Assembly: GCA_026391695.1 (NCBI GenBank)
Contig: JAPLDP010000070.1
Location: 1 to 64,000, forward strand
Length of the DNA: 64,000 nucleotides
Source: Bacteroidota bacterium
GTDB taxonomy: Bacteria > Bacteroidota > Bacteroidia > Bacteroidales > JAGONC01
Direction of reading: 5' to 3'
Under the pieces are notes generated by a model. It worked only from the letters and a program-made list of their open reading frames with translations. It was not told the origin of the DNA and searched no databases. Made by a program: the position numbers and the translations under genes. This document shows, piece after piece, positions 1 through 64,000 of the stretch; position 1 is the stretch's first letter; the number at the start of each line of letters is the position of its first letter.

Positions 1-76
1 TCTCACGCTCCCTGAGCGCTTCAATGGCCACCTGCGCCTTAAAGGCTGCTGTAAATTTTCTTCTTCTTTTTTTCAT
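1..76 (-). CDS. IS3-family transposase OrfA, N-terminal fragment (runs off window)
   Basis: Read leftward from the ATG at 76, the sequence encodes a very basic start (MKKRRRKFTAAFKAQVAIEA), which is the classic N-terminus of the IS3-family OrfA helix-turn-helix protein. OrfA binds the element's ends and is normally fused to the DDE protein OrfB by frameshifting. Only about 25 codons lie inside the window, so completeness cannot be judged. The noncoding stretch to about 134-147, with CCCCAAAATTCAGACC read leftward, is probably the terminal repeat of the same element. Identification rests on this short peptide. Confidence 0.7.
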   Translation of the reverse strand, partial: MKKRRRKFTAAFKAQVAIEALRERE

Positions 77-147
77 ATCACTGGTAAATTTAATTGTTTT
101 TTCAACTTAACCAGTGGTCTGAATTTTGGGGAGTATTATATAAGACA
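77..147 (-). repeat. Probable left terminal region of the IS3-type element
   Basis: These bases lie immediately upstream of the OrfA start and contain a CCCCAAAATTCAGACCAC stretch (read leftward) of the kind found in the terminal repeats of Bacteroidota IS3 elements. The partner repeat is outside the window, so the exact end cannot be fixed. From here to 393 I see only AT-rich sequence leading to the next gene. Confidence 0.4.
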
Positions 148-393
148 CTATTTAACTTGTTGTACATCCTAAAAGTGCCTTATTAATAAGTTTTTTTAAA
201 TATTGCTTTCACACGGGTAATCTTATTGATTTACAGTCGGCTTCGTTCAACTCAGATTTATCTGCAAATAACATCGATCTGTTTTTAATATTTATTTTTT
301 TCGTAATTTGCAGATGAAATCCTAAATAGTTGGGCGGCATTGAAATAATTGACTGATGTGCTATTAATTTTATAAACAAAAAATTGATTAGTT

Positions 394-1161
394 ATGAAAT
401 CAACGATAATCTTATTAATATTTTTTATTCCATTTTTGATTAATGCTCAGAATGATTATTGGTTTCAAAAGGGTCTTGACGCAAAAAATCCAAAGGAAAA
501 AATTGAATGTTTTACTAAAGACATTGAAAAAACTGGACCATCAAAAGAGGCCTATTCCAACCGGGGCATAGCTAAAGATGATCTAAAGGATTATCAGGGC
601 GTCATTTCGGATTATTCAAAAGCCATCGAACTCGACCCAAAATATGCCACGGCCTATTACAACCGGGGCATAGCTAAAAAAGCGATGCAGGATTATCAGG
701 GCGCCATTTCGGATTATTCAAAAGCCATCGAACTCGACCCAAAATATGCCACGGCCTATCAAAATTTAGGATTGATTTATTTTATTCAAAAGAACTACGA
801 TGCAGCAATTGAAATATCAGAAAGAGCTTTAAAAAATGATGCAAACGACCCTGGCTTGCTTGATAATCTTGGTTATTATTACATGGGAAAAGAAAATTAC
901 GATAAAGCTATTGAGAAATTTAATAATTGTTTGAAGATTGAAAACAATAGAGTTTTGGTAGATGCCACCCTTGGCATTTCTCTGGCTTATTATTATAAAA
1001 ATGATAAACAAAACGCTAAGAAATATCTTGATCAAGCAAAACAAATTAAACCTATTTTAAATAAAGGGATGGAGGGGCTATTGAAACTTGAAAAAGAAGG
1101 ATATTCTTACTCAGAAAAGAAAAAAGAAACTTTGAAAATAATGTTTGAGGAATTAAAGTAA
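394..1161 (+). CDS. Secreted tetratricopeptide-repeat protein
   Basis: The 255-residue product starts with a signal peptide (hydrophobic residues 4-18, cleavage likely after INA) and then consists of TPR units. Two consecutive 34-residue units (about residues 53-120) are nearly identical, and the DNA shows this as a 102-bp tandem duplication at 549-650 and 651-752. The later units are diverged. TPR proteins of this kind act as protein-binding scaffolds in the periplasm or on the outer membrane; no partner can be inferred here. It is not in an operon. An attC-like fold follows the stop codon closely. It resembles the larger TPR lipoprotein at 47417-48739, but the DNA of the repeat units differs. 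The domain call is secure, the cellular role is unknown. Confidence 0.85.
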   Translation: MKSTIILLIFFIPFLINAQNDYWFQKGLDAKNPKEKIECFTKDIEKTGPSKEAYSNRGIAKDDLKDYQGVISDYSKAIELDPKYATAYYNRGIAKKAMQDYQGAISDYSKAIELDPKYATAYQNLGLIYFIQKNYDAAIEISERALKNDANDPGLLDNLGYYYMGKENYDKAIEKFNNCLKIENNRVLVDATLGISLAYYYKNDKQNAKKYLDQAKQIKPILNKGMEGLLKLEKEGYSYSEKKKETLKIMFEELK

Positions 1162-1179
1162 AAAATTAATTTCAACGGC

Positions 1180-1267
1180 ACCCAACAAGCGCACAAAACC
1201 AATGTAAATAAGGGTTTCGGGTATAGTGTACATTTTCTCGGTACTGGTTCTTCGCGCCAGTTGATAG
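1180..1267. other. attC-like imperfect hairpin downstream of the TPR gene
   Basis: Nested inverted segments can be paired here: ACCCAAC (1180-1186) with the GTT at 1260-1262, GCGC (1189-1192) with GCGC (1254-1257), AACC with GGTT (1246-1249), and AATGTA (1201-1206) with TACATT (1229-1234). The layout (RYYYAAC, spacer, GC-rich box, long imperfect stem, GC-rich box, GTT) resembles an integron attC site. The right core is not a perfect GTTRRRY and no integron integrase is in the window, so this is a structural resemblance only. Confidence 0.35.
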
Positions 1268-1527
1268 CTAAATTTTCCCAAATGACCTCCAAAGAACAAT
1301 CATACAACCACCTTAATGCTCACGGATGGGAGCTATAAAATGAAGGATGAAGAATGAAGCATACAAAATGAAGAATTTTTCATCGTATATCTTTCATTCT
1401 TCATGCTTCATCTCCCGGCCTGCACGGGGCTATAGATAGTCCACTCTTCAAAGGATTGAAATCGATGCCGGAAGCATCACTCTGTGTTCAGTCACATTTT
1501 TCACTTGCGTATATTAAAAAGACTACT
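1268..1527. other. Noncoding gap with simple near-palindromic repeats
   Basis: No convincing gene was seen. Bases 1339-1420 contain low-complexity repeats of the word gaagaatgaag on one side and its complement (cattcttcatgcttcat) on the other, which can form a loose hairpin. A small palindrome with GATGC/GCATC arms lies at 1464-1478 and is related to the palindromes at 2209-2225. Confidence 0.4.
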
Positions 1528-1553
1528 TACCTTTGGCGTTAGTATTGTAATAC
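1505..1553 (+). promoter_or_regulatory. higBA promoter and putative HigA operator
   Basis: A Bacteroidota-type -7 box TACCTTTG (1528-1535) is preceded, after a 20-bp spacer, by TTG (1505-1507). Downstream lies a short inverted repeat, GTATT-gt-AATAC (1542-1553), close to the expected transcription start and 6 bp before the higB ATG. This is where an autoregulating HigA dimer would bind. The promoter match is direct; the operator role is inferred. Confidence 0.6.
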
Positions 1554-1559
1554 GTTATT

Positions 1560-1841
1560 ATGATTCAATCTTTCGGCTCCAAAGAAACTGAAAAGATATG
1601 GAGTGGCTTCAGATCCAGTAAATTACCGTCTGAAATTCAGCAAATTGCCAGGCGAAAGTTGAGAATGCTAAACAATTCAATTGATTTGAACGATTTGAGG
1701 TTGCCTCCATCCAATAATTTTGAAAACCTAAAAGGAAAGCTGAAAGATTTTTATAGCATCCGCGTCAATGATCAATGGAGGGTTATTTTTAAATGGGAAA
1801 AAGGTCATTCTTATGACGTTGAAATAATTGATTATCATTAA
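1560..1841 (+). CDS. higB: HigB-type toxin, RelE superfamily mRNA endonuclease
   Basis: The 93-residue length and sequence match the plasmid-maintenance killer (HigB/RelE) family, with the conserved LKGKLKDFYSIRVNDQWRV segment that forms the central beta-sheet and basic active-site face. HigB toxins cleave mRNA at the ribosome and are neutralised by the antitoxin encoded next. The toxin gene comes first, which is the hallmark order of higBA systems, and only 11 bp separate the two genes. The TACCTTTG promoter and inverted repeat just upstream suggest autoregulation. Family assignment is firm; activity is not provable from sequence. Confidence 0.9.
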   Translation: MIQSFGSKETEKIWSGFRSSKLPSEIQQIARRKLRMLNNSIDLNDLRLPPSNNFENLKGKLKDFYSIRVNDQWRVIFKWEKGHSYDVEIIDYH

Positions 1842-1852
1842 TATATTATATA

Positions 1853-2152
1853 ATGGAACGACTTGAAAACATTCATCCCGGTGAAATCCTGCAGGAGGAG
1901 TTCCTGATTCCTTTGAAGATTTCAGCTTACAGGTTATCGCAAGACCTGCACATACCCCAAACCAGGGTCAGTGAAATAGTAAAAGGTAACAGAAGGATTA
2001 CTGCTGATACGGCTTTGCGGTTAAGTAATTATTTTGGCAACTCAGCTAAATTTTGGCTAGGACTGCAGGACGATTATGATATTGAAGAAGAGATTCTTAC
2101 AAAGAAAAAGGAGTTTGAAATTATTAAGAAATTCAAAGAAAGCGTGGCCTGA
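1853..2152 (+). CDS. higA: HigA-type antitoxin, XRE-family HTH
   Basis: The 99-residue protein begins with the VapI/HigA signature HPGEILQEEFLIPLKIS, followed by a helix-turn-helix at about residues 24-60 (YRLSQDLHIPQTRVSEIVKG) and the NSAKFWLGLQ segment typical of HigA. It should bind and block HigB and, as a dimer, repress the shared promoter. It is the second gene of a two-gene operon. After its stop there is no gene until the small RNA candidate and the converging YiiX-like gene. Confidence 0.92.
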   Translation: MERLENIHPGEILQEEFLIPLKISAYRLSQDLHIPQTRVSEIVKGNRRITADTALRLSNYFGNSAKFWLGLQDDYDIEEEILTKKKEFEIIKKFKESVA

Positions 2153-2208
2153 CGGATATACAGATGCCTGCATATGGATTTTCTTATCTACGTTTCAAAG
2201 GGTGAACT

Positions 2209-2334
2209 CGATGCCGTAGGCATCGCATATTGGTAGAATGGAACGGCAACAGATAAAACAACCGACCCTGCGGGGTCGAACATTCCAATACCGCGCCAAT
2301 TTCTACAAACATGTGAACCCTCTGGGTTCACATG
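2209..2334. repeat. Cluster of three different short perfect palindromes
   Basis: Within 126 bp lie three perfect hairpins: CGATGCC-gta-GGCATCG (2209-2225), CGACCC-tgcg-GGGTCG (2263-2278) and an 11-bp stem with a tct loop (2310-2334, arms CATGTGAACCC and GGGTTCACATG). Such GC-rich palindromes in tandem with conserved linkers occur as dispersed intergenic repeats in Bacteroidota genomes (recalled from general knowledge, not searched). A related GATGC palindrome is at 1464-1478. Confidence 0.7.
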
Positions 2335-2391
2335 AAATAATAGACGATTTTGGGAAACAAAAATTAATGTAGGATATTTCTTAATTTTTCT

Positions 2392-2399
2392 TATCTTTG
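2392..2399 (+). promoter_or_regulatory. Promoter -7 box of the small RNA candidate
   Basis: The sequence is TATCTTTG, a perfect TAnnTTTG Bacteroidota -7 element, in an AT-rich stretch. No open reading frame of useful size follows, only the structured segment and terminator below. Confidence 0.55.
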
Positions 2400-2404
2400 C
2401 ACTT

Positions 2405-2483
2405 ACATTTCATGTTAAATGGTGGCAAGCCTTACATGAAAATGCTTCATGACTGATCCCCGGCTCGTTCCGGGGATTTTTTA
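2405..2483 (+). ncRNA. Candidate structured small RNA (about 80 nt)
   Basis: Between a perfect TAnnTTTG box (2392-2399) and an intrinsic terminator (2456-2482) there is room for a transcript of about 80 nt and nothing that codes for a protein. Its first half folds into a strong stem: TTTCATGTTAA (2408-2418) pairs with TTACATGAAA (2432-2441) with a single bulge, enclosing a G-rich loop (atggtggcaagcc). A short linker leads to the terminator hairpin. The layout of promoter, one stem-loop and terminator is that of a free-standing sRNA. I do not recognise the family. It could also be the leader of a lost gene. Confidence 0.5.
2456..2482 (+). terminator. Intrinsic terminator
   Basis: A perfect 8-bp stem (ATCCCCGG at 2456-2463 with CCGGGGAT at 2470-2477), a 6-nt loop and a run of six T. 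It ends the small RNA candidate that starts near 2405. Confidence 0.85.
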
Positions 2484-2691
2484 TTCATCACTGAATAATC
2501 TTCTCTGATGATAGTATTCAAAAGTATTTGATGATTATCACTTAATCAAATAAATTCGACAAGACAGGCATCTTTATAGATGAAATCCTACTTTTGGTAT
2601 GTAACAGGAGTTGAAAGGGATTTAATGGATTTTACCGAATATGAATGACATTTCGCTGCAAAATGACCGAAATGAATACGGCAATGCAGCA

Positions 2692-3303
2692 TCAGCCAGT
2701 ACTTTCATACACGACTTCCCAAATAGATTTCGTTTCATAAAGATAGTGTGGATAGATGTATTTTCCTTCATGATACCATCTCATCATCTCCCAGGAATTG
2801 CCCATGGGGATCACCGTTGTATAGGCCCAGCAAACCAGTTCAGAACAATAAAACGACCCGTTTTCCTTCCTGAAAAGAAAATTATACGGATACCCCAGTA
2901 CTTTTTCCGCCTTTTCGGATGCTCTCATCATGCTGAGGTGATCACAAAATAGTGGCTTTAATATGACCAGATCGTCCGATTTTGACAGCAACCGGTAAAC
3001 AGATGTTTTTATCACACCCTCGCTTGTTGCTTCAATAATATGTTCCCTGTCAGTTACAATGGATGTATGCTTCCAATAGCCTTTGATAAATAGATTCGAT
3101 AAGTTGAAATTTTTACGGGTCAGGATGATCATGCCTGGTTCCAAATAGGGACGTATCCATTGATAATCAATTCCGGCACAAGTATATGGCCGGCCAAAAC
3201 GCCAGGTTATTTTATCAATGACCAGGATAAAGCACATGACTACATAAGTGGCAATCATTTCAGTACGCCTGATAACATAAAAGGATCGGGTCATCAATTG
3301 CAT
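2692..3303 (-). CDS. YiiX/YebB-like permuted NlpC/P60 (papain-fold) enzyme
   Basis: The 203-residue protein has the features of the circularly permuted papain-like amidase family. The histidine comes first in GYWKHTSIV (His79), an acidic residue follows in the IIEATSEGV stretch (Glu91), and the nucleophile comes later in FYCSELV (Cys153). Family members are cysteine amidases or acyltransferases acting on cell-wall peptides or lipids; the substrate here is unknown. A hydrophobic helix at residues 16-31 may be a membrane anchor. The gene stands alone between noncoding stretches, and its 3' end faces the small RNA candidate. Confidence 0.7.
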   Translation of the reverse strand: MQLMTRSFYVIRRTEMIATYVVMCFILVIDKITWRFGRPYTCAGIDYQWIRPYLEPGMIILTRKNFNLSNLFIKGYWKHTSIVTDREHIIEATSEGVIKTSVYRLLSKSDDLVILKPLFCDHLSMMRASEKAEKVLGYPYNFLFRKENGSFYCSELVCWAYTTVIPMGNSWEMMRWYHEGKYIYPHYLYETKSIWEVVYESTG

Positions 3304-3514
3304 GGGTGAAAATTATATGCTGAAGGATGGACTTCACCAAAAGGTATAAGCCTGTTGTATCCTAAGGGCAATAAAATTACACTTTTTATTCCAACCAGAC
3401 ATAGCCCTACACAATAATTTAATGACCCTGAATGGTGAATATCGGTAAAAACTGAAGAAAACCAGAGTGAGTGGCAAAATACCAGGTCACACGTTCCAAT
3501 GGGAGAATGCTTTT

Positions 3515-4390
3515 TCAGAGATTTGACAGGAATTTCTTTACTACTGCATTAAATTCTTTTGTTTTCTCCATATTGACCATGTGGGCAGCTCCTTTGATGA
3601 TAATTTTCTGTGAACCGGGTACATCTTTTTCAATCAGATCGGCGATAGCAAGTATGCTGGGCATGTCAAGTTCTCCGACGACAACTAACGTTGGTGCCTG
3701 TATTTCCTGTAAGCGTTCAACAGCCGGAGGATCAAGTCTCTTCATTTCAGCATCCCCGTTCCATGTGCTATAGGTTCCAAAGAGCATCTGCCTGACTTTT
3801 TCGCGAACATTTTTATTCACTTCCGATGGTGAGCGGTAGGGGCCATCTGTCCAGGACCGCTGCATATATTCAATAATACCGTTCAGGTAGCCGGCCTCGG
3901 CAGCCTGCCTCATTTTGTCTTCATATTCTTTGACCTGTGGATCATTGATATCATAACCTGTGAGTCCTGACGATACCGGGATCAATGCCAGAACCCTGTC
4001 AGGATAAGCCAGGGTAAAGTCAATGGCGATAAATCCACCCATTGACAAGCCCATCAGGATGGCTTTGGAGATACCAAGACTATCCAGTAATGCTGCCAGA
4101 TCCTCATGATAAGAAAAGATTCCGCCTTCTGTTTCTGAAAGGCCATGATTGCGGACATCATAACGTACAACACGGTACTTTTTGGAAAACACATCAAACT
4201 GGTCGTCCCACATACGATTATCCAGGCCTCCGCCATGAATCATGATCAGAGGCGTGCCCTGTCCTTTTTCCTCATAGTAAATCCGGCCTTTTTCAAGATT
4301 GACGTATCCACTTTTGCAGCTCTGTGACTGACCAAAAAGTAAAAAGACCGGCAATAACAAAAGAACTAACAGACAAATGTTCTTTTTCAT
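3515..4390 (-). CDS. Secreted alpha/beta hydrolase
   Basis: From the ATG at 4390 the product is 291 residues with a clear signal peptide (MKKNICLLVLLLLPVF, cleavage around FGQS). I prefer this start to the upstream ATG at 4429, which would bury the signal. The fold markers are the oxyanion HGGG (about residues 52-55), the nucleophile elbow GLSMGG with Ser116, an acid in VVVGELD and the late histidine in GAAHMVNMEK. This is the complete triad of an esterase or lactonase-like alpha/beta hydrolase acting in the periplasm or outside the cell. The substrate cannot be inferred. It is transcribed divergently from the acyl-CoA synthetase, with 86 bp between the two starts. Confidence 0.8.
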   Translation of the reverse strand: MKKNICLLVLLLLPVFLLFGQSQSCKSGYVNLEKGRIYYEEKGQGTPLIMIHGGGLDNRMWDDQFDVFSKKYRVVRYDVRNHGLSETEGGIFSYHEDLAALLDSLGISKAILMGLSMGGFIAIDFTLAYPDRVLALIPVSSGLTGYDINDPQVKEYEDKMRQAAEAGYLNGIIEYMQRSWTDGPYRSPSEVNKNVREKVRQMLFGTYSTWNGDAEMKRLDPPAVERLQEIQAPTLVVVGELDMPSILAIADLIEKDVPGSQKIIIKGAAHMVNMEKTKEFNAVVKKFLSNL

Positions 4391-4476
4391 ACCGCCGTTA
4401 ACTTTAATTCCCCGAATATCCAAAGACATAACATTTTTTTTTATATTCGACCTGATAAAAATAGTAATTTTTAGTT

Positions 4477-6063
4477 ATGCAAAATAGCACAAAATCTGTT
4501 TCCCGCAGCGAGCTTTCGCCTGTCAGTTTTTTACGGCGAAGCGCCTATGTCTTTCCCGATAAACCGGCAATTATACATGGTAGCAGGCGATATACATACC
4601 GCCAGTTTGCAGAGCGTGTCAATCGTCTGGCATCGCACTTAAGGCATGGTGGATTACAAAAACATGATCGTGTGGCATTTTTATGTCCGAATATTCCGGC
4701 GTTACTTGAGGCGCATTTTGCTGTTCCAGCTGCCGGAGGTGTTCTTGTTGCCATTAACACCCGTTTGAACTCCGATGAGATCGCCTATATTCTGGATCAT
4801 TCGGGCGCACGGTTCTTATTCGTTGATGCAGAATTCATGCCGCTGGTTAGCACTTTAGATAACCCAAATATCCAGGTGATAATAGTGGCCGACACCGGCA
4901 TGGCGGATGATCCCTATGAACTTTTCCTCCAACAGGCCACAGATGAACCGCCTGAAATGGGACCTGAAGATGAAAATGAGCCAATTTCCATCAACTATAC
5001 CTCAGGTACAACTGGCCGGCCGAAGGGCGTGCTTTTTACACACCGTGGGACATATCTCAATGCCCTTGGTGAAGTAATTGAGACCGGAATGAACTTTAAC
5101 ACTGTTTACTTATGGACGCTACCTATGTTTCACTGCAATGGCTGGTGTTTCACCTGGGCTGTGACCGCAGTGGCCGGCACACACGTTTGTCTTCGTAAAC
5201 TCGACCCTGAACTTATCTGGGATCTGATAAAGAATGAGGGAGTTACACACTTTAACGGGGCTCCAACCGTTCAGATCATGTTGTTGAATCATCCCAAAGC
5301 CCGGCCACTGGACCATCCGGTGACCGTAACGGTTGCCGGAGCACCACCTTCGCCTACGCTGCTTGAAAAAATCAAAACCCTTAACTTTAAGCCTGTTCAT
5401 GTTTATGGGCTGACTGAAACGTACGGACCTATCACGATATGCGAATGGCATCATGACTGGGATAGTTTTCCATCTGAAGAACAGGCACGTCTTCGCGCAC
5501 GACAGGGTCAGGCCTATCTGACCGCTGAAATTGTCAGGGTTGTCGATGCCTATATGAATGATGTTCCCCGAGATGGCATGACCATCGGTGAGGTGGTTAT
5601 GCGCGGTAACAATGTGATGAAAGAATATTTTCATGACCCGGAAGCAACCAGCGATGCATTTAAGGGAGGCTGGTTTCACTCGGGTGACTTGGCCGTGTGG
5701 CATCCTGATGGTTATATTGAGCTACGCGACAGGCTCAAAGACATCATTATCTCAGGTGGAGAAAATATCTCCACTATTGAGATAGAGCAAGCCGTAGCGC
5801 GACATCCGGCCGTGCTGGAATGTGCTGTCGTCGCTATCCCTGACGAAAAATGGGGTGAACGGCCTAAGGCTTTTGTCACACTGAAAAATGATGCTATGGC
5901 TTCTGAGGCAGAAATCATCGCCTTCTGCCGCGAACAGATTGCACATTATAAATGTCCTGCATCTGTTGAATTTTGTGACTTGCCTAAAACCTCTACTGGT
6001 AAAGTACAGAAATATGTCCTGCGTGAAAAAGAGTGGGCGGGGCATGCCAAAAGGATAAACTGA
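4477..6063 (+). CDS. Acyl-CoA synthetase (AMP-forming), medium/long-chain type
   Basis: This 528-residue ANL-superfamily enzyme activates a carboxylate with ATP to an acyl-adenylate and then forms the CoA thioester. All core motifs are visible: the P-loop-like YTSGTTGRPKG (about residue 174), the FHSGDLAVWHPDGYIELRDR hinge region (about 398-417), GGENIS, and the C-terminal PKTSTGKVQKY with the catalytic lysine (about 508). The length is normal and no signal peptide is present, so it is cytoplasmic. The substrate may be a fatty or short branched acid. The gene is monocistronic between a divergent hydrolase and a converging MFS gene; no pathway partner is adjacent. Confidence 0.88.
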   Translation: MQNSTKSVSRSELSPVSFLRRSAYVFPDKPAIIHGSRRYTYRQFAERVNRLASHLRHGGLQKHDRVAFLCPNIPALLEAHFAVPAAGGVLVAINTRLNSDEIAYILDHSGARFLFVDAEFMPLVSTLDNPNIQVIIVADTGMADDPYELFLQQATDEPPEMGPEDENEPISINYTSGTTGRPKGVLFTHRGTYLNALGEVIETGMNFNTVYLWTLPMFHCNGWCFTWAVTAVAGTHVCLRKLDPELIWDLIKNEGVTHFNGAPTVQIMLLNHPKARPLDHPVTVTVAGAPPSPTLLEKIKTLNFKPVHVYGLTETYGPITICEWHHDWDSFPSEEQARLRARQGQAYLTAEIVRVVDAYMNDVPRDGMTIGEVVMRGNNVMKEYFHDPEATSDAFKGGWFHSGDLAVWHPDGYIELRDRLKDIIISGGENISTIEIEQAVARHPAVLECAVVAIPDEKWGERPKAFVTLKNDAMASEAEIIAFCREQIAHYKCPASVEFCDLPKTSTGKVQKYVLREKEWAGHAKRIN

Positions 6064-6115
6064 CAATCAGGCTTCCTAAGTTTACGTGACCTGGTAATTC
6101 TCTTGAAGAAACTTA

Positions 6116-7438
6116 TCACCCGAAACTGTCTGCATACAATTTCCTTCCGCGTGTTTCAGGGAATGTCCATACCCATATCCCCGTAAGTAAGGCAAAAATA
6201 GCTGCCAGGAATATACCACCGCCCAGACCATATTTTGTGGCTATGAGTGAAATCACCACAGGCGTAAAGAATTGAATTCCCCTTGCAAGATTAAATGCAG
6301 AGCCCATGGCTGTGCTTCTGATGGATGTCGGAAAGAGTTCCGAAAACAGTGATCCATATCCACCGAACATGCCGGTACCAAATCCGACCAGGAACATGAA
6401 TCCAAGAATAATGGGAGGATACATCACCACGCTGTCCCAAAAGACAGTAATCATCACTAATCCCAGGGCCATGATGACGGAGTATATACTGTAGGCAGGC
6501 CTCCTTCCCAGTTTATCGGCTATAAAACCGAAAAAGAAATACCCTGTAAATCCGCCGGTTTGGGTAACGAGTATCCACAACGCCGATTTAGTCAGTGTGA
6601 AATTCCTTTGGCTGTGCAAGTATCCCGGCATCCATGAATAAGTAAACCAGTAGGCGGTCATGTCAAAAATGGCCAAGATCAATGCAAGCAAAAAGTACTT
6701 GCGATGTTCCTTTGAAAAAAGCTCAAGAAACTTATTCTTAACAACCGGAACAGTTCTCCTTACAGCGATTCCGCCCTGTTTAAGGAGTTCTTTCTGCCGG
6801 ATCCACAGGTCAGATTCGGGCAATTTTTTCCTGATATATATGACAAGCAATGCCGGCAATACCGATATAAAGAAACATGACCTCCATCCGATGACAGGGG
6901 AGATCAGGCCGCCGACGATGGATGCCAGCGCGATTCCCAGGGGAGCACCTGTCTGCATGAATGCACAATACCGTCCGCGAACATTTGCAGGAAAGGTTTC
7001 GCCAACGTAAGTCTGTCCTGTAGCCCATTCACCACCGACACCCAATCCTGTCAACACCCTGAAGATCATCAGGAACCAGAAACTGCCTGCAAGACCTGAA
7101 AAAAATGTACCCACACTATAAGTCACTATTGTCCACTGAAGCACTGCCTTTCGCCCGTAACGGTCGGATAACATGCCGAATATCACCCCGCCGACAGCAG
7201 TCGCAGCCAATGTGGAACCTAGAATGTACGACATCTGCATGTCACTGAAACCATATTCTTTTGATATAGGAATCAATAGAAAAGTGAAAAGGATCAGGTC
7301 ATAAAAGTCAAAGATCCATCCTGCCCAGCTCATTATCAAGATTTTGTAATGCTGCCGGGTGATTTTCTCGGATTCGTTGAGGAGTGTTGCCGGAATAGCG
7401 ATAAATATTAGTTGAAACCGATCATTTTTTCTATTCAA
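6116..7438 (-). CDS. MFS transporter, metabolite:H+ symporter type
   Basis: The 440-residue protein has 12 predicted membrane segments and major facilitator motifs, including the loop-2/3 motif GMLSDRYGRKAV and the second-half equivalent GFIADKLGRRPA. The opening IMSWAGWIFDFYDLILFTFLL is typical of the metabolite:H+ symporter branch that carries organic or aromatic acids and sugar acids. The first 25 or so residues are unusually long for this branch, so the true start may lie closer to ILIMSW. Substrate is unknown. It converges with the acyl-CoA synthetase gene, which may indicate a carboxylate substrate, but that is inference. Confidence 0.82.
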   Translation of the reverse strand: MNRKNDRFQLIFIAIPATLLNESEKITRQHYKILIMSWAGWIFDFYDLILFTFLLIPISKEYGFSDMQMSYILGSTLAATAVGGVIFGMLSDRYGRKAVLQWTIVTYSVGTFFSGLAGSFWFLMIFRVLTGLGVGGEWATGQTYVGETFPANVRGRYCAFMQTGAPLGIALASIVGGLISPVIGWRSCFFISVLPALLVIYIRKKLPESDLWIRQKELLKQGGIAVRRTVPVVKNKFLELFSKEHRKYFLLALILAIFDMTAYWFTYSWMPGYLHSQRNFTLTKSALWILVTQTGGFTGYFFFGFIADKLGRRPAYSIYSVIMALGLVMITVFWDSVVMYPPIILGFMFLVGFGTGMFGGYGSLFSELFPTSIRSTAMGSAFNLARGIQFFTPVVISLIATKYGLGGGIFLAAIFALLTGIWVWTFPETRGRKLYADSFG

Positions 7439-7493
7439 ATATCGGAAAAGGATTAATTAAAACTGCTCAACAACTATTTTTTTTAATATTTCC

Positions 7494-7524
7494 TTTGAAT
7501 AGTTCTGATAACAACATATCTTTA
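7494..7524 (+). promoter_or_regulatory. Probable promoter of the first cyclase gene
   Basis: TTTG (7494-7497) and TATCTTTA (7517-7524) are spaced 19 bp, matching the Bacteroidota -33/-7 arrangement with one mismatch in the -7 box. The stretch catatcttta-aactgatt is repeated upstream of the second cyclase (TATCTTTA at 9530-9537), so the promoter region appears to have been copied with the gene. Confidence 0.5.
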
Positions 7525-7557
7525 GAACTGATTTGCAATTAATAATATTAACTGATA

Positions 7558-9492
7558 ATGCGTAAGCTCGCCGCTATCATGTTTACCGACATTGTTGGCT
7601 ACTCGGCTCTGATGTCGAAAGATGAATCTTTGGCCTTGCAGGTCCTTGATAAAAACCGGGAGATACAAATGGCTGCGCTCAGGCAGTTCAATGGCGAATT
7701 CATCAAAGAGATCGGCGATGGGACGTTATCAATTTTTCAAAGTTCATGGGATGCGGTGAGCTGTGCTCTTGAGATCCAGAAAATAACCGGCAAATCATCC
7801 ATGACTCTCCGTATCGGCATCCACATGGGAGACGTTGTCATTTCAGAAAATGACGTCTTTGGCGAAGGGGTTAACATTGCCTCCAGAATCGAATCACTGG
7901 GCAAACCCGGCTGTATTTTTGTTTCCGAAAGGGTTTATGAGGATATGAAAAACAAAAAAGGATTTAAAGCAGAATATGTCGGGGAGAAATCGTTGAAAAA
8001 CATCAACCACACTGTCAGGATCTATTCTATTACTACAGGAAAACCGGGTACTGAAATAGCGGAGTTAATTGTTAGTGATCTGACCGATAAAAAAGAAAAG
8101 TCGATCGTTGTATTGCCTTTCGATAACCTGAGTCCTGATCCGGACCAGGAGTATTTCAGCGATGGATTGACGGAGGAAGTGATCTCTGATCTATCGAATG
8201 TCCGTTCTCTTCGAGTGATCTCCCGCAGCTCTGCAATGACGTTCAAAGGGACGAAGAAGAAGATTCCAGAGATCGCTCGAGAGGTAAACGTGCAGTATGT
8301 CCTTGAAGGAAGTGTAAGGAAAGCAGGGAACAGTCTGCGGATTACTGCGCAATTGATCGACGCGGCGAGTGATGCTCACCTGTGGGCCGAGAAGTACTCT
8401 GGCACGCTGGATGATGTATTCGATGTTCAAGAGAAGGTCTCCCGCTCGATTGTCGCCGCTCTGAAGCTCAAGCTCACGCCTGAAGAGAGTCAGAAAATAG
8501 CCGAGCGGCCTATTGACAATGTCGCGGCGTATCAATGCTATCTCAAGGCGAACGCCGAAATCTGGCGGTTCAACAAGAGCTCTCTCGACAGCGCCCTCGA
8601 CCACCTCCAGAAGGGTCTAGACATTCTGGGCGACAATGCCCTTCTGTATTCGGCCATGGCGTTTGTTTATTGGCAATATGTGAATATAGGCGCCGGGCAG
8701 GAGGCGTATATCGCGGAAGCAGAAAAACATGCTCAAAAGGCTTTGGCCCTGGATCCAGAATCTCCGCAGGCGCATTTTATTATTGGAATGATCAACGGGT
8801 GGGTGTACGGAAATGTGCGCGCGCACATACGCCAACTCAAGATGGCGCTGGCTGTGAATCCGAATTATGTTGATGCGCTGATACTTCTCGCGGGCCTTTC
8901 AACGATGTCAGTCGGGAAGCTCGCCGCCGCAATTCCATTCGTGCAGAGAGTCAGGCAAATCGATCCGCTTGATCCATGGAATTATTGGCTCCAGGGAAGG
9001 CTATTCTTCTTCGATGGTCAATACAAGCTTGCCGTCGAGCAATTCCGTCAACACTATCAATTTGATCCGGAGAATCTTGTTGTTCGGTTTTTCTATGCTT
9101 GGACCCTAGCGTATGCTGGGCAGATCGATGAGGCCTTTTCCATTATTGACCACAGTGCACAGGCGGCTCCGAATAGTGTCTTCACGAAGTTCGGTCTCTT
9201 GCTGAAGTACGGACTACTCAAGAACAGAGAAGAGGCATTCGGGGAAATGACCCCCGACTTCGAGAGAACGTGCAGAAGGGACCATCAATGGTCATACATT
9301 GTCGCAACCTTGCTCGCCCTGATCGATGCGAGAAGGGAATCCCTCGATTGGCTGGAGAATGCGGTCGAGAGAGGCTTCATCAATTACCCGGAGCTCGAGC
9401 GAAATCCGTATCTTGACAATATTCGCGAAGAGGAGCGGTTCAAAAAACTAATCGAACGGGTGAAGTACGAGTGGGAGCATTTTGAGGTTTGA
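7558..9492 (+). CDS. Class III nucleotidyl cyclase with TolB-like and TPR output domains (copy 1)
   Basis: Residues 1-170 are a class III cyclase homology domain with both metal-binding aspartates (Asp11 in MFTDIVGYS, Asp54 in EIGDGTLSIF) and the transition-state pair Asn106/Arg110 (GVNIASRIE), so the domain looks catalytically complete. From about residue 181 a TolB/FlgO-like domain follows (KSIVVLPFDNLSPDPDQEYF, then VLEGSVRKAG), and then TPR-like helices to residue 644. No membrane helix is present, unlike copies 2 and 3, so it is probably soluble. It is the first of a tandem array. The DNA after about 8100 is visibly richer in GC and uses different codons from the first 540 bp, which suggests that the output half came from another source. 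Confidence 0.85.
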   Translation: MRKLAAIMFTDIVGYSALMSKDESLALQVLDKNREIQMAALRQFNGEFIKEIGDGTLSIFQSSWDAVSCALEIQKITGKSSMTLRIGIHMGDVVISENDVFGEGVNIASRIESLGKPGCIFVSERVYEDMKNKKGFKAEYVGEKSLKNINHTVRIYSITTGKPGTEIAELIVSDLTDKKEKSIVVLPFDNLSPDPDQEYFSDGLTEEVISDLSNVRSLRVISRSSAMTFKGTKKKIPEIAREVNVQYVLEGSVRKAGNSLRITAQLIDAASDAHLWAEKYSGTLDDVFDVQEKVSRSIVAALKLKLTPEESQKIAERPIDNVAAYQCYLKANAEIWRFNKSSLDSALDHLQKGLDILGDNALLYSAMAFVYWQYVNIGAGQEAYIAEAEKHAQKALALDPESPQAHFIIGMINGWVYGNVRAHIRQLKMALAVNPNYVDALILLAGLSTMSVGKLAAAIPFVQRVRQIDPLDPWNYWLQGRLFFFDGQYKLAVEQFRQHYQFDPENLVVRFFYAWTLAYAGQIDEAFSIIDHSAQAAPNSVFTKFGLLLKYGLLKNREEAFGEMTPDFERTCRRDHQWSYIVATLLALIDARRESLDWLENAVERGFINYPELERNPYLDNIREEERFKKLIERVKYEWEHFEV

Positions 9493-9611
9493 GAATGATT
9501 GGATTTTTTATTACAATTGAGGAAATTCATATCTTTATAACTGATTCAATACTTGCAGTTAATATTAGACTTTCAGGTTTCAAAGACAAAGCAAGTCTGA
9601 AAAATTAAACA

Positions 9612-11717
9612 ATGCGTAAACTCGCTGCCATTATGTTCACCGATATAGTCGGTTATTCATCCTTGATGTCGAAAGATGAATCTTTAGCTCTGCAAGTCCT
9701 TAAGAAGAACCGGGAGTTACATAAGTCAGCACTCAGCCGGTTTAATGGTGAATTTATCAAAGAGATCGGTGATGGGACGTTATCAATTTTTCAAAGTTCC
9801 TGGGATGCGGTGAACTGTGCCATTGATATTCAAAATATAGTAAATCGTGAATCTTCTTTTCAACTGCGCATCGGAATTCATATCGGGGATATTGTCATTT
9901 CAGATAATGATGTCTTTAGTGATGGTGTCAATATCGCATCCCGGATTCAGGCTTTATGTGAGCCCGGAGGCATCTTTATTTCTGAAATAGTATATAATGA
10001 TATCAAAAACAAAACCGGGATAAAAGCAAGATGCATTGGGGAAAAATCGCTGAAAAACATTGATCAGCCTGTTAATATTTATACAATTACTTCCGAATGT
10101 GCCGAAAGCATTTTAGAGCAGCAGAAGTCAGCCAAAGAAACCCATTCTCAATTTAAAAAGGTTCAGCACAATATCCCTCGTGTAAGCTCAGGCCGTAAAC
10201 TTTACATTGGAATTGCTGCTGCCATAATTATTGCTATTATCCTTTCAGTGGGGTACTTATTATCCCATAAAAAACCAGGAATAAAAAAATCCTTATCCGA
10301 TACGGAGGAATCAGTAAAAAAAGAAGGTGAATTTATCTGGACGAATTCGATTGCTGTGCTTCCTTTCACTGATCTGAGCCCTGAAAAAGATCAGGAATAT
10401 TTCTGCGATGGCATGTCAGAAGAGCTGATCAATGTAATGACACAAATCCCCGAGTTGAAAGTAGTCGCCAGAACATCGGCTTTTTCATTCAAAGGGAAAG
10501 AGATTGATGTCCGGGATATCGGAGAGAAATTGAATGTCAAAACAATTCTTGAAGGAAGCGTCCGAAAATCCGGCAACCAACTCCGCATTAGTGCCCAGCT
10601 CATTGATGTTAATAATGGTTACCATCTTTGGTCGCAGACCTATAATCGTGAACTGAAAGATGTGTTTGCTATTCAGGATGAGATTGCTTCAGCGATTATT
10701 ACCGCACTTAAAAACAGGCTATTACCTGAAGAGAAGGAACGGATAGAAAAGAAACAGACAGAAAATATGGAAGCATATCAACTTTATCTCAAAGGGCGCT
10801 TCTATTGGAATAAACGCAATAGAGAAGGTTTTGAAAGGGCGATTCAATATTTTAACCAAGCTATAGAGAAGGATTCATCCTATGCCATTGCATATGCTGG
10901 ACTTGCTGACGTTTATATAACAATGGGTGGTTACTTTTTTATGGCACCAAAAGAATCGGGTGATAAAGCCCAGGTTGCCGCTCGTAAAGCACTCGCTCTC
11001 GATGAAACTCTTGCAGAATCTCATACAACACTTGCAACTATATTTAAAAATGATTGGGATTGGACTAATGCCGAGAAGGAATTTAAACGCGCACTGGAAC
11101 TCAATCCAAACTATCCCACTGGACATCATTGGTACGGAGAATTTCTTGTGGAAATGGGAAGATTTAATGATGGATTAAGTGAAATAAAGAAAGCACAAGA
11201 ACTTGATCCTCTGGCACCTATATTATATGTCGTCATGGCTTATTTTCTCGCTGGAATGCATCGATACGATGAAGGGATCCAGCAGATCATGAAGGCATTT
11301 GAAATTGATCAGAATTTTTCAACGGCGCATGCTGTGTTGGGCCAATTATATCTCCTCAAAGGGAAAGGCGGCGACGCGATCCTGGAAGTTAGAAAAGCTA
11401 TTGAACTTTCTGACAGTAGTCTTGAATATATCGCTTATCTCGGTTATACTTACGGTTTATTGGGACAGAAGGAAGAAGCTAAGAAAATATTAAGAAAATT
11501 CGAACAGTTGGAAAAACAACAATATATATCCTCATATCTCATTGGAGCACTCTACCTTGGTATTGGTGAAAAAGATCAGGCATTTGTCTGGTTTAATCGG
11601 GCAATCGAGAAACATGATTATGGAATGTTGTATCTGAAAATTGATCCGAACTTTGACCCCATACGGGGAGATCCGCGGTTCGTTGAATTGATGAAAAAAG
11701 TAGGACTAGAAAAATAA
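9612..11717 (+). CDS. Class III nucleotidyl cyclase with membrane helix, TolB-like and TPR domains (copy 2)
   Basis: The N-terminal cyclase domain (about residues 1-170) is nearly the same as in copy 1, with MFTDIVGYS, EIGDGTLSIF and GVNIASRI all kept. A single membrane helix follows (about residues 195-217, rich in Ala and Ile), then a TolB/FlgO-like domain (NSIAVLPFTDLSPEKDQEYF from about 244) and at least six TPR units to residue 701. The topology predicts a cytoplasmic cyclase coupled to a periplasmic TPR sensor. It lies 119 bp after copy 1, with a related upstream region (TATCTTTA at 9530-9537). Composition is uniform and AT-rich, like the surrounding genome. Confidence 0.87.
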   Translation: MRKLAAIMFTDIVGYSSLMSKDESLALQVLKKNRELHKSALSRFNGEFIKEIGDGTLSIFQSSWDAVNCAIDIQNIVNRESSFQLRIGIHIGDIVISDNDVFSDGVNIASRIQALCEPGGIFISEIVYNDIKNKTGIKARCIGEKSLKNIDQPVNIYTITSECAESILEQQKSAKETHSQFKKVQHNIPRVSSGRKLYIGIAAAIIIAIILSVGYLLSHKKPGIKKSLSDTEESVKKEGEFIWTNSIAVLPFTDLSPEKDQEYFCDGMSEELINVMTQIPELKVVARTSAFSFKGKEIDVRDIGEKLNVKTILEGSVRKSGNQLRISAQLIDVNNGYHLWSQTYNRELKDVFAIQDEIASAIITALKNRLLPEEKERIEKKQTENMEAYQLYLKGRFYWNKRNREGFERAIQYFNQAIEKDSSYAIAYAGLADVYITMGGYFFMAPKESGDKAQVAARKALALDETLAESHTTLATIFKNDWDWTNAEKEFKRALELNPNYPTGHHWYGEFLVEMGRFNDGLSEIKKAQELDPLAPILYVVMAYFLAGMHRYDEGIQQIMKAFEIDQNFSTAHAVLGQLYLLKGKGGDAILEVRKAIELSDSSLEYIAYLGYTYGLLGQKEEAKKILRKFEQLEKQQYISSYLIGALYLGIGEKDQAFVWFNRAIEKHDYGMLYLKIDPNFDPIRGDPRFVELMKKVGLEK

Positions 11718-11771
11718 TTAGTAAAACCATATTATATTTAAAAAAGACAAAACGTCGTATGAGCTAACCCT

Positions 11772-14045
11772 ATGAGAAAACTTGCTGCCATCATGTTCAC
11801 CGATATCGTCGGTTACTCGGCTCTGATGTCGAAAGATGAATCAGTAGCACTGCAGATCCTTGTCAAAAACAGGGTGTTGCAGAAGTTGGCACTCAGCCGG
11901 TTTAATGGTGAATTCATCAAAGAGATCGGAGATGGGACGTTATCTATTTTTCAAAGTTCATGGGATGCAGTTAGTTGTGCCATAGATATTCAAAATATAG
12001 TAAATCGTGAATCTTTTTTTCAGCTGCGCATTGGTATCCATATCGGAGATATTGTCATTTCAGATAATGATGTCTTTGGTGATGGTGTCAATATAGCTTC
12101 CAGGATTGAGGCAGGTGGTAAAGCGGGAGGGATTTATGTCTCGGAACGGGTTTATGAAGACATTAAAAATAAGCATAATATCAAGGTGGAATTTGTCGGA
12201 GAGAAGACGCTGAAGAATATCGACCACCCGGTAAAGATTTATTCTATTGATACGGGGGCTCAAGAACTGATAAAAAAGCCTGTCACCCGTCCATCGGAAC
12301 AGGCTAAACCTATTAAAATTGAAGGGGAGAAAAAAATTCGGATCCCGAAAGTGCTCCTGCTATTGGGGATCGGTGTCATACTATTAACTACCGTTGGCTT
12401 ACTTGTGTTTCTTTTACCGAAACCGAAATCAAAACCCATTCAGCAACGAATTGTGGTGGCAATATTTGAGAACCGCACCGGTGACGCCTCGTTGGATGAT
12501 CTGGGCAAAATGGCAGCCGACTGGATTACCCAGGGTCTTTCGCAATCAGTGGATGCCAATGTTGTACCGACTACAACGGTTTTGCAAATATCAGCTTCGG
12601 TATCGCCTCCTGCCAGCGGAAAACAGCATAATAATTATTTATCGCACCTTGCCGAGGGGGCAAAAGCAGATATTATGGTGTCCGGATCTTATTATCTGCA
12701 GAAAGAAACACTGCAATTTCAGGCTGAGGTTAAGAATGTTAAGGATGGCAGCCTTATTTATTCACTGCCTGCAGTTACCGGATCGCTGCAGAAGCCGATG
12801 GAAATCATTGAAAAATTAAGCAGTGAAATCATTGGTGGATTGGAGTATCATTTCCGTTCAAATGTTCGCTTTATTTCGAAACCTCCTAATAAAGATGTAT
12901 ACAGCGAATATATAACAGGGATGGGGCTTTACAGCCAGGATATTGAAGGGGCCATTCAGCACTTAATTCGGGCAATCAATATGGATTCGCTTTTCTGTCC
13001 ACCACAGTTCGAATTAGCCTATGCCTATATAAATTTAGGTGAATATACCAGGGCTGATTCAATTCTTCAGATCATCAATCGAATCAGAGAGCGGCTTTCA
13101 CCTTTTGAAAGCCACTACTTTGATTCTCAAATCGCATATCTGAATGGCAATTGGGCTGAATGCCTGCGTCATTTACGTCTTGCGGAAAACATTTCTCCCG
13201 GTGACTGGGAAATCAATTACGAAATTGGATTTTTAGCGGTCAACTTAAACAAACCAGGGATTACTGTTGAAACGTATGCAAAATTAGATATCTCCTATTC
13301 TTATCAGAGCACTACTGATTTAGGTGTGTGGCGAATCGGAGTCTTGACCATGGCGCTTCACCTTTTGGGCAACTATCAGCAGGAGTTGGTGGAAGCTCGG
13401 AAAGGACAGCAATATTATCCCGATTGGCTCTTGTTATATGCCGATGAAGTGCGTGCACTTGCAGCAATAGGACAGGTTGAGGAAATTAAAAAAGTCATTG
13501 ATAAGTGTCATACCATTTCTTCACGATCCGGAAACGTGGGCGATGTGATCATCGAGGCGGCTTTGGAGCTTCGTGCGCATGGATATGCTCAGGCAGCACA
13601 TGAATATGCCGGCAAAGCCGTTGAATGGTACCGGAACCGGACTGCCAGTGTGGATGTTCGTGAATACCTTGCATTTGGGTTTTATATTTCCGAAAACTGG
13701 GAGGAGGCGCAAACAGAATATGAGCAATTGGCAGCAGAATATCCTGAAAACATTGATTACCTCGGCTATCTTGGAGCTTTGGCAGCACGAAAAGGGGAAC
13801 GGGAAAAAGCCATGAATATTACGGAAAAACTGAAGCGCATAGACCGCCCGTATTTATTTGGTCAACACACCTGTTGGCGTGCCCGTATAGCTGCCCAGCT
13901 TGGTGAGTTAGCGCAGGCAATGGAACTGCTGCAGGAATCTTTCGCCCAGGGAAAAGCATTTGATATTAATATACACCGAGACATAGATTTTGAACCGCTG
14001 CAAGATTATCAACCTTTCAGGGAATTGCTTAAACCGAAAGAGTAA
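11772..14045 (+). CDS. Class III nucleotidyl cyclase with membrane helix and TPR-type sensor (copy 3)
   Basis: The cyclase domain (about residues 1-170) matches copies 1 and 2, sharing with copy 2 even stretches of DNA such as atattcaaaatatagtaaat. A membrane helix (VLLLLGIGVILLTTVGLLVF, about 194-213) leads to a diverged TolB-like region (RIVVAIFENRTGDASLDDLG) and then TPR-like helices to residue 757. The output half is unlike those of copies 1 and 2, closer to the type seen in bacterial CadC-like or kinase-linked TPR sensors. It starts 54 bp after copy 2, so co-transcription is possible. Its ligand is unknown. Confidence 0.85.
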   Translation: MRKLAAIMFTDIVGYSALMSKDESVALQILVKNRVLQKLALSRFNGEFIKEIGDGTLSIFQSSWDAVSCAIDIQNIVNRESFFQLRIGIHIGDIVISDNDVFGDGVNIASRIEAGGKAGGIYVSERVYEDIKNKHNIKVEFVGEKTLKNIDHPVKIYSIDTGAQELIKKPVTRPSEQAKPIKIEGEKKIRIPKVLLLLGIGVILLTTVGLLVFLLPKPKSKPIQQRIVVAIFENRTGDASLDDLGKMAADWITQGLSQSVDANVVPTTTVLQISASVSPPASGKQHNNYLSHLAEGAKADIMVSGSYYLQKETLQFQAEVKNVKDGSLIYSLPAVTGSLQKPMEIIEKLSSEIIGGLEYHFRSNVRFISKPPNKDVYSEYITGMGLYSQDIEGAIQHLIRAINMDSLFCPPQFELAYAYINLGEYTRADSILQIINRIRERLSPFESHYFDSQIAYLNGNWAECLRHLRLAENISPGDWEINYEIGFLAVNLNKPGITVETYAKLDISYSYQSTTDLGVWRIGVLTMALHLLGNYQQELVEARKGQQYYPDWLLLYADEVRALAAIGQVEEIKKVIDKCHTISSRSGNVGDVIIEAALELRAHGYAQAAHEYAGKAVEWYRNRTASVDVREYLAFGFYISENWEEAQTEYEQLAAEYPENIDYLGYLGALAARKGEREKAMNITEKLKRIDRPYLFGQHTCWRARIAAQLGELAQAMELLQESFAQGKAFDINIHRDIDFEPLQDYQPFRELLKPKE

Positions 14046-14117
14046 AATATATCATATGACAAAAAACGACCACTTTACAGACTTTTATCCGGTAATATGA
14101 TTGGATAATTTGCAAAC

Positions 14118-14371
14118 ATGAAAGAACAGAGAAAACTCGCCGCCATCATGTTCACCGATATTGTCGGTTATTCGGCTCTGATGTCGAAAGATGAATTAGT
14201 AGCCCTGCAGATCCCTGCCAAAAACAGGGAGATACAACAGGTTGCGCTCAGGCGGTTCAACGGCGAATTCATCAAAGAGATCGGTTCTTGTACATTTGGC
14301 AAGATGCCGATAAGGTACTCCCTGAACCGGCCAATGCAAAAAAGAGAGTGAACCAATTATTGATGCATTAG
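14118..14371 (+). pseudogene. Internally deleted fourth cyclase remnant
   Basis: The first 56 codons repeat the cyclase N-terminus (KLAAIMFTDIVGYSALMSK to EFIKEIG). At about 14286 the cyclase sequence stops abruptly. The following DNA, read from 14288 in a different frame, encodes LYIWQDADKVLPEPANAKK and so on to a stop at 14371, which looks like the C-terminus of another TPR protein. The result is a head-to-tail deletion with a frameshift; the frame actually open from 14118 ends at 14351 with 77 residues. The second catalytic aspartate and the Asn/Arg pair are missing, so no cyclase activity is expected. Confidence 0.75.
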
Positions 14372-14390
14372 TATTTTGAAAAACTAATTC

Positions 14391-15254
14391 ATGAAATCAT
14401 CCCGTTTATGGCTGTCGTATGCCATCATCACCACTGTTTTCTGGGGAGTATGGGGTGCCCTGATTGAAGTGCCGCAAAAGGCCGGATTTCCTCCCACACT
14501 GGGCTATATAGTCTGGTCACTTACAATGATCCCATGTGCCGTTGTGGCTATGCGTCTGGCAGGGTGGAAAATTGAATATGATAAGCGATCCATTTTTCTT
14601 GGGTCAACAATAGGTTTCCTTGGCGCTGGAGGACAGCTGATTCTGTTCGAGGCCCTCCGCGAAGGCCCGGCTTATATCATATTCCCTTTCATTTCACTTT
14701 ATCCCTCCCTGACCATACTGCTGTCGGTCATCTTGCTCAAAGAAAAAACCACCTTATTAAAATGGAGCGGTATCAGTATTGCCCTGGTGGCCATATATTT
14801 CCTGTCGTACCAGAAACCTGGCGAATCCATCGTACATGGATACCTCTGGTTGTTACTGGCAATGCTGGTCTTTGCTGCCTGGGGGCTGCAGGCTTATGTG
14901 ATGAAATTCTCAAATGAAACCATGAAGGCCGAAAGCATTTTCTTTTATATGGCGCTTACTGCTGTTCTGCTTTCGCCTGTCGCTTTCTTCATGACCGACT
15001 TCAGTGTGGCGGTCAATTGGGGATTTAAAGGACCCTGGCTGGCAGCCATGGTACATATTTTAAATTCTGTTGGTGCGCTTACGCTGGTTTATGCCCTGCG
15101 GTATGGCAAGGCGATCATTGTCACGCCGCTTACAGGTCTCGCACCGCTCATCACTATTATTCTGTCACTGGCAATTTATGGGATTGTACCAGGAGCGATG
15201 CTCTCCATCGGGCTGGTGCTGGCCGTTATAGCAATTTTTATCTTGTCAGTATAA
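14391..15254 (+). CDS. EamA/DMT-family transporter
   Basis: The 287-residue protein has ten predicted membrane helices in two five-helix EamA repeats and no soluble domain. This is the layout of the drug/metabolite transporter superfamily, whose members export amino acids, nucleobases or other small molecules. The N-terminal half contains conserved small residues and prolines (PQKAGFPP, EGPAYIIFPFISLYPSLT) of the kind seen in EamA proteins. It begins 19 bp after the cyclase remnant and may have been the neighbour of the gene lost there. Substrate cannot be deduced. Its 3' end converges on the sugar-utilisation operon. Confidence 0.85.
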   Translation: MKSSRLWLSYAIITTVFWGVWGALIEVPQKAGFPPTLGYIVWSLTMIPCAVVAMRLAGWKIEYDKRSIFLGSTIGFLGAGGQLILFEALREGPAYIIFPFISLYPSLTILLSVILLKEKTTLLKWSGISIALVAIYFLSYQKPGESIVHGYLWLLLAMLVFAAWGLQAYVMKFSNETMKAESIFFYMALTAVLLSPVAFFMTDFSVAVNWGFKGPWLAAMVHILNSVGALTLVYALRYGKAIIVTPLTGLAPLITIILSLAIYGIVPGAMLSIGLVLAVIAIFILSV

Positions 15255-15278
15255 CCTCACTCCTTACCGGGGGCGAGG

Positions 15279-16145
15279 TCATTCATTCATCATCAACATA
15301 AATCCACTCGTACCCGAATCAGGCATATAACCCAGATCAGACCATCCGCTGTCCATGATGATGATAGCTATTCTAACGGCTTCGTTGGTTAACCCTGTCA
15401 GCATTGTCCGTGAAAGTGCCAGCTCATATTTCAGCAATCCGCCGCTTTCTTCAAAATGTCCAGCCTGATAAAACTCACCGGCCTGAACATAAGCAAAGTC
15501 CCAGCTGGTCCCATCACCGACATATTTATAAGCATCAAGCCATACATCAGGTGTGGCAATCTGTCCTTCGCAATAATCTTCAGCGCCCATCCCGGGGAAG
15601 CCACCCATCTGAAATCCTGTGGCAAGGAGAGTATCGATATCAATAAAAATGCTGAATATCGTTTGATCGTTGATAGTGGACTCCTGTTCCAGATAAATAT
15701 AAATATTGCGGGCATCATAGTCGAATTTACCCAATTTTACGGCTCCACCGTCAGGACCTGAAATCACAACATTCTTTATCACATTGTCCCAGTCGGATAC
15801 TGTGCCATCATCCATCTTCACCGGTGATGATTTATCAAGCAGTAAAACCGTTGAAGCTTCTGCCAAAGTGCCTCCGCTGGTGACATAAAGTGTCACCACA
15901 TACTTGCCTTTATGCGGATACGTATGAACAGGATTTCCCTCGGTGGATGAGTTCCCGTCTCCAAAGTCCCAGCGATAAATGCCGGTAAGCTTTGACAAGT
16001 TGGTAAAAGTGACGGTGAAACCATCGGAAGTGTAACTGAAATAGGCTTCCTGCTCCTGAGTATTGCTTTCGTCGTCTTTATCGCATCCTCCAAGAAAAAC
16101 TACAAGGAGGGAAATTAACGAACCATATTTAAACAATGTTTTCAT
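15279..16145 (-). CDS. PKD-domain surface lipoprotein (SusE/F position)
   Basis: From the ATG at 16145 the protein starts MKTLFKYGSLISLLVVFLGG followed by Cys, a lipobox. A PKD domain follows (WDFGDGNSSTEGNPVHTYPH is its hallmark), then a beta-rich region from about residue 120 that resembles a CBM9-like carbohydrate-binding domain (DARNIYIYLEQES, FIDIDTL). It is the last gene of the operon, 21 bp after susD, where SusE/SusF-type surface glycan-binding proteins usually lie. It probably binds the target glycan at the cell surface. The alternative start at 16163 adds six residues and is less likely. Confidence 0.78.
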   Translation of the reverse strand: MKTLFKYGSLISLLVVFLGGCDKDDESNTQEQEAYFSYTSDGFTVTFTNLSKLTGIYRWDFGDGNSSTEGNPVHTYPHKGKYVVTLYVTSGGTLAEASTVLLLDKSSPVKMDDGTVSDWDNVIKNVVISGPDGGAVKLGKFDYDARNIYIYLEQESTINDQTIFSIFIDIDTLLATGFQMGGFPGMGAEDYCEGQIATPDVWLDAYKYVGDGTSWDFAYVQAGEFYQAGHFEESGGLLKYELALSRTMLTGLTNEAVRIAIIIMDSGWSDLGYMPDSGTSGFMLMMNE

Positions 16146-16184
16146 AATCATATTTTTAATCAATTATAATTTATTTTATTTTGA

Positions 16185-17705
16185 TCACGGATTCTGGATA
16201 CACAGAGGATTTGCCAGGACCTCGTCAACAGGGATATAATAGATAATCCTGGGATTCGTCCATTCCACAATCTCATTCGGATATCCTTGCGGTTTAACTG
16301 AAAGATCGATATCAGATTCGATAAGTCCCGGAAGATGATAACCCCAGTAAGTTCTGTCCATGTTCATTTTGTTGCGATATACATCAAATGTCCGGTGTCC
16401 TTCAAAAGCCAGTTCCAGCCTGCGCTCCTTAAGCACCACATCGAGGGCATTAAATCCCTGAGGGACTGATCCGTTATAGAGAGCATTCTCCAAACCGCGG
16501 TTCTTTCTGATCTCGTCCACATCATTCAGTGCATTAACATCCTGTCCTGATTTTGCATAGGCTTCGGCGCGGTTCAGATACATTTCGGCCAGGCGGAACA
16601 TCACTGGTGAACTGAGATTTGGATCCCCATCCTGGAAAGAGAACTTGGTGATATAATAAATCTCAATGCCATTCTTTAAAGCCACGCCACCGCTGCCGTC
16701 ATCAAGAGGTGAGATATAAGACCAGCGAACATCTTCAGGATTAGCTGACATCTCGTCACGGAGGGTCTGTGTAGCAAACTCTTCACCCCATCCCGAATTA
16801 CCGTCAGAATATAACATCGAAGCTATTGAACCAAATTTCCCCTTGTTATCTGCAGGTGTAAAAGCGATAAGGAAAATGGTTTCGCTTGAACTGGCTGCAT
16901 TGGGAAAATAGGTCTTAAAACCTTCCGCTGATTCGAGCGAATACACACCTGAATTGATCACCGAATCGGCATACGAGATAGCCAGCGGGTTATTTTCCAT
17001 GTAAAGATACACACGTGAAAGCATGGCCCAGGCTGCTTCCTTTGAAGCATATTGTGGTCCACGGGGGCTGTTCATCATAACCGCAGCCATCTTCAGGTCG
17101 GTAATGATGAAATCATAACACTCCTTCACCGAAGAACGCGCCATCTGGGCATTATCACTTGTTGATGAACGGATGATCACACCCGGAGCATTGGGATCAA
17201 TAGAGTAAGGCTTGGCATAAAAACGCAGCAGATTGAAATGGCAGAATGCCCTCAGAAAATAATTTTCACCGATTAGCTGACGAGTAGCGTCATCCATGCT
17301 CGTCAACTGGTTTGAAATCTCTATCACCGTGTTGTTGCTGTTGATAATCTTGTATGATATATACCAGAAAAACCTGGCATTGGCCTGATCCGGTGAGTGT
17401 GTCAGAGTGAAACTATAAAATAAGGGATCTTCGGTAACCTGCCCGCAGACAATATCATCGCTGGCAAAATCCGACATTTGAAAATATTGACGCAGGTAGT
17501 TGTTATTCTGATCAACGAAGCCGCCAAACTCCACATTATCCTTGAAAAGGGCATAGCAGCCATTAGTCACATTAAGTATACCATCAGACGTGCTGGCCAG
17601 TGAAGATGTATTGATAGCATCCGTCGGTTCTACATCGAGCTCACATCCGGCAAATCCAACCAGAAGGCCGATGAATGAGAAAAAATATATTATCCTTGTT
17701 TTCAT
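16185..17705 (-). CDS. SusD/RagB-family glycan-binding lipoprotein
   Basis: The 506-residue length is standard for SusD. The N-terminus is a lipoprotein signal (IIYFFSFIGLLVGFAG then Cys). Recognisable SusD segments are LRAFCHFNLLRFYAKPYS, the four-TPR helical scaffold, and the C-terminal LKERRLELAFEGHRTFDVYR. SusD sits on top of the SusC barrel as a lid that captures oligosaccharides and passes them in. It lies 29 bp downstream of susC, in the canonical order, and must share its ligand. The ligand itself can only be guessed from the operon (galactose or galactosamine glycans). Confidence 0.95.
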   Translation of the reverse strand: MKTRIIYFFSFIGLLVGFAGCELDVEPTDAINTSSLASTSDGILNVTNGCYALFKDNVEFGGFVDQNNNYLRQYFQMSDFASDDIVCGQVTEDPLFYSFTLTHSPDQANARFFWYISYKIINSNNTVIEISNQLTSMDDATRQLIGENYFLRAFCHFNLLRFYAKPYSIDPNAPGVIIRSSTSDNAQMARSSVKECYDFIITDLKMAAVMMNSPRGPQYASKEAAWAMLSRVYLYMENNPLAISYADSVINSGVYSLESAEGFKTYFPNAASSSETIFLIAFTPADNKGKFGSIASMLYSDGNSGWGEEFATQTLRDEMSANPEDVRWSYISPLDDGSGGVALKNGIEIYYITKFSFQDGDPNLSSPVMFRLAEMYLNRAEAYAKSGQDVNALNDVDEIRKNRGLENALYNGSVPQGFNALDVVLKERRLELAFEGHRTFDVYRNKMNMDRTYWGYHLPGLIESDIDLSVKPQGYPNEIVEWTNPRIIYYIPVDEVLANPLCIQNP

Positions 17706-17734
17706 AATGTTACGATTTTAAAATAATCTGACAA

Positions 17735-20725
17735 TTAAAACTTGACCTCTACACTGAAGACAAATTGCCTGTTAGGAGGGTACCTGAAATCGGAAACACC
17801 GGGCATCGACCAGTCAGACGGATTGATAGTAACCTCAGGATCCTGACCCCAGTATTTTGTGAATGTGTAAACATTATCCCCGCTTAATGAAACCGCAAGC
17901 CCCTCAAGTTTCATTTTCTTCACGATGGTCTTTGGGAGATCATATTTCAGGGTGATATTTCTGATTTTCAGATAGCTGCCCTCTTCAAGATAGCGGGAAG
18001 AGTTTTCAGTGGATAGAGCTGAATTCTGGATGCTGGGGTGTGTTGCCACATCGCCGGGCTTGGCCCAGCGCGTCCATCCCTCCTTCCATTCCATAAGATT
18101 GTAATAAGGTTCGTGACCATCGCTGTCCATGAACCTGCGGGTGAAGTTATACACATAATTCCCATCCATATAAGCCAAATTCATGTAAAGCGAAAGTCCT
18201 TTATACTTCAATGTTGTACTTAAGCCACCCAGGAATTTTGGCAATGCTGACTTGATTTCCTGGGGAGTGGCCAGGGCATAATCGCTCGTTGCAGAAACAC
18301 TGACCACATTACCCTCCGAATCATATTCGACATGCTCCCATTCAGGTGCTCCGGTATTGACATTCACACCCAGCCACTTGGGCAGGACGAACATGTATAA
18401 CTCGCCTCCGTCCTTGTATATCTGGGCAATGCCGTTGACAGTCCTGAATATCGGTTTGCCAATGCCACTGAGTTCATTTGAATTCATGCTATAAGTAAAA
18501 TCCATCGTCCATTCAAACGAAGAGGTCCTGACATTAATAGTTGAAAGTGTGACTTCCAGTCCTTTATTATCAACCTGCCCGATATTTTCCCATTTCTGCT
18601 CAAAACCTATCGACAGTGGTTGTGCTACCTGTATGAGTAAGTCTTTTGTCGTATTATTATACAGGTCGACATTCAATGAAATCCTTTTCACCAGGCTGAG
18701 GTCAAATCCGAAGTTCATCTGATGGGTTTTCTCCCATGTCAGGTTTGGATTGGGCAACTGGTAAGGAATAGCAGCCGTTTGATTATTGTATTGTGTGCTG
18801 AGGCTGAAGAGTCCGAGATACTGATAAGGCCCGATGTCTTTCATGCCGGTGATGCCATAACTGAAACGAAGCTTCAGCAGGTCAATGACTTTGTTTTCCT
18901 TGAGGAAGTTTTCGTTGCTCATGAGCCATGAAGCCGAGACCGAAGGGAAGCTGGCTTTGCGGTTATCCGGCGGGAAGGCTGATGTAGCATCCAAACGGTA
19001 TGAACCAGTGAAAAAGTACTTTTCGCGGTAATTGTAATTAAACTGTGCAATAAAGGAATTCATGATTGATTTATCATTACGGCCGCCTATCAGGTATTCG
19101 CCCGATGCCACGCTCAGTACATCGAATCCTTCAGGCAGGCCCTTGCCTTCCGCACTCATAGTCTCAAAGTAGTCACCCTGTGCTTCATATCCGGCCAGTC
19201 CACTAAATGAATGATCCTTCACTTCATAATTGAATTTGAGCATGTTCGTAGTGATGCCACCATATCCCAGGTCGCTGCTTTCCTGGATATACCCTTTGTC
19301 ATGATAGGTCCCTGCTGCCAGGCGTGAAACAAAATTATGCGACTTGCCGGAGAACAGACTCAAACGGTTCGAGGAGGTGAATGTCAGCCAGTCAGTGATG
19401 CGTAAGCCAAAGATAAAGTCGTAATTCACATCCATTCCCTTATAGTTATGGTCGGAGTTATTGATGGTATGCAATGGATTTATCTTGTCGCGCGACCACC
19501 AACCGGTGCTTGTGCCATCAACGTACCTGATATCGCCACCATCTGTATATGGATTATCCCATGGCATTGACAGGTAAGCGTAATACATATCCATATAATC
19601 ATAAGATGTGCCCATATTGGCGCTAATATTAATGTTGTTATCCACGGTAACCCTTTTCGAAAATTTATAGGTCGTATTAGCACGGAGATTAGCCTTTTTA
19701 TAACCTGTGTTAACGAAAGTACCGCCTTCGTCAAAGTATGTACCGCCGATATAATAAGCGTAGTTATCAGTGCTTTTACTGGCTGAAAGATAATAGTATT
19801 GTACCGGGGCGGTCTGAAAGAGTTCTTTCTCCCAGTCATAATTCCGTGATTTTAGTTCCAGAGGGCGTTCATTGTAAAACTTCAGGATATCGATCTTTCC
19901 TGAAGAATAATCACGGTAAAGTTCTTTCTGTGCGTCGTACAACAGAGATCCGCTTAACATATTCAGATGTCCTTGATCCGCCATCCTAATCCCTGCAGAA
20001 GCCTTGAAATCGTATTGGGTTTTACCGCTTTTACCCTTTTTTGTGGTAATCAGGATAACACCACCATTGGCCTGTGAGCCATACATACCGGTTGCACCTG
20101 CATCTTTCAGCACCGTCACGGTTTCCACGTCATTGGGATCATAATTTCCACCGATGATGCCATCTACAACGAATAGCGGACCCTTGGGAGCATTCACAGA
20201 GGCGATACCGCGGATTCTGATTTCCGCTTCACTCCCCGGTTGCCCGTTAGCGTTTACCACTTCGACGCCGGCCACTTTTCCCTGTAACATATTTGCAACA
20301 CTGCTGGTGGTAATGTCTTTCACCTTTTCCATTGGAAGAACGGTTACAGCACTGGCTATCTCACGTTTTGTCTTTTCACTGTAACCCATTACAACTATTT
20401 CACCCAGGTCGACCACATCCTGCTCCATAGCCACATCGATCTGCAGCTGGTTACCAACAACGATCTCTTCAGTGCGGTAGCCGATAAAACTGAATACCAA
20501 TACATCATTGGAGGATTGAATAATGATGGTGTAATTACCATCTACATCTGTTACGGTGCCCAGCATAGTGCCTTTTATGGCAATGTTGACACCTGGCAGG
20601 GTCATGTTATTACCGGCATCGGTTACCCTGCCCTGGATAACAGTTTGTGCAAATGACGATGCTGCAAAGGCTGTCACAAGCAGCATTGTCATTATCACAT
20701 GTAGTTTTCGTAGAACATTTCTCAT
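17735..20725 (-). CDS. SusC/RagA-family TonB-dependent outer-membrane transporter
   Basis: The 996-residue protein has a signal peptide ending near SFAQ, an N-terminal carboxypeptidase-D-like domain (GRVTDAGNNMTLPGVNIAIK, about residues 31-105), a plug domain with the SusC signature (IRIRGIASVNAPKGPLFVVDG) and a beta-barrel that ends in VKF with a terminal aromatic residue, as outer-membrane barrels do. It imports glycan fragments using TonB energy, in a pedal-bin complex with SusD. It follows the GH36 gene by 56 bp, which is the longest gap inside the operon except that before pfkB. Confidence 0.95.
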   Translation of the reverse strand: MRNVLRKLHVIMTMLLVTAFAASSFAQTVIQGRVTDAGNNMTLPGVNIAIKGTMLGTVTDVDGNYTIIIQSSNDVLVFSFIGYRTEEIVVGNQLQIDVAMEQDVVDLGEIVVMGYSEKTKREIASAVTVLPMEKVKDITTSSVANMLQGKVAGVEVVNANGQPGSEAEIRIRGIASVNAPKGPLFVVDGIIGGNYDPNDVETVTVLKDAGATGMYGSQANGGVILITTKKGKSGKTQYDFKASAGIRMADQGHLNMLSGSLLYDAQKELYRDYSSGKIDILKFYNERPLELKSRNYDWEKELFQTAPVQYYYLSASKSTDNYAYYIGGTYFDEGGTFVNTGYKKANLRANTTYKFSKRVTVDNNINISANMGTSYDYMDMYYAYLSMPWDNPYTDGGDIRYVDGTSTGWWSRDKINPLHTINNSDHNYKGMDVNYDFIFGLRITDWLTFTSSNRLSLFSGKSHNFVSRLAAGTYHDKGYIQESSDLGYGGITTNMLKFNYEVKDHSFSGLAGYEAQGDYFETMSAEGKGLPEGFDVLSVASGEYLIGGRNDKSIMNSFIAQFNYNYREKYFFTGSYRLDATSAFPPDNRKASFPSVSASWLMSNENFLKENKVIDLLKLRFSYGITGMKDIGPYQYLGLFSLSTQYNNQTAAIPYQLPNPNLTWEKTHQMNFGFDLSLVKRISLNVDLYNNTTKDLLIQVAQPLSIGFEQKWENIGQVDNKGLEVTLSTINVRTSSFEWTMDFTYSMNSNELSGIGKPIFRTVNGIAQIYKDGGELYMFVLPKWLGVNVNTGAPEWEHVEYDSEGNVVSVSATSDYALATPQEIKSALPKFLGGLSTTLKYKGLSLYMNLAYMDGNYVYNFTRRFMDSDGHEPYYNLMEWKEGWTRWAKPGDVATHPSIQNSALSTENSSRYLEEGSYLKIRNITLKYDLPKTIVKKMKLEGLAVSLSGDNVYTFTKYWGQDPEVTINPSDWSMPGVSDFRYPPNRQFVFSVEVKF

Positions 20726-20781
20726 AATTGTAGGTTTTAATTTGATGTTTAAGCTGTGTGATGATGTCTATATAATTAATT

Positions 20782-22860
20782 CTATTTCAATGTTTTATCT
20801 GGAAATGCCAGGATTAAAAGATAGTTATTGAACGTGATCTCCAAGGCAGGATTGTCGGGCTTGATGATACCCAGATCACGTTTGTTAACATAGTCAAAAA
20901 TCCTGTACGTGTAATTATCAAGACCTTTCAGTTTCAGCGTACCTTGCCATTTACCGGAATAAAATGCGTAAAACAAGGTATCAGCCTTTCGAATAACATG
21001 GGTTTCGGGTATATCATAGCCTATGTCGTATAGTTTACCAAGGTACTCGCCGGTGGATAGCATCCGTTCCTTATAAAGGGATATCCATTTCTTCCAATCT
21101 TTTTCACGTTCCGGGGTTAAAAGGTTGGATTCATCGGAATAGGGATTATCTTTTGGCCATGTGAATTTAGTGCCAGGGACGCCGCCAACACCGATGGTGC
21201 TGGCAAAATCACTGCCATTGTCGCTCAGTTCCACATGATCGCCAAAGTATGCGGTTTGAGGCGCGAGAGCCTTATAGGTTTTACATTTTGACCTGATCTG
21301 CACGCTGCCAACAGGATCAGATGCGACGAACTGGTTGGTATATGGGATATTATAGAACGACATAGCGTCACCGCAAGGGCACAGTTGAACCAGTGCATCA
21401 GGTTTTATTTGGCGGGCTGTTTCGAAAATCATCTTGAAAAATGCCGGAACGCTCTCGGGTGCATCGTCGGGATGTGCCAGTCCGTGTAACGGATTATAGT
21501 CAGGCGGGCAGGCATTCAGATGCTGACCGTCTAACTTCAATCCATCATAATCCCATAACCCTATAAACTTTTGCACCATGGCTTTGGTGTGATCGAGTGT
21601 TTTCTGATAGACCGGCGACATATAATAGCTGTCCCACCATGAAATGAGCTGTGGACTGCCATCGGCATTCTTTAATAACAGATCGGGCTGCTGTGCTAAA
21701 AGCTTGCTTTCAGGGTCAATTGCCAGGGGCGACCACCATATCTGCGCTTTGAAGCCATACGAGTGGATGGTTTCTACAAGTTTCTTCATGTCAGCATCCC
21801 CTCGTGGGAATTTCACCGGAGTGGCATCCCAGTCACCTTCTGCTTGCTGATATCCGTCATCGACGGTTACCCATGTGAATCCCAGTTCCTTTACCTTGGG
21901 CAACGTACCGATAATTTCATCGACAGTAAACTTCCGCATGTAACCCCAGGCACACCACATTGGTTCAAAGGCCAGTGGCTCAGATTCGGGCATATGAATG
22001 CCTTTTTTCTGCATAAACAGGCTATATTGGCGAAGAGTTTTGAAGAAATCACCGTGATGCAGGCTGACAAAAGTCTCAAGAGTGCTCAGGGTGTCTCCCG
22101 GGTGAAGCACACATTCTTCGCTGTATCCATAATCAATACAAATATCAGCAGCAAGGGAATCCTTTGTCATATCCACTGGAAGGGATACCTGCTTCGGTAC
22201 CAATGCGGTATGCCCAATGGCAATGCCAGCATCCCTGCGCCAAAGATCAATTACTGGGATTCCTCCGCCATAATCCGGATCATTCATTCCCAGATAATTC
22301 CTCTGCTGAAATCCATAGTTAACGGGTAGCACCCAATTTTTCCGTTCACCGGTAGAGCTTCCCTGGAACGACCAAAAATCGGGTTTATCCTTCGCGCTTT
22401 TGATCTTATAGGCATGGTTCACCCATTTTTTCACAGTCACATTTTCCTTGCCCTCATTTATATATTGTACAAGAAAAAATGCCATCCCTGGGAAATCATT
22501 GTACATTTTAATAGTAAGGATTTTGACAATACTTCTGCTTTCTTCTTCACAACTCCCCTTGAATGTCCAGGCTTTGCCATTTCCGGCAAATTCGCTTATG
22601 CTCTTAACCAATGTTGAATTCAGTCTGAAGCTTCTGATGGTATCCGAGGTTGTAACCAGGTATTCCGATGTTTGATAATCATCCATAAACTGATATACAG
22701 GTGTTCCCGTCATTATGATCCGCGTCTGCATCTGACCGTTGATACCGATGGTCATCTGTCCGGTTTCAATGACAACGGGCTTTTTATAGCAGGAAGCCAG
22801 AAACACTGGCAATAAAACTGACAGTAATAAGAGCCAGTTGGTCCTAGTATTTAATTTCAT
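20782..22860 (-). CDS. GH36-like alpha-galactosidase / alpha-N-acetylgalactosaminidase lipoprotein
   Basis: From the ATG at 22860 the protein (about 692 residues) carries a lipoprotein signal ending in LLPVFLAS-Cys. The central TIM barrel shows clan GH-D features: EPMWCAWGYMR, TWVTVDDGYQQAEGDW, AQIWWSPLA, the probable nucleophile in DGLKLDGQHL (about Asp444) and a probable acid/base in FVASDPVG (about Asp515). The enzyme should remove alpha-linked galactose or GalNAc from glycans at the cell surface or in the periplasm. Its start overlaps the end of the amidohydrolase gene by 17 bp, which indicates translational coupling. An ATG at 22881 adds seven residues. Confidence 0.78.
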   Translation of the reverse strand: MKLNTRTNWLLLLSVLLPVFLASCYKKPVVIETGQMTIGINGQMQTRIIMTGTPVYQFMDDYQTSEYLVTTSDTIRSFRLNSTLVKSISEFAGNGKAWTFKGSCEEESRSIVKILTIKMYNDFPGMAFFLVQYINEGKENVTVKKWVNHAYKIKSAKDKPDFWSFQGSSTGERKNWVLPVNYGFQQRNYLGMNDPDYGGGIPVIDLWRRDAGIAIGHTALVPKQVSLPVDMTKDSLAADICIDYGYSEECVLHPGDTLSTLETFVSLHHGDFFKTLRQYSLFMQKKGIHMPESEPLAFEPMWCAWGYMRKFTVDEIIGTLPKVKELGFTWVTVDDGYQQAEGDWDATPVKFPRGDADMKKLVETIHSYGFKAQIWWSPLAIDPESKLLAQQPDLLLKNADGSPQLISWWDSYYMSPVYQKTLDHTKAMVQKFIGLWDYDGLKLDGQHLNACPPDYNPLHGLAHPDDAPESVPAFFKMIFETARQIKPDALVQLCPCGDAMSFYNIPYTNQFVASDPVGSVQIRSKCKTYKALAPQTAYFGDHVELSDNGSDFASTIGVGGVPGTKFTWPKDNPYSDESNLLTPEREKDWKKWISLYKERMLSTGEYLGKLYDIGYDIPETHVIRKADTLFYAFYSGKWQGTLKLKGLDNYTYRIFDYVNKRDLGIIKPDNPALEITFNNYLLILAFPDKTLK

Positions 22861-23932
22861 CATGCAGGATTTTTTGTGCATTACTGTGGTATAATTTTTT
22901 TAAGATTTTGTCGGGGAGGCAAAAACCATTTAACGCCCAGTGATAATTGAACATTTCCGTCTCATAAAAATGTTCATCATCAGTTTCAAGTATTCTGAAA
23001 GTGGTCTGATACATATGAGAATCCGGGTTGTTATCGGTGCCATAAAGAATCCTGTCCTGGTATTTCTCATAAAACCTGCTCATATACCGTGGTATAGTGG
23101 CGGTTTCGGCATAACGGGCAGCATTGTCTAAAAAGAGGTTTGGATACATGTCAAGAAGCCTTCCTGCGATTGAAAGATCATATTCACAATTGGCAAAGTG
23201 GCATGCGATGAAAACGGTCTTTGGATTATTACGCACGACATTTTCAAGAGTTGTGATCAACTGTCCGTGATCAAGCATTCCGGACTTCATTACGACATTC
23301 CAATCGGCAGCATTCATCAGTCCATCGTTGGTGCTGTCAGGCGGCAGATACATCCAAAATGGTTCTGCGACATGAACATTGACAGGCATTTGAAGTTCAG
23401 CGCATTTTTCAAACAATGGTTTCATTCTGGGATCATCGATATGCATGCCGACTCCGGCTACCGGTTTGGAATACACTTCTCCGGCTCCTTTATCTCCCAG
23501 TTCCCCGACACCGCGTGCGCCTATGCTGTGACAACGTTCCAGCTCTTTTACTGCTGCCGGGCCAAATCCGGGCTGATCATAGCCGGTGTAATCAAATCCG
23601 CACCAGAGTTCAAAACGACCGGGGAATTTTCCATATACCGCCACCAGGGAATCAAATGACCTTCCACTCGTTCCAGTCAGGATAATGGTTTTACTGATAC
23701 CCAACCTGTCCATGGTCTCGACCCATTGCTTTATTTCAGTTTCACTTGAGGCATAGGGATGAGAATGTATATCGATAACCTGATAACGGGCCTTTGCAGG
23801 AATAGTGACCGGAATATTATATATAGAGACAGGCTTGTAGTCTTTCAGCAGAAGATCATCTGCATTGTTTTGTGCTACCGAAAACAGGGCATGAGAAAAT
23901 AAAACAAACAAAATATATCTATTTTTTTTCAT
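22844..23932 (-). CDS. Secreted amidohydrolase-2 family (TIM-barrel metal-dependent hydrolase)
   Basis: The 362-residue protein has a signal peptide (MKKNRYILFVLFSHALFSVA). The metal-binding motif DIHSHPYA (His56, His58) opens an amidohydrolase-related TIM barrel, with further ligand candidates in NVHVAEPF, IACHFANCE and YGTDNNP. Amidohydrolase-2 enzymes hydrolyse or decarboxylate cyclic substrates, including lactones; they are different from the NagA-type deacetylases. Its place in a sugar operon and export to the periplasm suggest a sugar lactone or a modified sugar as substrate, but this is open. It overlaps the GH36 gene by 17 bp and follows the aldolase by 13 bp. Confidence 0.75.
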   Translation of the reverse strand: MKKNRYILFVLFSHALFSVAQNNADDLLLKDYKPVSIYNIPVTIPAKARYQVIDIHSHPYASSETEIKQWVETMDRLGISKTIILTGTSGRSFDSLVAVYGKFPGRFELWCGFDYTGYDQPGFGPAAVKELERCHSIGARGVGELGDKGAGEVYSKPVAGVGMHIDDPRMKPLFEKCAELQMPVNVHVAEPFWMYLPPDSTNDGLMNAADWNVVMKSGMLDHGQLITTLENVVRNNPKTVFIACHFANCEYDLSIAGRLLDMYPNLFLDNAARYAETATIPRYMSRFYEKYQDRILYGTDNNPDSHMYQTTFRILETDDEHFYETEMFNYHWALNGFCLPDKILKKLYHSNAQKILHDEIKY

Positions 23933-23945
23933 CTTTCCGAGATAA

Positions 23946-24767
23946 TTACGTCATGCTGATCAGTTTAAGCTTACGTATAATGACATTTTTAACCGCTTCT
24001 ATTGCTGGAGGAAAGGTCTTGCGCAAGTCGATCTCATTAGTATTCAATAACACGATTTTCAGCTCTTTCATAAAAGCATTTTTTGATTCTGTCGCCAGGT
24101 TTATCTTGACAATTCCGTGGCTGATAGCATCACGCAGCATCTGGTCAGGTATTCCTGAACTACCGTGCAAAACCAGCGGAACAGCCGTCACTTTCCTGAT
24201 CTGTTCCAGCCGATCCAGGTCAAGATGTGGCTCTTCTTTATAAAATCCGTGTGCAGAGCCAATAGCAACTGCCAGCATGTCAACACCAGTTTTTTCGACA
24301 AATTCCATGGCCTCCTCAGGTCTGGTAAAACCACTGCTGTTTTGCTGCTGTCCAAGTTTGGCGACATAACCCAGCTCCGATTCCACACAAGAACCTGTTG
24401 CAGAAGCCATCTCAACAACATTTCGGGTAATACGGATATTTTCGTCAAATGTCTTCTCGCTGGCATCAATCATCACACTATCAAAGCCGGCAGCCAGACA
24501 AAGCCGTGCCATTTCCACTGATGAACCATGATCGAGATGCAGCCAGCCTTCCACATCATATTGTTCCAAAGCTGCATGGGCCATTTTTATCGCAACGTTA
24601 AGTCCCAAATATTGAATGGAACTTCCGGATAACTGCAGTATGATGGGTTCTTTCATTTCCGCAGCAGCTTTTACAATTCCGGCCAGGGTTTCGTAATTGT
24701 AAAAGTTAACCGCCAGCAATGCCCTGCCCTGAGCTTTGAATTCCAATAGTTTATCCTTCACTTTCAT
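23946..24767 (-). CDS. Class II ketose-bisphosphate aldolase (KbaY/GatY-like)
   Basis: The 273-residue length fits the tagatose- or fructose-1,6-bisphosphate aldolase family. Zinc and substrate motifs are visible: LHLDHGSS (catalytic Asp and Zn-His), MIDASEKTFDENI, ESELGYVAKLG, AIGSAHGFYK, LVLHGSSGI and KINLATE. It should split tagatose-1,6-bisphosphate (or a similar ketose bisphosphate) into dihydroxyacetone phosphate and glyceraldehyde-3-phosphate. Neighbours on both sides are 13 bp away, in one operon with the PfkB kinase and AgaS-like isomerase, so the tagatose route is the best reading. FBP cannot be excluded as substrate. Confidence 0.85.
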   Translation of the reverse strand: MKVKDKLLEFKAQGRALLAVNFYNYETLAGIVKAAAEMKEPIILQLSGSSIQYLGLNVAIKMAHAALEQYDVEGWLHLDHGSSVEMARLCLAAGFDSVMIDASEKTFDENIRITRNVVEMASATGSCVESELGYVAKLGQQQNSSGFTRPEEAMEFVEKTGVDMLAVAIGSAHGFYKEEPHLDLDRLEQIRKVTAVPLVLHGSSGIPDQMLRDAISHGIVKINLATESKNAFMKELKIVLLNTNEIDLRKTFPPAIEAVKNVIIRKLKLISMT

Positions 24768-24780
24768 ATCTCTGTACAGT

Positions 24781-25734
24781 TTAGATTTTTACATTAAACA
24801 TTTTCAAAGCTACCTCACGTATTTTTACCATGCTGGAAAATGCCCCGGTCCCGCCGGCTTTTGTAGTTGATATTGCACCTGTTAATGCCCCGAATGCCAG
24901 ACACTGTGGAAGCGACGCCCCACTGGTGAATTTACTGATGAAACCGGCATTAAAGCTGTCACCCGCCCCAATGCAATCCACAACATTCCTGTTCAGGAAA
25001 GCAGGCTGATGCAAAATCGTGCTGCCATCCCAGAGCCAGGCACCGTTACTTCCATCCTTGACAACGACTACCAAATGCTGAGCAAAGGGCTTAATACATT
25101 GAATGCCCTCTTCCATAGAGTTTGTACGGGTGAGGAATAATAGTTCAGACATATTGGGCATGAAAACATCCAGATACGGCAACAGGTCAGGGAGATTAAC
25201 CTGCCATTTCTCAGCCGGGTCCCATTGTGGATCCATTGAAGTGGTGAGACCCAGTTCCTTCACCCTACGAAAAAGAATGGGAATATCTTTCCGGAGGCCT
25301 GGCTGAAGAAAAATGGAAGAGAGATGAAGATGACGGGCATGCTTAATAAATTCAAAATCTATATCCTCCAATTTCAGGTCTTCCATGGCCCCCGGATAGG
25401 TGACCATAGCACGGTCCTGATCAAAATTCAGGACAATGGTGGCTCCGGTATTCAATATATCCGATTGAAAAATATGCGATGTATCGACTTTTTTTGACTG
25501 AAGGCTTCCAAGCACTGTGGAGGCAAAGCTGTCTTTTCCGATTTTACCGATAAAAGCTACCCGTGAACCAAGAGAGCTCAGATTGGAAGCAAAAATGGCC
25601 GATGAACTTCCCAGGGTCAGCTCAAGGTGATGGGCAATGACCTCCTTACCCATCTCCGGAAATTTGGAAATCCTGTTTAGAATAATGTCTACATTAAGCT
25701 CTCCGATGACTACTACATCAAAAGCATTCATCAA
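24781..25734 (-). CDS. PfkB-family sugar kinase (probable tagatose-6-phosphate kinase)
   Basis: The 317-residue ribokinase-fold protein has the N-terminal VVVIGELNVDIILN strand and the PfkB signature near the C-terminus, NVVDCIGAGDSFNAGFI, with the catalytic Asp in GAGDSF. In the context of an AgaS-like isomerase and a KbaY-like aldolase, the likely reaction is ATP-dependent phosphorylation of tagatose-6-phosphate. The family also phosphorylates ribose, fructose and nucleosides, and a GalNAc kinase role is possible because no other kinase is in the operon. A 93-bp AT-rich gap with the word taattatgaattatcaatt separates it from agaS. Confidence 0.82.
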   Translation of the reverse strand: MMNAFDVVVIGELNVDIILNRISKFPEMGKEVIAHHLELTLGSSSAIFASNLSSLGSRVAFIGKIGKDSFASTVLGSLQSKKVDTSHIFQSDILNTGATIVLNFDQDRAMVTYPGAMEDLKLEDIDFEFIKHARHLHLSSIFLQPGLRKDIPILFRRVKELGLTTSMDPQWDPAEKWQVNLPDLLPYLDVFMPNMSELLFLTRTNSMEEGIQCIKPFAQHLVVVVKDGSNGAWLWDGSTILHQPAFLNRNVVDCIGAGDSFNAGFISKFTSGASLPQCLAFGALTGAISTTKAGGTGAFSSMVKIREVALKMFNVKI

Positions 25735-25827
25735 TTATTAATTATGAATTATCAATTCCTATTTCAGTTCATATCAAGGCGATAAGTTCTTGTAATCGTT
25801 GAAAAACTATTAACCTGATTTTCTGTT

Positions 25828-27000
25828 TCATGCTTTCTGACTGAAAGGGTAAATAACTACTCCTTTAACCACCCTGGAAATGGCCCCGCTCAACGAAGGT
25901 GAGTCAGGGGTCAATCCCAGTTCCAATGATTTAAAGAAACCAAGCATCTGTGCCGGGATAATGCAACAGACAGGCATAAAATCTTCTTCAAGCTGACTGT
26001 CGTTATCGGTCAGCACAAACTCTTTGTCAAGATGAGGCTGTCTATTCCTGGTTTCCATTAATCCGGCCTCATATAGAGCCTTGCCGTTCATTTTTATCGA
26101 ATCAGCCAGGTCGTGCTCGTAATGTGCTACATAGGCCTGATTTGAAAACAGGTAAAATAAAAGTGTTTTAGGGTTAATCACAGCCCTGGGACCATGCCTG
26201 AAACCGAGAAAGGTATCGTTTTTACAGATAATTTTCCCATCTGTGAGCTCTTGTAACTTGAGATGCGATTCGGTGGCAGTGCCATATAAGGGTCCTGATC
26301 CAAGGAACACTGCCCTGCGGAAATCGAGATCAGCCATTTGTCTGAGATCATTGGCATAATGATCAAGCAATTTTATCGCATAAGTGTTAAGTATACCCAT
26401 TTGGCCGGAAAGTAGGTCGATTTCACTGAGACGCGCTATCAGCAAACCCGCGAGAAGCATGCCTGAATAACTGCTGGTCATAGCCAGACTCTGGTCGTTG
26501 GCTTCCGGAGGAAGCACAAATACATATTTTTCGGATAATGTCGCCAAATTGGCCAGCTTGCCCGTTGCATCACAGGTTATGATCAGATGAAAGACCTTTG
26601 AACAAACCTGATCAGCAAGGCTCACAGCAGCAACACTTTCCGGACTATCGCCTGAACGGGAAAACGATATCAAAAGAACTGGTCTGCCGGCAGAAAAATA
26701 ATTTTGCGGATGTGTTACCAGATCGGTTGTCGCAATGCTGGATATACAGTTACCGAAATTCCGGGCAAAGGTTCCATGAAGTGATAGTCCGATAAATGCG
26801 CTGGAACCGGCTCCTGTCAGTATAATTTGAAGTGGCTCATGTGACAGCACATGGTCCATAAAGCTTCTGATCTGATCTCTTGAGGCAACAATACTGTTAT
26901 AGACACTTTGCCATACCAGAGGCTGCTTGCAAATTTCAGTAGCAGTGTGAAGGGCTCCTCTTTTTGCGAGGGCTTCCTCTGAATAACCCCAGATATTCAT
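25828..27000 (-). CDS. agaS: AgaS-like SIS-domain deaminase/isomerase
   Basis: The 390-residue protein has two SIS domains (first around LTGAGSSAFIG and LLISFSRSGDSPES, second around FLGSGPLYGTATES). The sequence, with LTDGKIICKNDTFLGFRHGP and the opening MNIWGYSEEAL, matches AgaS, which converts galactosamine-6-phosphate to tagatose-6-phosphate with release of ammonia. It is the first gene of the operon, directly behind a promoter shared divergently with the DeoR-type regulator. The family assignment is strong. The galactosamine specificity is inferred from homology and from the kinase/aldolase neighbours. Confidence 0.85.
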   Translation of the reverse strand: MNIWGYSEEALAKRGALHTATEICKQPLVWQSVYNSIVASRDQIRSFMDHVLSHEPLQIILTGAGSSAFIGLSLHGTFARNFGNCISSIATTDLVTHPQNYFSAGRPVLLISFSRSGDSPESVAAVSLADQVCSKVFHLIITCDATGKLANLATLSEKYVFVLPPEANDQSLAMTSSYSGMLLAGLLIARLSEIDLLSGQMGILNTYAIKLLDHYANDLRQMADLDFRRAVFLGSGPLYGTATESHLKLQELTDGKIICKNDTFLGFRHGPRAVINPKTLLFYLFSNQAYVAHYEHDLADSIKMNGKALYEAGLMETRNRQPHLDKEFVLTDNDSQLEEDFMPVCCIIPAQMLGFFKSLELGLTPDSPSLSGAISRVVKGVVIYPFSQKA

Positions 27001-27041
27001 GATCGAAAAAAATACTTTTAATCTTTCATTATATTATTATA

Positions 27042-27049
27042 CAAATTTA
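27042..27049 (-). promoter_or_regulatory. -7 box of the agaS-to-PKD operon
   Basis: Read leftward the sequence is TAAATTTG, a perfect TAnnTTTG element 42 bp before the agaS ATG. The 172-bp intergenic region is very AT-rich and must also hold the operator for the divergent regulator. The -33 element is not obvious. Confidence 0.5.
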
Positions 27050-27133
27050 AAAAAGTTATAAATCGTTTCGAAATAATTGATAAAAAATTTCTTTTTATTA
27101 TTAATTTTAAAAAAATGAACACGAGTTAAAATG

Positions 27134-27141
27134 TAACTTTG
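27134..27141 (+). promoter_or_regulatory. -7 box of the DeoR-type regulator
   Basis: TAACTTTG matches TAnnTTTG and lies 38 bp before the likely ATG of the regulator at 27179. Together with the leftward box at 27042-27049 it forms a divergent promoter pair. Confidence 0.55.
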
Positions 27142-27178
27142 CATAAATTTTCATTAACAATCCAATATTCATGTGCAA

Positions 27179-27964
27179 ATGGTAAGAGGGAATAAACAGA
27201 GTACCGTTGAACGAAGGATGAAAATCCTGAAGATATTATCAACTGATCATCAGGTATTTGTACAGGATCTCAGCAGGGAATTTGGTGTGAGTGAGGTGAC
27301 TATCCGTAATGATCTGGAACAACTTGAATTAAAAAGACTATTGATAAGGGCGCGTGGTGGTGCCATGCACATTGATCATGTGGTAGGGACGGATCAGCAT
27401 TTGGGTGAGAAAGCCAAGCTGCATCACGAGGAGAAAAACCGTATTGGACAGGCAGCAGCCCGGCTTATTTATGATCATGATACCATCATCATCGATTCTG
27501 GGACAACTACACTGGAAGTGGTAAAAAACCTGTCGCCCGACATCAGCGACCTTACTGTGATTACCAATGCTCTTAATATCGTCAACTACCTGAGTTCTCA
27601 CCAAAATATTAATCTGATTATTCCTGGCGGTACACTCCGGAGAAAATCCCTTTCATTAGTTGGGCCTCTCGCTGAAAATAACTTCAGGAGCTTTTTCGTG
27701 GATAAAGCTTTTCTGGGAGTAGACAGTTTCGATACACGTCATGGTATCTCAACACCTAACATTGAGGAAGCTTCCCTAAACCAGATCATGATCGAAATAG
27801 CCAAAGAAGTGATTGTTGTGACAGATTCATCCAAATTCCTTCGCCGGAGCCTTGCATTCATTTGTAAAACCACCCGAATCAACACTGTGGTAACAGATAC
27901 CGGCATCTCAGGTGATGATAAAAAACGCCTTGAAGATGCCGGTATAATGGTAATTGTGGCTTAA
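27179..27964 (+). CDS. DeoR-family transcriptional regulator (AgaR-like)
   Basis: The protein (about 261 residues from the ATG at 27179; an in-frame GTG lies at 27173) has an N-terminal winged helix-turn-helix (EFGVSEVTIRNDLEQLE, about residues 38-54) and the C-terminal sugar-phosphate-sensing DeoR domain with IDSGTTTLEVVKNL, PGGTLRRKS, FLGVD and VTDSSKF. DeoR proteins usually repress an adjacent sugar operon and are released by a phosphosugar. It is divergent from agaS with 172 bp between the genes, so it very probably controls the eight-gene operon in response to a galactosamine- or tagatose-phosphate. Confidence 0.88.
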   Translation: MVRGNKQSTVERRMKILKILSTDHQVFVQDLSREFGVSEVTIRNDLEQLELKRLLIRARGGAMHIDHVVGTDQHLGEKAKLHHEEKNRIGQAAARLIYDHDTIIIDSGTTTLEVVKNLSPDISDLTVITNALNIVNYLSSHQNINLIIPGGTLRRKSLSLVGPLAENNFRSFFVDKAFLGVDSFDTRHGISTPNIEEASLNQIMIEIAKEVIVVTDSSKFLRRSLAFICKTTRINTVVTDTGISGDDKKRLEDAGIMVIVA

Positions 27965-27984
27965 TACCACAACCAACCCGAAGA

Positions 27985-30918
27985 TTAATAGTTAAATATC
28001 TCCTTGAGTGTCAACTCTTTCACTTCCCCGATCTGCCCGAGGACATTCATATCCACACTGCCCTTCTTACCAAGGACAAGGAAAGTATATTTTTTCCCTT
28101 GTATGTGTTCATCGAAGAATTTATTCAGATCGTCAAGCGACATGGCCGGGATATTATTATATACATCTTTCCGGTTGTCGTAATTGATTCCAAGATCCAA
28201 AAGTGAAAGATATGTCCAGAAAATATCCTCTTTGATGATTCTTTCGGAATTAATCTGCTTGACGATTGTTTCTTTCGCCAGATCAAACTGTTTTTCGGCT
28301 CTGGGCATTTGATTCATCATGGCCAGCATGGCATCGGTGGCGATCTTCAGCTTGTCGGCCTGAGTCCCTACGAAAGCGTAAGTGAAGTTATGTTTGAAAG
28401 GCCTGTCGGGCTGAGCGTATGCGGCAAAGGCTGAATAGGCAAGGCCTCTCGACTCCCTGATCTCCTGGAGAACTATGGATGCCATCCCGCCTCCGAAATA
28501 TTCATTGAACAGCCGTGCCGGCGGCAAAAGATCCTTGCTGAAAAGCTGGTCTTTCGACAGGAAAACGATATTAGCCTGGGTCATGTCATAATCAACAAAA
28601 TAGACCTTGTTTTTATCAGAATCCAGCTCAGTATATTGGGTTGGACTTGGATAATCCTTCAGCTCTGCAGGCATTTTGTGGAACTTTTCAATGATGGCTT
28701 TGGATGCCGCCATATCGTTCTGACCATAATAAAATACTTTATGTTTGTACGAATACATCTCCTTAATCATTTTGGTCAGATTTTCCGGATTCAGGCTTTT
28801 CAACTGTTCTTCTGTCAGAATATCCGTAGTCGGTGATTTAGTTCCATATTTACCATAATTGAACATGGCATTCCAAAGAATCGCATTCTTGTTCAGCTTG
28901 TTATCAGAACGTTTTTTCAATATGCCCTTGACATATTCATCATAGGCTTCCTGGTCAGCCTTGGCATTTGACAATACATGCTCAAGGAGTTCAATTCCTT
29001 TTTCAAATGATTTTTCAAGGCCGGAAATATAGATATAGGAACGATCGGCACCTGTACTGACACCCATGGATATACCAAGTTTGAAAAATTCCTGCCTGAG
29101 CTGTGCCGGTGTGTACTTGTCGGTCCCCAGATAAGGAAGATAATTAACGGCAATGGGCAGATTCAGATCATGATTCTTGCCCATATCAATGATGTAATTC
29201 AGACTGAAAAGCTCATTGGTATTGTTTTTCATGTAAAAATAATCCACTCCATCCGTGATCTTGTCCCTGCCGATTTCTTTTTCAAAATCGACAAATACGG
29301 GTTTAATTTCTTCCGGTGAGATGGCAGAAAATTCTTTATAAAACTCCGACTGGTATTCACGGTTAATTGGAACAGCAGTGATGGGGGGTTTTTCCACCTT
29401 CTTAACATCCTTCTTTTCTCCGGTTCGTTTGTAAACGACCACATAATTGTCCTTGAATTTATCCTTGGAATACTGCACAACCTGCTCCTTTGATATCTTT
29501 TCCAGATCATCAAGGAATTTTATCTGGTTAATCCTGGGAGTCCCATCAATAAACCCACTCATAAGAACAAATGCCCTGCTCATGTTATTCTCCTGCTGAC
29601 GTATTTCAGAGAGACGTAAGTCGTTGATGACTGCCTGAAGCATCCAGTCGTCAAATTCTCCGTTTTTAACCTTTTGTATTTCACCAAGGAGTAAGTCTTT
29701 AACATTTTCAAGTGATTGCCCTTCGCGTGGATTTCCATAAAACTCGTGCAGGCCGTAATCTCTCATGAAATTCGAATAACTCCCCGACCGTAACACTTTT
29801 TGCTGCTGATTCAGGTCTATATCAATAAGGCCGGCCTGGCTGTTGCTGAGGATCTGGTCAATAAGTCTGATATATTTTTCATCTTCCGAATTTACACCAT
29901 TGAACCGGTAAGCCAATCTGACAGATTCCGCATCAGGTCCTGACACCTCTTTGATAATCGGTGCAGTGATCGGATCTTCCTTTGGTTGAGTGATTTCAGG
30001 TAAAGGCTTATTCTCTTTTGTACCCCAATACTTATCAATAAGCTTTATGGTTTCATCCGGATCAAAATCACCGGAGAGAACAATAGCCATGTTATTAGGA
30101 ACATAAAAAGTATTATAAAAATTGTAAATATTCACCATGGAAGGATTTTTCAGATGCTCCGGTAGGCCAAGCACATCGCGTCCATAAGGATGCTTTGGGA
30201 AAATGCTCGCCATAAGTGCTTCCTCGGCCCGGGTTTGGTCCATATCATTGTACATATTGTACTCCTCATATACAGTCTCCAATTCGGTATGAAAAAGTCT
30301 GAGAACAACCTGTCCGAAACGTTCACTTTCAAGCTTTAACCATTTTTCGAGCTCATTGGATGGGATATCATTGATATAGCCTGTCAGGTCATAGTCGGTG
30401 AAAGCGTTGGTACCTTTGGCGCCAATGCTGGAAACCAGCTTATCATATTCATTGGTGGCGACATATTTGGCTGCGATAACTGACAAGCTGTCAATCTTGC
30501 GATAGATCGCCAATTTTGCTGCTGTGTCGGTAGTGGCCCGATGCTGTTCGAACAGATCAGAAATTTCCTTCAATAATGGCTCCTCCTCTTCCCAGTTTAT
30601 GGTACCAATTTTATGTGTTCCTTTGAACATGAGGTGCTCAAAATAGTGTGCCAGCCCCGTTGTTTCTAAAGGATCAGAAGCCGATCCGGCCCTGATGCCT
30701 ATAATGGTTTGAATGCGCGGTTCATCCTTGTTGACGGTCAGATACACTTTCAGTCCATTGCTCAGGCTATACATCCTGGCCTGCAATGGATCGTTGGTAA
30801 CGGTCTCATATTTATAACCGTTATTATCCGTTTTCATCACGGTCCTGTACTTCCCCTGTGTGCAGGAGAACATACTGATAACAATAATCAGCATTAAAAA
30901 AAACAGTACTCTTTTCAT
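27985..30918 (-). CDS. M16-family zinc metallopeptidase lipoprotein (tandem domains)
   Basis: The 977-residue protein carries a lipoprotein signal (LIIVISMFS then Cys) and two M16 halves. The N-terminal half has the inverted zinc motif HYFEHLMFKG (HxxEH) and the downstream glutamate in ELETVYEEYN, so it is the catalytic half. The C-terminal half (from about residue 540) lacks the motif and acts as the partner domain, as in pitrilysin-like enzymes. It probably degrades oligopeptides in the periplasm or at the outer membrane. It converges with the DeoR gene (20 bp between stops), so it is outside the sugar operon. Confidence 0.9.
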   Translation of the reverse strand: MKRVLFFLMLIIVISMFSCTQGKYRTVMKTDNNGYKYETVTNDPLQARMYSLSNGLKVYLTVNKDEPRIQTIIGIRAGSASDPLETTGLAHYFEHLMFKGTHKIGTINWEEEEPLLKEISDLFEQHRATTDTAAKLAIYRKIDSLSVIAAKYVATNEYDKLVSSIGAKGTNAFTDYDLTGYINDIPSNELEKWLKLESERFGQVVLRLFHTELETVYEEYNMYNDMDQTRAEEALMASIFPKHPYGRDVLGLPEHLKNPSMVNIYNFYNTFYVPNNMAIVLSGDFDPDETIKLIDKYWGTKENKPLPEITQPKEDPITAPIIKEVSGPDAESVRLAYRFNGVNSEDEKYIRLIDQILSNSQAGLIDIDLNQQQKVLRSGSYSNFMRDYGLHEFYGNPREGQSLENVKDLLLGEIQKVKNGEFDDWMLQAVINDLRLSEIRQQENNMSRAFVLMSGFIDGTPRINQIKFLDDLEKISKEQVVQYSKDKFKDNYVVVYKRTGEKKDVKKVEKPPITAVPINREYQSEFYKEFSAISPEEIKPVFVDFEKEIGRDKITDGVDYFYMKNNTNELFSLNYIIDMGKNHDLNLPIAVNYLPYLGTDKYTPAQLRQEFFKLGISMGVSTGADRSYIYISGLEKSFEKGIELLEHVLSNAKADQEAYDEYVKGILKKRSDNKLNKNAILWNAMFNYGKYGTKSPTTDILTEEQLKSLNPENLTKMIKEMYSYKHKVFYYGQNDMAASKAIIEKFHKMPAELKDYPSPTQYTELDSDKNKVYFVDYDMTQANIVFLSKDQLFSKDLLPPARLFNEYFGGGMASIVLQEIRESRGLAYSAFAAYAQPDRPFKHNFTYAFVGTQADKLKIATDAMLAMMNQMPRAEKQFDLAKETIVKQINSERIIKEDIFWTYLSLLDLGINYDNRKDVYNNIPAMSLDDLNKFFDEHIQGKKYTFLVLGKKGSVDMNVLGQIGEVKELTLKEIFNY

Positions 30919-30978
30919 GTTGGTTTACATTTTTAGAATTAATAGTAAATTAACCAGGTGGTGGAACTGAACAGGTAT

Positions 30979-30986
30979 CAAAAATA
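30979..30986 (-). promoter_or_regulatory. -7 box of the M16 peptidase gene
   Basis: Read leftward the sequence is TATTTTTG, a match to TAnnTTTG 60 bp before the ATG at 30918. The rest of the 352-bp gap up to 31270 is AT-rich with no visible gene and should also contain the promoter of the first TetR gene, which I could not pinpoint. Confidence 0.4.
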
Positions 30987-31270
30987 TAGAAATTTTAGAA
31001 ATATACAAGGTCGGGATCAGATATAAACTAAAAAACACTATTAACTTCCATTTCAGAAATCTGTTTTGAAAATTTTACGATAATTTTACGAGCTTTGCCT
31101 GATAATTCATAAAGAAATAAAATTTACGATCTTCCTGATCTGATAAAATTTATTTTTTTTATTTTTATGCTGTAAAGTCCTATTAGCTGTGGCACAAAAA
31201 AGGACCATCCTGGTTTTATAATAACATTAATAACCCAATCAACCTTTTCACCAATCATTAAAGATATATT

Positions 31271-31927
31271 ATGAAGGAAGCTGAAAAACGACAGATCATA
31301 CCGGTGGATCCGGTTTATAAAAATATCATGGAGTGTGTGAGGGAGCTCATGGAAAAGAAAGGTGTCAGAAATTTCACATTTGACGATATATGTGAAAACA
31401 TTCACATCTCCAAGAGTGAGTTTTTTCATTATATTGAAAATGAATCAGACCTTGTAAGAAAAGTGCTGGAATTCGAGCGTGAAAGTTTTAAGGTCATTTT
31501 TGATGAATACGACTTTGATGGCGTTAACGCCATTGATATCCTCCTGACTGTCAGCCGCGAAATCAGCCAGAATTTTAAAAATATCAACCCTTCTATCAGT
31601 TTTGACCTTAAAAAATATTACCCTGATATATACCAGGATCATTTTCAGAAACGGATCGATTTTATCTTCGATAACATCAAGATCAACATTGAAAAAGGCA
31701 TCAATCAGGGTATGTATCGTGATGATCTGAGTGTTGAACTTGTAGCCCGTCTCTATATCAGCAGGCTTATTGATATCCATAATCCCGACTTTTTCCCGCC
31801 GGAAAAATTTTCTTTCTCTATGCTCTTCGAAGTCATGTTCGAAAATCTCATCCGTAGTATTGCCAAATCCGAAGGAGTTAGGTATTTCGAGAAAAAAATT
31901 AAATTAGTAGACTTCGAAATTCGTTGA
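31271..31927 (+). CDS. TetR-family regulator (first of a pair)
   Basis: The 218-residue protein has an N-terminal TetR helix-turn-helix (VRNFTFDDICENIHISKSEF, about residues 34-53) and an all-helical C-terminal domain. It is related over its whole length to the next gene: both share YPDIYQDH/YPEIYKTH, a YRDDL segment and PEFFP/PDFFP before the last helices. Two adjacent TetR paralogues upstream of a TolC/adaptor/RND set are best read as local regulators of the pump. The ligand is unknown. The spacing of 104 bp to the second gene contains that gene's own promoter. Confidence 0.82.
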   Translation: MKEAEKRQIIPVDPVYKNIMECVRELMEKKGVRNFTFDDICENIHISKSEFFHYIENESDLVRKVLEFERESFKVIFDEYDFDGVNAIDILLTVSREISQNFKNINPSISFDLKKYYPDIYQDHFQKRIDFIFDNIKINIEKGINQGMYRDDLSVELVARLYISRLIDIHNPDFFPPEKFSFSMLFEVMFENLIRSIAKSEGVRYFEKKIKLVDFEIR

Positions 31928-31996
31928 CATTACTCCTATCTGAGGAAACATTTTAAATTTATTTCGTTTCCCTCGATTTTAATATTATTTATTTTC

Positions 31997-32004
31997 TAAT
32001 TTTG
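31997..32004 (+). promoter_or_regulatory. -7 box of the second TetR gene and probably the efflux operon
   Basis: TAATTTTG matches TAnnTTTG and ends 27 bp before the ATG at 32032. An in-frame TTG at 32002 lies inside the box, so that codon cannot be the translation start from this promoter. Confidence 0.55.
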
Positions 32005-32031
32005 CCGTTTCATTTTTTCCTGGGATTTTCT

Positions 32032-32652
32032 ATGGATGAGAAATTCAGTAATATAATGATCAGCGCCATTGGCCTTTTCAATAAATACGGTATACGCAGT
32101 ATATCAATGGATGACCTTTGCAGGGATATGGGTATCTCAAAAAAGACACTTTACTTTTATGTCAGGTCAAAATCCGATCTGATCAGCCGTATGCTGGATT
32201 TCCAGTTTTCAACAGGCCTTGAATTATTTCAGAAGGTTCAGAATGAAAAGTTAAATGCCATTGACACCTTGCTTGAATTCAGTAAAAGCCTTGGCCAGCT
32301 TCTGAAAGATTATAAAACCAATCCGACCCTGGAACATGATCTCATGAAATACTATCCCGAGATTTACAAAACACATACTGAACGCCGGAACAAATTAATG
32401 ATCAAACATATAAAAGACAATGTCCGTCAAGGCATTAAAGAAGGCTATTACCGCGATGATCTTAACCCGGAACTCATTGCCAATTTATATATCACAAGAA
32501 TGGAAGACATTCTCGACCCGGAATTTTTTCCTGAAGGAAAATTTTCCTTCAGGAAGATTTTCAATACGATGTTTGAAAATCACATCAGAGGAATATCAAA
32601 TGAAGCGGGAATAAAATATTTCGAAACCAAGTGTCAAAATAAATGTTTTTAG
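32032..32652 (+). CDS. TetR-family regulator of the efflux operon (second of a pair)
   Basis: From the ATG at 32032 the protein is 206 residues, with a TetR DNA-binding region (IRSISMDDLCRDMGISKKTL) and a helical ligand-binding C-terminus. I rejected the upstream in-frame TTG at 32002 because it falls within a TAnnTTTG box. It precedes the TolC-family gene by 18 bp and is probably co-transcribed with the whole pump. Autorepression relieved by a pump substrate is the usual logic in such an arrangement. It is a clear paralogue of the TetR gene just upstream. Confidence 0.85.
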   Translation: MDEKFSNIMISAIGLFNKYGIRSISMDDLCRDMGISKKTLYFYVRSKSDLISRMLDFQFSTGLELFQKVQNEKLNAIDTLLEFSKSLGQLLKDYKTNPTLEHDLMKYYPEIYKTHTERRNKLMIKHIKDNVRQGIKEGYYRDDLNPELIANLYITRMEDILDPEFFPEGKFSFRKIFNTMFENHIRGISNEAGIKYFETKCQNKCF

Positions 32653-32670
32653 GACTTAATTCTGAGAGGA

Positions 32671-34014
32671 ATGAAACGACTCTGTTTTTTGATTACAATC
32701 TTTATATGGTGCTGTTCTGACAGTTTATTATTTGGGCAACAGATACCTTCGTTTACACTTGAAGAGGCCATACAATATGCGCTGACCAATAATTATGGGA
32801 TAAGAAACTCCCAGACTGATGTCACCATCTCAAAAAAGAAAGTCCAGGAAATGACAGCCATTGGCTTACCACAGATTTCTGCCTCAGCTTCATATACTAA
32901 CTTCCTGGAACTCCCAACATCACTGATACCCGGTGAGTTTCTGCAACAACCTGCAGGAACGTTTGTGGAGATACAATTTGGAACTCCGCATAATGCAGAG
33001 GGAAATATTACTTTATCCCAGTTGATTTTCGATGGATCCTACCTTATTGGACTTAAGGCATCGCGCGTATATGTTGACATGTCAAAAACTTTACTCCATA
33101 AAAACCAGATACAACTCAGGGAAGATATATCCTCGGCCTATTACAATGTCATCATCCTCGAAGAATCGAAGAAGATCGCCGACAGCACACTGGCCACACT
33201 GAAGCAGATGTTATTTGAAGTTCAGGAGACTTTTAAAAGCGGTTTTATTGAGAACACGGATGTTGACCAGATCGAATTGCTTGTACAGGATCTTGAAACC
33301 GGCGTGCTCAATATTAACAAACAACTGGATATTGCCTATAATTACCTTAAATTCACAATGGGAATGAAAATATCCCAACTCATCAAATTATCGGATAATA
33401 TCAGTACCCTTATTCAAAATATGAATGAAAGCATCCTTCTGGATTCACCTTTTGATTTTACACAGAATGTCGATTATCGTGCAATACAAACCCAGCAGGT
33501 GTTGAAAACTATGAATATGAAAGTTAAAAGGGCTGCCTATATGCCATCTCTTGCCGGATATATAAGCCTTTCCGAGAATGCGCAGCGTACCTCCTTCAAC
33601 TTTTTTACAGCAAATGAACCCTGGTTTCGTACTTCCCAGTTTGGGATATCCCTGAGTATTCCGATTTTAAGTTCTGGCATGCGGAATGCTGCATTGCAAC
33701 AGGCTAAGCTGGAGGTTGATAAGGTTATGGTACTGGACGAACAAGTCAAAGAAGGTCTTCTTCTGGAATATTCTACTGCCCGGTCAAACTTTCAGAATGC
33801 GCTACAGGTTTATACCAATAAAAAAAGAAGTACTGATATTGCCTATAAAATATATACGAAAACCTTACTTAAATACCGGGAAGGTGTCGCATCCAGTATG
33901 GACATCCAGCAATCATATAATCAGTACCTGACATCCCTTACTACTTTATTTGGCTCCATGAGGGAACTGCTCGCTGCAAAATCGACACTTGAAAAGGTGC
34001 TGACAAAAAATTAG
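32671..34014 (+). CDS. TolC-family outer-membrane efflux protein
   Basis: The 447-residue product has a signal peptide (cleavage near LLFGQ) and the two-fold repeated TolC architecture with long helices and conserved starts (FTLEEAIQYALTNNYGIRNS). It forms the outer-membrane channel of a tripartite pump. The periplasmic adaptor and RND transporter follow in the same direction, and the TetR gene precedes by 18 bp, giving an operon of at least four genes. Confidence 0.9.
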   Translation: MKRLCFLITIFIWCCSDSLLFGQQIPSFTLEEAIQYALTNNYGIRNSQTDVTISKKKVQEMTAIGLPQISASASYTNFLELPTSLIPGEFLQQPAGTFVEIQFGTPHNAEGNITLSQLIFDGSYLIGLKASRVYVDMSKTLLHKNQIQLREDISSAYYNVIILEESKKIADSTLATLKQMLFEVQETFKSGFIENTDVDQIELLVQDLETGVLNINKQLDIAYNYLKFTMGMKISQLIKLSDNISTLIQNMNESILLDSPFDFTQNVDYRAIQTQQVLKTMNMKVKRAAYMPSLAGYISLSENAQRTSFNFFTANEPWFRTSQFGISLSIPILSSGMRNAALQQAKLEVDKVMVLDEQVKEGLLLEYSTARSNFQNALQVYTNKKRSTDIAYKIYTKTLLKYREGVASSMDIQQSYNQYLTSLTTLFGSMRELLAAKSTLEKVLTKN

Positions 34015-34045
34015 TTTGTACACTATCACACAAATAAGTGGCCAT

Positions 34046-35221
34046 ATGAAAAAGATAATAAAGAAAAGCATATTCATGAGAAATCTGTTCTTCATCCTGG
34101 TTTTAGTCGTATTTGCATTTGCATGTACGAAAAGCATTGATAACCAGGCAAAACTGCAGAGTCTTCAAAAACAGAAGGAACAATACCAGGAAAAAGTTCG
34201 CGCCATTGATGCCTCCATTGCCGAACTGGAAAAAGTGATTATAGCCCAGGGTGGTGTTGTGAACGATCCTGCTCATATCCCAAATATTAAAATCGAAACC
34301 GTTGTGCCGGTGAATTTCTTGCATTATATTGAAGTTCAAGGCACTGTAGAATCCGATAAGGATATCTTCATTCCGGCTGAATCGCCAGGGATCGTACAGA
34401 GGATTTATGTCAAAGAAGGTGATATTGTGAAAAAAGGTCAGGTCTTAGCCGAACTGGATGCTTCCATTTTAAAGAAAACCATTGATGAGATAAAATTAAA
34501 CCTCACTTTGGCCAACGATGTTTATGAACGGCAGAAAAGGTTATGGGACCAGAAGATAGGCAGCGAGATACAGTTCCTGCAGGCCAAGAATGCCAAGGAG
34601 AACCTTGAAAGCCGGCTGTCCACAATGGAGGAACAATATGATAAAACCAGGATAAAATCACCCATCAATGGTGTAGTCGATAAAGTGGCCATAAAGGAAG
34701 GCGAAGCTGCTGCAGCTGGTTTTGGGACCATTCGTGTGGTGCAGAAATCAAACCTGAAAATTAGGGCTCAGGTCTCTGAAAAATACATCCAGGACATTAA
34801 AGTTGGTGACACAGCTTTCATCAATATTCCCGGTATAAACGTGGAATTTAAGAAAGACATCTCTGCGGTTTCAAGCGTGATTGATCCCGAAACACGAACC
34901 TTCAACATCGAAGTCCTGGTACCCCCGGATTACAATATTGCCGCCAATAATATGCTGACCGTACTGAAGATCAATGACTACGCTAAACAGAATGCAACAA
35001 CTGTCCCAGTCAATGTGGTACAAAACACCGGTGAACAGGAATTCATTTTTGTAGCGGTTAATGATGGAAATCAGTGGAAGGTCCGGAAGAAAATTGTAAA
35101 GACAGGACAATATTACAACAACCGTGTTGAGATTATCGAAAATCTGACACCAGGTGAAAAAATCGTTATAGCAGGATACCAGGATCTGGCAGACGGACAA
35201 ACCGTAAACGTTGTTGATTAA
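34046..35221 (+). CDS. RND efflux periplasmic adaptor (membrane-fusion) lipoprotein
   Basis: The protein (about 391 residues from 34046; an alternative ATG is at 34076) has a lipoprotein signal ending FFILVLVVFAFA-Cys, a coiled-coil hairpin near residues 40-70, a biotinyl-lipoyl-like domain (PAESPGIVQRIYVKEGDIVK and IKSPINGVVDKVAIKEGE) and a beta-barrel. It bridges the TolC channel to the RND pump. The upstream ATG at 34016 follows the tolC stop too closely and would add a non-signal leader. Confidence 0.88.
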   Translation: MKKIIKKSIFMRNLFFILVLVVFAFACTKSIDNQAKLQSLQKQKEQYQEKVRAIDASIAELEKVIIAQGGVVNDPAHIPNIKIETVVPVNFLHYIEVQGTVESDKDIFIPAESPGIVQRIYVKEGDIVKKGQVLAELDASILKKTIDEIKLNLTLANDVYERQKRLWDQKIGSEIQFLQAKNAKENLESRLSTMEEQYDKTRIKSPINGVVDKVAIKEGEAAAAGFGTIRVVQKSNLKIRAQVSEKYIQDIKVGDTAFINIPGINVEFKKDISAVSSVIDPETRTFNIEVLVPPDYNIAANNMLTVLKINDYAKQNATTVPVNVVQNTGEQEFIFVAVNDGNQWKVRKKIVKTGQYYNNRVEIIENLTPGEKIVIAGYQDLADGQTVNVVD

Positions 35222-35290
35222 AATGGTAACCTCTATATTTTTTACATCCGATTATTATTTATATATAATGTTATCAGAAAAACAGGCAGC

Positions 35291-38200
35291 ATGAAAACCA
35301 GACGATTCCGACCAACAGAATTTGCCATCGATAACAGGCTAACCGTTTATTTTTTTATAGCCATTCTGATCGTATTCGGTATTTACTCATACCGGTCGAC
35401 TCCAAAGGAGAGTTTCCCGGAGATTGTGTTCCCCTACTTCTCCATCACCACCATTTATCCTGGAACGTCTCCGGCTGATATGGAAAACCTCGTGACCCGC
35501 CACATCGAAAAAGAACTGAAAACCGTTAAGGGAATCAAACAGATATACAGCAATTCCCTGCAGGATTACTCCATGATCTTCATCGAATTTGAAACGAACG
35601 TCGATAATAAGACTGCACAGCAGGATGTGAAGGATGCTGTGGACCGCTCAAAAAAAGATCTTCCAAGCGATCTTCCTAATAGCCCTGAAGTCACTCGTAT
35701 CGATCTGTCGGAAATACCTGTTTTGTATATTAATCTTTCTGGTGATATAGGACTGGCTCAAATGAAAAAATATGCCGATGATCTCAAGGACCGTATCGAA
35801 GGAATGGAAGAGATCACCAGGGTGGATATTGTCGGTGCCCTTGAAAGAGAATTCCAGATCAATGTCGATCTTTATAAAATGCAGGCGGCAGATATCACTT
35901 TTGATGATATTGACCGGAAAGTGGCCTACGAAAATATGACCATCTCCAGCGGGCAGGTAGAAATGGCAGGCATGAAAAGAACTCTCAGAATCCTCGGTGA
36001 ATTTAAAGGAGTGGAAGATATTCAGAATATCCTGATAAAGAATGGCATATATCTCAAAGATATCGCTGAGGTGGTGGATGGTTTTGCCGACCGGACCAGT
36101 TATTCACGCCTTAACGGACAGGATGTCATTACATTAAACGTCGTTAAAAAAAGCGGTAAGAACCTTATTAACGCTATCGATAAAATTAAGGTCATTCTTG
36201 AAGATTTCAAAACAGTAGCACCGTCCAATCTTGTCATCACAACAACAGGTGACCAAAGCACCACGACCAGGAATAACCTCAGCGAGCTTTTCAACACCAT
36301 GATTATCGGATTCATGGTCGTTGTACTGATCCTGATGTTTTTCATGGGTGTTGATAATGCGCTATTTGTGGCCACATCCATTCCATTATCCGTGCTAATG
36401 ACATTTATCATGATTCCACTGGTAGGTTTCACCATGAATATGGTGGTTTTCGTGGCTTTCATTCTTGTGCTTGGTCTGGTCGTCGATGACTCCATAGTGG
36501 TAGTTGAAAACACATACCGGCACTTTATGCACACGCCTAACCTGCCCATCGGGCCGGCTGCCAAGCTGGCCACAGCCGAAGTTGCCGGACCTGTCTTTAC
36601 AGGGACAATCACTACCATCGCCCCGTTTCTCCCTCTGGCTTTCTGGCCGGGCGTGGCTGGAAAATTTATGCTCTATATACCCATTACCATCATCATCAGC
36701 CTGATGGCTTCATTAGTCTCGGCCTTCTTCATCAATCCTGTCTTTGCTGCTTCTTTTATGAAATACCGGGACGATGCTGTGCAGGATAATAAAAAACGAA
36801 ATAAGGAAATTCTCATTATATCCGCAGTACTGGTTTTATTTGCTATCCTGTTTGCCTTTGTCAAAGTCAGGTTCATGACCCACATCCTGCTGTTCTTTCT
36901 GATCATGTATGTAATGACAAAATATATCATCATTCCCATGATCCGTGTCTTCCAGAAAAAAATATATCCTTTTCTCATCGAGAGTTACAAGAAGCAACTT
37001 AGCTATTTCCTGACAGGGAAAAGACCATATTACCTGATCTCGGGTGTTGTCGTACTATTCTTTTTTACCTTCTTTCTCATGGGTGTTTTTCCTCCGAAAG
37101 TTGTTTTATTTCCCAGTGGTGATCCCAATGAAATTTATGTATATGTGAAAATGCCGGCAGGCACCGATATTGCAGTGACCGACTCTGTCACAAAAATTGT
37201 TGAAAACCGGGTCTTCGAGGTCATCGGCAGAAACAATCCGGATGTTGAGTCGGTTATTTCTAATGTAGCTATGAATGCGGGTGAAAGTATTTTCGAGAGG
37301 TCAACTCAGGAGAAATTAGGCCGGGTGGCCATCTCCTTTGTTGAATATAAATACAGGGCAAAACCCCATACCACCGATTATCTGGACCAGATCAGGGAAA
37401 AACTGAAAGACATACCCGGTGCCGGTATCACTGTTGGACAAGCACGTATGGGTCCACCTGCCGGTAAACCTATCAATATTGAGGTCAGCGGGGAAGATTT
37501 CGACAGACTCATCCCCACAGTCACCCGTCTTCAGCATTATATCGACTCACTTAATATTCAGGGTATTGAACAAATGAAGATGGACCTTGTAATAAATACC
37601 CCTGAGCTGGTTTTAAATATTGACCGTGCCAAAGCTAATAAGCTGGGTCTCAGCACAGCGGCTATCGGTATGAACCTGCGGACAGCCCTGTATGGCAAGG
37701 ATATCTCTAAAATCAGGGAAGGTGAAGATGAGTATGATATCCGGCTCAGGCTCCAGAAACCCTATCGCGAGAATCTGGAAACCCTCTTGAATGTAAATGT
37801 GGCCGCACAACAAGGTGGTGGCAACGGACAGGGAGGCAATGGCAACCGGGGCGGCGGCGGACCAAAAATGGTTCCCATCTCCTCTGTCGTTAATGCCGAT
37901 TATGCATCCACGTATGGTGGTATCCTCCGTAAGGATTATAAACGTGTGATCACACTCAGCTCAAATGTGCTGACCGGATACAACGCCAACGAAATTGTCG
38001 CCAAACTCAGAAAAGAACTTAAGGGCTTTAAACTCGAAGAAGGTTATGCGATCAAGTTTACTGGCGAACAGCAGCAACAACAGGAGAATGCCCAGTTTCT
38101 ATCAATGGCCTTTCTGATGGCTATATTCCTTATCATGATCGTCCTGGTAGCACAGTTCAATTCTATTGTCAAACCACTGATCATCATGACCCAGATTATT

Positions 38201-38650
38201 TTCAGCATGATAGGCGTCTTGTTGGGTACAATTATATTCAAAATTGATTTTTCCATCATGATGACCGGTATGGGGATCATTGCAGTTGGAGGTATTGTGA
38301 TTAAAAACGGTATCATGCTCATCGACTTCACAAATGTGCTGATCAGCCGGGGCGTGGAGAGGAAACAGGCTATCATACAGGGCGGAGCTGTCAGGATCAC
38401 GCCTGTTTTGCTGACAGCGGGAGCTGCCCTTTTGGGTTTGCTGCCACTGGCTATAGGGTTGAACTTCAACTTCATGACATTCTTCACTGAACTGGATCCT
38501 GAAATTTTCTTTGGCGGCCCCAGCGCCACCTTCTGGAAACCTCTGGCATGGACGATCATCTTTGGCCTCTCATTCGCCACTTTCCTTACACTGATATTGG
38601 TGCCGTGTATGTATTCGGTATTCGTTAAGGTCAAGAAAAGCGGGAACTAA
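35291..38650 (+). CDS. RND-family efflux transporter, AcrB-like
   Basis: At 1119 residues and with twelve predicted membrane helices plus two large periplasmic loops, this is a hydrophobe/amphiphile or metal-type RND pump subunit. The proton-relay helix contains LGLVVDDSIVVVENTYRH with the paired aspartates. A glycine-rich insert (GGNGQGGNGNRGGGGP, around residues 840-860) sits in the second periplasmic loop and is unusual for the family; it is probably a flexible surface loop. It closes the TetR-TolC-adaptor-RND operon. The exported substrate cannot be deduced. Confidence 0.9.
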   Translation: MKTRRFRPTEFAIDNRLTVYFFIAILIVFGIYSYRSTPKESFPEIVFPYFSITTIYPGTSPADMENLVTRHIEKELKTVKGIKQIYSNSLQDYSMIFIEFETNVDNKTAQQDVKDAVDRSKKDLPSDLPNSPEVTRIDLSEIPVLYINLSGDIGLAQMKKYADDLKDRIEGMEEITRVDIVGALEREFQINVDLYKMQAADITFDDIDRKVAYENMTISSGQVEMAGMKRTLRILGEFKGVEDIQNILIKNGIYLKDIAEVVDGFADRTSYSRLNGQDVITLNVVKKSGKNLINAIDKIKVILEDFKTVAPSNLVITTTGDQSTTTRNNLSELFNTMIIGFMVVVLILMFFMGVDNALFVATSIPLSVLMTFIMIPLVGFTMNMVVFVAFILVLGLVVDDSIVVVENTYRHFMHTPNLPIGPAAKLATAEVAGPVFTGTITTIAPFLPLAFWPGVAGKFMLYIPITIIISLMASLVSAFFINPVFAASFMKYRDDAVQDNKKRNKEILIISAVLVLFAILFAFVKVRFMTHILLFFLIMYVMTKYIIIPMIRVFQKKIYPFLIESYKKQLSYFLTGKRPYYLISGVVVLFFFTFFLMGVFPPKVVLFPSGDPNEIYVYVKMPAGTDIAVTDSVTKIVENRVFEVIGRNNPDVESVISNVAMNAGESIFERSTQEKLGRVAISFVEYKYRAKPHTTDYLDQIREKLKDIPGAGITVGQARMGPPAGKPINIEVSGEDFDRLIPTVTRLQHYIDSLNIQGIEQMKMDLVINTPELVLNIDRAKANKLGLSTAAIGMNLRTALYGKDISKIREGEDEYDIRLRLQKPYRENLETLLNVNVAAQQGGGNGQGGNGNRGGGGPKMVPISSVVNADYASTYGGILRKDYKRVITLSSNVLTGYNANEIVAKLRKELKGFKLEEGYAIKFTGEQQQQQENAQFLSMAFLMAIFLIMIVLVAQFNSIVKPLIIMTQIIFSMIGVLLGTIIFKIDFSIMMTGMGIIAVGGIVIKNGIMLIDFTNVLISRGVERKQAIIQGGAVRITPVLLTAGAALLGLLPLAIGLNFNFMTFFTELDPEIFFGGPSATFWKPLAWTIIFGLSFATFLTLILVPCMYSVFVKVKKSGN

Positions 38651-38753
38651 ATTTCAGAATAATTCCTTTGGGATGATTCTGAATGTCCAGCAGTTGATGG
38701 TAAAATAGTGCATGGGATTGGGAATATCATGTTAAAGTAAGGTGAAAAACTAA

Positions 38754-38761
38754 TACATTTG
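38754..38761 (+). promoter_or_regulatory. -7 box before the methylmalonyl-CoA epimerase gene
   Basis: TACATTTG matches TAnnTTTG and lies 30 bp before the ATG at 38792. The in-frame TTG codon at 38759 falls inside the box, so it is not a start. Confidence 0.5.
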
Positions 38762-38791
38762 TTTTTTCAGAAAAATGAAAGAATCAGTTAT

Positions 38792-39196
38792 ATGATTTCA
38801 TCTCACATTGAACATATTGGTATAGCCGTAAAAAACTTAAACGAAAGCATCAGGTTTTATGAAAACATTCTGGGATTGAAGTGCTATGCCATCGAAGAAG
38901 TAAAAGACCAGAAGGTGAGAACCGCTTTTTTCATGATCGGCAAAACCAAGATCGAGTTGCTCGAATCCACTGACCCGGAAGGTCCTGTTGGCAAATTTCT
39001 GGAAAAAAGAGGGGAAGGCGTTCATCATATTGCCTTTGCCGTTAAAGATGTGGATGCCACATTGAAAGAAGCGGAAGAAAAAGGGATACAACTTATCGAC
39101 AAAACCTCCCGCAAGGGCGCTGAGGGATTGAATATCGGGTTTCTGCACCCAAAGTCGACTTACGGGGTGTTAATAGAGTTGTGCGAAAAGAAGTAA
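38792..39196 (+). CDS. mce: Methylmalonyl-CoA epimerase
   Basis: From the ATG at 38792 the protein is 134 residues, the normal length. It is a glyoxalase/VOC-fold enzyme with two repeats: IEHIGIAVKNLNESIRFYE and VHHIAFAVKDVDATLKEAE, plus the late metal-binding Glu in GVLIELCEK. It interconverts (R)- and (S)-methylmalonyl-CoA in the propionate pathway, which many Bacteroidota use to make propionate from succinate. Its stop is 9 bp before the uridine kinase ATG. The mutase is not in the window. Confidence 0.9.
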   Translation: MISSHIEHIGIAVKNLNESIRFYENILGLKCYAIEEVKDQKVRTAFFMIGKTKIELLESTDPEGPVGKFLEKRGEGVHHIAFAVKDVDATLKEAEEKGIQLIDKTSRKGAEGLNIGFLHPKSTYGVLIELCEKK

Positions 39197-39205
39197 TTGA
39201 CATCT

Positions 39206-39823
39206 ATGCTCATCATTGGCATTGCCGGAGGCTCAGGATCCGGAAAATCAACAGTCGTCAATAGGATTGCCAGCCTTCTGCCCGAAGATTCTGTCACCAT
39301 CATTCCGCAGGATGCCTATTATAAGGATAACAGCCATCTCCCGCTGGCAGAACGTAAAAAAATCAATTTTGACCATCCCTCCTCCATCGAATTCAGCCTG
39401 CTGGTCAACCATATCGGTAAGCTCAAAAAAAATCAGGAGATCGACATGCCCATTTACTCCTACCTGACCTGCACACGTGCAAAAGAAACGATACCCATTA
39501 AACCTTGCAAAGTAATCATCATCGAAGGTATACTTATCCTGACCAATCCAAGATTAAGGAAGTGTCTGGACATCAAGGTTTTCGTCGACGCCGATGCCGA
39601 TGACCGGCTGATGCGTATCATTCATCGCGATATCCAGGAACGCGGACGATCATATATTGATGTGCTGAATCATTATGAGCATTTTGTCAAGCCTATGCAC
39701 CTTCAATTCATCGAACCTTCAAAACGGTATGCCGATATCATTATCCCGCAGGGAGGTACAAATCTGGTGGCTATTGATATTCTGGCATCCAGGATAAAAA
39801 TAAAACTCGATGCAAAAATCTGA
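39206..39823 (+). CDS. udk: Uridine kinase
   Basis: From the ATG at 39206 the protein is 205 residues, typical for uridine-cytidine kinase. It opens with IIGIAGGSGSGKSTV, the Walker A loop, followed by PQDAYYKDNSHLP, which binds the nucleoside, FDHPSSIEF, and the lid RDIQERGRS. It phosphorylates uridine and cytidine in pyrimidine salvage. The in-frame TTG at 39197 immediately follows the previous stop and is a poorer start. It is probably co-transcribed with mce. Confidence 0.9.
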   Translation: MLIIGIAGGSGSGKSTVVNRIASLLPEDSVTIIPQDAYYKDNSHLPLAERKKINFDHPSSIEFSLLVNHIGKLKKNQEIDMPIYSYLTCTRAKETIPIKPCKVIIIEGILILTNPRLRKCLDIKVFVDADADDRLMRIIHRDIQERGRSYIDVLNHYEHFVKPMHLQFIEPSKRYADIIIPQGGTNLVAIDILASRIKIKLDAKI

Positions 39824-39885
39824 ATACTGATCTGAATTTCGTTTCAATAAAAGGTATGAACCTCAAGAATTTTAATATTTCCATC

Positions 39886-41343
39886 ATGAGCAAACCGTCA
39901 CTTTATTTAAAATCACTCGCCCTTCTGGGATTGATTACTATTTTGTTTTCTCTGAATTCCTTCGGGCAGGATTTTCAGAAGACCGGGAAAGCAAAATATA
40001 TATTTCTTTTCATCGGCGATGGGATGGGCCTGGCCCAAACATCAGCGGCTGAAGCCTTTCTGGGTGCAAAAGATAGTATCATCGGCTTCAAAAAACTGAA
40101 TATGAGCCAGTTTCCGGTTCAGACATTTTGCACAACATACAGCCAGGATAATTTTTATACCTGTTCTGCTGCTGCCGCTACTGCACTGGCAACAGGCTAT
40201 AAGACCTCCAATGGCACTCTATCAATGGATTCCAGCCATGTCGACACTCTGAAAACGATAGCAGAAATTGCATACCAGGCCGGCATGAAAGTAGGTATAA
40301 TCACCACCGTTTCCATCGACCATGCAACACCAGCTGCCTTTTATGCTCATCAACCCTCGCGAAACAATTACCATGAAATTGCCATAGACCTTGTAAACAG
40401 CAATTTCGAATTCTTCGGTGGCGGTGGTCTGCGAAATCCTGTTAAAGTACAAAATGGAGATACTGTAAACATAATTAATCTGGCGAAAAAAAATGGATAT
40501 CACATTATAAACCAGAAAACCGATTTTGAAAAACTTGAACCTTCTGCCGGTAAAGTGATTGTCATGAATCAACGGTTGATCCCGGGACAATCTGAACCCT
40601 ATGCCATCGATCAGAATGAAGATGATATCACGCTGACCCTGTTTACATCAAAAGCTATTGGAATGCTGGATAATAAAAATGGATTTTTCATTATGGTTGA
40701 AGGAGGAAGTATCGACTGGTTGTGCCATGCCAATGATGCAGCAGGTGAAGTCAGAGAAGTCATTGATTTTGATGAAGCAATAGGAGAGGCTGTGAAATTC
40801 TATAGGCTCCATCCCGATGAAACACTTATCATTGTCGTTGCCGACCATGAAACAGGAGGGATGACCATGGGAACCACTATCACAAATGAAGAGCAGGCAT
40901 TTTCAACGCTTCAGGAACAGAAAATGTCGATGGAGGCATTTTCCCTTATCGTTAAGAAATATCGCGAGGATCATCCGGGGGGAAAAGCAAATTTCGATGA
41001 GATGCTCGGTATCATAAAGGATAATTTTGGTCTGGGAACTGAGACATTAAAGCTTTCAGATTATGAGAAAAAACAACTTGAAGATGCTTTCAAGCTTAGC
41101 ATGCAGCTCCCGTCATCACTGCCAAATAATGAACAAAACAATATTTTATATGACGAAAAGGAACCTTTGGCCATAGCAGCGGCAAAACTTCTGGCCTCCA
41201 AATCCGGCATAGGATGGACCACCTTCGGCCATACCGCCATTCCGGTTCCTTTAAGGGCTCTTGGCAGAGGGCAGGAACTGTTTATGGGCTTTCAGGATAA
41301 TACAGATGTGGCTAAAAATATCTTAACAGCTGCCGGACTCTGA
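39886..41343 (+). CDS. Alkaline phosphatase family protein
   Basis: The protein (about 485 residues from 39886; an upstream ATG at 39856 would add ten) has a signal peptide ending NSFGQ. Metal and active-site motifs of the family are present: FLFIGDGMGLAQ, the serine segment YTCSAAAATALATGYKTSNG, MVEGGSIDWLCHAND, VVADHETGG and a late His in WTTFGHTAIPVP. It should release phosphate from monoesters in the periplasm. One oddity is that the residue before the nucleophilic serine, commonly Asp in E. coli-type enzymes, is Cys here. It ends 145 bp before the converging rluB gene. Confidence 0.88.
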   Translation: MSKPSLYLKSLALLGLITILFSLNSFGQDFQKTGKAKYIFLFIGDGMGLAQTSAAEAFLGAKDSIIGFKKLNMSQFPVQTFCTTYSQDNFYTCSAAAATALATGYKTSNGTLSMDSSHVDTLKTIAEIAYQAGMKVGIITTVSIDHATPAAFYAHQPSRNNYHEIAIDLVNSNFEFFGGGGLRNPVKVQNGDTVNIINLAKKNGYHIINQKTDFEKLEPSAGKVIVMNQRLIPGQSEPYAIDQNEDDITLTLFTSKAIGMLDNKNGFFIMVEGGSIDWLCHANDAAGEVREVIDFDEAIGEAVKFYRLHPDETLIIVVADHETGGMTMGTTITNEEQAFSTLQEQKMSMEAFSLIVKKYREDHPGGKANFDEMLGIIKDNFGLGTETLKLSDYEKKQLEDAFKLSMQLPSSLPNNEQNNILYDEKEPLAIAAAKLLASKSGIGWTTFGHTAIPVPLRALGRGQELFMGFQDNTDVAKNILTAAGL

Positions 41344-41488
41344 TACATAGTTTTCATTATACCTTTATCGGGTATGTGGTTTCCTGTCCAATATGATTAC
41401 CCTGTTTACAGGCCTCCCAGTGAAGCCACTTCATTGTAATACCGGTTTAAGAGAGGAATGGATGAGGGGCATGTAATTATGCGCCTGA

Positions 41489-42439
41489 CTATTTGCGCAA
41501 CATCTTTAACCTGTTGATCTCCTCCTGTTTCAGAAAGCGCCATTTGCCCCGGGGCAGGTCCTTTTTGGTGAGCCCTGCAAAAACAACCCTGTCGAGCCTG
41601 GATACTGTATAGCCAAGGTGTTCAAAGATGCGGCGGACAATATGATTTTTCCCCGAATGAAGCCGTATTCCAATCTGTTTTTTATCATCAAGTCCTTCCA
41701 CATAAGCAACCTCATCAGCCTGAATGAATCCGTCCTCCAGTTCTATCCCCTTGACAATCGCGACCATATCGCTCTTTTTCAACGCCTTATCAAGCACGAC
41801 ATGGTAGAGCTTTTCAATATTATGACTGGGATGAGTCAGTTTCTTTGCCAACTCACCATCATTTGTAAAAAGAAGTAAACCAGTGGTGTTTCGATCGAGC
41901 CTGCCCACGGGATATATCCTCTCCTTACCGGCATCCATGACCAGCACCATCACGGTTTTACGTTCAAACGGATCATCGGTGGTGGTGATATATCCCTTTG
42001 GTTTGTTAAGCAAAACGTAAACAGGCTTCTCAGGACGAATGGTCATGTCACCGTATTGCACTTTGTCGTCAACAGATACCTTGGTGCCAAGCTCCTTTAC
42101 AATCTTTCCATTTACCTTGACTGCTCCGGCAACAATGAGCTGATCGGCCTCACGACGTGAACAGATGCCGGCATTGGCAATGAATTTGTTGAGCCGGATC
42201 AAGCCGTCATCAGCCTTCGGCGAGGATCCCGGTTTTTGAATTTTCTTTTTCTGAAATCTTTTAACTGTCCCTGCCGAAAAAGACCTTTTCTCCTTATAAC
42301 CTTCTCCAGATTCATTTCTAGAGGGTCCTTTTTTTTTGCTTTTATCCCGGTCAAATCCGGATTTGGGCGCTATGGATTTCTTCCTGACAATTTTCCCTTT
42401 TTCAGAATGTCTTTGCATATCTGTGTTATAAGGGTTCAA
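41489..42439 (-). CDS. rluB: Ribosomal large subunit pseudouridine synthase B-type
   Basis: The 316-residue protein has a long, basic, low-complexity N-terminal extension (about residues 1-80), an S4 RNA-binding domain (IRLNKFIANAGICSRREADQ) and a catalytic RsuA/RluB domain with GRLDRNTTGLLLFTNDGELA, where the Asp in GRLD is catalytic. It isomerises a uridine in 23S rRNA (or 16S if RsuA-like). The basic extension is common in Bacteroidota members. It is followed on the same strand upstream by yraN, with 27 bp between the genes. Confidence 0.9.
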   Translation of the reverse strand: MNPYNTDMQRHSEKGKIVRKKSIAPKSGFDRDKSKKKGPSRNESGEGYKEKRSFSAGTVKRFQKKKIQKPGSSPKADDGLIRLNKFIANAGICSRREADQLIVAGAVKVNGKIVKELGTKVSVDDKVQYGDMTIRPEKPVYVLLNKPKGYITTTDDPFERKTVMVLVMDAGKERIYPVGRLDRNTTGLLLFTNDGELAKKLTHPSHNIEKLYHVVLDKALKKSDMVAIVKGIELEDGFIQADEVAYVEGLDDKKQIGIRLHSGKNHIVRRIFEHLGYTVSRLDRVVFAGLTKKDLPRGKWRFLKQEEINRLKMLRK

Positions 42440-42466
42440 AGGTAGGCATTATCGGGACATTTTGAT

Positions 42467-42829
42467 TTATAAGGTAGGATAAAACGCATCTTTGATATGA
42501 TTGATCTCGATGCCTGCAGATGAAATAATGATGGCTACAATATCAAACCGCGTTTCAAGATCGATCTTATGCCATTTAATATAAGCATTAGCAGCCCTTA
42601 TCAGGGTTTTTTGCTTCTGTCGTGTCACAAACATCTCCGGCTCGCCGGAATAGGATGAGCTCCTGGTCTTCACCTCAACAATAACCAGAAAATTACCATC
42701 CCTGGCAATGATATCAATCTCATTCCTTCCTATCCTCCAGTTCTGTTCAAGGATCCTGTAACCCTGCTTCAGGAGATGGCTGATGGCAAACTGTTCCCCC
42801 TGCTTGCCCAGTTCGTGAATCTCTGACAT
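42467..42829 (-). CDS. YraN/UPF0102 family protein
   Basis: This 120-residue protein has the whole family pattern: LGKQGEQFAISHLLKQGY at the start, NEIDIIARDGNFLVIVEVKTRSS with the nuclease-like Asp/Glu-x-Lys residues, and VTRQKQKTLIRAANAYI. The fold is that of a restriction-endonuclease-like (Holliday-junction resolvase-like) nuclease. The role is not established. It is probably co-transcribed with rluB, in the order yraN-rluB. Confidence 0.88.
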   Translation of the reverse strand: MSEIHELGKQGEQFAISHLLKQGYRILEQNWRIGRNEIDIIARDGNFLVIVEVKTRSSSYSGEPEMFVTRQKQKTLIRAANAYIKWHKIDLETRFDIVAIIISSAGIEINHIKDAFYPTL

Positions 42830-42930
42830 ATATAAACCGGATAACCAGCGTTTATATATTTATCAGAAATCACAAAAAATGTGACCCATAAAATTAAAAG
42901 GCTTTAATAAAAGTGCTTGAAAATTGCTTT

Positions 42931-43035
42931 TCTGTCTTTGTGTGACTTTGTGTATCCTTTGTGATCCTTTGTGATACAATTAATTAGATTAACCATAAAG
43001 GAACACGAAGGTAATCACCAGGAGACACTAAGGGC
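42931..43035. repeat. Low-complexity 'tttgtg' repeat block with inverted partner
   Basis: The stretch contains repeated variants of ctttgtg (42938-42977) and a loosely complementary aaaggaacacgaagg / aggagacactaag stretch (42995-43035). It is simple repeated DNA between genes of the kind common in Bacteroidota; nothing coding was seen. Confidence 0.5.
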
Positions 43036-43066
43036 TTTTGAGACAACCTCATTACAAATCCAGCAA

Positions 43067-43969
43067 CTATAAAAATTGAATCTTCACAGTATCATCAATA
43101 TTCAAAGAAATTTTTCTACCGAGTATCATTGCATAATTGTTATCGGTATGGCCACTGGGGAATCCAAAACAAACCGGATAATCATACGATGCAACCGCAT
43201 CAGCGATAATCTCATATGCCGTCATTCCAAATGGTACATCATTGTCTTTTATATCATTCATGCTCCCAACTATCAATCCTGCCAGCCTCTCCAGCTTACC
43301 CGACCGTTTCAGGTTCATCATCATCCGGTCAATATGATACAGGTATTCATCCAGATCTTCAATGAGGAGGATTTTCCCGCTGGTGTCAATATCTGATGGT
43401 GTCCCCACCAGACTGCAAAGCAGCGAAAGATTACCCCCGGTTAAAACACCTTCTCTACGTCCTCTTCGGTTTAAGTTAAATCCGGCAATTTCGTAATTGA
43501 TATTCTCACCAAATAATGCTTTTCGCAAGGATTCAAGAGTATCGGCTGTGACATCTGCCCGGCCTAGGTTTACCATCATCTCTGCATGAAGTGTCTCAAT
43601 ACCAAAATGACTTTGGATATGGGAATGCAAGACCGTCAGATCACTGAATCCGACAAACCATTTGGGATCCCTGACGAATTGCCTGAAATCCAGTTTATCG
43701 ATGATTCTGACTGTTCCGTAACCGCCCCTGGCACAAAATATAGCTTTTATAGATGCATCATCCATCATCTGCTGTATATCGAAAGCGCGCTCTTCATCAG
43801 TGCCGGAAAACTGATGGAATGACTTGAAAAGGTTCTTACCTGGGATAACTTCAAGTCCCCAGCTCTTTAAAATCTTTATTGCCGGTTCCAGTTCATCCCT
43901 TGATACCCTTCTTGCAGGAGCCACGATGGCCACTTTGTCATTTTCTTTTAAATACGCCGGAGTTATCAT
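43067..43969 (-). CDS. LD-carboxypeptidase, peptidase S66 family
   Basis: The 300-residue protein matches the S66 family: N-terminal VAIVAPARRVS, CARGGYGTVRI, the nucleophile serine in FVGFSDLTVLHS, a late Glu in LLIEDLDEYLYHIDRM and a His in GFPSGHTDNNYA, giving the Ser-Glu-His triad. Such enzymes cleave the L,D-bond of recycled murein tetrapeptides or, in MccF-type relatives, detoxify microcins. The absence of a signal peptide fits a cytoplasmic murein-recycling enzyme. It is divergent from metG with about 165 bp between the genes. Confidence 0.88.
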   Translation of the reverse strand: MITPAYLKENDKVAIVAPARRVSRDELEPAIKILKSWGLEVIPGKNLFKSFHQFSGTDEERAFDIQQMMDDASIKAIFCARGGYGTVRIIDKLDFRQFVRDPKWFVGFSDLTVLHSHIQSHFGIETLHAEMMVNLGRADVTADTLESLRKALFGENINYEIAGFNLNRRGRREGVLTGGNLSLLCSLVGTPSDIDTSGKILLIEDLDEYLYHIDRMMMNLKRSGKLERLAGLIVGSMNDIKDNDVPFGMTAYEIIADAVASYDYPVCFGFPSGHTDNNYAMILGRKISLNIDDTVKIQFL

Positions 43970-44086
43970 TCAGTTCAGATTTATGCCGTTGCAGCAAATG
44001 TACTACATCACCGCAGATTATCGGCACTACAATGACTACTTTCCTTTAAAGATACAATATCGACACTGTACATACCCATAAATTCT

Positions 44087-44094
44087 TAACTTTG
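44087..44094 (+). promoter_or_regulatory. -7 box of metG
   Basis: TAACTTTG matches TAnnTTTG, 40 bp before the metG ATG at 44135. No clear -33 TTG was found at the expected distance. Confidence 0.5.
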
Positions 44095-44134
44095 CCGGTG
44101 AATTTAAATATGAATTTTTAATTATCAGCCTCTT

Positions 44135-46195
44135 ATGAACGATTCTCCTTCCCGCTTCAAACGTACGACGATCACTTCTGCACTGCCATATGCCAATGGC
44201 CCCATCCATATAGGTCATCTTGCAGGTGTATATGTCCCGGCCGACATCTATGCCCGCTATCTGCGCTCCAAAGGCCAGCAGGTCATCTATATCGGCGGTT
44301 CTGATGAACATGGCGTACCTATTACCATCAAAGCCCGCCAGGAAGGCATCACGCCGCAGCAGGTCGTCGACAGGTACCATGTCATGATTAAGGATTCTTT
44401 TGAGAAATTCGGCATATCCTTCGATATCTACTCGAGGACTTCAAATCAGATTCACCATGAAACCGCCTCTGAATTTTTTCTGACCCTTTATAATAAAGGT
44501 GAATTTATTGAAAAAACTTCATTACAATATTATGATGAGGAGCACCAGCAATTCCTGGCCGACCGTTACATCACCGGTACCTGTCCGCATTGTGGAAATG
44601 ACAAAGCCTATGGTGACCAATGCGAGAACTGCGGCACTTCCTTAAATGCCACCGACCTGATTAATCCGAAGTCTGCTCTCAGCGGCAATATTCCGGTGAT
44701 GAAAGAAACAAAACATTGGTTTTTGCCTCTCGATAAATATGAGGGCTGGCTGAAAAAATGGATCCTCGAAGACCACAAAGATGACTGGAAAATCAATGTC
44801 TATGGACAGTGTAAATCATGGCTCGATCAGGGTTTGCAACCCAGGGCTGTCACACGCGACCTTGACTGGGGTGTGAAGGTGCCTCTGCCCGGCACCGAAG
44901 GCAAGGTTCTCTATGTCTGGTTCGATGCACCCATTGGGTATATCTCCGCCACCAGGGAGTGGGCCCGGGAACATGACCAGAATTGGGAACTGTGGTGGAA
45001 AGACAAGGAAACTCGGCTCCTCCACTTCATCGGAAAAGATAACATCGTCTTCCATTGCATCATCTTCCCGGCTATGCTGAAAGAAGAGGGAACATATATC
45101 CTGCCCGACAATGTCCCCGCTTTTGAGTTTATGAACCTCGAAAACGACAAGATATCCACGTCACGGAACTGGGCTGTGTGGCTGCATGAATATCTGGAGG
45201 AATTTCCCGGCAAACAGGATGTACTCAGGTATGTCCTCACGACCAATGCTCCCGAAACAAAAGACAACGACTTCACATGGAAAGATTTCCAGGCACGTAA
45301 CAACAATGAACTTCTATCCATCTTTGGCAACTTCGTTAACCGGACCATGGTGCTGGCATTCAAGTTCTTTGAGGGTAAGACACCGGAAATATCCACTATG
45401 ACCGACCTGGATAAAAATGTGCTGTCAGAAATACCGGAGTTCCCGGCTAGGATCGGCGACAGCCTCGATCGTTTCCGGTTCCGCGAAGCACTCAGCGAAA
45501 TGATGAACCTGGCCCGTCTGGGTAATAAATACCTCACTGATGCCGAACCATGGAAACTCATTAAAACCGACGAAGAACGGGTAAAAACCATCCTTAACAT
45601 CTCATTGCAGATATGCGCCAATCTGGCTGTGCTGGCAGCTCCATTTCTCCCCTTCACAGCGAAAAAAATGGTGAAGATGCTGAATCTGCCCGATCTGAAA
45701 TGGGACAACGCCGGTGCCACCGATCTATTGAGTCCCGGTCACATGCTGAAAACACCGGAATATTTATTTGAAAAAATTGAAGACAGTGTCATTGAAAAAC
45801 AGGTGAAAAAACTTATGGACACCAAAATACAGAATGCTGCTGCAGCCAGTAAGCTGCCATCGCAAAAGGAGATCATCGCCTATGATGACTTTGCGAAAAT
45901 TGATATCCGGGTCTCCACCATCCTTGAAGCTGAGCGGGTGCCGAAATCCGATAAGCTGATGAAGCTGAAGGTCGATACCGGCATTGACCAGAGGACGGTT
46001 GTTGCCGGCATTGCAGCACAGTTCTGCCCCGAAAATATCATCGGTAAACAGGTTCTTATCCTGGTCAACCTGGCACCACGGCCTTTACGTGGCATCGAAT
46101 CGCAGGGCATGATTCTTATGGCTGAGAATACTGATGGCACGCTGAGCCTGATAGGCCCGGAGGGGAAATTTGACAATGGAAGCCCGGTCAAATAA
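44135..46195 (+). CDS. metG: Methionyl-tRNA synthetase
   Basis: The 686-residue protein is a complete MetG. It has the HIGH motif ([13 protein letters not shown]), a zinc knuckle with [17 protein letters not shown], a variant KMSKS loop (NDKISTSRN), the anticodon-binding domain, and a C-terminal EMAP/tRNA-binding domain from about residue 585 ([32 protein letters not shown]) that helps dimerisation and tRNA capture. It charges initiator and elongator tRNA-Met. It is the last housekeeping protein gene before the tRNA-Arg integration hotspot. Confidence 0.96.
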
Positions 46196-46329
46196 TCAAT
46201 GATCAATGACCAAGGATCAATGATCATTGAGTGGTAGTATCATCTTAGAGTGTTAATTTGTCAATATACCAGTGAATGGACAAACAGAATCTCGAAACTC
46301 TCTGTGTTTCATTTCTGAATAAAACTTAA

Positions 46330-46337
46330 TACCTTTG
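46330..46337 (+). promoter_or_regulatory. -7 box of tRNA-Arg
   Basis: TACCTTTG matches TAnnTTTG, 76 bp before the tRNA 5' end. The stretch between (46345-46410) is low-complexity (aaattttcaaatt, ctaattgactaattg) and noncoding, as is the tcaatgatcaatgaccaagg repeat at 46195-46228. Confidence 0.5.
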
Positions 46338-46413
46338 CACTCCGGTATAAAAAACCATTTTCAAATTTTCAAATTAACTAATTGACTAATTGTCTAATTA
46401 GCACATTGAAACC

Positions 46414-46485
46414 GGCCCTATAGTTCAATGGATAGAACGGAAGTTTCCTAAACTTTAAATCCAGGTTCGATCCCTGGTGGGGCTA
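46414..46485 (+). tRNA. tRNA-Arg (anticodon CCU)
   Basis: The 72-nt cloverleaf folds cleanly: acceptor GGCCCTA/TGGGGCT (first pair G-T), D-stem GTTC/GAAC, anticodon stem GAAGT/ACTTT with loop TTCCTAA, and T-stem CCAGG/CCTGG with loop TTCGATC. Anticodon CCT reads AGG arginine codons. CCA is not encoded. The 3' end from 46472 onward is the attachment core that is repeated at 54146 and 62949, so integration reconstitutes the gene and leaves it intact. Confidence 0.95.
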
Positions 46486-46488
46486 CAA
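46472..46488 (+). other. Attachment core, copy 1 (in the tRNA 3' end)
   Basis: The 17-bp core ccctggtggggctacaa covers the T-stem 3' arm and the acceptor of tRNA-Arg. Identical copies lie at 54146-54162 and 62949-62965. Copy 1 is the attachment site within the functional tRNA gene. The match between copies 1 and 2 extends further left imperfectly (AGGTT shared). Confidence 0.88.
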
Positions 46489-46499
46489 GTATTAAATAG

Positions 46500-46538
46500 A
46501 AAACCATGTATTACAGGTTGTTAACACATGGTTTTTTT
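46500..46538 (+). terminator. Intrinsic terminator right after att copy 1
   Basis: AAACCATGT (46501-46509) pairs with ACATGGTTT (46526-46534), 16-nt loop, followed by T-rich sequence (46532-46538). It can terminate tRNA-Arg transcription, and it is brought by island 1. Confidence 0.7.
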
Positions 46539-46541
46539 ATG

Positions 46542-46561
46542 AGGTGACGTAAAAGGTGACG
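46542..46561 (+). repeat. Paired AGGTGACG repeats, left end of island 1
   Basis: AGGTGACGtaaaAGGTGACG: two 8-bp direct repeats with a 12-bp period, 53 bp from the att core. The same 8-mer pair with the same period occurs at 53997-54016, at the other end of the island. This is the pattern expected for integrase arm-type binding sites. Confidence 0.6.
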
Positions 46562-46659
46562 AAATAACCCTTTTATTCGTTTATATCGACTTTCGTTGTG
46601 GAGGTAATAATATCGATTATTTGAAGGGGATCGTTTATTATAGGTCTTTATTTTAAGTC

Positions 46660-47337
46660 TTAATAGTATTCTATTTCACGCTCTGAAATTTCTGTCAGTT
46701 TATTATCCATAAACTTTATTTTTCTTAGCCAGTTGCCTGTTTTATCGTACTCATCATACTTGTATGTCAATTTAGCGTCAAAATTACCATCTGAGTTATA
46801 CCGATTTGTCTCGATCAGGTTTCCCTTGTCATCATACTTGTAAGTCACTTTCATCTTTAAGCTACCATCTGGGTTATAATCGTTTACCTCTGTCAAGTTT
46901 CCTTTATCATCATATTTATAAATCCATTTAGAATCTAATTTACCGTCCGAGCTATAACTGTTCCCCTCTGTTGCGTTTCCCTTGTCATTATATTTGTAAA
47001 TCCTTTTAGAGCTTAAGCTACCGTCTGAGTTATAAACGTTTACCTCTGTCTCGTTTCCCTTGTCATCATACTTTGAAGTCCATTTATATTCTAAGCTACC
47101 GTCTGAGCTATACCGGTTCCCCTGTGTCATGTTTCCCTTGTCATCATATTTGTAAGTATGTTTAGCGTTTAAACTATCCGTCTGAGCTTCACCAAATTTT
47201 TCAACGGCAGAATACTCATACTCTGTAATAGTACTTACCTTCCCCTTTATATTGTCACGTGATAGGGAGTTTTCAACCTTTTTCCCTGTGCAAGAGCATA
47301 GAAAAAGAATAACAATAATTAGTGTTAGTGTTTTCAT
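46660..47337 (-). CDS. Repetitive lipoprotein with YD-like repeats
   Basis: The 225-residue product begins with a lipoprotein signal (LTLIIVILFLCS-Cys is at about residue 15) and then contains about six imperfect repeats of some 24 residues with the pattern YKYDDKGNxTExNxYxxDG. The pattern recalls RHS/YD repeats that form beta-structure, but no toxin domain follows. The repeats are also similar at the DNA level, so recent duplication is likely. It is cargo at the left end of island 1, on the same strand as the TPR gene to its right. Function unknown. Confidence 0.7.
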   Translation of the reverse strand: MKTLTLIIVILFLCSCTGKKVENSLSRDNIKGKVSTITEYEYSAVEKFGEAQTDSLNAKHTYKYDDKGNMTQGNRYSSDGSLEYKWTSKYDDKGNETEVNVYNSDGSLSSKRIYKYNDKGNATEGNSYSSDGKLDSKWIYKYDDKGNLTEVNDYNPDGSLKMKVTYKYDDKGNLIETNRYNSDGNFDAKLTYKYDEYDKTGNWLRKIKFMDNKLTEISEREIEYY

Positions 47338-47416
47338 ATTAGCTCGTCGGTGGTGTTTATTCTGTCTATATTACTCACTTTCTACTTCAGAAATGTAACA
47401 TTTATAAAAGTTCATA

Positions 47417-48739
47417 TTATTTGTTGCAAAGTTCCTTAATGGCATCATAAGCGCTTTCATCTCCTAATTCTCCAGCTTTACTAAGGTCTAAACATCCGTT
47501 ATCTTTATCACCTGAAAATATTTTAGCGAGTCCTCTACCAAGATAGGCCTTTGCATCCTGTGGATTAATCTCAATAGCCTCGCTGTAATCTGCTATAGCT
47601 CCTTTGTAGTCTTTCAGGTTGTATTTAGCGTTTCCTCTATTGTCAAAGGCTTCTGCATCCTGTGGATTAATTTCAATAGCCTTGTTGTAATCTGCTATGG
47701 CTCCGCTGTAGTCTTTTAAATCAGCTTTAGCGTTTCCTCTATTAAAATAGGCCTTTGCATACTGAGGATTAATGTCTATAGCCTTGTTGTAATCAGCTAT
47801 AGCTCCGCTGTAGTCTCCTAAATTCGTTTTAGCGTTTCCTCTATTGTTATAGGCAGTTGCATCCTGTGGATTAATTTCAATAGCCTTGCTGTAATCTGCT
47901 ATTTCTCCGCTATAGTCTCCTAAATTCGCTTTAGCGACTCCTCTATTCAAATAGGCCTCTGCATCCTGTGGACTAATCTCAATAGCCTTGCTGTAATCTG
48001 CTATAGCTTCGCTGTAGTCTTGCAGGCCATCTTTAGCGACTCCTCTATTATAATATGCCGCTGCAAACTGTGGATTAATGTCTATAGCCATGTTATAATC
48101 AGCTATAGCTTCGCTGTAGTCTCCTAAATTCGCTTTAAAGGCTCCTCTATTATTATAAGCCGCTGCAAACTGTGGATTAATCTCTATAGCCTCGTTGTAA
48201 TCTGCTATTTCTCCGCTGTAATCTTGCAGGCCATCATTAGCGAGTCCTCTATTATAATAGGCTTCTGCATATTTTGGATTAATCTCAATAGCCTTGTTGT
48301 AATCTACTATGGCTCCACTGTAGTCTTTTAAATTCGCTCTAGTGCTACCTCTATTATAATAGGCCTCTGCAAACTGTGGATTAATCTCAATAGCCTTATT
48401 GTAATCTGCTATGGCTCCGCTGTAATCTCCTAAATTCGCTTTAGCGTTTCCTCTATTGTCATAGGCTGTTGGATCCTGTGGATTAATCTCAATGGCCTTG
48501 CTGTAATCTGCTATGGCTCCGTCGTAGTCTTTTAAATCAGCTTTAGCGTTTCCTCTATTAAAATAGGCCATTGCATCCTGTGGATTAATTTCAATAGCCT
48601 TGTTGTAATCTGCTATGGCTCCGCTGTAGTCTTCTAATTCAGCTTTAGCGTTTCCTCTATTATAATATTCCTTTTCTGTTTGGTGGCAACTTGTTAAAAT
48701 AATCAAAAGACTAAAAATTATAATGGTTGTAGTTTTCAT
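47417..48739 (-). CDS. TPR lipoprotein with a nearly perfect 34-residue repeat array
   Basis: The 440-residue protein has a lipoprotein signal (IIIFSLLIILTS-Cys) followed by eleven full 34-residue TPR units and a degenerate last one. The units are close copies of YNNRGNAKANLGDYSGAIAD plus YNKAIEINPQ. At the DNA level they form a tandem array of 102-bp repeats from about 47560 to 48670. This points to recent amplification and probably to length variation between strains. TPR solenoids bind proteins; the binding target is unknown. It resembles the protein at 394-1161. It is cargo of island 1. Confidence 0.85.
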   Translation of the reverse strand: MKTTTIIIFSLLIILTSCHQTEKEYYNRGNAKAELEDYSGAIADYNKAIEINPQDAMAYFNRGNAKADLKDYDGAIADYSKAIEINPQDPTAYDNRGNAKANLGDYSGAIADYNKAIEINPQFAEAYYNRGSTRANLKDYSGAIVDYNKAIEINPKYAEAYYNRGLANDGLQDYSGEIADYNEAIEINPQFAAAYNNRGAFKANLGDYSEAIADYNMAIDINPQFAAAYYNRGVAKDGLQDYSEAIADYSKAIEISPQDAEAYLNRGVAKANLGDYSGEIADYSKAIEINPQDATAYNNRGNAKTNLGDYSGAIADYNKAIDINPQYAKAYFNRGNAKADLKDYSGAIADYNKAIEINPQDAEAFDNRGNAKYNLKDYKGAIADYSEAIEINPQDAKAYLGRGLAKIFSGDKDNGCLDLSKAGELGDESAYDAIKELCNK

Positions 48740-49092
48740 TTTTGATTAATTAAATAGGTTATGTTTTATTTAAAAACTCCCTGATATTATTCTCAGTAAT
48801 TAGTATAGACCTCCCTATTCTCTGGCTCCTTAGACTCCTCTGTTTCATTCAGTCTGTTAGGTTACTCCGTATGTCGTCTGCCTATTCTGTACAAATAAGG
48901 ATCAATATCTAAGGTGGTTTTCTTAATCATTTGTGATATAAAGATAGCTTGATTTTCTGCTATTTGTATATTTTTTAAATGTTTACATTTTTTATTTTCT
49001 GGTACTCTTTCAAAATTTTATCAGTTCTTCCAATATCATTACCCTGGCATAGAGTCATATTTTCCCTTTTTCTGGATTAACATAAAAAGGCT

Positions 49093-49212
49093 ATGAACAA
49101 TAAAGAATTCTTGTATGACTTGGAATGGTGGTATCAAAAAAAGGAATCCTTTGAATTACGAGAGCAACTGAAAGATATTATTTATCAAAGCAAAAAATTT
49201 AATCCTTTTTAA
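49093..49212 (+). CDS. Very small hypothetical protein (39 aa)
   Basis: An ATG with aaaagg a few bases upstream opens a 39-codon frame rich in aromatic and charged residues (it contains DLEWWYQKKESFELREQL). It lies alone in an otherwise empty stretch of island 1. The length and sequence recall small Bacteroidota proteins, but I do not recognise it and it could be chance. Confidence 0.3.
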   Translation: MNNKEFLYDLEWWYQKKESFELREQLKDIIYQSKKFNPF

Positions 49213-49705
49213 AAGAAATTCACCTAGCCAACTAAGCATTTTTTTCTGAACGAATCGAGCTCTACACTTAATAGTTAATTACGAGTGTCAGATTTTCAAT
49301 TCCGAAAGTATTTTTACGAACCCGCCTGGCATCAATTATTTATTAAAAGTGCAAATATCTTCTGATAAATCGAATTAAATGAAGTGGGATGTTGAGGGTA
49401 ATATCTTTTAAAGCATAACTCATGATTTTGATTTGTAAAAAAAATTCGGAATATATTATATAGCAAGGTATCCGTGATGATGTTTATCCATCTATAATAA
49501 GCAAATGTGCTTCAAAAGTGCCGGAGTACTGTATAAATCTCATGCATTACTTATATAATATGTGCATACAGGATTTTACAAACGTGTTCTATAACAATCA
49601 AAAATCAGATGATATAGCAACTCCTATACGGAGTGATATGAAAACTCGATACAGGGAGCAATAATTAAGTAATATTCCATATTATTCATTATGTAAATAA
49701 AGGAA

Positions 49706-49823
49706 ATGCAAGAAAATCAATGTTTTCTTAACAACATTATTAATAGTGCAAGTTTTATCGAGTATTCTTGCATTTATCATTATCCTTAATTAAAAAAGCA
49801 AATAAATGCACGTATTCTTGCAT
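49706..49823. repeat. Iteron-like TTCTTGCAT repeats
   Basis: The 9-mer occurs inverted at 49706-49714 and direct at 49765-49773 and 49815-49823. The two direct copies share 12 bp (GTATTCTTGCAT at 49762 and 49812) exactly 50 bp apart, and are followed by similar sequence (TATCATTAT / TATTATCATA). They lie in AT-rich DNA beside the replication gene region, so an origin or transfer role is possible. Confidence 0.4.
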
Positions 49824-49920
49824 CTATTATCATACTCTTTCGTGATGATCTCCTCACAAAAACCGGAAACCTCAACTTTTGAGTTGTCTTGAAAATAACA
49901 TGGGGTGGCAAAATCAGAAA

Positions 49921-50028
49921 TTACTCTAATTCTTTGGCAATGATTCTCTTTAAAATTGCTCTCATTTCTTTTGTTAATAGGTCAGGCGTGCCTTGCTCCC
50001 TGCCTCCTGTTTTTTCCCCCTTTGCCAT
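49921..50028 (-). CDS. Small basic mobile-element protein (35 aa)
   Basis: Read leftward from the ATG at 50028, the frame encodes MAKGEKTGGREQGTPDLLTK and continues with EMRAILKRIIAKELE before the stop at 49921. The GRxxGTPxxLTKE-x(2)-I/L-x(3)-I pattern is a small protein often found in Bacteroidota phages and integrative elements (recalled, not searched). It sits 49 bp downstream of the replication initiator on the same strand and is probably co-transcribed with it. Function unknown; the basic start suggests nucleic-acid or protein binding. Confidence 0.6.
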   Translation of the reverse strand: MAKGEKTGGREQGTPDLLTKEMRAILKRIIAKELE

Positions 50029-50077
50029 TTTTCGTCTATTTTATTCTACTTTAGATAGTACCCGGTACAAAATACAG

Positions 50078-51439
50078 TTAATATTGGTTTGCAGCTTGCA
50101 GGACAATGTATGGATCAGAGGCAAACAATGCATCTTTATTCAATCGTTTGATCCGGTTCGTTAAATTGTTGTGAGGATTGTATTTTGAATTCCTAATGTT
50201 ATGAGCGATCCGATAACAAACTTCAGCAAATTCTAAATTTGTTTTTTGGGGTAAGAATTTTTCGTAGAGGAAATAAAACGTTTTTTTGTCAATGAAAAAA
50301 ATCCTTCGTACACTTTGTTCACTTAATGAATGGCTGCCTGATTTCTGATCAGAAATATTAATTCCGGTGACCTGACAAATACGTACTTCTGTTGAGATGT
50401 AATTTTGGCAATCTGATCCTATAGTCAAGATATTAATTTGCCGAAAAACTGGTTTTCTAAATTGTCTTAAAAAGTCGGTTAATTTGCCGGATATTTCATT
50501 ATCAACAGTCAATAATTTATCCCACTTATTAAGGATCATCTCCGAAATTTCAGTCTGTAAATTCCTGTTTGAATATTTTTGAATGATTTTTATAAATCTT
50601 TCCCGGGTGTAGTCATAAATATTTCTACGTCTTTGATAATTTGGATCATCTTTTCTTTGTGGGAATTTCTTACTATCCGGTTTGAGTTGTTCCCAATACC
50701 GGGGATTCCTGCCATTAGTTAAAATTTGCCCTTCTGTTGCGTTTATTTGTTCTGGGTCAATACCTGGATCATCTATTAGCAATTCATTGAATATGGTCAC
50801 CAAAATTGCCCCTAATTGTCTCAATTTGGATATGTTCAACAAGTCTGCAAGGGTTCGGATTCCTACTTTTGAAACATATTCCATTTTTATTACTTTGATT
50901 TCAAAGCGGAGGGTGTTAATCGGTGGTAACGGGTGTTTCCCTTTAGCTAATGCCCATGAATATTTGTCGTATATTTTGATATAATATTGTTGGTGAGTGA
51001 ATTCTACAAAATACCCTTTCCCATTAAAAGTTTGAATATTTGGAAAACTTCCTCTATGAGAAATTATTCTTTGAATAAATTGTCTGGGAGTGATAGGGAT
51101 TTCTAAATTAACGGCAAATTCTATATTTTGTATTATTGTCTGGTATGGATTCAAATTGAATTCTGTAAACAGGTCAATTATAAAACCTAATAATTCTGAA
51201 AAATAAAAATCATTATCGTTGCGGTTGTATTTGTATTTATGCGGACTGCCGGAGATCAGAACGGTATGACGGTTAATAATTTTAAACGTCAAGTTCCGGT
51301 ATTTAACAGGATTGTATCCTTTATGTTCACCTGAATTTTCATCCATAATAGCCTGTGAGGGGAAATTCAGAGTTCCGTTATTTTTCAAGCTATCAGTAAA
51401 ATTCTGATCCCGAATAACTATTTTTATGAAGTCAATCAC
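50078..51439 (-). CDS. Probable rolling-circle replication initiator (phage II/X or Rep_trans-like)
   Basis: The 453-residue protein carries segments that recall replication initiators of small Bacteroidota elements: VLISGSPHKYKYNRNDNDF early on, YYIKIYDKYSWA in the middle (KxYDK, as in phage gpII/X) and LRFEIKV after it. The gene starts with GTG at 51439, preceded by a good Shine-Dalgarno (GGAGG). It lies between an excisionase-like gene and a small basic protein, a common order in integrative elements that replicate after excision. The catalytic tyrosine cannot be assigned with certainty. The assignment is by motif memory only. Confidence 0.55.
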   Translation of the reverse strand: MIDFIKIVIRDQNFTDSLKNNGTLNFPSQAIMDENSGEHKGYNPVKYRNLTFKIINRHTVLISGSPHKYKYNRNDNDFYFSELLGFIIDLFTEFNLNPYQTIIQNIEFAVNLEIPITPRQFIQRIISHRGSFPNIQTFNGKGYFVEFTHQQYYIKIYDKYSWALAKGKHPLPPINTLRFEIKVIKMEYVSKVGIRTLADLLNISKLRQLGAILVTIFNELLIDDPGIDPEQINATEGQILTNGRNPRYWEQLKPDSKKFPQRKDDPNYQRRRNIYDYTRERFIKIIQKYSNRNLQTEISEMILNKWDKLLTVDNEISGKLTDFLRQFRKPVFRQINILTIGSDCQNYISTEVRICQVTGINISDQKSGSHSLSEQSVRRIFFIDKKTFYFLYEKFLPQKTNLEFAEVCYRIAHNIRNSKYNPHNNLTNRIKRLNKDALFASDPYIVLQAANQY

Positions 51440-51512
51440 TATCTTTGTACCTCCACATTAGACATTTGCCAGTGTGGTTTGAACACACGAAGGGGGCGGA
51501 AACGCTCCTTTT
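51440..51512 (+). ncRNA. Possible counter-transcribed RNA opposite the rep leader
   Basis: On the plus strand, TATCTTTG (51440-51447) matches the -7 consensus and is followed about 45 bp later by a terminator-like hairpin: GGGGCG (51493-51498), GAAA tetraloop, CGCTCC (51503-51508), then TTTT. A transcript of about 60 nt would be antisense to the leader of the rep mRNA and cover its ribosome-binding site region. Such antisense RNAs limit Rep synthesis in many plasmids. The box also overlaps the rep Shine-Dalgarno, so it may be coincidence. Confidence 0.3.
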
Positions 51513-51516
51513 GTGG

Positions 51517-51810
51517 TTAATCACGCCGGTATTTTAACGAATGGATTTCTTTGAGTGCTGCCTGAATGTCTTCAGATTTATATCTGATCCTGGAATTTAT
51601 CCGATACCCCTTTAGAATTCCCTTAATTGACCAGTTATGGAGGGTGACCAGTGATATTTGTAAAAGTTTTGCTGCTTCTTTTCGAGTAAGATACCGAGGT
51701 TGTGGAGGTTCGGGAGAAGGGAGCTGTTCCTTTAATCCCTCTTTTAAGGTTTCGGAAATGATCGCCCGGAGTTCATTAACAGATAAATCCGTAATTTGAA
51801 TTGTATTCAT
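51517..51810 (-). CDS. Excisionase-like helix-turn-helix protein (HTH_17)
   Basis: The 97-residue protein has a MerR/excisionase-type winged helix: YLTRKEAAKLLQISLVTLHN followed by WSIKGILKGYRINSRIRY (about residues 40-78). Proteins of this kind either act as excisionases or regulate the replication and excision genes of integrative elements. Its ATG lies directly after an inverted repeat (51811-51840). It is encoded between the integrase side and the rep gene, on the same strand. Confidence 0.8.
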   Translation of the reverse strand: MNTIQITDLSVNELRAIISETLKEGLKEQLPSPEPPQPRYLTRKEAAKLLQISLVTLHNWSIKGILKGYRINSRIRYKSEDIQAALKEIHSLKYRRD

Positions 51811-51840
51811 AGCGACATAATTAATGAATTTAATGTCGCT
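51811..51840 (-). promoter_or_regulatory. Inverted repeat abutting the excisionase-like start codon
   Basis: AGCGACAT (51811-51818) and ATGTCGCT (51833-51840) are perfect 8-bp arms separated by 14 bp. On the transcribed strand the hairpin ends one base before the ATG of the HTH gene. It can be an operator for autoregulation or an RNA hairpin that hides the start. Confidence 0.55.
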
Positions 51841-51909
51841 AAATTATTCTGGTTTTATCGCTCTTTACGATCCGTAAACATTCCGTAAACATTCCGGACT
51901 ATTCACTCT

Positions 51910-52626
51910 TTAGGATAAATCATTAATTTCTGGAATGGTGAATTTTGCTTTTTTAGTTTCTGAAAGATTACATTTCTCTGGATTTATCATATTAATTAAT
52001 GTACCTTCAGTTGTTTTAATATCAAAATATTTAAGACATAATCTTGCACATTTTGTATAATTTATCTCCCCATTATGCAATGGTGGTTCAATAAATCCCT
52101 TAGCTATTAATTCATGAAATAAATATCCAAATACTGAAGGTGTTCCCTTCCATATTATTTTTTCATATTTTGTTGGTTTGTTAGTGGGATTTTCAATTTC
52201 ATTATTTTGTCCGTAAAAATCTCCATTTTTCACCTCTAAAAATTTCCTCTTGTACAATTCATGGTTTTTCAAATTTGATTCAAGTTCCTGCATAGTTTTT
52301 GCATCGGGAAATCCATCCATTAACATTTCCATTTGTTTATCTTCTAATCTATTAATTTCCTTTTCGTAATAAGTTATATTCACAGATATAAAGTCAAGTT
52401 CTGAATCTTTTTCCCATTCTATAAATGTTTTTTGTTCATCTTCTTCCATTAAATTCCCGCTTAATTTTTTTTGAACAATATATAACAAGTGTTCAGTTTT
52501 GTCTGTTAATGGTTTAGCAAGGAATGCAGAAAATATGTTATTAAAAAACTCATTTCTACTTTTTTGGTAAATCCTTTCAAAAGAACTAATGTCAAAGGGT
52601 GTAAGCTGTATTTCACTGTTTTCCAT
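51910..52626 (-). CDS. Hypothetical island protein, weakly RteC-like C-terminus
   Basis: The 238-residue protein is mostly helical and charged. The C-terminal third (KIIWKGTPSVFGYLFHELIA, NYTKCARLCLKYFDIKTTEG, CNLSETKKAKFTIP) has the layout of the C-terminal domain found in RteC-type regulators of Bacteroidota transposons, but the similarity is by eye only. It is encoded 31 bp downstream of the integrase and before the excisionase-like gene. A regulatory role in excision is plausible and unproven. Confidence 0.5.
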   Translation of the reverse strand: MENSEIQLTPFDISSFERIYQKSRNEFFNNIFSAFLAKPLTDKTEHLLYIVQKKLSGNLMEEDEQKTFIEWEKDSELDFISVNITYYEKEINRLEDKQMEMLMDGFPDAKTMQELESNLKNHELYKRKFLEVKNGDFYGQNNEIENPTNKPTKYEKIIWKGTPSVFGYLFHELIAKGFIEPPLHNGEINYTKCARLCLKYFDIKTTEGTLINMINPEKCNLSETKKAKFTIPEINDLS

Positions 52627-52657
52627 AGTATTTATTCTGGTATGAATAATTGATTTA

Positions 52658-53953
52658 TCAGATTGCTTTTAAATTAGAGTGAGCTTGAAAAAATGGGTGT
52701 TCCATTAACTTGTCTGCGTTTTCCTCCGCAGATACGCGTATATAAGTCAAAAATGCCTTTTCGGTGCGGTGTCCTGTTATTTTCATTATTGCAAGGGTTG
52801 GAATGTTCATTAAAAAACCATTTGTCGCAAAGGATCGCCTGGATGTATGTACTGTGATCAGTTCATATTTCCGGGGTGTAGTCTTAACAGTCATCCCTCC
52901 TTTAGTTATTGATACCTCCACCTGGTCGTTAATTCCTGCCAGCTCTCCGATCTCTTTCAGATATACGTTAAATTTCTGGTTTGATATTACCCGCGGAGGG
53001 ATTCCAATGTATTTAGTCAGTATTTCCTTAACGATAGGATGTAAAGGAATAACTACAATTTCATCGGTTTTTTGGGTTTGGACTTTTAACTGAGTGCCGT
53101 CCTTTATAATGTTTATCGGTCGTAGTTGTGCAAGGTCTGAAAATCTCAATCCAGTATAACAACCGATCAGGAAAATATCTCTAACCCTGTCAAGTCTTGG
53201 TTTACTCTGGAGGTCTAATTTGTGAATTTTATCCAGTTCGTCAAAGTTTAAATAAATCTGATCGGTGTCTTCTGATGGTTTTCTAAATTCTTTTTCCTGG
53301 AATTGCCTATTATCTGTTAGCCCTCTTATGAGTGCCTCGTGCATGAAAACCTTTATGTTCTTTATGTTCTTTCCGATTGTGTTCGTTGACTTTTTATTAC
53401 TCTGAAAGTATTTCACAAATTGAACATAGAATTTTTGATCAATAAATCTAAAGTCAATGGGGTTTTTTGTCGTGGTGTGGTATTCTTTCAGGTGGTTCTG
53501 GGTTGTGTAATAGCCTTTGATAGTATAAGGACTAATCCTTTTTCCTTTAATAGTTAATCTTTCACCGTTTTCGGATTCTTTGATTAACGTTTCAATAAAA
53601 CTGACAAAGTCTATTTTTGTTTGTATGTTCTTTTTAAATTCTTTATCCAATTCTTTTCGTACCTCCTCAAAGGTGGGAGAAATACCTAATTTTTTAAAGT
53701 CGGTCAAGATTTCATCCGTTTTGGACAGATACCTTGTTAACGTCTTATTTATCTCCTTGTGTGACTGGTTCTTTGCCATGTCGTCTTTGACTTGCTTAAC
53801 GCGTTGGTTTTTCTGATCCCAGTATTCAGTTAATATACTTTCACCTGTCGAATAAATGAGCTTCTGATAATTGGAATTTGCGACAAGGAAAATTAAAGTC
53901 GGTTTTTCAAATTTGGGATTTTTTAATCTGAAATAGGGGTTGATGTTTGCCAT
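52658..53953 (-). CDS. Tyrosine-type site-specific integrase
   Basis: From the ATG at 53953 the protein is 431 residues; an upstream start at 53977 adds eight. It has an N-terminal arm-binding region, a SAM-like core-binding domain (about residues 100-200) and a catalytic domain with Arg in CYTGLRFSDLAQL, the Lys strand QTQKTDEIVVIPL, HTSRRSFAT (His/Arg) and GHRTEKAFLTYIRV (His/Tyr). All five catalytic residues are present. It recombines the att core with tRNA-Arg. It lies 193 bp from the right att core, with the arm-like repeats between, as is usual for such islands. Confidence 0.92.
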   Translation of the reverse strand: MANINPYFRLKNPKFEKPTLIFLVANSNYQKLIYSTGESILTEYWDQKNQRVKQVKDDMAKNQSHKEINKTLTRYLSKTDEILTDFKKLGISPTFEEVRKELDKEFKKNIQTKIDFVSFIETLIKESENGERLTIKGKRISPYTIKGYYTTQNHLKEYHTTTKNPIDFRFIDQKFYVQFVKYFQSNKKSTNTIGKNIKNIKVFMHEALIRGLTDNRQFQEKEFRKPSEDTDQIYLNFDELDKIHKLDLQSKPRLDRVRDIFLIGCYTGLRFSDLAQLRPINIIKDGTQLKVQTQKTDEIVVIPLHPIVKEILTKYIGIPPRVISNQKFNVYLKEIGELAGINDQVEVSITKGGMTVKTTPRKYELITVHTSRRSFATNGFLMNIPTLAIMKITGHRTEKAFLTYIRVSAEENADKLMEHPFFQAHSNLKAI

Positions 53954-53996
53954 GTAAGTTAGGTTTGAACAATACAAAGATAGTTAATATTTATAG

Positions 53997-54016
53997 AGGT
54001 GACGAATCAGGTGACG
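53997..54016 (+). repeat. Paired AGGTGACG repeats, right end of island 1
   Basis: AGGTGACGaatcAGGTGACG, the same 8-mer pair with the same 12-bp period as at 46542-46561. It lies between the integrase start and the att core (54146), in the position of integrase arm-type sites. Confidence 0.6.
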
Positions 54017-54145
54017 AATTTTCTTTATTTTTCTTAATTTTTCCTTTACACAGTTTAATTATAAAAATTAACATATTGCTGTTTTTGTGAATATTAACGG
54101 TATAACTTAACAATAGAGAATAAGTAAAACAAGGTAAGGTTGTAC

Positions 54146-54162
54146 CCCTGGTGGGGCTACAA
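54146..54162 (+). other. Attachment core, copy 2
   Basis: Identical to the 17-bp core in tRNA-Arg. To its left, aggttgtac resembles the tRNA T-arm (aggttcgat) with a few changes, as expected for an imported att half. No tRNA fold is possible here. It is the junction of islands 1 and 2. Confidence 0.85.
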
Positions 54163-54196
54163 AACATATTTTTCACCTAAACTTAGTTTACTCCTA

Positions 54197-54220
54197 AATC
54201 CCTTACTATAAGGGATTTTT
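54197..54220 (+). terminator. Intrinsic terminator after att copy 2
   Basis: AATCCCTT (54197-54204) and AAGGGATT (54210-54217) form a perfect 8-bp stem with a 5-nt loop, followed by T. It lies 35 bp after the att core, in the same relative place as the terminators after copies 1 and 3. Confidence 0.7.
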
Positions 54221-54235
54221 GTTTTATGGACATTA

Positions 54236-54360
54236 TGGAGAATCCGGTCAAATTGACCACCTGATTCCGGAACAAATTGACCACCTCTAAACAGGATACT
54301 TACCGGTTGTTTTCCGGAGGAAACTGACCACCTGGTTTCCGGAGGAAACTGACCACACAT
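54236..54360 (+). repeat. IS21 left end with repeated transposase-binding units
   Basis: Four successive units of the form CCGG-x(2-6)-(A/T)ACTGACCACC or AATTGACCACC occur at about 54244, 54267, 54314 and 54338. The mirror-image set is at 60433-60508. This is the multiple terminal-site arrangement of IS21 elements. Confidence 0.75.
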
Positions 54361-54437
54361 TTTCGTTGATTTTATCGATTAAGGACAGCATAAATAGCTA
54401 ATGTTGCGAACAACTAATTTCTCAACACTAACTATTT

Positions 54438-55989
54438 ATGCCAAACAACTTAATCGTTATGAACAAAGTTAAACAGATTTTGCAATGGTACACCGAGGGT
54501 GTTCCTAAATTGAAGATCAGCCAAAAAGCAGGCGTGTCACGCAACTCTGTCAAGAGTTATATTCGTCAGTTTATCGCGATGGACAAGTCGCTGGAAGAGC
54601 TCTTGAGATTAGGAGATTCTGACCTGGAGAAGCTATTTTTAGCCAAACAGGTCAAAGAGCCGGATCATCGGTATAAAGATCTTATAGCCTACTTTCCGGA
54701 AGTCGACAAAGCCCTGAAGAAGAAGGGTAATACGCTATATAAACTTTGGCAGGAATACCTGAAAAAGTATCCGGATGGTTTTAAACACACCCAGTTCAAT
54801 GAGCATTACCGGCAATGGTCTAAGCGAACTAATGCCACGATGCATGTGGATCACAAGGCAGGTGACAAGATGTATGTGGATTATGCCGGCGAGAAGTTAC
54901 AGTTCGTAGATCCGGACACTGGCGAGATATACAAGGTGGAAGTTTTTGTAGCCATTCTTGGTGCAAGCCAACTAACCTATGTGAAAGCGACGATGACCCA
55001 GCGTAAGGAAGACTTTATTGGAGCATGCGAAAATGCCTTGTATTACTTCGGAGGAGCTCCCCAGGCTATTGTTCCGGATAACCTTAAATCTGCCCGTTAT
55101 CAAGAGTGATAAGTACGAGCCAACGCTCAATGAGTCATTCCGTGACTTTGTGGAGCATTACGGCATGGTTGCCCTTCCGGCAGGACCCTATAAGCCACGC
55201 CATAAGGCATTGGTTGAAGGAGCTGTCAAAATTATCTATCAGGTGATTTATACGGTCATCAGGGAGACAGACTTTACCTCGCTTGAGACGTTGAACAATG
55301 CGATCTGGGAACTGCTGGCTATTCATAACAACAACCTGCTTAAGGGTCGCCCTTATAGTCGACGCCAGATGTTTGAAGAAATCGAACGGTCAACGCTTCA
55401 ACCTTTATCGGTGTATCGTTACGAACTGAAAAACAAGCGGATTGCAACAGTATCAAAGAACAACTATGTATGTCTTGGTGAAGACAAGCATTATTACAGT
55501 GTCCCGTACCATTATATCGGCAAGAAGGTAAGCATCCTTTACAGCCAGAGCAAAGTAGACATTTATTACCGCTATGAACACATTGCCTCTCACAATCGCA
55601 ACCGCAGGGCATTCATGTTCACCACGGTTGAGGATCACCTGGCGACCAAACATAAATATCAGTCAGACTGGACTCCGGAGAAGTTTATTGAACGGGCCAA
55701 GGCTGTCGGAGAGCAAACTAAAAAATACATTACCGAAATACTCACCCTGAGACAGCATCCCGAGCAGGCTTATAAAACCTGTCAGGGGATATTAAACTAT
55801 GCAGCTAAAGTCGGCAATGAACGGCTCAACGCAGCCTGTCACCGGGCAAACTTCTATGAAGACTACAGTTATAAGACCATCCTGGCCATACTGGATAAAC
55901 ATCTTGACAGTGTTCTGTTAGATCCGGACCACGATTGTGCATCCATGCCAGTTCATGGTAATATCCGTGGTAACACTTATTATGCATAA
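54438..55989 (+). pseudogene. istA: IS21-family transposase IstA, frameshifted
   Basis: The first frame (54438-55109, 223 residues) contains an N-terminal HTH (ISQKAGVSRNSVKSYIRQ) and the first two residues of the DDE triad (MYVDYAGEKLQF and IVPDNLKSA). The rest continues in another frame to 55989, starting near VIKSDKYEPTLNE and with the final catalytic Glu in ALVEGAVK. The shift is at a CCC run (55093-55095): removing one C restores LKSAVIKSDKY. So istA carries a +1 insertion. An assembly or sequencing error is possible, programmed frameshifting unlikely because this family encodes IstA in one frame. Confidence 0.85.
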
Positions 55990-56084
55990 TGTCAGATGGA
56001 CTCTCTCACCTTATCCGATCCATCAATCGTTGATCGGATAGGGTGAGTTTCCTTGAAAACAATCAACCTAAAAACAGATAAGTT

Positions 56085-56441
56085 ATGAATGAAACAATTT
56101 TGCAAAAAATGAAACAGATGAAGCTGCGCGGCATGGCCGGCGCTTTTAAAACAAGCCTGGAAGATGGCAGGAACGTTCATCTTACAACCGATGAGATGAT
56201 CTCTTTTTTGATCGAATCGGAATGGGATGATCGCAATAACCGCTGCATTGAACGTCGCATTCGTACTGCCCGCTTCCGATATAAAGCCAATATTGAACAG
56301 ATCGACTTTACGATAGACCGCAACCTGGAAAAAAATCTGATGAACCGTTTTGCTGAATGCACTTTTATTGAAAAAAGTGAAAATATCCTCATTACGGGAA
56401 GCACAGGTATCGGCAAGAGTTATATCGCATCTGCACTCGGT
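56085..56441 (+). pseudogene. istB: IstB ATPase, N-terminal part (split by RIT insertion)
   Basis: The 119 codons encode the IstB N-terminus, with the helper-ATPase Walker A loop ILITGSTGIGKSYIA at the end. Reading continues into the RIT end (to 56513), which is not part of the protein. The rest of istB resumes at 59967. Joining the two parts across the element gives an open frame of 244 codons, the normal IstB length. IstB is the AAA+ regulator of the transposase IstA, encoded 95 bp downstream of it. Confidence 0.88.
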
Positions 56442-56467
56442 TATGCAAACAAAATGATTATGCAAAG
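56439..56467 (+). repeat. RIT left terminal inverted repeat
   Basis: The arm (begins GGTTATGCAAACAAAATGAT) is a 28/29 match to the complement of 59907-59935. A second, inverted copy of its inner motif (CTTTGCATAAT) lies at 56525-56535, so each end has paired recombinase-binding half-sites. Confidence 0.85.
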
Positions 56468-56548
56468 CGAAATTCCTGTTTTTGCTATTAATCAGCACAT
56501 TAATATCATATAAAGGGCATATCTCTTTGCATAATATTTTAGAGCAAC

Positions 56549-57562
56549 TTAAAAACTCTTCAACCAACTAAGCAGGTTCTCATTGTTTTCCCAAACCGGT
56601 TCTTCCTTAGGAGAAACATCAACATATGCCTTTTCAAGTGCCTCCCGCTTCTGTTTTGAGTCAGCCCTGGCATAAATTTCAGTCGTTTGAACAGATACAT
56701 GTCCAAGAATGTCCCTTATATATATCAGATTCACACCAGCCTGTAGCAGATGCATAGCTTTTGAGTGGCGCAAAGAATGGCAACTTAATTTGCCCGGCAT
56801 AAGCTTTGGATCCCTTTTTCGCGCTTTATCTGCATATTTTAACAATATATGAGTGACACCAGGACGCGTCAACTTCTCATGTCGACTATTGGAAAACAAA
56901 GGATATGATCTTGTCTGTGGCTTGAGCAGACCAAATTCGGTCAAGTAATTCCGTAATATTTTTACTTGTTCCTCCAACAGAGGAACAATTCGGGTTTTAT
57001 TACCTTTTCCAGTAATTTGTATAGTATAAGGCTTGTCAAGATGGACTGCCGAGGAAGTTAGGTCTATCAGTTCTTGCACTCGTGCTCCAGTATCGTACAT
57101 TAGAGATAATAATGCAAGATCCCGGCGCCCTCTTTTTGTGGTTACACATGGTTGTTCAAGGAGTAACTTAATGCCGTCTACAGTGAGATAATTTATCGTT
57201 ATTTTCTTGGCTTTCTTCACTTTGATAGACATTATCTCCTGATATTCGAACAAGTTGTCTGGATTCTGGTATTGAACGTATCTGAAGAAGGAATGTAACG
57301 CTGCAAGTCGCAGGTTTCTCGTTGTATCACTGCATTTCCTTTCCGACTGTAGCCAATCCAGGAACTCAACAACTGTAGCTTTAGTTATTAATTTCATTAA
57401 TAGTTTCTCAGCCTTTATGTTCTTTACTTGATTCATAAAGGTTATAAAAAGGACAAAAGTGTCTCTATAGGCTATAATCGTATTGGAACTGGAACCTCGT
57501 TCGTGAGACAGATATCTTGTGAGGTAGTCTGTCAGATATTTAGAAAAATCAGTCGGCTTCAT
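56549..57562 (-). CDS. RIT tyrosine recombinase, third gene (RitC)
   Basis: The 337-residue protein is the last in the trio. The catalytic residues are visible: Arg in YDTGARVQELIDL, Lys in ITGKGNKTRIVPL, His/Arg in CHSLRHSKAMHLL, His in LGHVSVQTTEIYARAD and the Tyr there. Its start overlaps the end of the second gene by 14 bp. The three RIT recombinases act together on the element's ends. Its stop is about 80 bp from the left inverted repeat, so the element is compact. Confidence 0.88.
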   Translation of the reverse strand: MKPTDFSKYLTDYLTRYLSHERGSSSNTIIAYRDTFVLFITFMNQVKNIKAEKLLMKLITKATVVEFLDWLQSERKCSDTTRNLRLAALHSFFRYVQYQNPDNLFEYQEIMSIKVKKAKKITINYLTVDGIKLLLEQPCVTTKRGRRDLALLSLMYDTGARVQELIDLTSSAVHLDKPYTIQITGKGNKTRIVPLLEEQVKILRNYLTEFGLLKPQTRSYPLFSNSRHEKLTRPGVTHILLKYADKARKRDPKLMPGKLSCHSLRHSKAMHLLQAGVNLIYIRDILGHVSVQTTEIYARADSKQKREALEKAYVDVSPKEEPVWENNENLLSWLKSF

Positions 57563-58535
57563 AGTTTTCTACATTAGGAAACACATTCAAACAAACCATA
57601 TCAACGTCTTTGAGCAGTCCTGGATACATCTCTGCAGTCAGCCTTACATAAGTATTAGTTGAGCTTATTGACTGATGACCGAGATACGTGGATAGGACTG
57701 GCAATGAAGTGTACAGATCAACGCCGGATTCGGCCATTCTTGCAAACGAAGCCACGGCAAATGAATGACGCAGGTCATGTATTCTTGGCCCATGACCATT
57801 TCCAATATAAGTTATTCCTGCTGCTTTGAGTACAATCCGGAAGTACCTGTAGAAGGTGTGTCGTATACATGCGGATCCGTTCAGGGATATAAAGAATGAA
57901 CTATCATCAGATTGCGGTACGGGAAGCTTTTTCCGGTGATTGATATAATTTTGACATACAACCGATAGGGACTCCGAAATAGGGACCATACGTTGCTTCC
58001 CGTTTTTGGAGTCTTTAATTATAATGAAGTTTTCCGCCAGGTTAACATCCTTGTTTTCAAGAGATAAAGCTTCTCCGATACGAAGACCAGTGCCATATAG
58101 AAGTCTGAGCAAAGTCGGTACAATGAAGATTACCGAGTTCATTATTCTTCTGGGTGCGACAAGCGCATCTGCGGCATGAAAAATCGCTATCATCTTTTTC
58201 TTCGAGAAAATATAAGGTATAAACGTTGATTTTTTACGGGGGATTCTGGGTATATACGAGTGTATTCCAAGCCTGCATAAATAGGAAGATAACTGACTAA
58301 CGCATAAGCATCTATGGAATCTATATGAGTCTGATTCATTGTTCCGACGCTCGCACCATTTGTCCGCTAAATCTTTGGAGATACCGACTTGGGTTTCGCT
58401 TCTCTCTATCGTGAACCGGTCAAAACGCAGATAAATATATTCTTCTGCAATATATTTAAAACCCAGTCCCCTTTTTAGATCTATTAACTGTTTGATATAT
58501 TGTGCATAGATGCCCCAAAATTGATTCTTACTCAT
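57549..58535 (-). CDS. RIT tyrosine recombinase, second gene (RitB)
   Basis: I set the start at the ATG 58535 (328 residues) because it is preceded by a strong Shine-Dalgarno (AAGGAGG) at the right distance; a longer frame opens at 58595 but lies inside the first gene. Catalytic residues: Arg in YGTGLRIGEALSL, Lys near DSKNGKQRMVPI, HDLRHSFAVAS (His/Arg) and LGHQSISSTNTYVRL (His/Tyr). It overlaps the first gene by 8 bp and the third by 14 bp, so the three are translated together. Confidence 0.88.
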   Translation of the reverse strand: MSKNQFWGIYAQYIKQLIDLKRGLGFKYIAEEYIYLRFDRFTIERSETQVGISKDLADKWCERRNNESDSYRFHRCLCVSQLSSYLCRLGIHSYIPRIPRKKSTFIPYIFSKKKMIAIFHAADALVAPRRIMNSVIFIVPTLLRLLYGTGLRIGEALSLENKDVNLAENFIIIKDSKNGKQRMVPISESLSVVCQNYINHRKKLPVPQSDDSSFFISLNGSACIRHTFYRYFRIVLKAAGITYIGNGHGPRIHDLRHSFAVASFARMAESGVDLYTSLPVLSTYLGHQSISSTNTYVRLTAEMYPGLLKDVDMVCLNVFPNVENYEAD

Positions 58536-59781
58536 AGAAAATTCCTCCTTTCTGATTGTAAAATGAAGGAAGTACTTCAGGAACATCCAGCGCACATTGT
58601 CTCATGGCAGTCAAGTCCACACGAAGGTAAAATTTTGTTGATTCTGTGTTTTCATGGCCAAGCACCTCAGAGATGACAGGAAGCAGTGTTTGCCGTTCTA
58701 AAAGACGTCCAGCAAGACTGTGACGAAGGGCATGGGGGCCATGTCGTCTGTTTTTCGTGTTGATACTGGCTTTGGCAAAAGCGTGTTGTACGAGACTTTC
58801 AACTCCGACTGGTGTTATTGGGATAATAGGCGACCGTACAGTAAGGAAAACAAAAGGTTCCTCCGGCTGTTTTCTGCTATATTTAAGATAATCGATGATT
58901 GCATTCCCAATTTCTGGCAACAAAGGAAGTTCAATCTCCTTATCTGTTTTGTATTGGACCAGACGGATAATGTTCTGCCCCCATAATATATTTTTGAATT
59001 TAAGATTGGCTATATCAGAGGCTCGGAGTCCCAACCGTGCGGCAAGCAGGATGATTACATAATCACGTTTACCAACAGAACTGCTTCTTTCAATTGATGC
59101 TATCAGTTTTTCTACCTCCTCCTTTGTGTAAGTAGATGGTACCTTTGGCTGAGACTTGTAATTGCTCCTCGGGATCATATACGAAAAATCCGTTTCCAGT
59201 ATCCGTTGAGCATACAGATACTTGAAAAAATCTCGTAAAACTTGGATAGACGTACGGGCAGCAGTTAAAGTGCGGGGACTTATCCCTTTGATATATTTTA
59301 GAATGTGTAGTAAACATACCGAAGTGATAGCCTCTATGTGGTTATTTTTAAGAAAATTAAAGAACCGGGAAAGATGGCGTTCGTACGTATAAACTGTTTT
59401 ATTGTTAAGCCTTTGATCCGTTTTGACAGCAAGGTACTTTGTCATGAGTACTCCTATCGGGCCATCGAGATCAATCTGCTCCTTCTTGATTTGGACTGCA
59501 CCTGTCTCTAAAAATTCAATAAGAATATTGACAGTGCTTACTCCTTCTTTCTCTCTTTTAGTTAGTTCGCTGTAGTCACGGTTGTTAAATTCGTTCAGAA
59601 GATAATCCCTACAGACAGACGCATCTAAATCGCTTATGTTTTGAGAGTCCATATAGCTCTTAACTCTTCCCCAATGGCGGTTATAGTACTTAAACGTCCT
59701 GTCTGTACGCGAGAATTTTTTTCTAAGATACTCCACAACCTTAGAAATTTTTTCATCATAAGTTTCTTTTACTTTTTCCAT
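58528..59781 (-). CDS. RIT tyrosine recombinase, first gene (RitA)
   Basis: The largest of the trio at 417 residues, with an N-terminal SAM-like domain and a full catalytic set: Arg in ARLGLRASDIANL, Lys in QYKTDKEIELPL, HALRHSLAGRLL and LGHENTESTKFYLRVD. It is the first gene on the leftward transcript; the promoter must lie in the 125-bp stretch between its ATG and the right inverted repeat, which is AT-rich. Its stop codon lies inside the ribosome-binding start of the second gene. Confidence 0.9.
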   Translation of the reverse strand: MEKVKETYDEKISKVVEYLRKKFSRTDRTFKYYNRHWGRVKSYMDSQNISDLDASVCRDYLLNEFNNRDYSELTKREKEGVSTVNILIEFLETGAVQIKKEQIDLDGPIGVLMTKYLAVKTDQRLNNKTVYTYERHLSRFFNFLKNNHIEAITSVCLLHILKYIKGISPRTLTAARTSIQVLRDFFKYLYAQRILETDFSYMIPRSNYKSQPKVPSTYTKEEVEKLIASIERSSSVGKRDYVIILLAARLGLRASDIANLKFKNILWGQNIIRLVQYKTDKEIELPLLPEIGNAIIDYLKYSRKQPEEPFVFLTVRSPIIPITPVGVESLVQHAFAKASINTKNRRHGPHALRHSLAGRLLERQTLLPVISEVLGHENTESTKFYLRVDLTAMRQCALDVPEVLPSFYNQKGGIFYE

Positions 59782-59906
59782 AATTAAATCTGTTTTGACT
59801 GACGGCTAAATTGCCGTCATTACCACAATAGACGAAAATATTATGGAAAGTATTCTATAGTAAAGAATATATAATTGCTTGATATTAAAATTGCAAAGAG
59901 ATATTA

Positions 59907-59935
59907 CTTTACATAATCATTTTGTTTGCATAACC
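59907..59935 (-). repeat. RIT right terminal inverted repeat
   Basis: Complement of the left repeat at 56439-56467, one mismatch (ATGTAAAG for ATGCAAAG). A half-site in inverted orientation (TTGCAAAG, 59891-59898) lies just inside. Confidence 0.85.
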
Positions 59936-59938
59936 CAG

Positions 59939-59960
59939 GTTATGTAAAGCTTTACATAAC
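59939..59960. repeat. Perfect 22-bp palindrome at the outer right RIT end
   Basis: Arms GTTATGTAAAG and CTTTACATAAC without a spacer. The arm is the core motif of the terminal repeats (TTATGTAAAG). It has no counterpart at the left end. Confidence 0.8.
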
Positions 59961-59966
59961 TTTGGT

Positions 59967-60344
59967 AATCAGGCCTGTATGCTCGGTTATAAGGTTCTAT
60001 ATACCAGTACATCAAAACTCTTTGCTATGTTGAAAATGGCACGGGCTGATGGTTCTTACATTAAAAAAACAGCCAGAATCGAAAAGATGGATCTGCTTAT
60101 ACTCGATGACTTCGGTATGCAGCCATTGGATAGTCATAACCGGGCTGCACTCATTGAGATCATTGAAGACCGGCATGGTAAACGTTCAACTATTATTGCA
60201 GCACAACTTCCGGTAGCACAATGGCACGATGTAATTGGTGAGAAAACCATTGCTGATGCGGTCTTGGATCGTATTGTACACAATGCATATCGCATCGAAA
60301 TGGTTGGTGAGTCATTAAGAAAGAGACAACCATTATTGAACTAA
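59967..60344 (+). pseudogene. istB: IstB ATPase, C-terminal part
   Basis: Starting with NQACMLGYKVLYTSTSKLF, the frame gives the second half of the IstB AAA+ domain, including Walker B in MDLLILDDFGMQPL and the later TIIAAQLPVAQWHDVIGE and RKRQPLL end. It is cut off from its start (56085-56441) by the RIT element. Without that half it has no Walker A and cannot work. The stop at 60344 is about 85 bp before the IS21 right-end repeats. Confidence 0.88.
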
Positions 60345-60432
60345 ATCGAATAAAATATCGGTAATGAATAAATGTATATTTGTATAACCGTCTAAAATGA
60401 GATAAAATCAAAGGAAAATGAGGGAAAAATGG

Positions 60433-60508
60433 GGGTGGTCAATTTGCTCCGGAAAGAAGGTGGTCACTTTCAACCGGATTTAGGTGGTCAATATCACCGG
60501 ATTTTGCA
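60433..60508 (-). repeat. IS21 right end with repeated transposase-binding units
   Basis: Read leftward there are three CCGG..TTGACCACC-type units (60433-60452, 60459-60478 and 60482-60501), mirroring the left end. The outer 27 bp match the left terminus at 23 positions. From 60509 to 60725 there is AT-rich noncoding DNA before the next gene. Confidence 0.75.
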
Positions 60509-60725
60509 GATAGTGACTATCACTAATTAGACGAGAAACACTGTCTATGATGCCCAGAATGAGCCTCAGAAGGGATATAAATTATATTCATAATAATGAA
60601 CTCTAATTCATATTTTTTGTATTTTTAATAGCAATTAACCATTAACTGAAGAGCTCAGATCCTCATTCCCTTATTATCAGGTTTAGCAAGAACTCTTATT
60701 TATGAAATTCTAAATATCTAAACCT

Positions 60726-62783
60726 ATGCAAAAACTTACTGTTTTTTTAATTTCATTATTTACATTATATAATGCAAATGCACAGGATTGGCAATGGTTA
60801 AATCCTTTGCCTACTGGTAATACGTTGTATTCAATATATTTTACAAATCCATTTACAGGTTATGCGGTTGGTTATTTTGGTACTATACTAAAAACCATAA
60901 ATGGAGGGACAGACTGGACAATTCAGACTTCTGGGACTCCACAATGGTTAACTTCCGTTTATTTTACAGACGCAGATACAGGTTATGTGGTTGGTACTTA
61001 TGGAACTATATTAAAAACCACAAATGGAGGAACAGGTTGGACAATTCAGACTTCAGGGACAATTTTTAATTTAAATTCTGTTTATTTTGTAGACGCAAAT
61101 ACCGGTTATGCGGTCGGTAATCATGGTACAATAATAAAAACCATAAATGGAGGAGCAGACTGGGCAATCCAGTCTTCGGGAATTTCAGATTATTTACAAT
61201 CCATTTTTTTTACAGACGTAAATACAGGTTATATTGTAGGTGGGTATGAGTACGGAAGTGGGAAAATACTAAAAACCACAAATGGAGGTACAGACTGGAC
61301 AATTCAGACTTCTGTGAGTTTTGATTTATATTCAGTATATTTTACAGACACAAATACAGGTTATGCAGTTGGTCGTTATGGTACAATAATAAAGACCTCA
61401 AATGGAGGAACAGACTGGTCAGGACAAGTTTCGGGATCTTTAACTGATTTATATTCCGTCTATTTTAAAGATACAAATGTAGGTTATGCAGTCGGGTATA
61501 ATGGTATAATACTGAAAACCTCAAATGGAGGGATAAACTGGACAATCCAGTCTTCAGGGACTTCACTTGATTTATATTCCGTTTATTTTACAGACTCAAA
61601 TACAGGATATGCTGTAGTTTGGGGTGGTACAATACTAAAAACGACAAATGGAGGAAATCTTTGGACAATTCAGTCTTCAGTGACTACAAATCATTTAGCA
61701 TCAGTTTATTTTACAAACGCAAATACAGGTTATGCGGTTGGTGAAGCAGGTACCATAATAAAAACCACTGATGGAGGAACAAACTGGATAAATCAAACTT
61801 CGGGCACTGATAATTCTTTGAGTTCTGTTAATTTTGCAGATGCAATTACAGGTTATGTTGTTGGTGAAAATGGTACAATACTAAAAACTACAAATGGAGG
61901 AGCAGACTGGACACTTCAAACTTTAGGAATTTCAAATGATTTATGTTCGGTATATTTTACAGACACAAATACAGGTTATGCGATTGGTCGTTATGGTACA
62001 ATAATAAAGACTACAAATGGAGGAACAGACTGGACAATTCAGACTTCAGGGACTGATTATGATTTACTTTCTGTTTATTTTGTTAATGCAAATACAGGTT
62101 ATATTGTTGGCTGGGATAGTAATATATTAAAAACCACAAATGGAGGAACAGTCTGGACGCCGCATATTTCGGGGACTGCAAGTATTTTACATTCAGTTTT
62201 TTTTACAAGCGTAAATACAGGATATGCTGTTGGTGAAGAGGGTACAATACTAAAAACCATAAATGGAGGAATAGACTGGATATTACAAGCATCGGGATCT
62301 TCTTGTAATTTATTTTCAGTTTATTTCCCAGATGAAAATACAGGGTATGTTGTCGGTGATGACGGTACTATTCTAAAAACCACAAATGGTGGAACAAATT
62401 GGGCAAAACAAACGACTAACACTTATAACTATTTACTTTCAGTTTTTTTTACAGACGCATATACAGGTTATGCTGTTGGTTTTATTGGTACAATACTAAA
62501 AACCATAAATGGAGGGGGAACGGGATTTAATGAATCTTCGGTTGCTCCTAAGTATTTAAAAACTTATCCCAATCCAGCAAAAGATAAAATCATTATTGAG
62601 ATGTTAGTATCATTAGGGGATAATCACCTTTCTATATTTAATGTTAATGGTCAGGAAGTAATAAAACAAAAGATAGTAGAAACCAAAACGCATATTGATA
62701 TTAGTAACCTGCCTGTAGGGGTCTATTTTGTAAAACTGCAAAATGAGAAAACCGTTGAGGTGGGGAAATTTATTAAAGAATAA
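60726..62783 (+). CDS. YCF48/HCF136-like repeat protein with type IX sorting domain
   Basis: The 685-residue protein has a signal peptide (ending ANAQ), fourteen 41-residue repeats of the form FTDxNTGYAVGxxGTILKT followed by TNGGTDWTIQTSG, typical of YCF48-like beta-propeller blades (BNR-like), and a C-terminal type IX secretion domain with YPNPAKDKIIIEM, NVNGQEV and PVGVYFVKL. It is expected on the cell surface or released. The DNA is a tandem array of 123-bp repeats, and it is the only remaining cargo gene of island 2. Binding partner unknown. Confidence 0.88.
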   Translation: MQKLTVFLISLFTLYNANAQDWQWLNPLPTGNTLYSIYFTNPFTGYAVGYFGTILKTINGGTDWTIQTSGTPQWLTSVYFTDADTGYVVGTYGTILKTTNGGTGWTIQTSGTIFNLNSVYFVDANTGYAVGNHGTIIKTINGGADWAIQSSGISDYLQSIFFTDVNTGYIVGGYEYGSGKILKTTNGGTDWTIQTSVSFDLYSVYFTDTNTGYAVGRYGTIIKTSNGGTDWSGQVSGSLTDLYSVYFKDTNVGYAVGYNGIILKTSNGGINWTIQSSGTSLDLYSVYFTDSNTGYAVVWGGTILKTTNGGNLWTIQSSVTTNHLASVYFTNANTGYAVGEAGTIIKTTDGGTNWINQTSGTDNSLSSVNFADAITGYVVGENGTILKTTNGGADWTLQTLGISNDLCSVYFTDTNTGYAIGRYGTIIKTTNGGTDWTIQTSGTDYDLLSVYFVNANTGYIVGWDSNILKTTNGGTVWTPHISGTASILHSVFFTSVNTGYAVGEEGTILKTINGGIDWILQASGSSCNLFSVYFPDENTGYVVGDDGTILKTTNGGTNWAKQTTNTYNYLLSVFFTDAYTGYAVGFIGTILKTINGGGTGFNESSVAPKYLKTYPNPAKDKIIIEMLVSLGDNHLSIFNVNGQEVIKQKIVETKTHIDISNLPVGVYFVKLQNEKTVEVGKFIKE

Positions 62784-62866
62784 ATGACCTCTACTTCGTA
62801 TCTTTGTTCAAGATTAATTCACTATCACTTGGACTTATTATAAAAAATGTTCATTAGAATGATAAA

Positions 62867-62889
62867 ATTAGTCCCCTCATTAGTCCCCT
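62867..62889 (+). repeat. Paired ATTAGTCCCCT repeats near att copy 3
   Basis: ATTAGTCCCCT occurs at 62867-62877 and 62879-62889, a 12-bp period, 60 bp left of the att core. The geometry is the same as the AGGTGACG pairs of island 1, but the sequence is different, as for the arm sites of a different integrase. Confidence 0.5.
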
Positions 62890-62948
62890 GTTAAATTATT
62901 ACTATTTTATTACACTAATATATAATATGTTATGGCATTTTTATTTAG

Positions 62949-62965
62949 CCCTGGTGGGGCTACAA
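62949..62965 (+). other. Attachment core, copy 3
   Basis: Identical 17-bp core to that in tRNA-Arg and at 54146. It marks the right end of island 2. No tRNA can be folded here. Confidence 0.85.
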
Positions 62966-62993
62966 AAAACCTGAACGAACGTTCAGGTTTTTT
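62965..62993 (+). terminator. Intrinsic terminator after att copy 3
   Basis: AACCTGAAC (62968-62976) and GTTCAGGTT (62981-62989) make a perfect 9-bp stem with loop GAAC, followed by T's. It directly follows the att core and may be the original chromosomal terminator of tRNA-Arg. Confidence 0.8.
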
Positions 62994-63122
62994 GATATCA
63001 GATTAACGATATATGATTTTTGATTTGTTTGGCCAGAATTGACGATTTTCTACCGGTCACCTCCACATTGAAATATTTGTCTCGTGGTGGAGTGGCGCAG
63101 GATGGGCTGTCTTTTTCTTTTC

Positions 63123-63156
63123 GTCATTTTCTTTTAGACAAGCAAAAGAAAATGAC
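63123..63156. repeat. Perfect 13-bp inverted repeat, AT-rich
   Basis: GTCATTTTCTTTT (63123-63135) pairs with AAAAGAAAATGAC (63144-63156), 8-nt loop. It lies in the 500-bp stretch between island 2 and the IS200 unit, in which no gene was seen. Confidence 0.6.
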
Positions 63157-63266
63157 AGCCGCCTTTGTACCATAAGCCATCCTCCACATAAAGATTGAAA
63201 TTAAGAATTACATTGAAATTTAGACCCGCACGCTGCAGGGATTTCGCGAAGGACGGGAATGAAGCT

Positions 63267-63287
63267 CCCCGCCGCAGAGCAGCGGGG
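63267..63287. repeat. IS200 end hairpin beyond the 3' end of tnpA
   Basis: CCCCGC and GCGGGG arms with a 9-nt loop, followed by TATC. Y1 transposases recognise such a hairpin as single-stranded DNA. Confidence 0.65.
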
Positions 63288-63291
63288 TATC

Positions 63292-63747
63292 TTAAACCAA
63301 TGCTAACTGTTTACTCTTATGCAGAACTGTATAATCCTTTTCCAGCCCTTGATCACGAACGTATTCCGAAATACTTGTCTCATCTCCAAATTTGCTTACC
63401 GTATTGACAAAATATCCATCGGTCCAAAATTCCCCTCCCCAAAGTTTGGTTTTCACTTCCGGGTGCCTTTTGAATATTTCCTTCGCCGTGATGCTCTTCA
63501 ACATCGTGATAATTGTCATTGCACTCATTCTGGGTACCGATTGAACCAAAAAATGTACATGATCTTTGTCTGTGCCTATCTCCAAAAAATGAACCTCATA
63601 CCTTTTCTCTATCTCCAAGCAAATCTCCTTCAAGGTTTGATCAACTGCTTTGCTGAACACTACTCTTCTATATTTGGCAGGACATACAAAATGATACAAC
63701 AGTACACTTACATTATGCGATTTATGTATGTATTCGCTTTCACTCAT
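63292..63747 (-). CDS. tnpA: IS200-type Y1 transposase
   Basis: The 151-residue length is standard. The HUH motif is DHVHFLVQ (His63 and His65) and the likely catalytic tyrosine is Tyr129 in SEYVRDQG. The enzyme cuts and joins single-stranded ends held in hairpins. All motifs are intact, so the copy may be active. It lies in the DNA beyond the third att core. Confidence 0.92.
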   Translation of the reverse strand: MSESEYIHKSHNVSVLLYHFVCPAKYRRVVFSKAVDQTLKEICLEIEKRYEVHFLEIGTDKDHVHFLVQSVPRMSAMTIITMLKSITAKEIFKRHPEVKTKLWGGEFWTDGYFVNTVSKFGDETSISEYVRDQGLEKDYTVLHKSKQLALV

Positions 63748-63767
63748 ACATACAAAGATACTAATTA

Positions 63768-63781
63768 CGCCGCAAGCGGCG
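63768..63781. repeat. IS200 end hairpin beyond the 5' end of tnpA
   Basis: CGCCGC-aa-GCGGCG, a perfect 6-bp stem with a 2-nt loop, followed by GGG and then a second small GGGG/CCCC pair (63781-63794). Confidence 0.65.
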
Positions 63782-63870
63782 GGGAACTAACCCCTATGAG
63801 ATTAGAATTCGGACAGCTAATCAATTGAAATCTCGTTAAGTGGAATAAGTAACTGAGTATCCTCTATTTT

Positions 63871-63890
63871 TGGAGACATAAAAGGTGACG
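63871..63890 (+). repeat. Third arm-like repeat pair (degenerate)
   Basis: TGGAGACAtaaaAGGTGACG, with the second unit and its right flank (gaaat) the same as at 46554-46566 and the first unit degenerate. It suggests that another related element begins near the window edge. No att core was found next to it. Confidence 0.4.
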
Positions 63891-64000
63891 AAATTGTTCA
63901 TTTTTCGCTTTAATTAACTTTCAATGAGAAAGAAATGAAATAAAAGATATTTACATTCGTTATATGAATAATTCAGGCAAGGCCAGTGAAATGCTATCCA

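Follow-up and report, generated by a model that had tools for sequence, protein, structure and literature searches.

The stretch of DNA analysed here (the window, 64,000 nucleotides) carries on its forward strand an IS21-family element, at approximately 54236–60508, whose istB gene is interrupted. The element shares with the rest of the family the transposase IstA, the helper ATPase IstB and complex terminal repeats at both ends; istA and istB lie between inverted repeats at 54236–54286/60458–60508 and 54313–54356/60435–60478. The istA gene (54438–55989, forward strand) is read in two overlapping ORFs, 54438–55109 and 55018–55989, with a frameshift near 55090, and the two pieces match positions 5–189 and 190–292 of the NCBIfam profile transpos_IS21. 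The istB gene is found as a left target half (L, 56085–56434) and a right target half (R, 59966–60344), both on the forward strand, recognised by Pfam IstB_IS21 and by their joined reading against uninterrupted relatives; the segment 56085–56513 covers profile positions 2–115 and the segment 59979–60344 covers positions 120–234. This IS21 copy differs from the family in its role here, that of a target of insertion, and in its frameshifted istA. No second copy of the window's istB was found in its own genome (95 contigs, 97% complete).

Judged by its genes and ends, the interrupting element is a recombinase-in-trio (RIT) element. Its body (E, 56441–59933, 3,493 bp) has two half-sites at each end, TTATGCAAAC and TTATG(T/C)AAAG, 17 bp apart, and the 27-bp T1-T2 ends of E sit within a 32-nt inverted repeat (56436–56467 and 59907–59938, 94% complementary). 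Three tyrosine recombinase genes with RHRY motifs occupy the reverse strand: ritA (58528–59781, 417 aa), ritB (57549–58595, 348 aa as listed, with an ATG start near 58535 being likelier) and ritC (56549–57562, 337 aa). The genes overlap at 57549–57562 and, as listed, at 58528–58595; the likelier start of ritB would shorten the second overlap to about 8 bp. All three proteins match Pfam Phage_integrase (E values of 5e-27, 2e-27 and 6e-30 for ritA, ritB and ritC), and a motif search recovered the R...HxxRH...Y catalytic residues in each. Their best matches are RitA, RitB and RitC of pHG1, in that order (34%, 33% and 46% identity; E values of 9e-52, 9e-62 and 7e-104), in agreement with the first-pass annotation of the locus as a RIT element within an IS21 istB gene.

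The 3,493 bp of E and its inverted ends agree with the about 3.5 kb and 28–29 bp known for RITs, which also have a palindrome, here one of 20 bp. The element thus has in common with the RIT of Cupriavidus metallidurans CH34 and pHG1 an overlapping ritA-ritB-ritC trio, a length of about 3.5 kb, the inverted ends and the palindrome, and with known RITs its insertion into a transposition gene, since transposase and radC genes are their recorded targets. RIT hallmarks described in the part of PMC8138268 consulted are a RitA with two core-binding domains and a RitC with an extra C-terminal helix; RitA of the window has one Pfam core-binding match, at residues 121–192, and about 120 further N-terminal residues. 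No second RIT copy was found in the same genome (95 contigs, 97% complete), and no close DNA copy among 395 genomes of the phylum, where the best other match was 72% over 165 bp and RitB was matched at E <= 1e-30 in one other genome only. One protein query against viral_contigs returned no relative.

Between E and the istB halves lie three 6-bp spacers and the palindrome. Spacer s1 (ACTCGG, 56435–56440) joins L to the ritC end of E; s2 (CCCAGG, or CCTGGG read towards E, 59934–59939), a proposed trace of an earlier target, joins the ritA end to the perfect 20-bp palindrome P (TTATGTAAAGCTTTACATAA, 59940–59959), which we regard as the mobile unit's second component; and s3 (CTTTGG, 59960–59965) joins P to R. 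The three spacers are mutually different. The inserted unit is E + s2 + P + s3 (56441–59965, 3,525 bp), with s1 retained, and its removal gives an IstB of 244 aa, as had been predicted; the cut is the same as 56442–59966, shifted by one identical T. Uninterrupted relatives agree with the predicted junction at the protein level: the istB at L020/L163 (one place, 74.6% identity) aligns without a gap through ...IASALGNQAC..., as do that of L021 (70.7%) and more distant ones. The frame is preserved by s1 (ACTCGG), which gives the conserved Ala-Leu-Gly, and equally by s3 (CTTTGG), which gives Ala-Phe-Gly. The earlier statement that the limits can be fixed to a few bases needs dividing: the restoration is exact in length, but either set of six bases could be the original one. 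The inverted ends reported at 29 bp are real but delimit the body E alone; towards ritA the element's limit is formed by the palindrome and spacers rather than by the repeat.

These limits come from a comparison with RITs of the Bacteroidota and Firmicutes and of alpha- and betaproteobacteria, many of them in short-read draft assemblies. Half-sites could be resolved in 56 of the 128 loci given to the parser and not in the other 72; 47 loci had both flanks (two of these being duplicates). Among the 47, P lay at the ritC end only in 17, at the ritA end only in 18, at both in 4 and at neither in 8, and just 0.4% of random 20-mers are equally palindromic. Of the eight without P, L046 (the 15.4-kb element L264) was mispaired and does have P, and four or five read as being flanked twice by one and the same target half. 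In 46 loci with a one-sided P the order s1-E-s2-P-s3 could be resolved, in a 6-20-6 register; this set comprises 33 of the 47 and 13 of 26 others tried. Omitted from it were the duplicates L121 and L128, loci in which P stood at both ends or was missing, 11 of the 25 extra loci, for which no second end could be resolved, and L053 and L078, in which a spurious 17/27 match had been taken for the second end, while L049 (a weak palindrome, 7/10) and L068 and L161 (19-bp palindromes) were retained. A palindrome was present in 20 of 36 further loci, in register in 16 of them (L062 with a degenerate half-site) and out of register in four (L051, L092, L105 and L112); the pattern used found none in the remaining 16, one of which, L036, has a P of other sequence.

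The P pattern occurs in 21 of 45 RIT genomes and its reversed control in none of the 45, which, with the fixed 6-20-6 register, rules out a chance origin of P and for the same reason makes a putative terminator or promoter role unlikely. In a test set fetched after the model had been formed, seven of eight rhizobial loci had P in register (five on the ritA side, two on the ritC side), and in the eighth, L262, both sides carry one and the same target half. A second R. albus copy (L269) also has P in register; L268 was not resolved with the ranges chosen.

The side on which P stands bears on the simplest reading, in which the palindrome is a fixed part of the ritA end of a conventional element with one simple pair of ends. 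The window's own P is on the ritA side, and a 28–29 bp inverted repeat with an overlapping palindrome was described in a 2012 survey, as that reading would have it. Yet P adjoins ritA in 26 of the 46 loci and ritC in the other 20, and closely related rhizobial elements have it at either end. P also switches sides within single genomes: in G601 it is on the ritC end in one junction contig and on the ritA end in another, and in G615 one contig shows it at the ritA end and another at the ritC end, with the same direct orientation. Which left and right junction contigs belong together in G601 and G615 was inferred, the element itself being collapsed in the assembly, and one G601 junction was not found. 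Among multi-copy carriers, Mucilaginibacter agri has at least two copies, with P at opposite ends. Assembly error is an unlikely source of the switching since the rhizobial plasmids are complete. A conventional element is thus highly improbable. In imperfect copies of P the orientation was the same in four comparisons and opposite in one (L098/L086 against G615). Of nine radC insertions counted as having P on one and the same side, four stand, since it was the P-side flank that had served to identify the other five.

Seven contigs of 3,498–3,519 bp (L055, L061, L089, L090, L091, L095 and L108) were considered as circles and rejected, having no direct terminal overlap; we take them for multi-copy elements that were collapsed in assembly. 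Five of the seven yielded junction contigs (G598, G601, G614, G615 and G616), and the end pattern used recovered none for G613 and G627.

The outer spacers s1 and s3 resemble each other across loci. Their mean identity in the 46 loci is 4.63 of 6, against 1.65 in shuffled pairs (highest of 10,000 shuffles, 2.39), and in a thinned set of 33 loci it is 4.70 against 1.65, shuffles that overstate independence because the rows share ancestry. The two are identical in 16 of the 46, and matches at positions 1 to 6 number 27, 35, 37, 23, 45 and 46. No such match is seen between the target bases immediately beyond the six (1.73 against 1.57, 33 loci), and the target flanks have only a weak half-site-like consensus, no position exceeding 0.58 bit. 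Within the set position 5 mismatches only in L107; outside it, position 5 differs in the G601 pair CCATCA/CCGTAA and in G598, where s3 (CGGTCA) is mismatched by both possible s1 (CGGTAA, CTGTGA). Position 6 matches in all three of these exceptions.

Uninterrupted target sites have a single copy of the six bases. The pHG1 site is uninterrupted in two plasmids (605 bp ungapped, one six-base copy, no P) and the rhizobial IS66 site in three copies (338 ungapped bp, of which 32 lie past the junction, no P), and a relative of the Bacteroides site L035 with an identical flank continues from the same six bases without P. These sites weigh against P being something that the target already had, a palindromic hotspot (a hairpin like that of integron attC, for instance) beside which E alone inserts. 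P does stand without an adjacent E at three places (L215, L217 and L222), as such a hotspot would. No P, however, is present at the site in the uninterrupted homologues L163, L021, L266, L267, L265 and L276–L278, palindromes of the same form occur within unrelated genes (RadC, DDE_Tnp_1 and IstB), and the 6-bp repeat encloses E together with P rather than E alone. We consider a pre-existing P very unlikely.

We propose instead that the mobile form of the RIT in istB is most probably a two-part E–P circle with two 6-bp cores that keeps its unused spacer. The sequences show the register, the switching of sides, the s1–s3 match and the lone six-base copy in uninterrupted relatives; we infer the circle, the order of the steps and which recombinase would cut which half-site, and no circle, excision or transposition was observed. 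The circle would consist of the 3.5-kb body E and the 20-bp P joined by two 6-bp spacers, P being two half-sites placed head to head and E bearing inverted half-sites at its ends, so that each spacer with its flanking half-sites (P-s-E) could form a complete recombination core. One core would recombine with a 6-bp target (L-T-R), E joining L and P joining R, to give L-s1-E-s2-P-s3-R, where s1 and s3 would be the six bases of the target or of the circle and s2 the spacer of the unused core, retained from an earlier round. As recombination could go through either core, E could take both orientations at one target, whereas P would always come to lie on the R side. The window's s2, CCTGGG, is the native sequence at the homologous site of the uninterrupted istB L021, and also stands as s3 in the IS66 target L223; the match to istB is weak evidence of an earlier target, because the Leu-Gly codons fix part of the sequence. 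Telling against the circle model are the mismatches at position 5, the one comparison in which an imperfect P is turned the opposite way, the loci that lack P or have it out of register, and the three unlike spacers of the window.

Carried spacers are also a feature of the strand-biased copy-out/copy-in proposed for SEs and Tn554, which would leave the circle's six bases at one defined end and the target's at the other, and no empty donor site once the circle has formed. SEs too combine several recombinase-type proteins with a carried 6-bp spacer, according to the portion of PMC10214605 consulted, and carried spacers are seen in RITs as well. In the 46-locus set, however, the s2-like spacer is at either junction equally often, as read from standing copies: s1 equals s2 with s3 different in six loci, and s2 equals s3 with s1 different in six. 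We regard copy-out/copy-in as an unlikely account of the RIT junctions.

For the two-part circle, a joining grammar is probable, if with less assurance than the circle itself: each 6-bp core would be bordered on the left by L or by an end of P and on the right by R or by an end of E, so that a two-core circle could insert either way round with P on the R side and store the six bases of the earlier target. Such a strict grammar would in turn imply two cores in the E–P circle. The second core could also join two copies of a target, giving L-E-L and R-P-R; candidate L-E-L structures are L067, L071, L080, L094 and L262, and a candidate R-P-R is L217.

Members of the Tn916 family carry coupling sequences, heterologous 6-bp spacers of donor and target origin at their two junctions, as in RITs, but rely on one integrase plus Xis and are not known to have a palindrome partner or a trio. 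Tn916 excision is named as a comparison in the part of PMC10214605 consulted. By the same partial account, SEs resemble RITs in having several tyrosine recombinases, inverted ends, a carried 6-bp spacer and no recognised mobilization system; no 20-bp palindrome partner is described there, and the target's six bases lie preferentially at one end, whereas in RITs either junction may carry them. The ginABCD system, from the portion of PMC5385486 consulted, shares adjacent integrase genes, a circular form, imperfect direct repeats and attachment-site sequence variants, but has four conserved genes, and neither 'palindrom' nor 'inverted repeat' appears in that text.

The window's element is not set apart as a family from the RIT of CH34 and pHG1, since the side-switching P and 6-bp spacers fit the pHG1 RIT too; what is added here to the known type is P as a separable, side-switching part, together with the 6-bp spacers. 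This two-part anatomy was not found in the literature covered, which did not include Ricker 2013. RIT transposition had not been reproduced to the knowledge of the authors of PMC10214605, in the part consulted, and the anatomy reduces the problem to whether P is in the circle, whether it is required and whether s2 is the previous target. Six-base spacers and a palindrome able to sit on either side would account for the reported variation among RITs. If the anatomy is right, a brief history of where it had landed before could be read from each RIT copy, and RITs could bring about replicon rearrangements between copies of the genes they target (transposases and radC).

The RIT (recombinase in trio) body, E, occupies positions 56441–59933 of the window and carries ritA, ritB and ritC on the minus strand. 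All three products contain the tyrosine-recombinase catalytic motif, and each is most similar to the same-named protein of the pHG1 RIT; the element belongs to a known RIT kind. The ends of E are inverted copies of TTATGCAAACAAAATGATTATG(T/C)AAAG, which comprises two directly repeated half-sites (T1–T2) 17 bp apart. A further inverted copy of the half-site motif (CTTTGCATAAT) lies at 56516–56540, about 85 bp inside the ritC end, and is a possible accessory binding site.

The element splits the istB gene of an IS21-family copy (approximately 54236–60508), and the first-pass annotation, which had recognized a RIT caught in istB, was right in both the observation and the name. The junction it had drawn from in-frame restoration of IstB holds at the protein level, uninterrupted relatives (the closest being L020/L163 and L021) running ungapped across it. 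No uninterrupted istB copy was found in the window's own genome, so an exact nucleotide empty site is lacking for this copy. The 29-bp inverted repeat that had been taken as the limit of the element cannot be kept as such on the ritA side, where the repeat is followed outward by CCCAGG (6 bases), a perfect 20-bp palindrome, P (TTATGTAAAGCTTTACATAA), CTTTGG (6 bases) and then istB. The istA gene of the host IS21 (54438–55989) is frameshifted near 55090, which probably inactivates the host, apart from the interruption of istB. Positions 60726–62783 encode a 685-aa protein that has a T9SS sorting domain and 13 Ycf48-like repeats, each about 41 aa long, and 63292–63747 encode an IS200/IS605-type transposase.

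RITs for comparison came from genome contigs (the best 80 of 542 relatives), viral contigs (43 loci), plasmids and whole genomes. Of 128 loci, 56 were resolved by a script that required T1–T2 half-sites at each of the two ends. The other 72 were too short, or lacked a clear inverted repeat or half-sites of this kind, and the weaker viral matches among them are probably not RITs. Wherever it is readable, the register outward from one side of E is constant, namely six bases, a 20-bp palindrome (19 bp in a few), six bases and target, giving the order L-s1-E-s2-P-s3-R, in which L and R are the target halves and s1–s3 the 6-bp spacers. The same register occurs with other half-site sequences, both in pHG1 (P = AAATGTGCTGCAGCACATTT) and in plasmids of rhizobia (P = TTATGCCGCGCGCGGCATAA). 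When 45 genomes (the window's own and 44 reached via RIT loci) were scanned, the P pattern was present in 21 and a reversed control pattern in 0. By inspection, 27 of 30 P sites adjoin an E end, one of the 27 (genome G602) with a degenerate half-site; P without an adjoining E is found at L215, L217 and L222 (genomes G589, G614 and G598, respectively). Of the 47 loci with both flanks, 17 have P solely beside ritC, 18 solely beside ritA, 4 on both sides and 8 on neither. At L038, L039, L048 and L083, E has P on either side and is flanked on either side by one and the same target half, in inverted orientation; these loci are the mirror image of target-E-target loci.

Several unusual RITs are also present. 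L264 (positions 1208–16609; genome G593, Dysgonomonas sp. PF1-14) is a RIT with cargo: its matching ends are approximately 15.4 kb apart, P is in register, and all three spacers are TGCCCA. Between ritA and the end it encodes large proteins that, judged by eye, seem RHS/YD-repeat-like. Contig C19 of G598 (L221) is a double or nested RIT, in which two RitB genes share a span of about 7 kb bounded by RIT ends. RITs L068, L070, L085 and L099 have TTATC-type half-sites, and their flanks, read by eye, resemble the motif of an AbiEii-type nucleotidyltransferase.

In the 46 loci with all three spacers, s1 and s3 agree in 4.63 of 6 positions, versus 1.65 when shuffled (4.70 after thinning to 33 loci). 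The two are identical in 16 of the 46, and agreement at the two positions closest to E is found in 45 and 46 loci; the target bases directly outside the six show no match. In 11 loci s1 = s3 with s2 different, in 5 all are equal, in 6 only s1 = s2, in 6 only s2 = s3, and in 18, including the window, all differ. Outside these 46, among copies represented by junction contigs alone, the likely junction pair of G601 (Mucilaginibacter agri) and both possibilities for G598 mismatch at position 5 and match at position 6. Natural empty sites have no P: that of pHG1, on two plasmids, is ungapped over 605 bp with one six-base copy; the rhizobial IS66 site, in three copies, is ungapped over 338 bp, 32 bp of it beyond the junction; and a relative with a flank identical to that of L035 (a locus read from one end) continues from the same six bases. 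The inserting unit is therefore E-s2-P inside a possibly imperfect 6-bp direct repeat.

We consider it likely that RITs move as a two-part E-P circle, of which one core (a 6-bp spacer with its flanking half-sites) is used and the spacer of the other is kept. The circle, E-s-P-s′, would contain two cores, each with an E end facing a P end over six bases. One core would exchange with a target L-T-R, joining E to L and P to R; the junction spacers would settle to target or circle bases, and the unused core would become s2. As a general rule, tyrosine recombinases probe two to three bases adjacent to the point of cleavage while strands are exchanged, and the identity of s1 and s3 next to E fits this rule. 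We infer the circle, the part played by each of the three enzymes, and which way the spacers are repaired.

On this model P could adjoin either end of E, and it does so within single genomes. In G601, the order is E(ritC end)-TGATGG-P-GCGTTA-target on contig C13 and E(ritA end)-TAACGC-P-CCGTAA-target on contig C1. A ritC end without P (target-CCATCA-E) is present on contig C7, which is likely the other side of the C1 copy. Read inwards, the ritC-end spacer CCATCA is identical in C7, C13 and the collapsed element contig (L061), as is the ritA-end spacer GCGTTA in C1 and the collapsed contig; no junction of a ritA end without P was found in G601. Under the pairing of junctions that we infer, these spacers would be the expected residue of one circle with two cores, each used once. 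Two contigs of G615 (Parabacteroides goldsteinii) likewise differ, one having P next to the ritA end and the other next to the ritC end; the palindrome is imperfect, and its orientation relative to E is the same (direct) at both. Orientation also agrees between the two P copies of L038, between those of L083, and between L096 and genome G616; L098 and L086 disagree with G615, and therefore P can also be inverted. Among related rhizobial elements, 92–97% identical (six of 40 listed records, plus L279 and the query's own record, L262), the ritA side carries P in L270, L271, L273, L274 and L279, and the ritC side does so in L272 and L275. The complete L262 (pSymA) has no P, and by eye both its flanks resemble the same target half.

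As far as is testable, the side of P is constant relative to the target, and RIT insertion sites are recurrent, with almost no consensus in the target flanks. The Pfam RadC profile is interrupted at the same point, position 68 of 121, by four radC insertions (L043, L045, L047 and L117), with the upstream half at E and P at the NHPSG side in 4/4; the end adjoining P is that of ritA in two and ritC in two. Five further loci (L042, L044, L053, L054 and L078) have an NHPSG-coding flank beside P, but were recognized by that flank and provide no test. L059, L097, L101 and L104 break DDE_Tnp_1 at position 163–164 of 200 with P downstream in 4/4, at the ritC end in three and the ritA end in one. Insertions in istB lie near the C-terminus in L087 and L114 (profile position 223 of 238); L052 is inserted at position 100 and the window element at about 115. 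L126 sits within the end of a phage portal domain ORF, L040 adjoins an ORF6N domain, and 9 of 30 scanned flank proteins matched no family.

A second exchange, between the remaining core and another target copy, would yield L-E-L and R-P-R. Candidates for L-E-L are L067, L071, L080, L094 and L262. L217, L215 and L222 are possible R-P-R products: by eye, both outward flanks of L217 are istB-like C-terminal tails, and one flank of L215 is like the downstream half of a DDE transposase. Both arrangements could also arise from draft assembly, or from ordinary homologous recombination involving copies in opposite orientation.

If the unused core of the E-P circle is kept, s2 would derive from an earlier target, and it looks like such a record. 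At the four radC loci s2 encodes the target's Leu-(Ser/Ala/Gly)-His codons (translation by eye), and s2 of L104, GCTATT, equals the target spacer of L080. The window's s2, read towards E, is CCTGGG, and the uninterrupted istB L021 has precisely these six bases at the homologous position (GCTAGG in L163); the match is suggestive only, because codons fix part of the six bases. CCTGGG is also present in the IS66 insertion L223, and the window's close relatives L038 and L039 are located in IS66 genes (translation by eye); the earlier address of the window element may thus have been istB or IS66.

Published accounts (PMC3414803 and PMC2864759) already cover RITs with their length, inverted ends and palindrome, and insertions in transposase genes and radC, and PMC8138268 covers the RitA/B/C subgroups; PMC10214605 counts the movement of RITs, their empty site and their target specificity among the untested points. 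Among the matches listed, there was no account of a side-switching palindrome or RIT spacer inheritance; Ricker et al. 2013, the main RIT study, and Nielsen et al. 2017 lie outside the literature covered, so we do not claim priority. The window element opened up the general anatomy of RITs, and the RIT mechanism is thereby directly testable.
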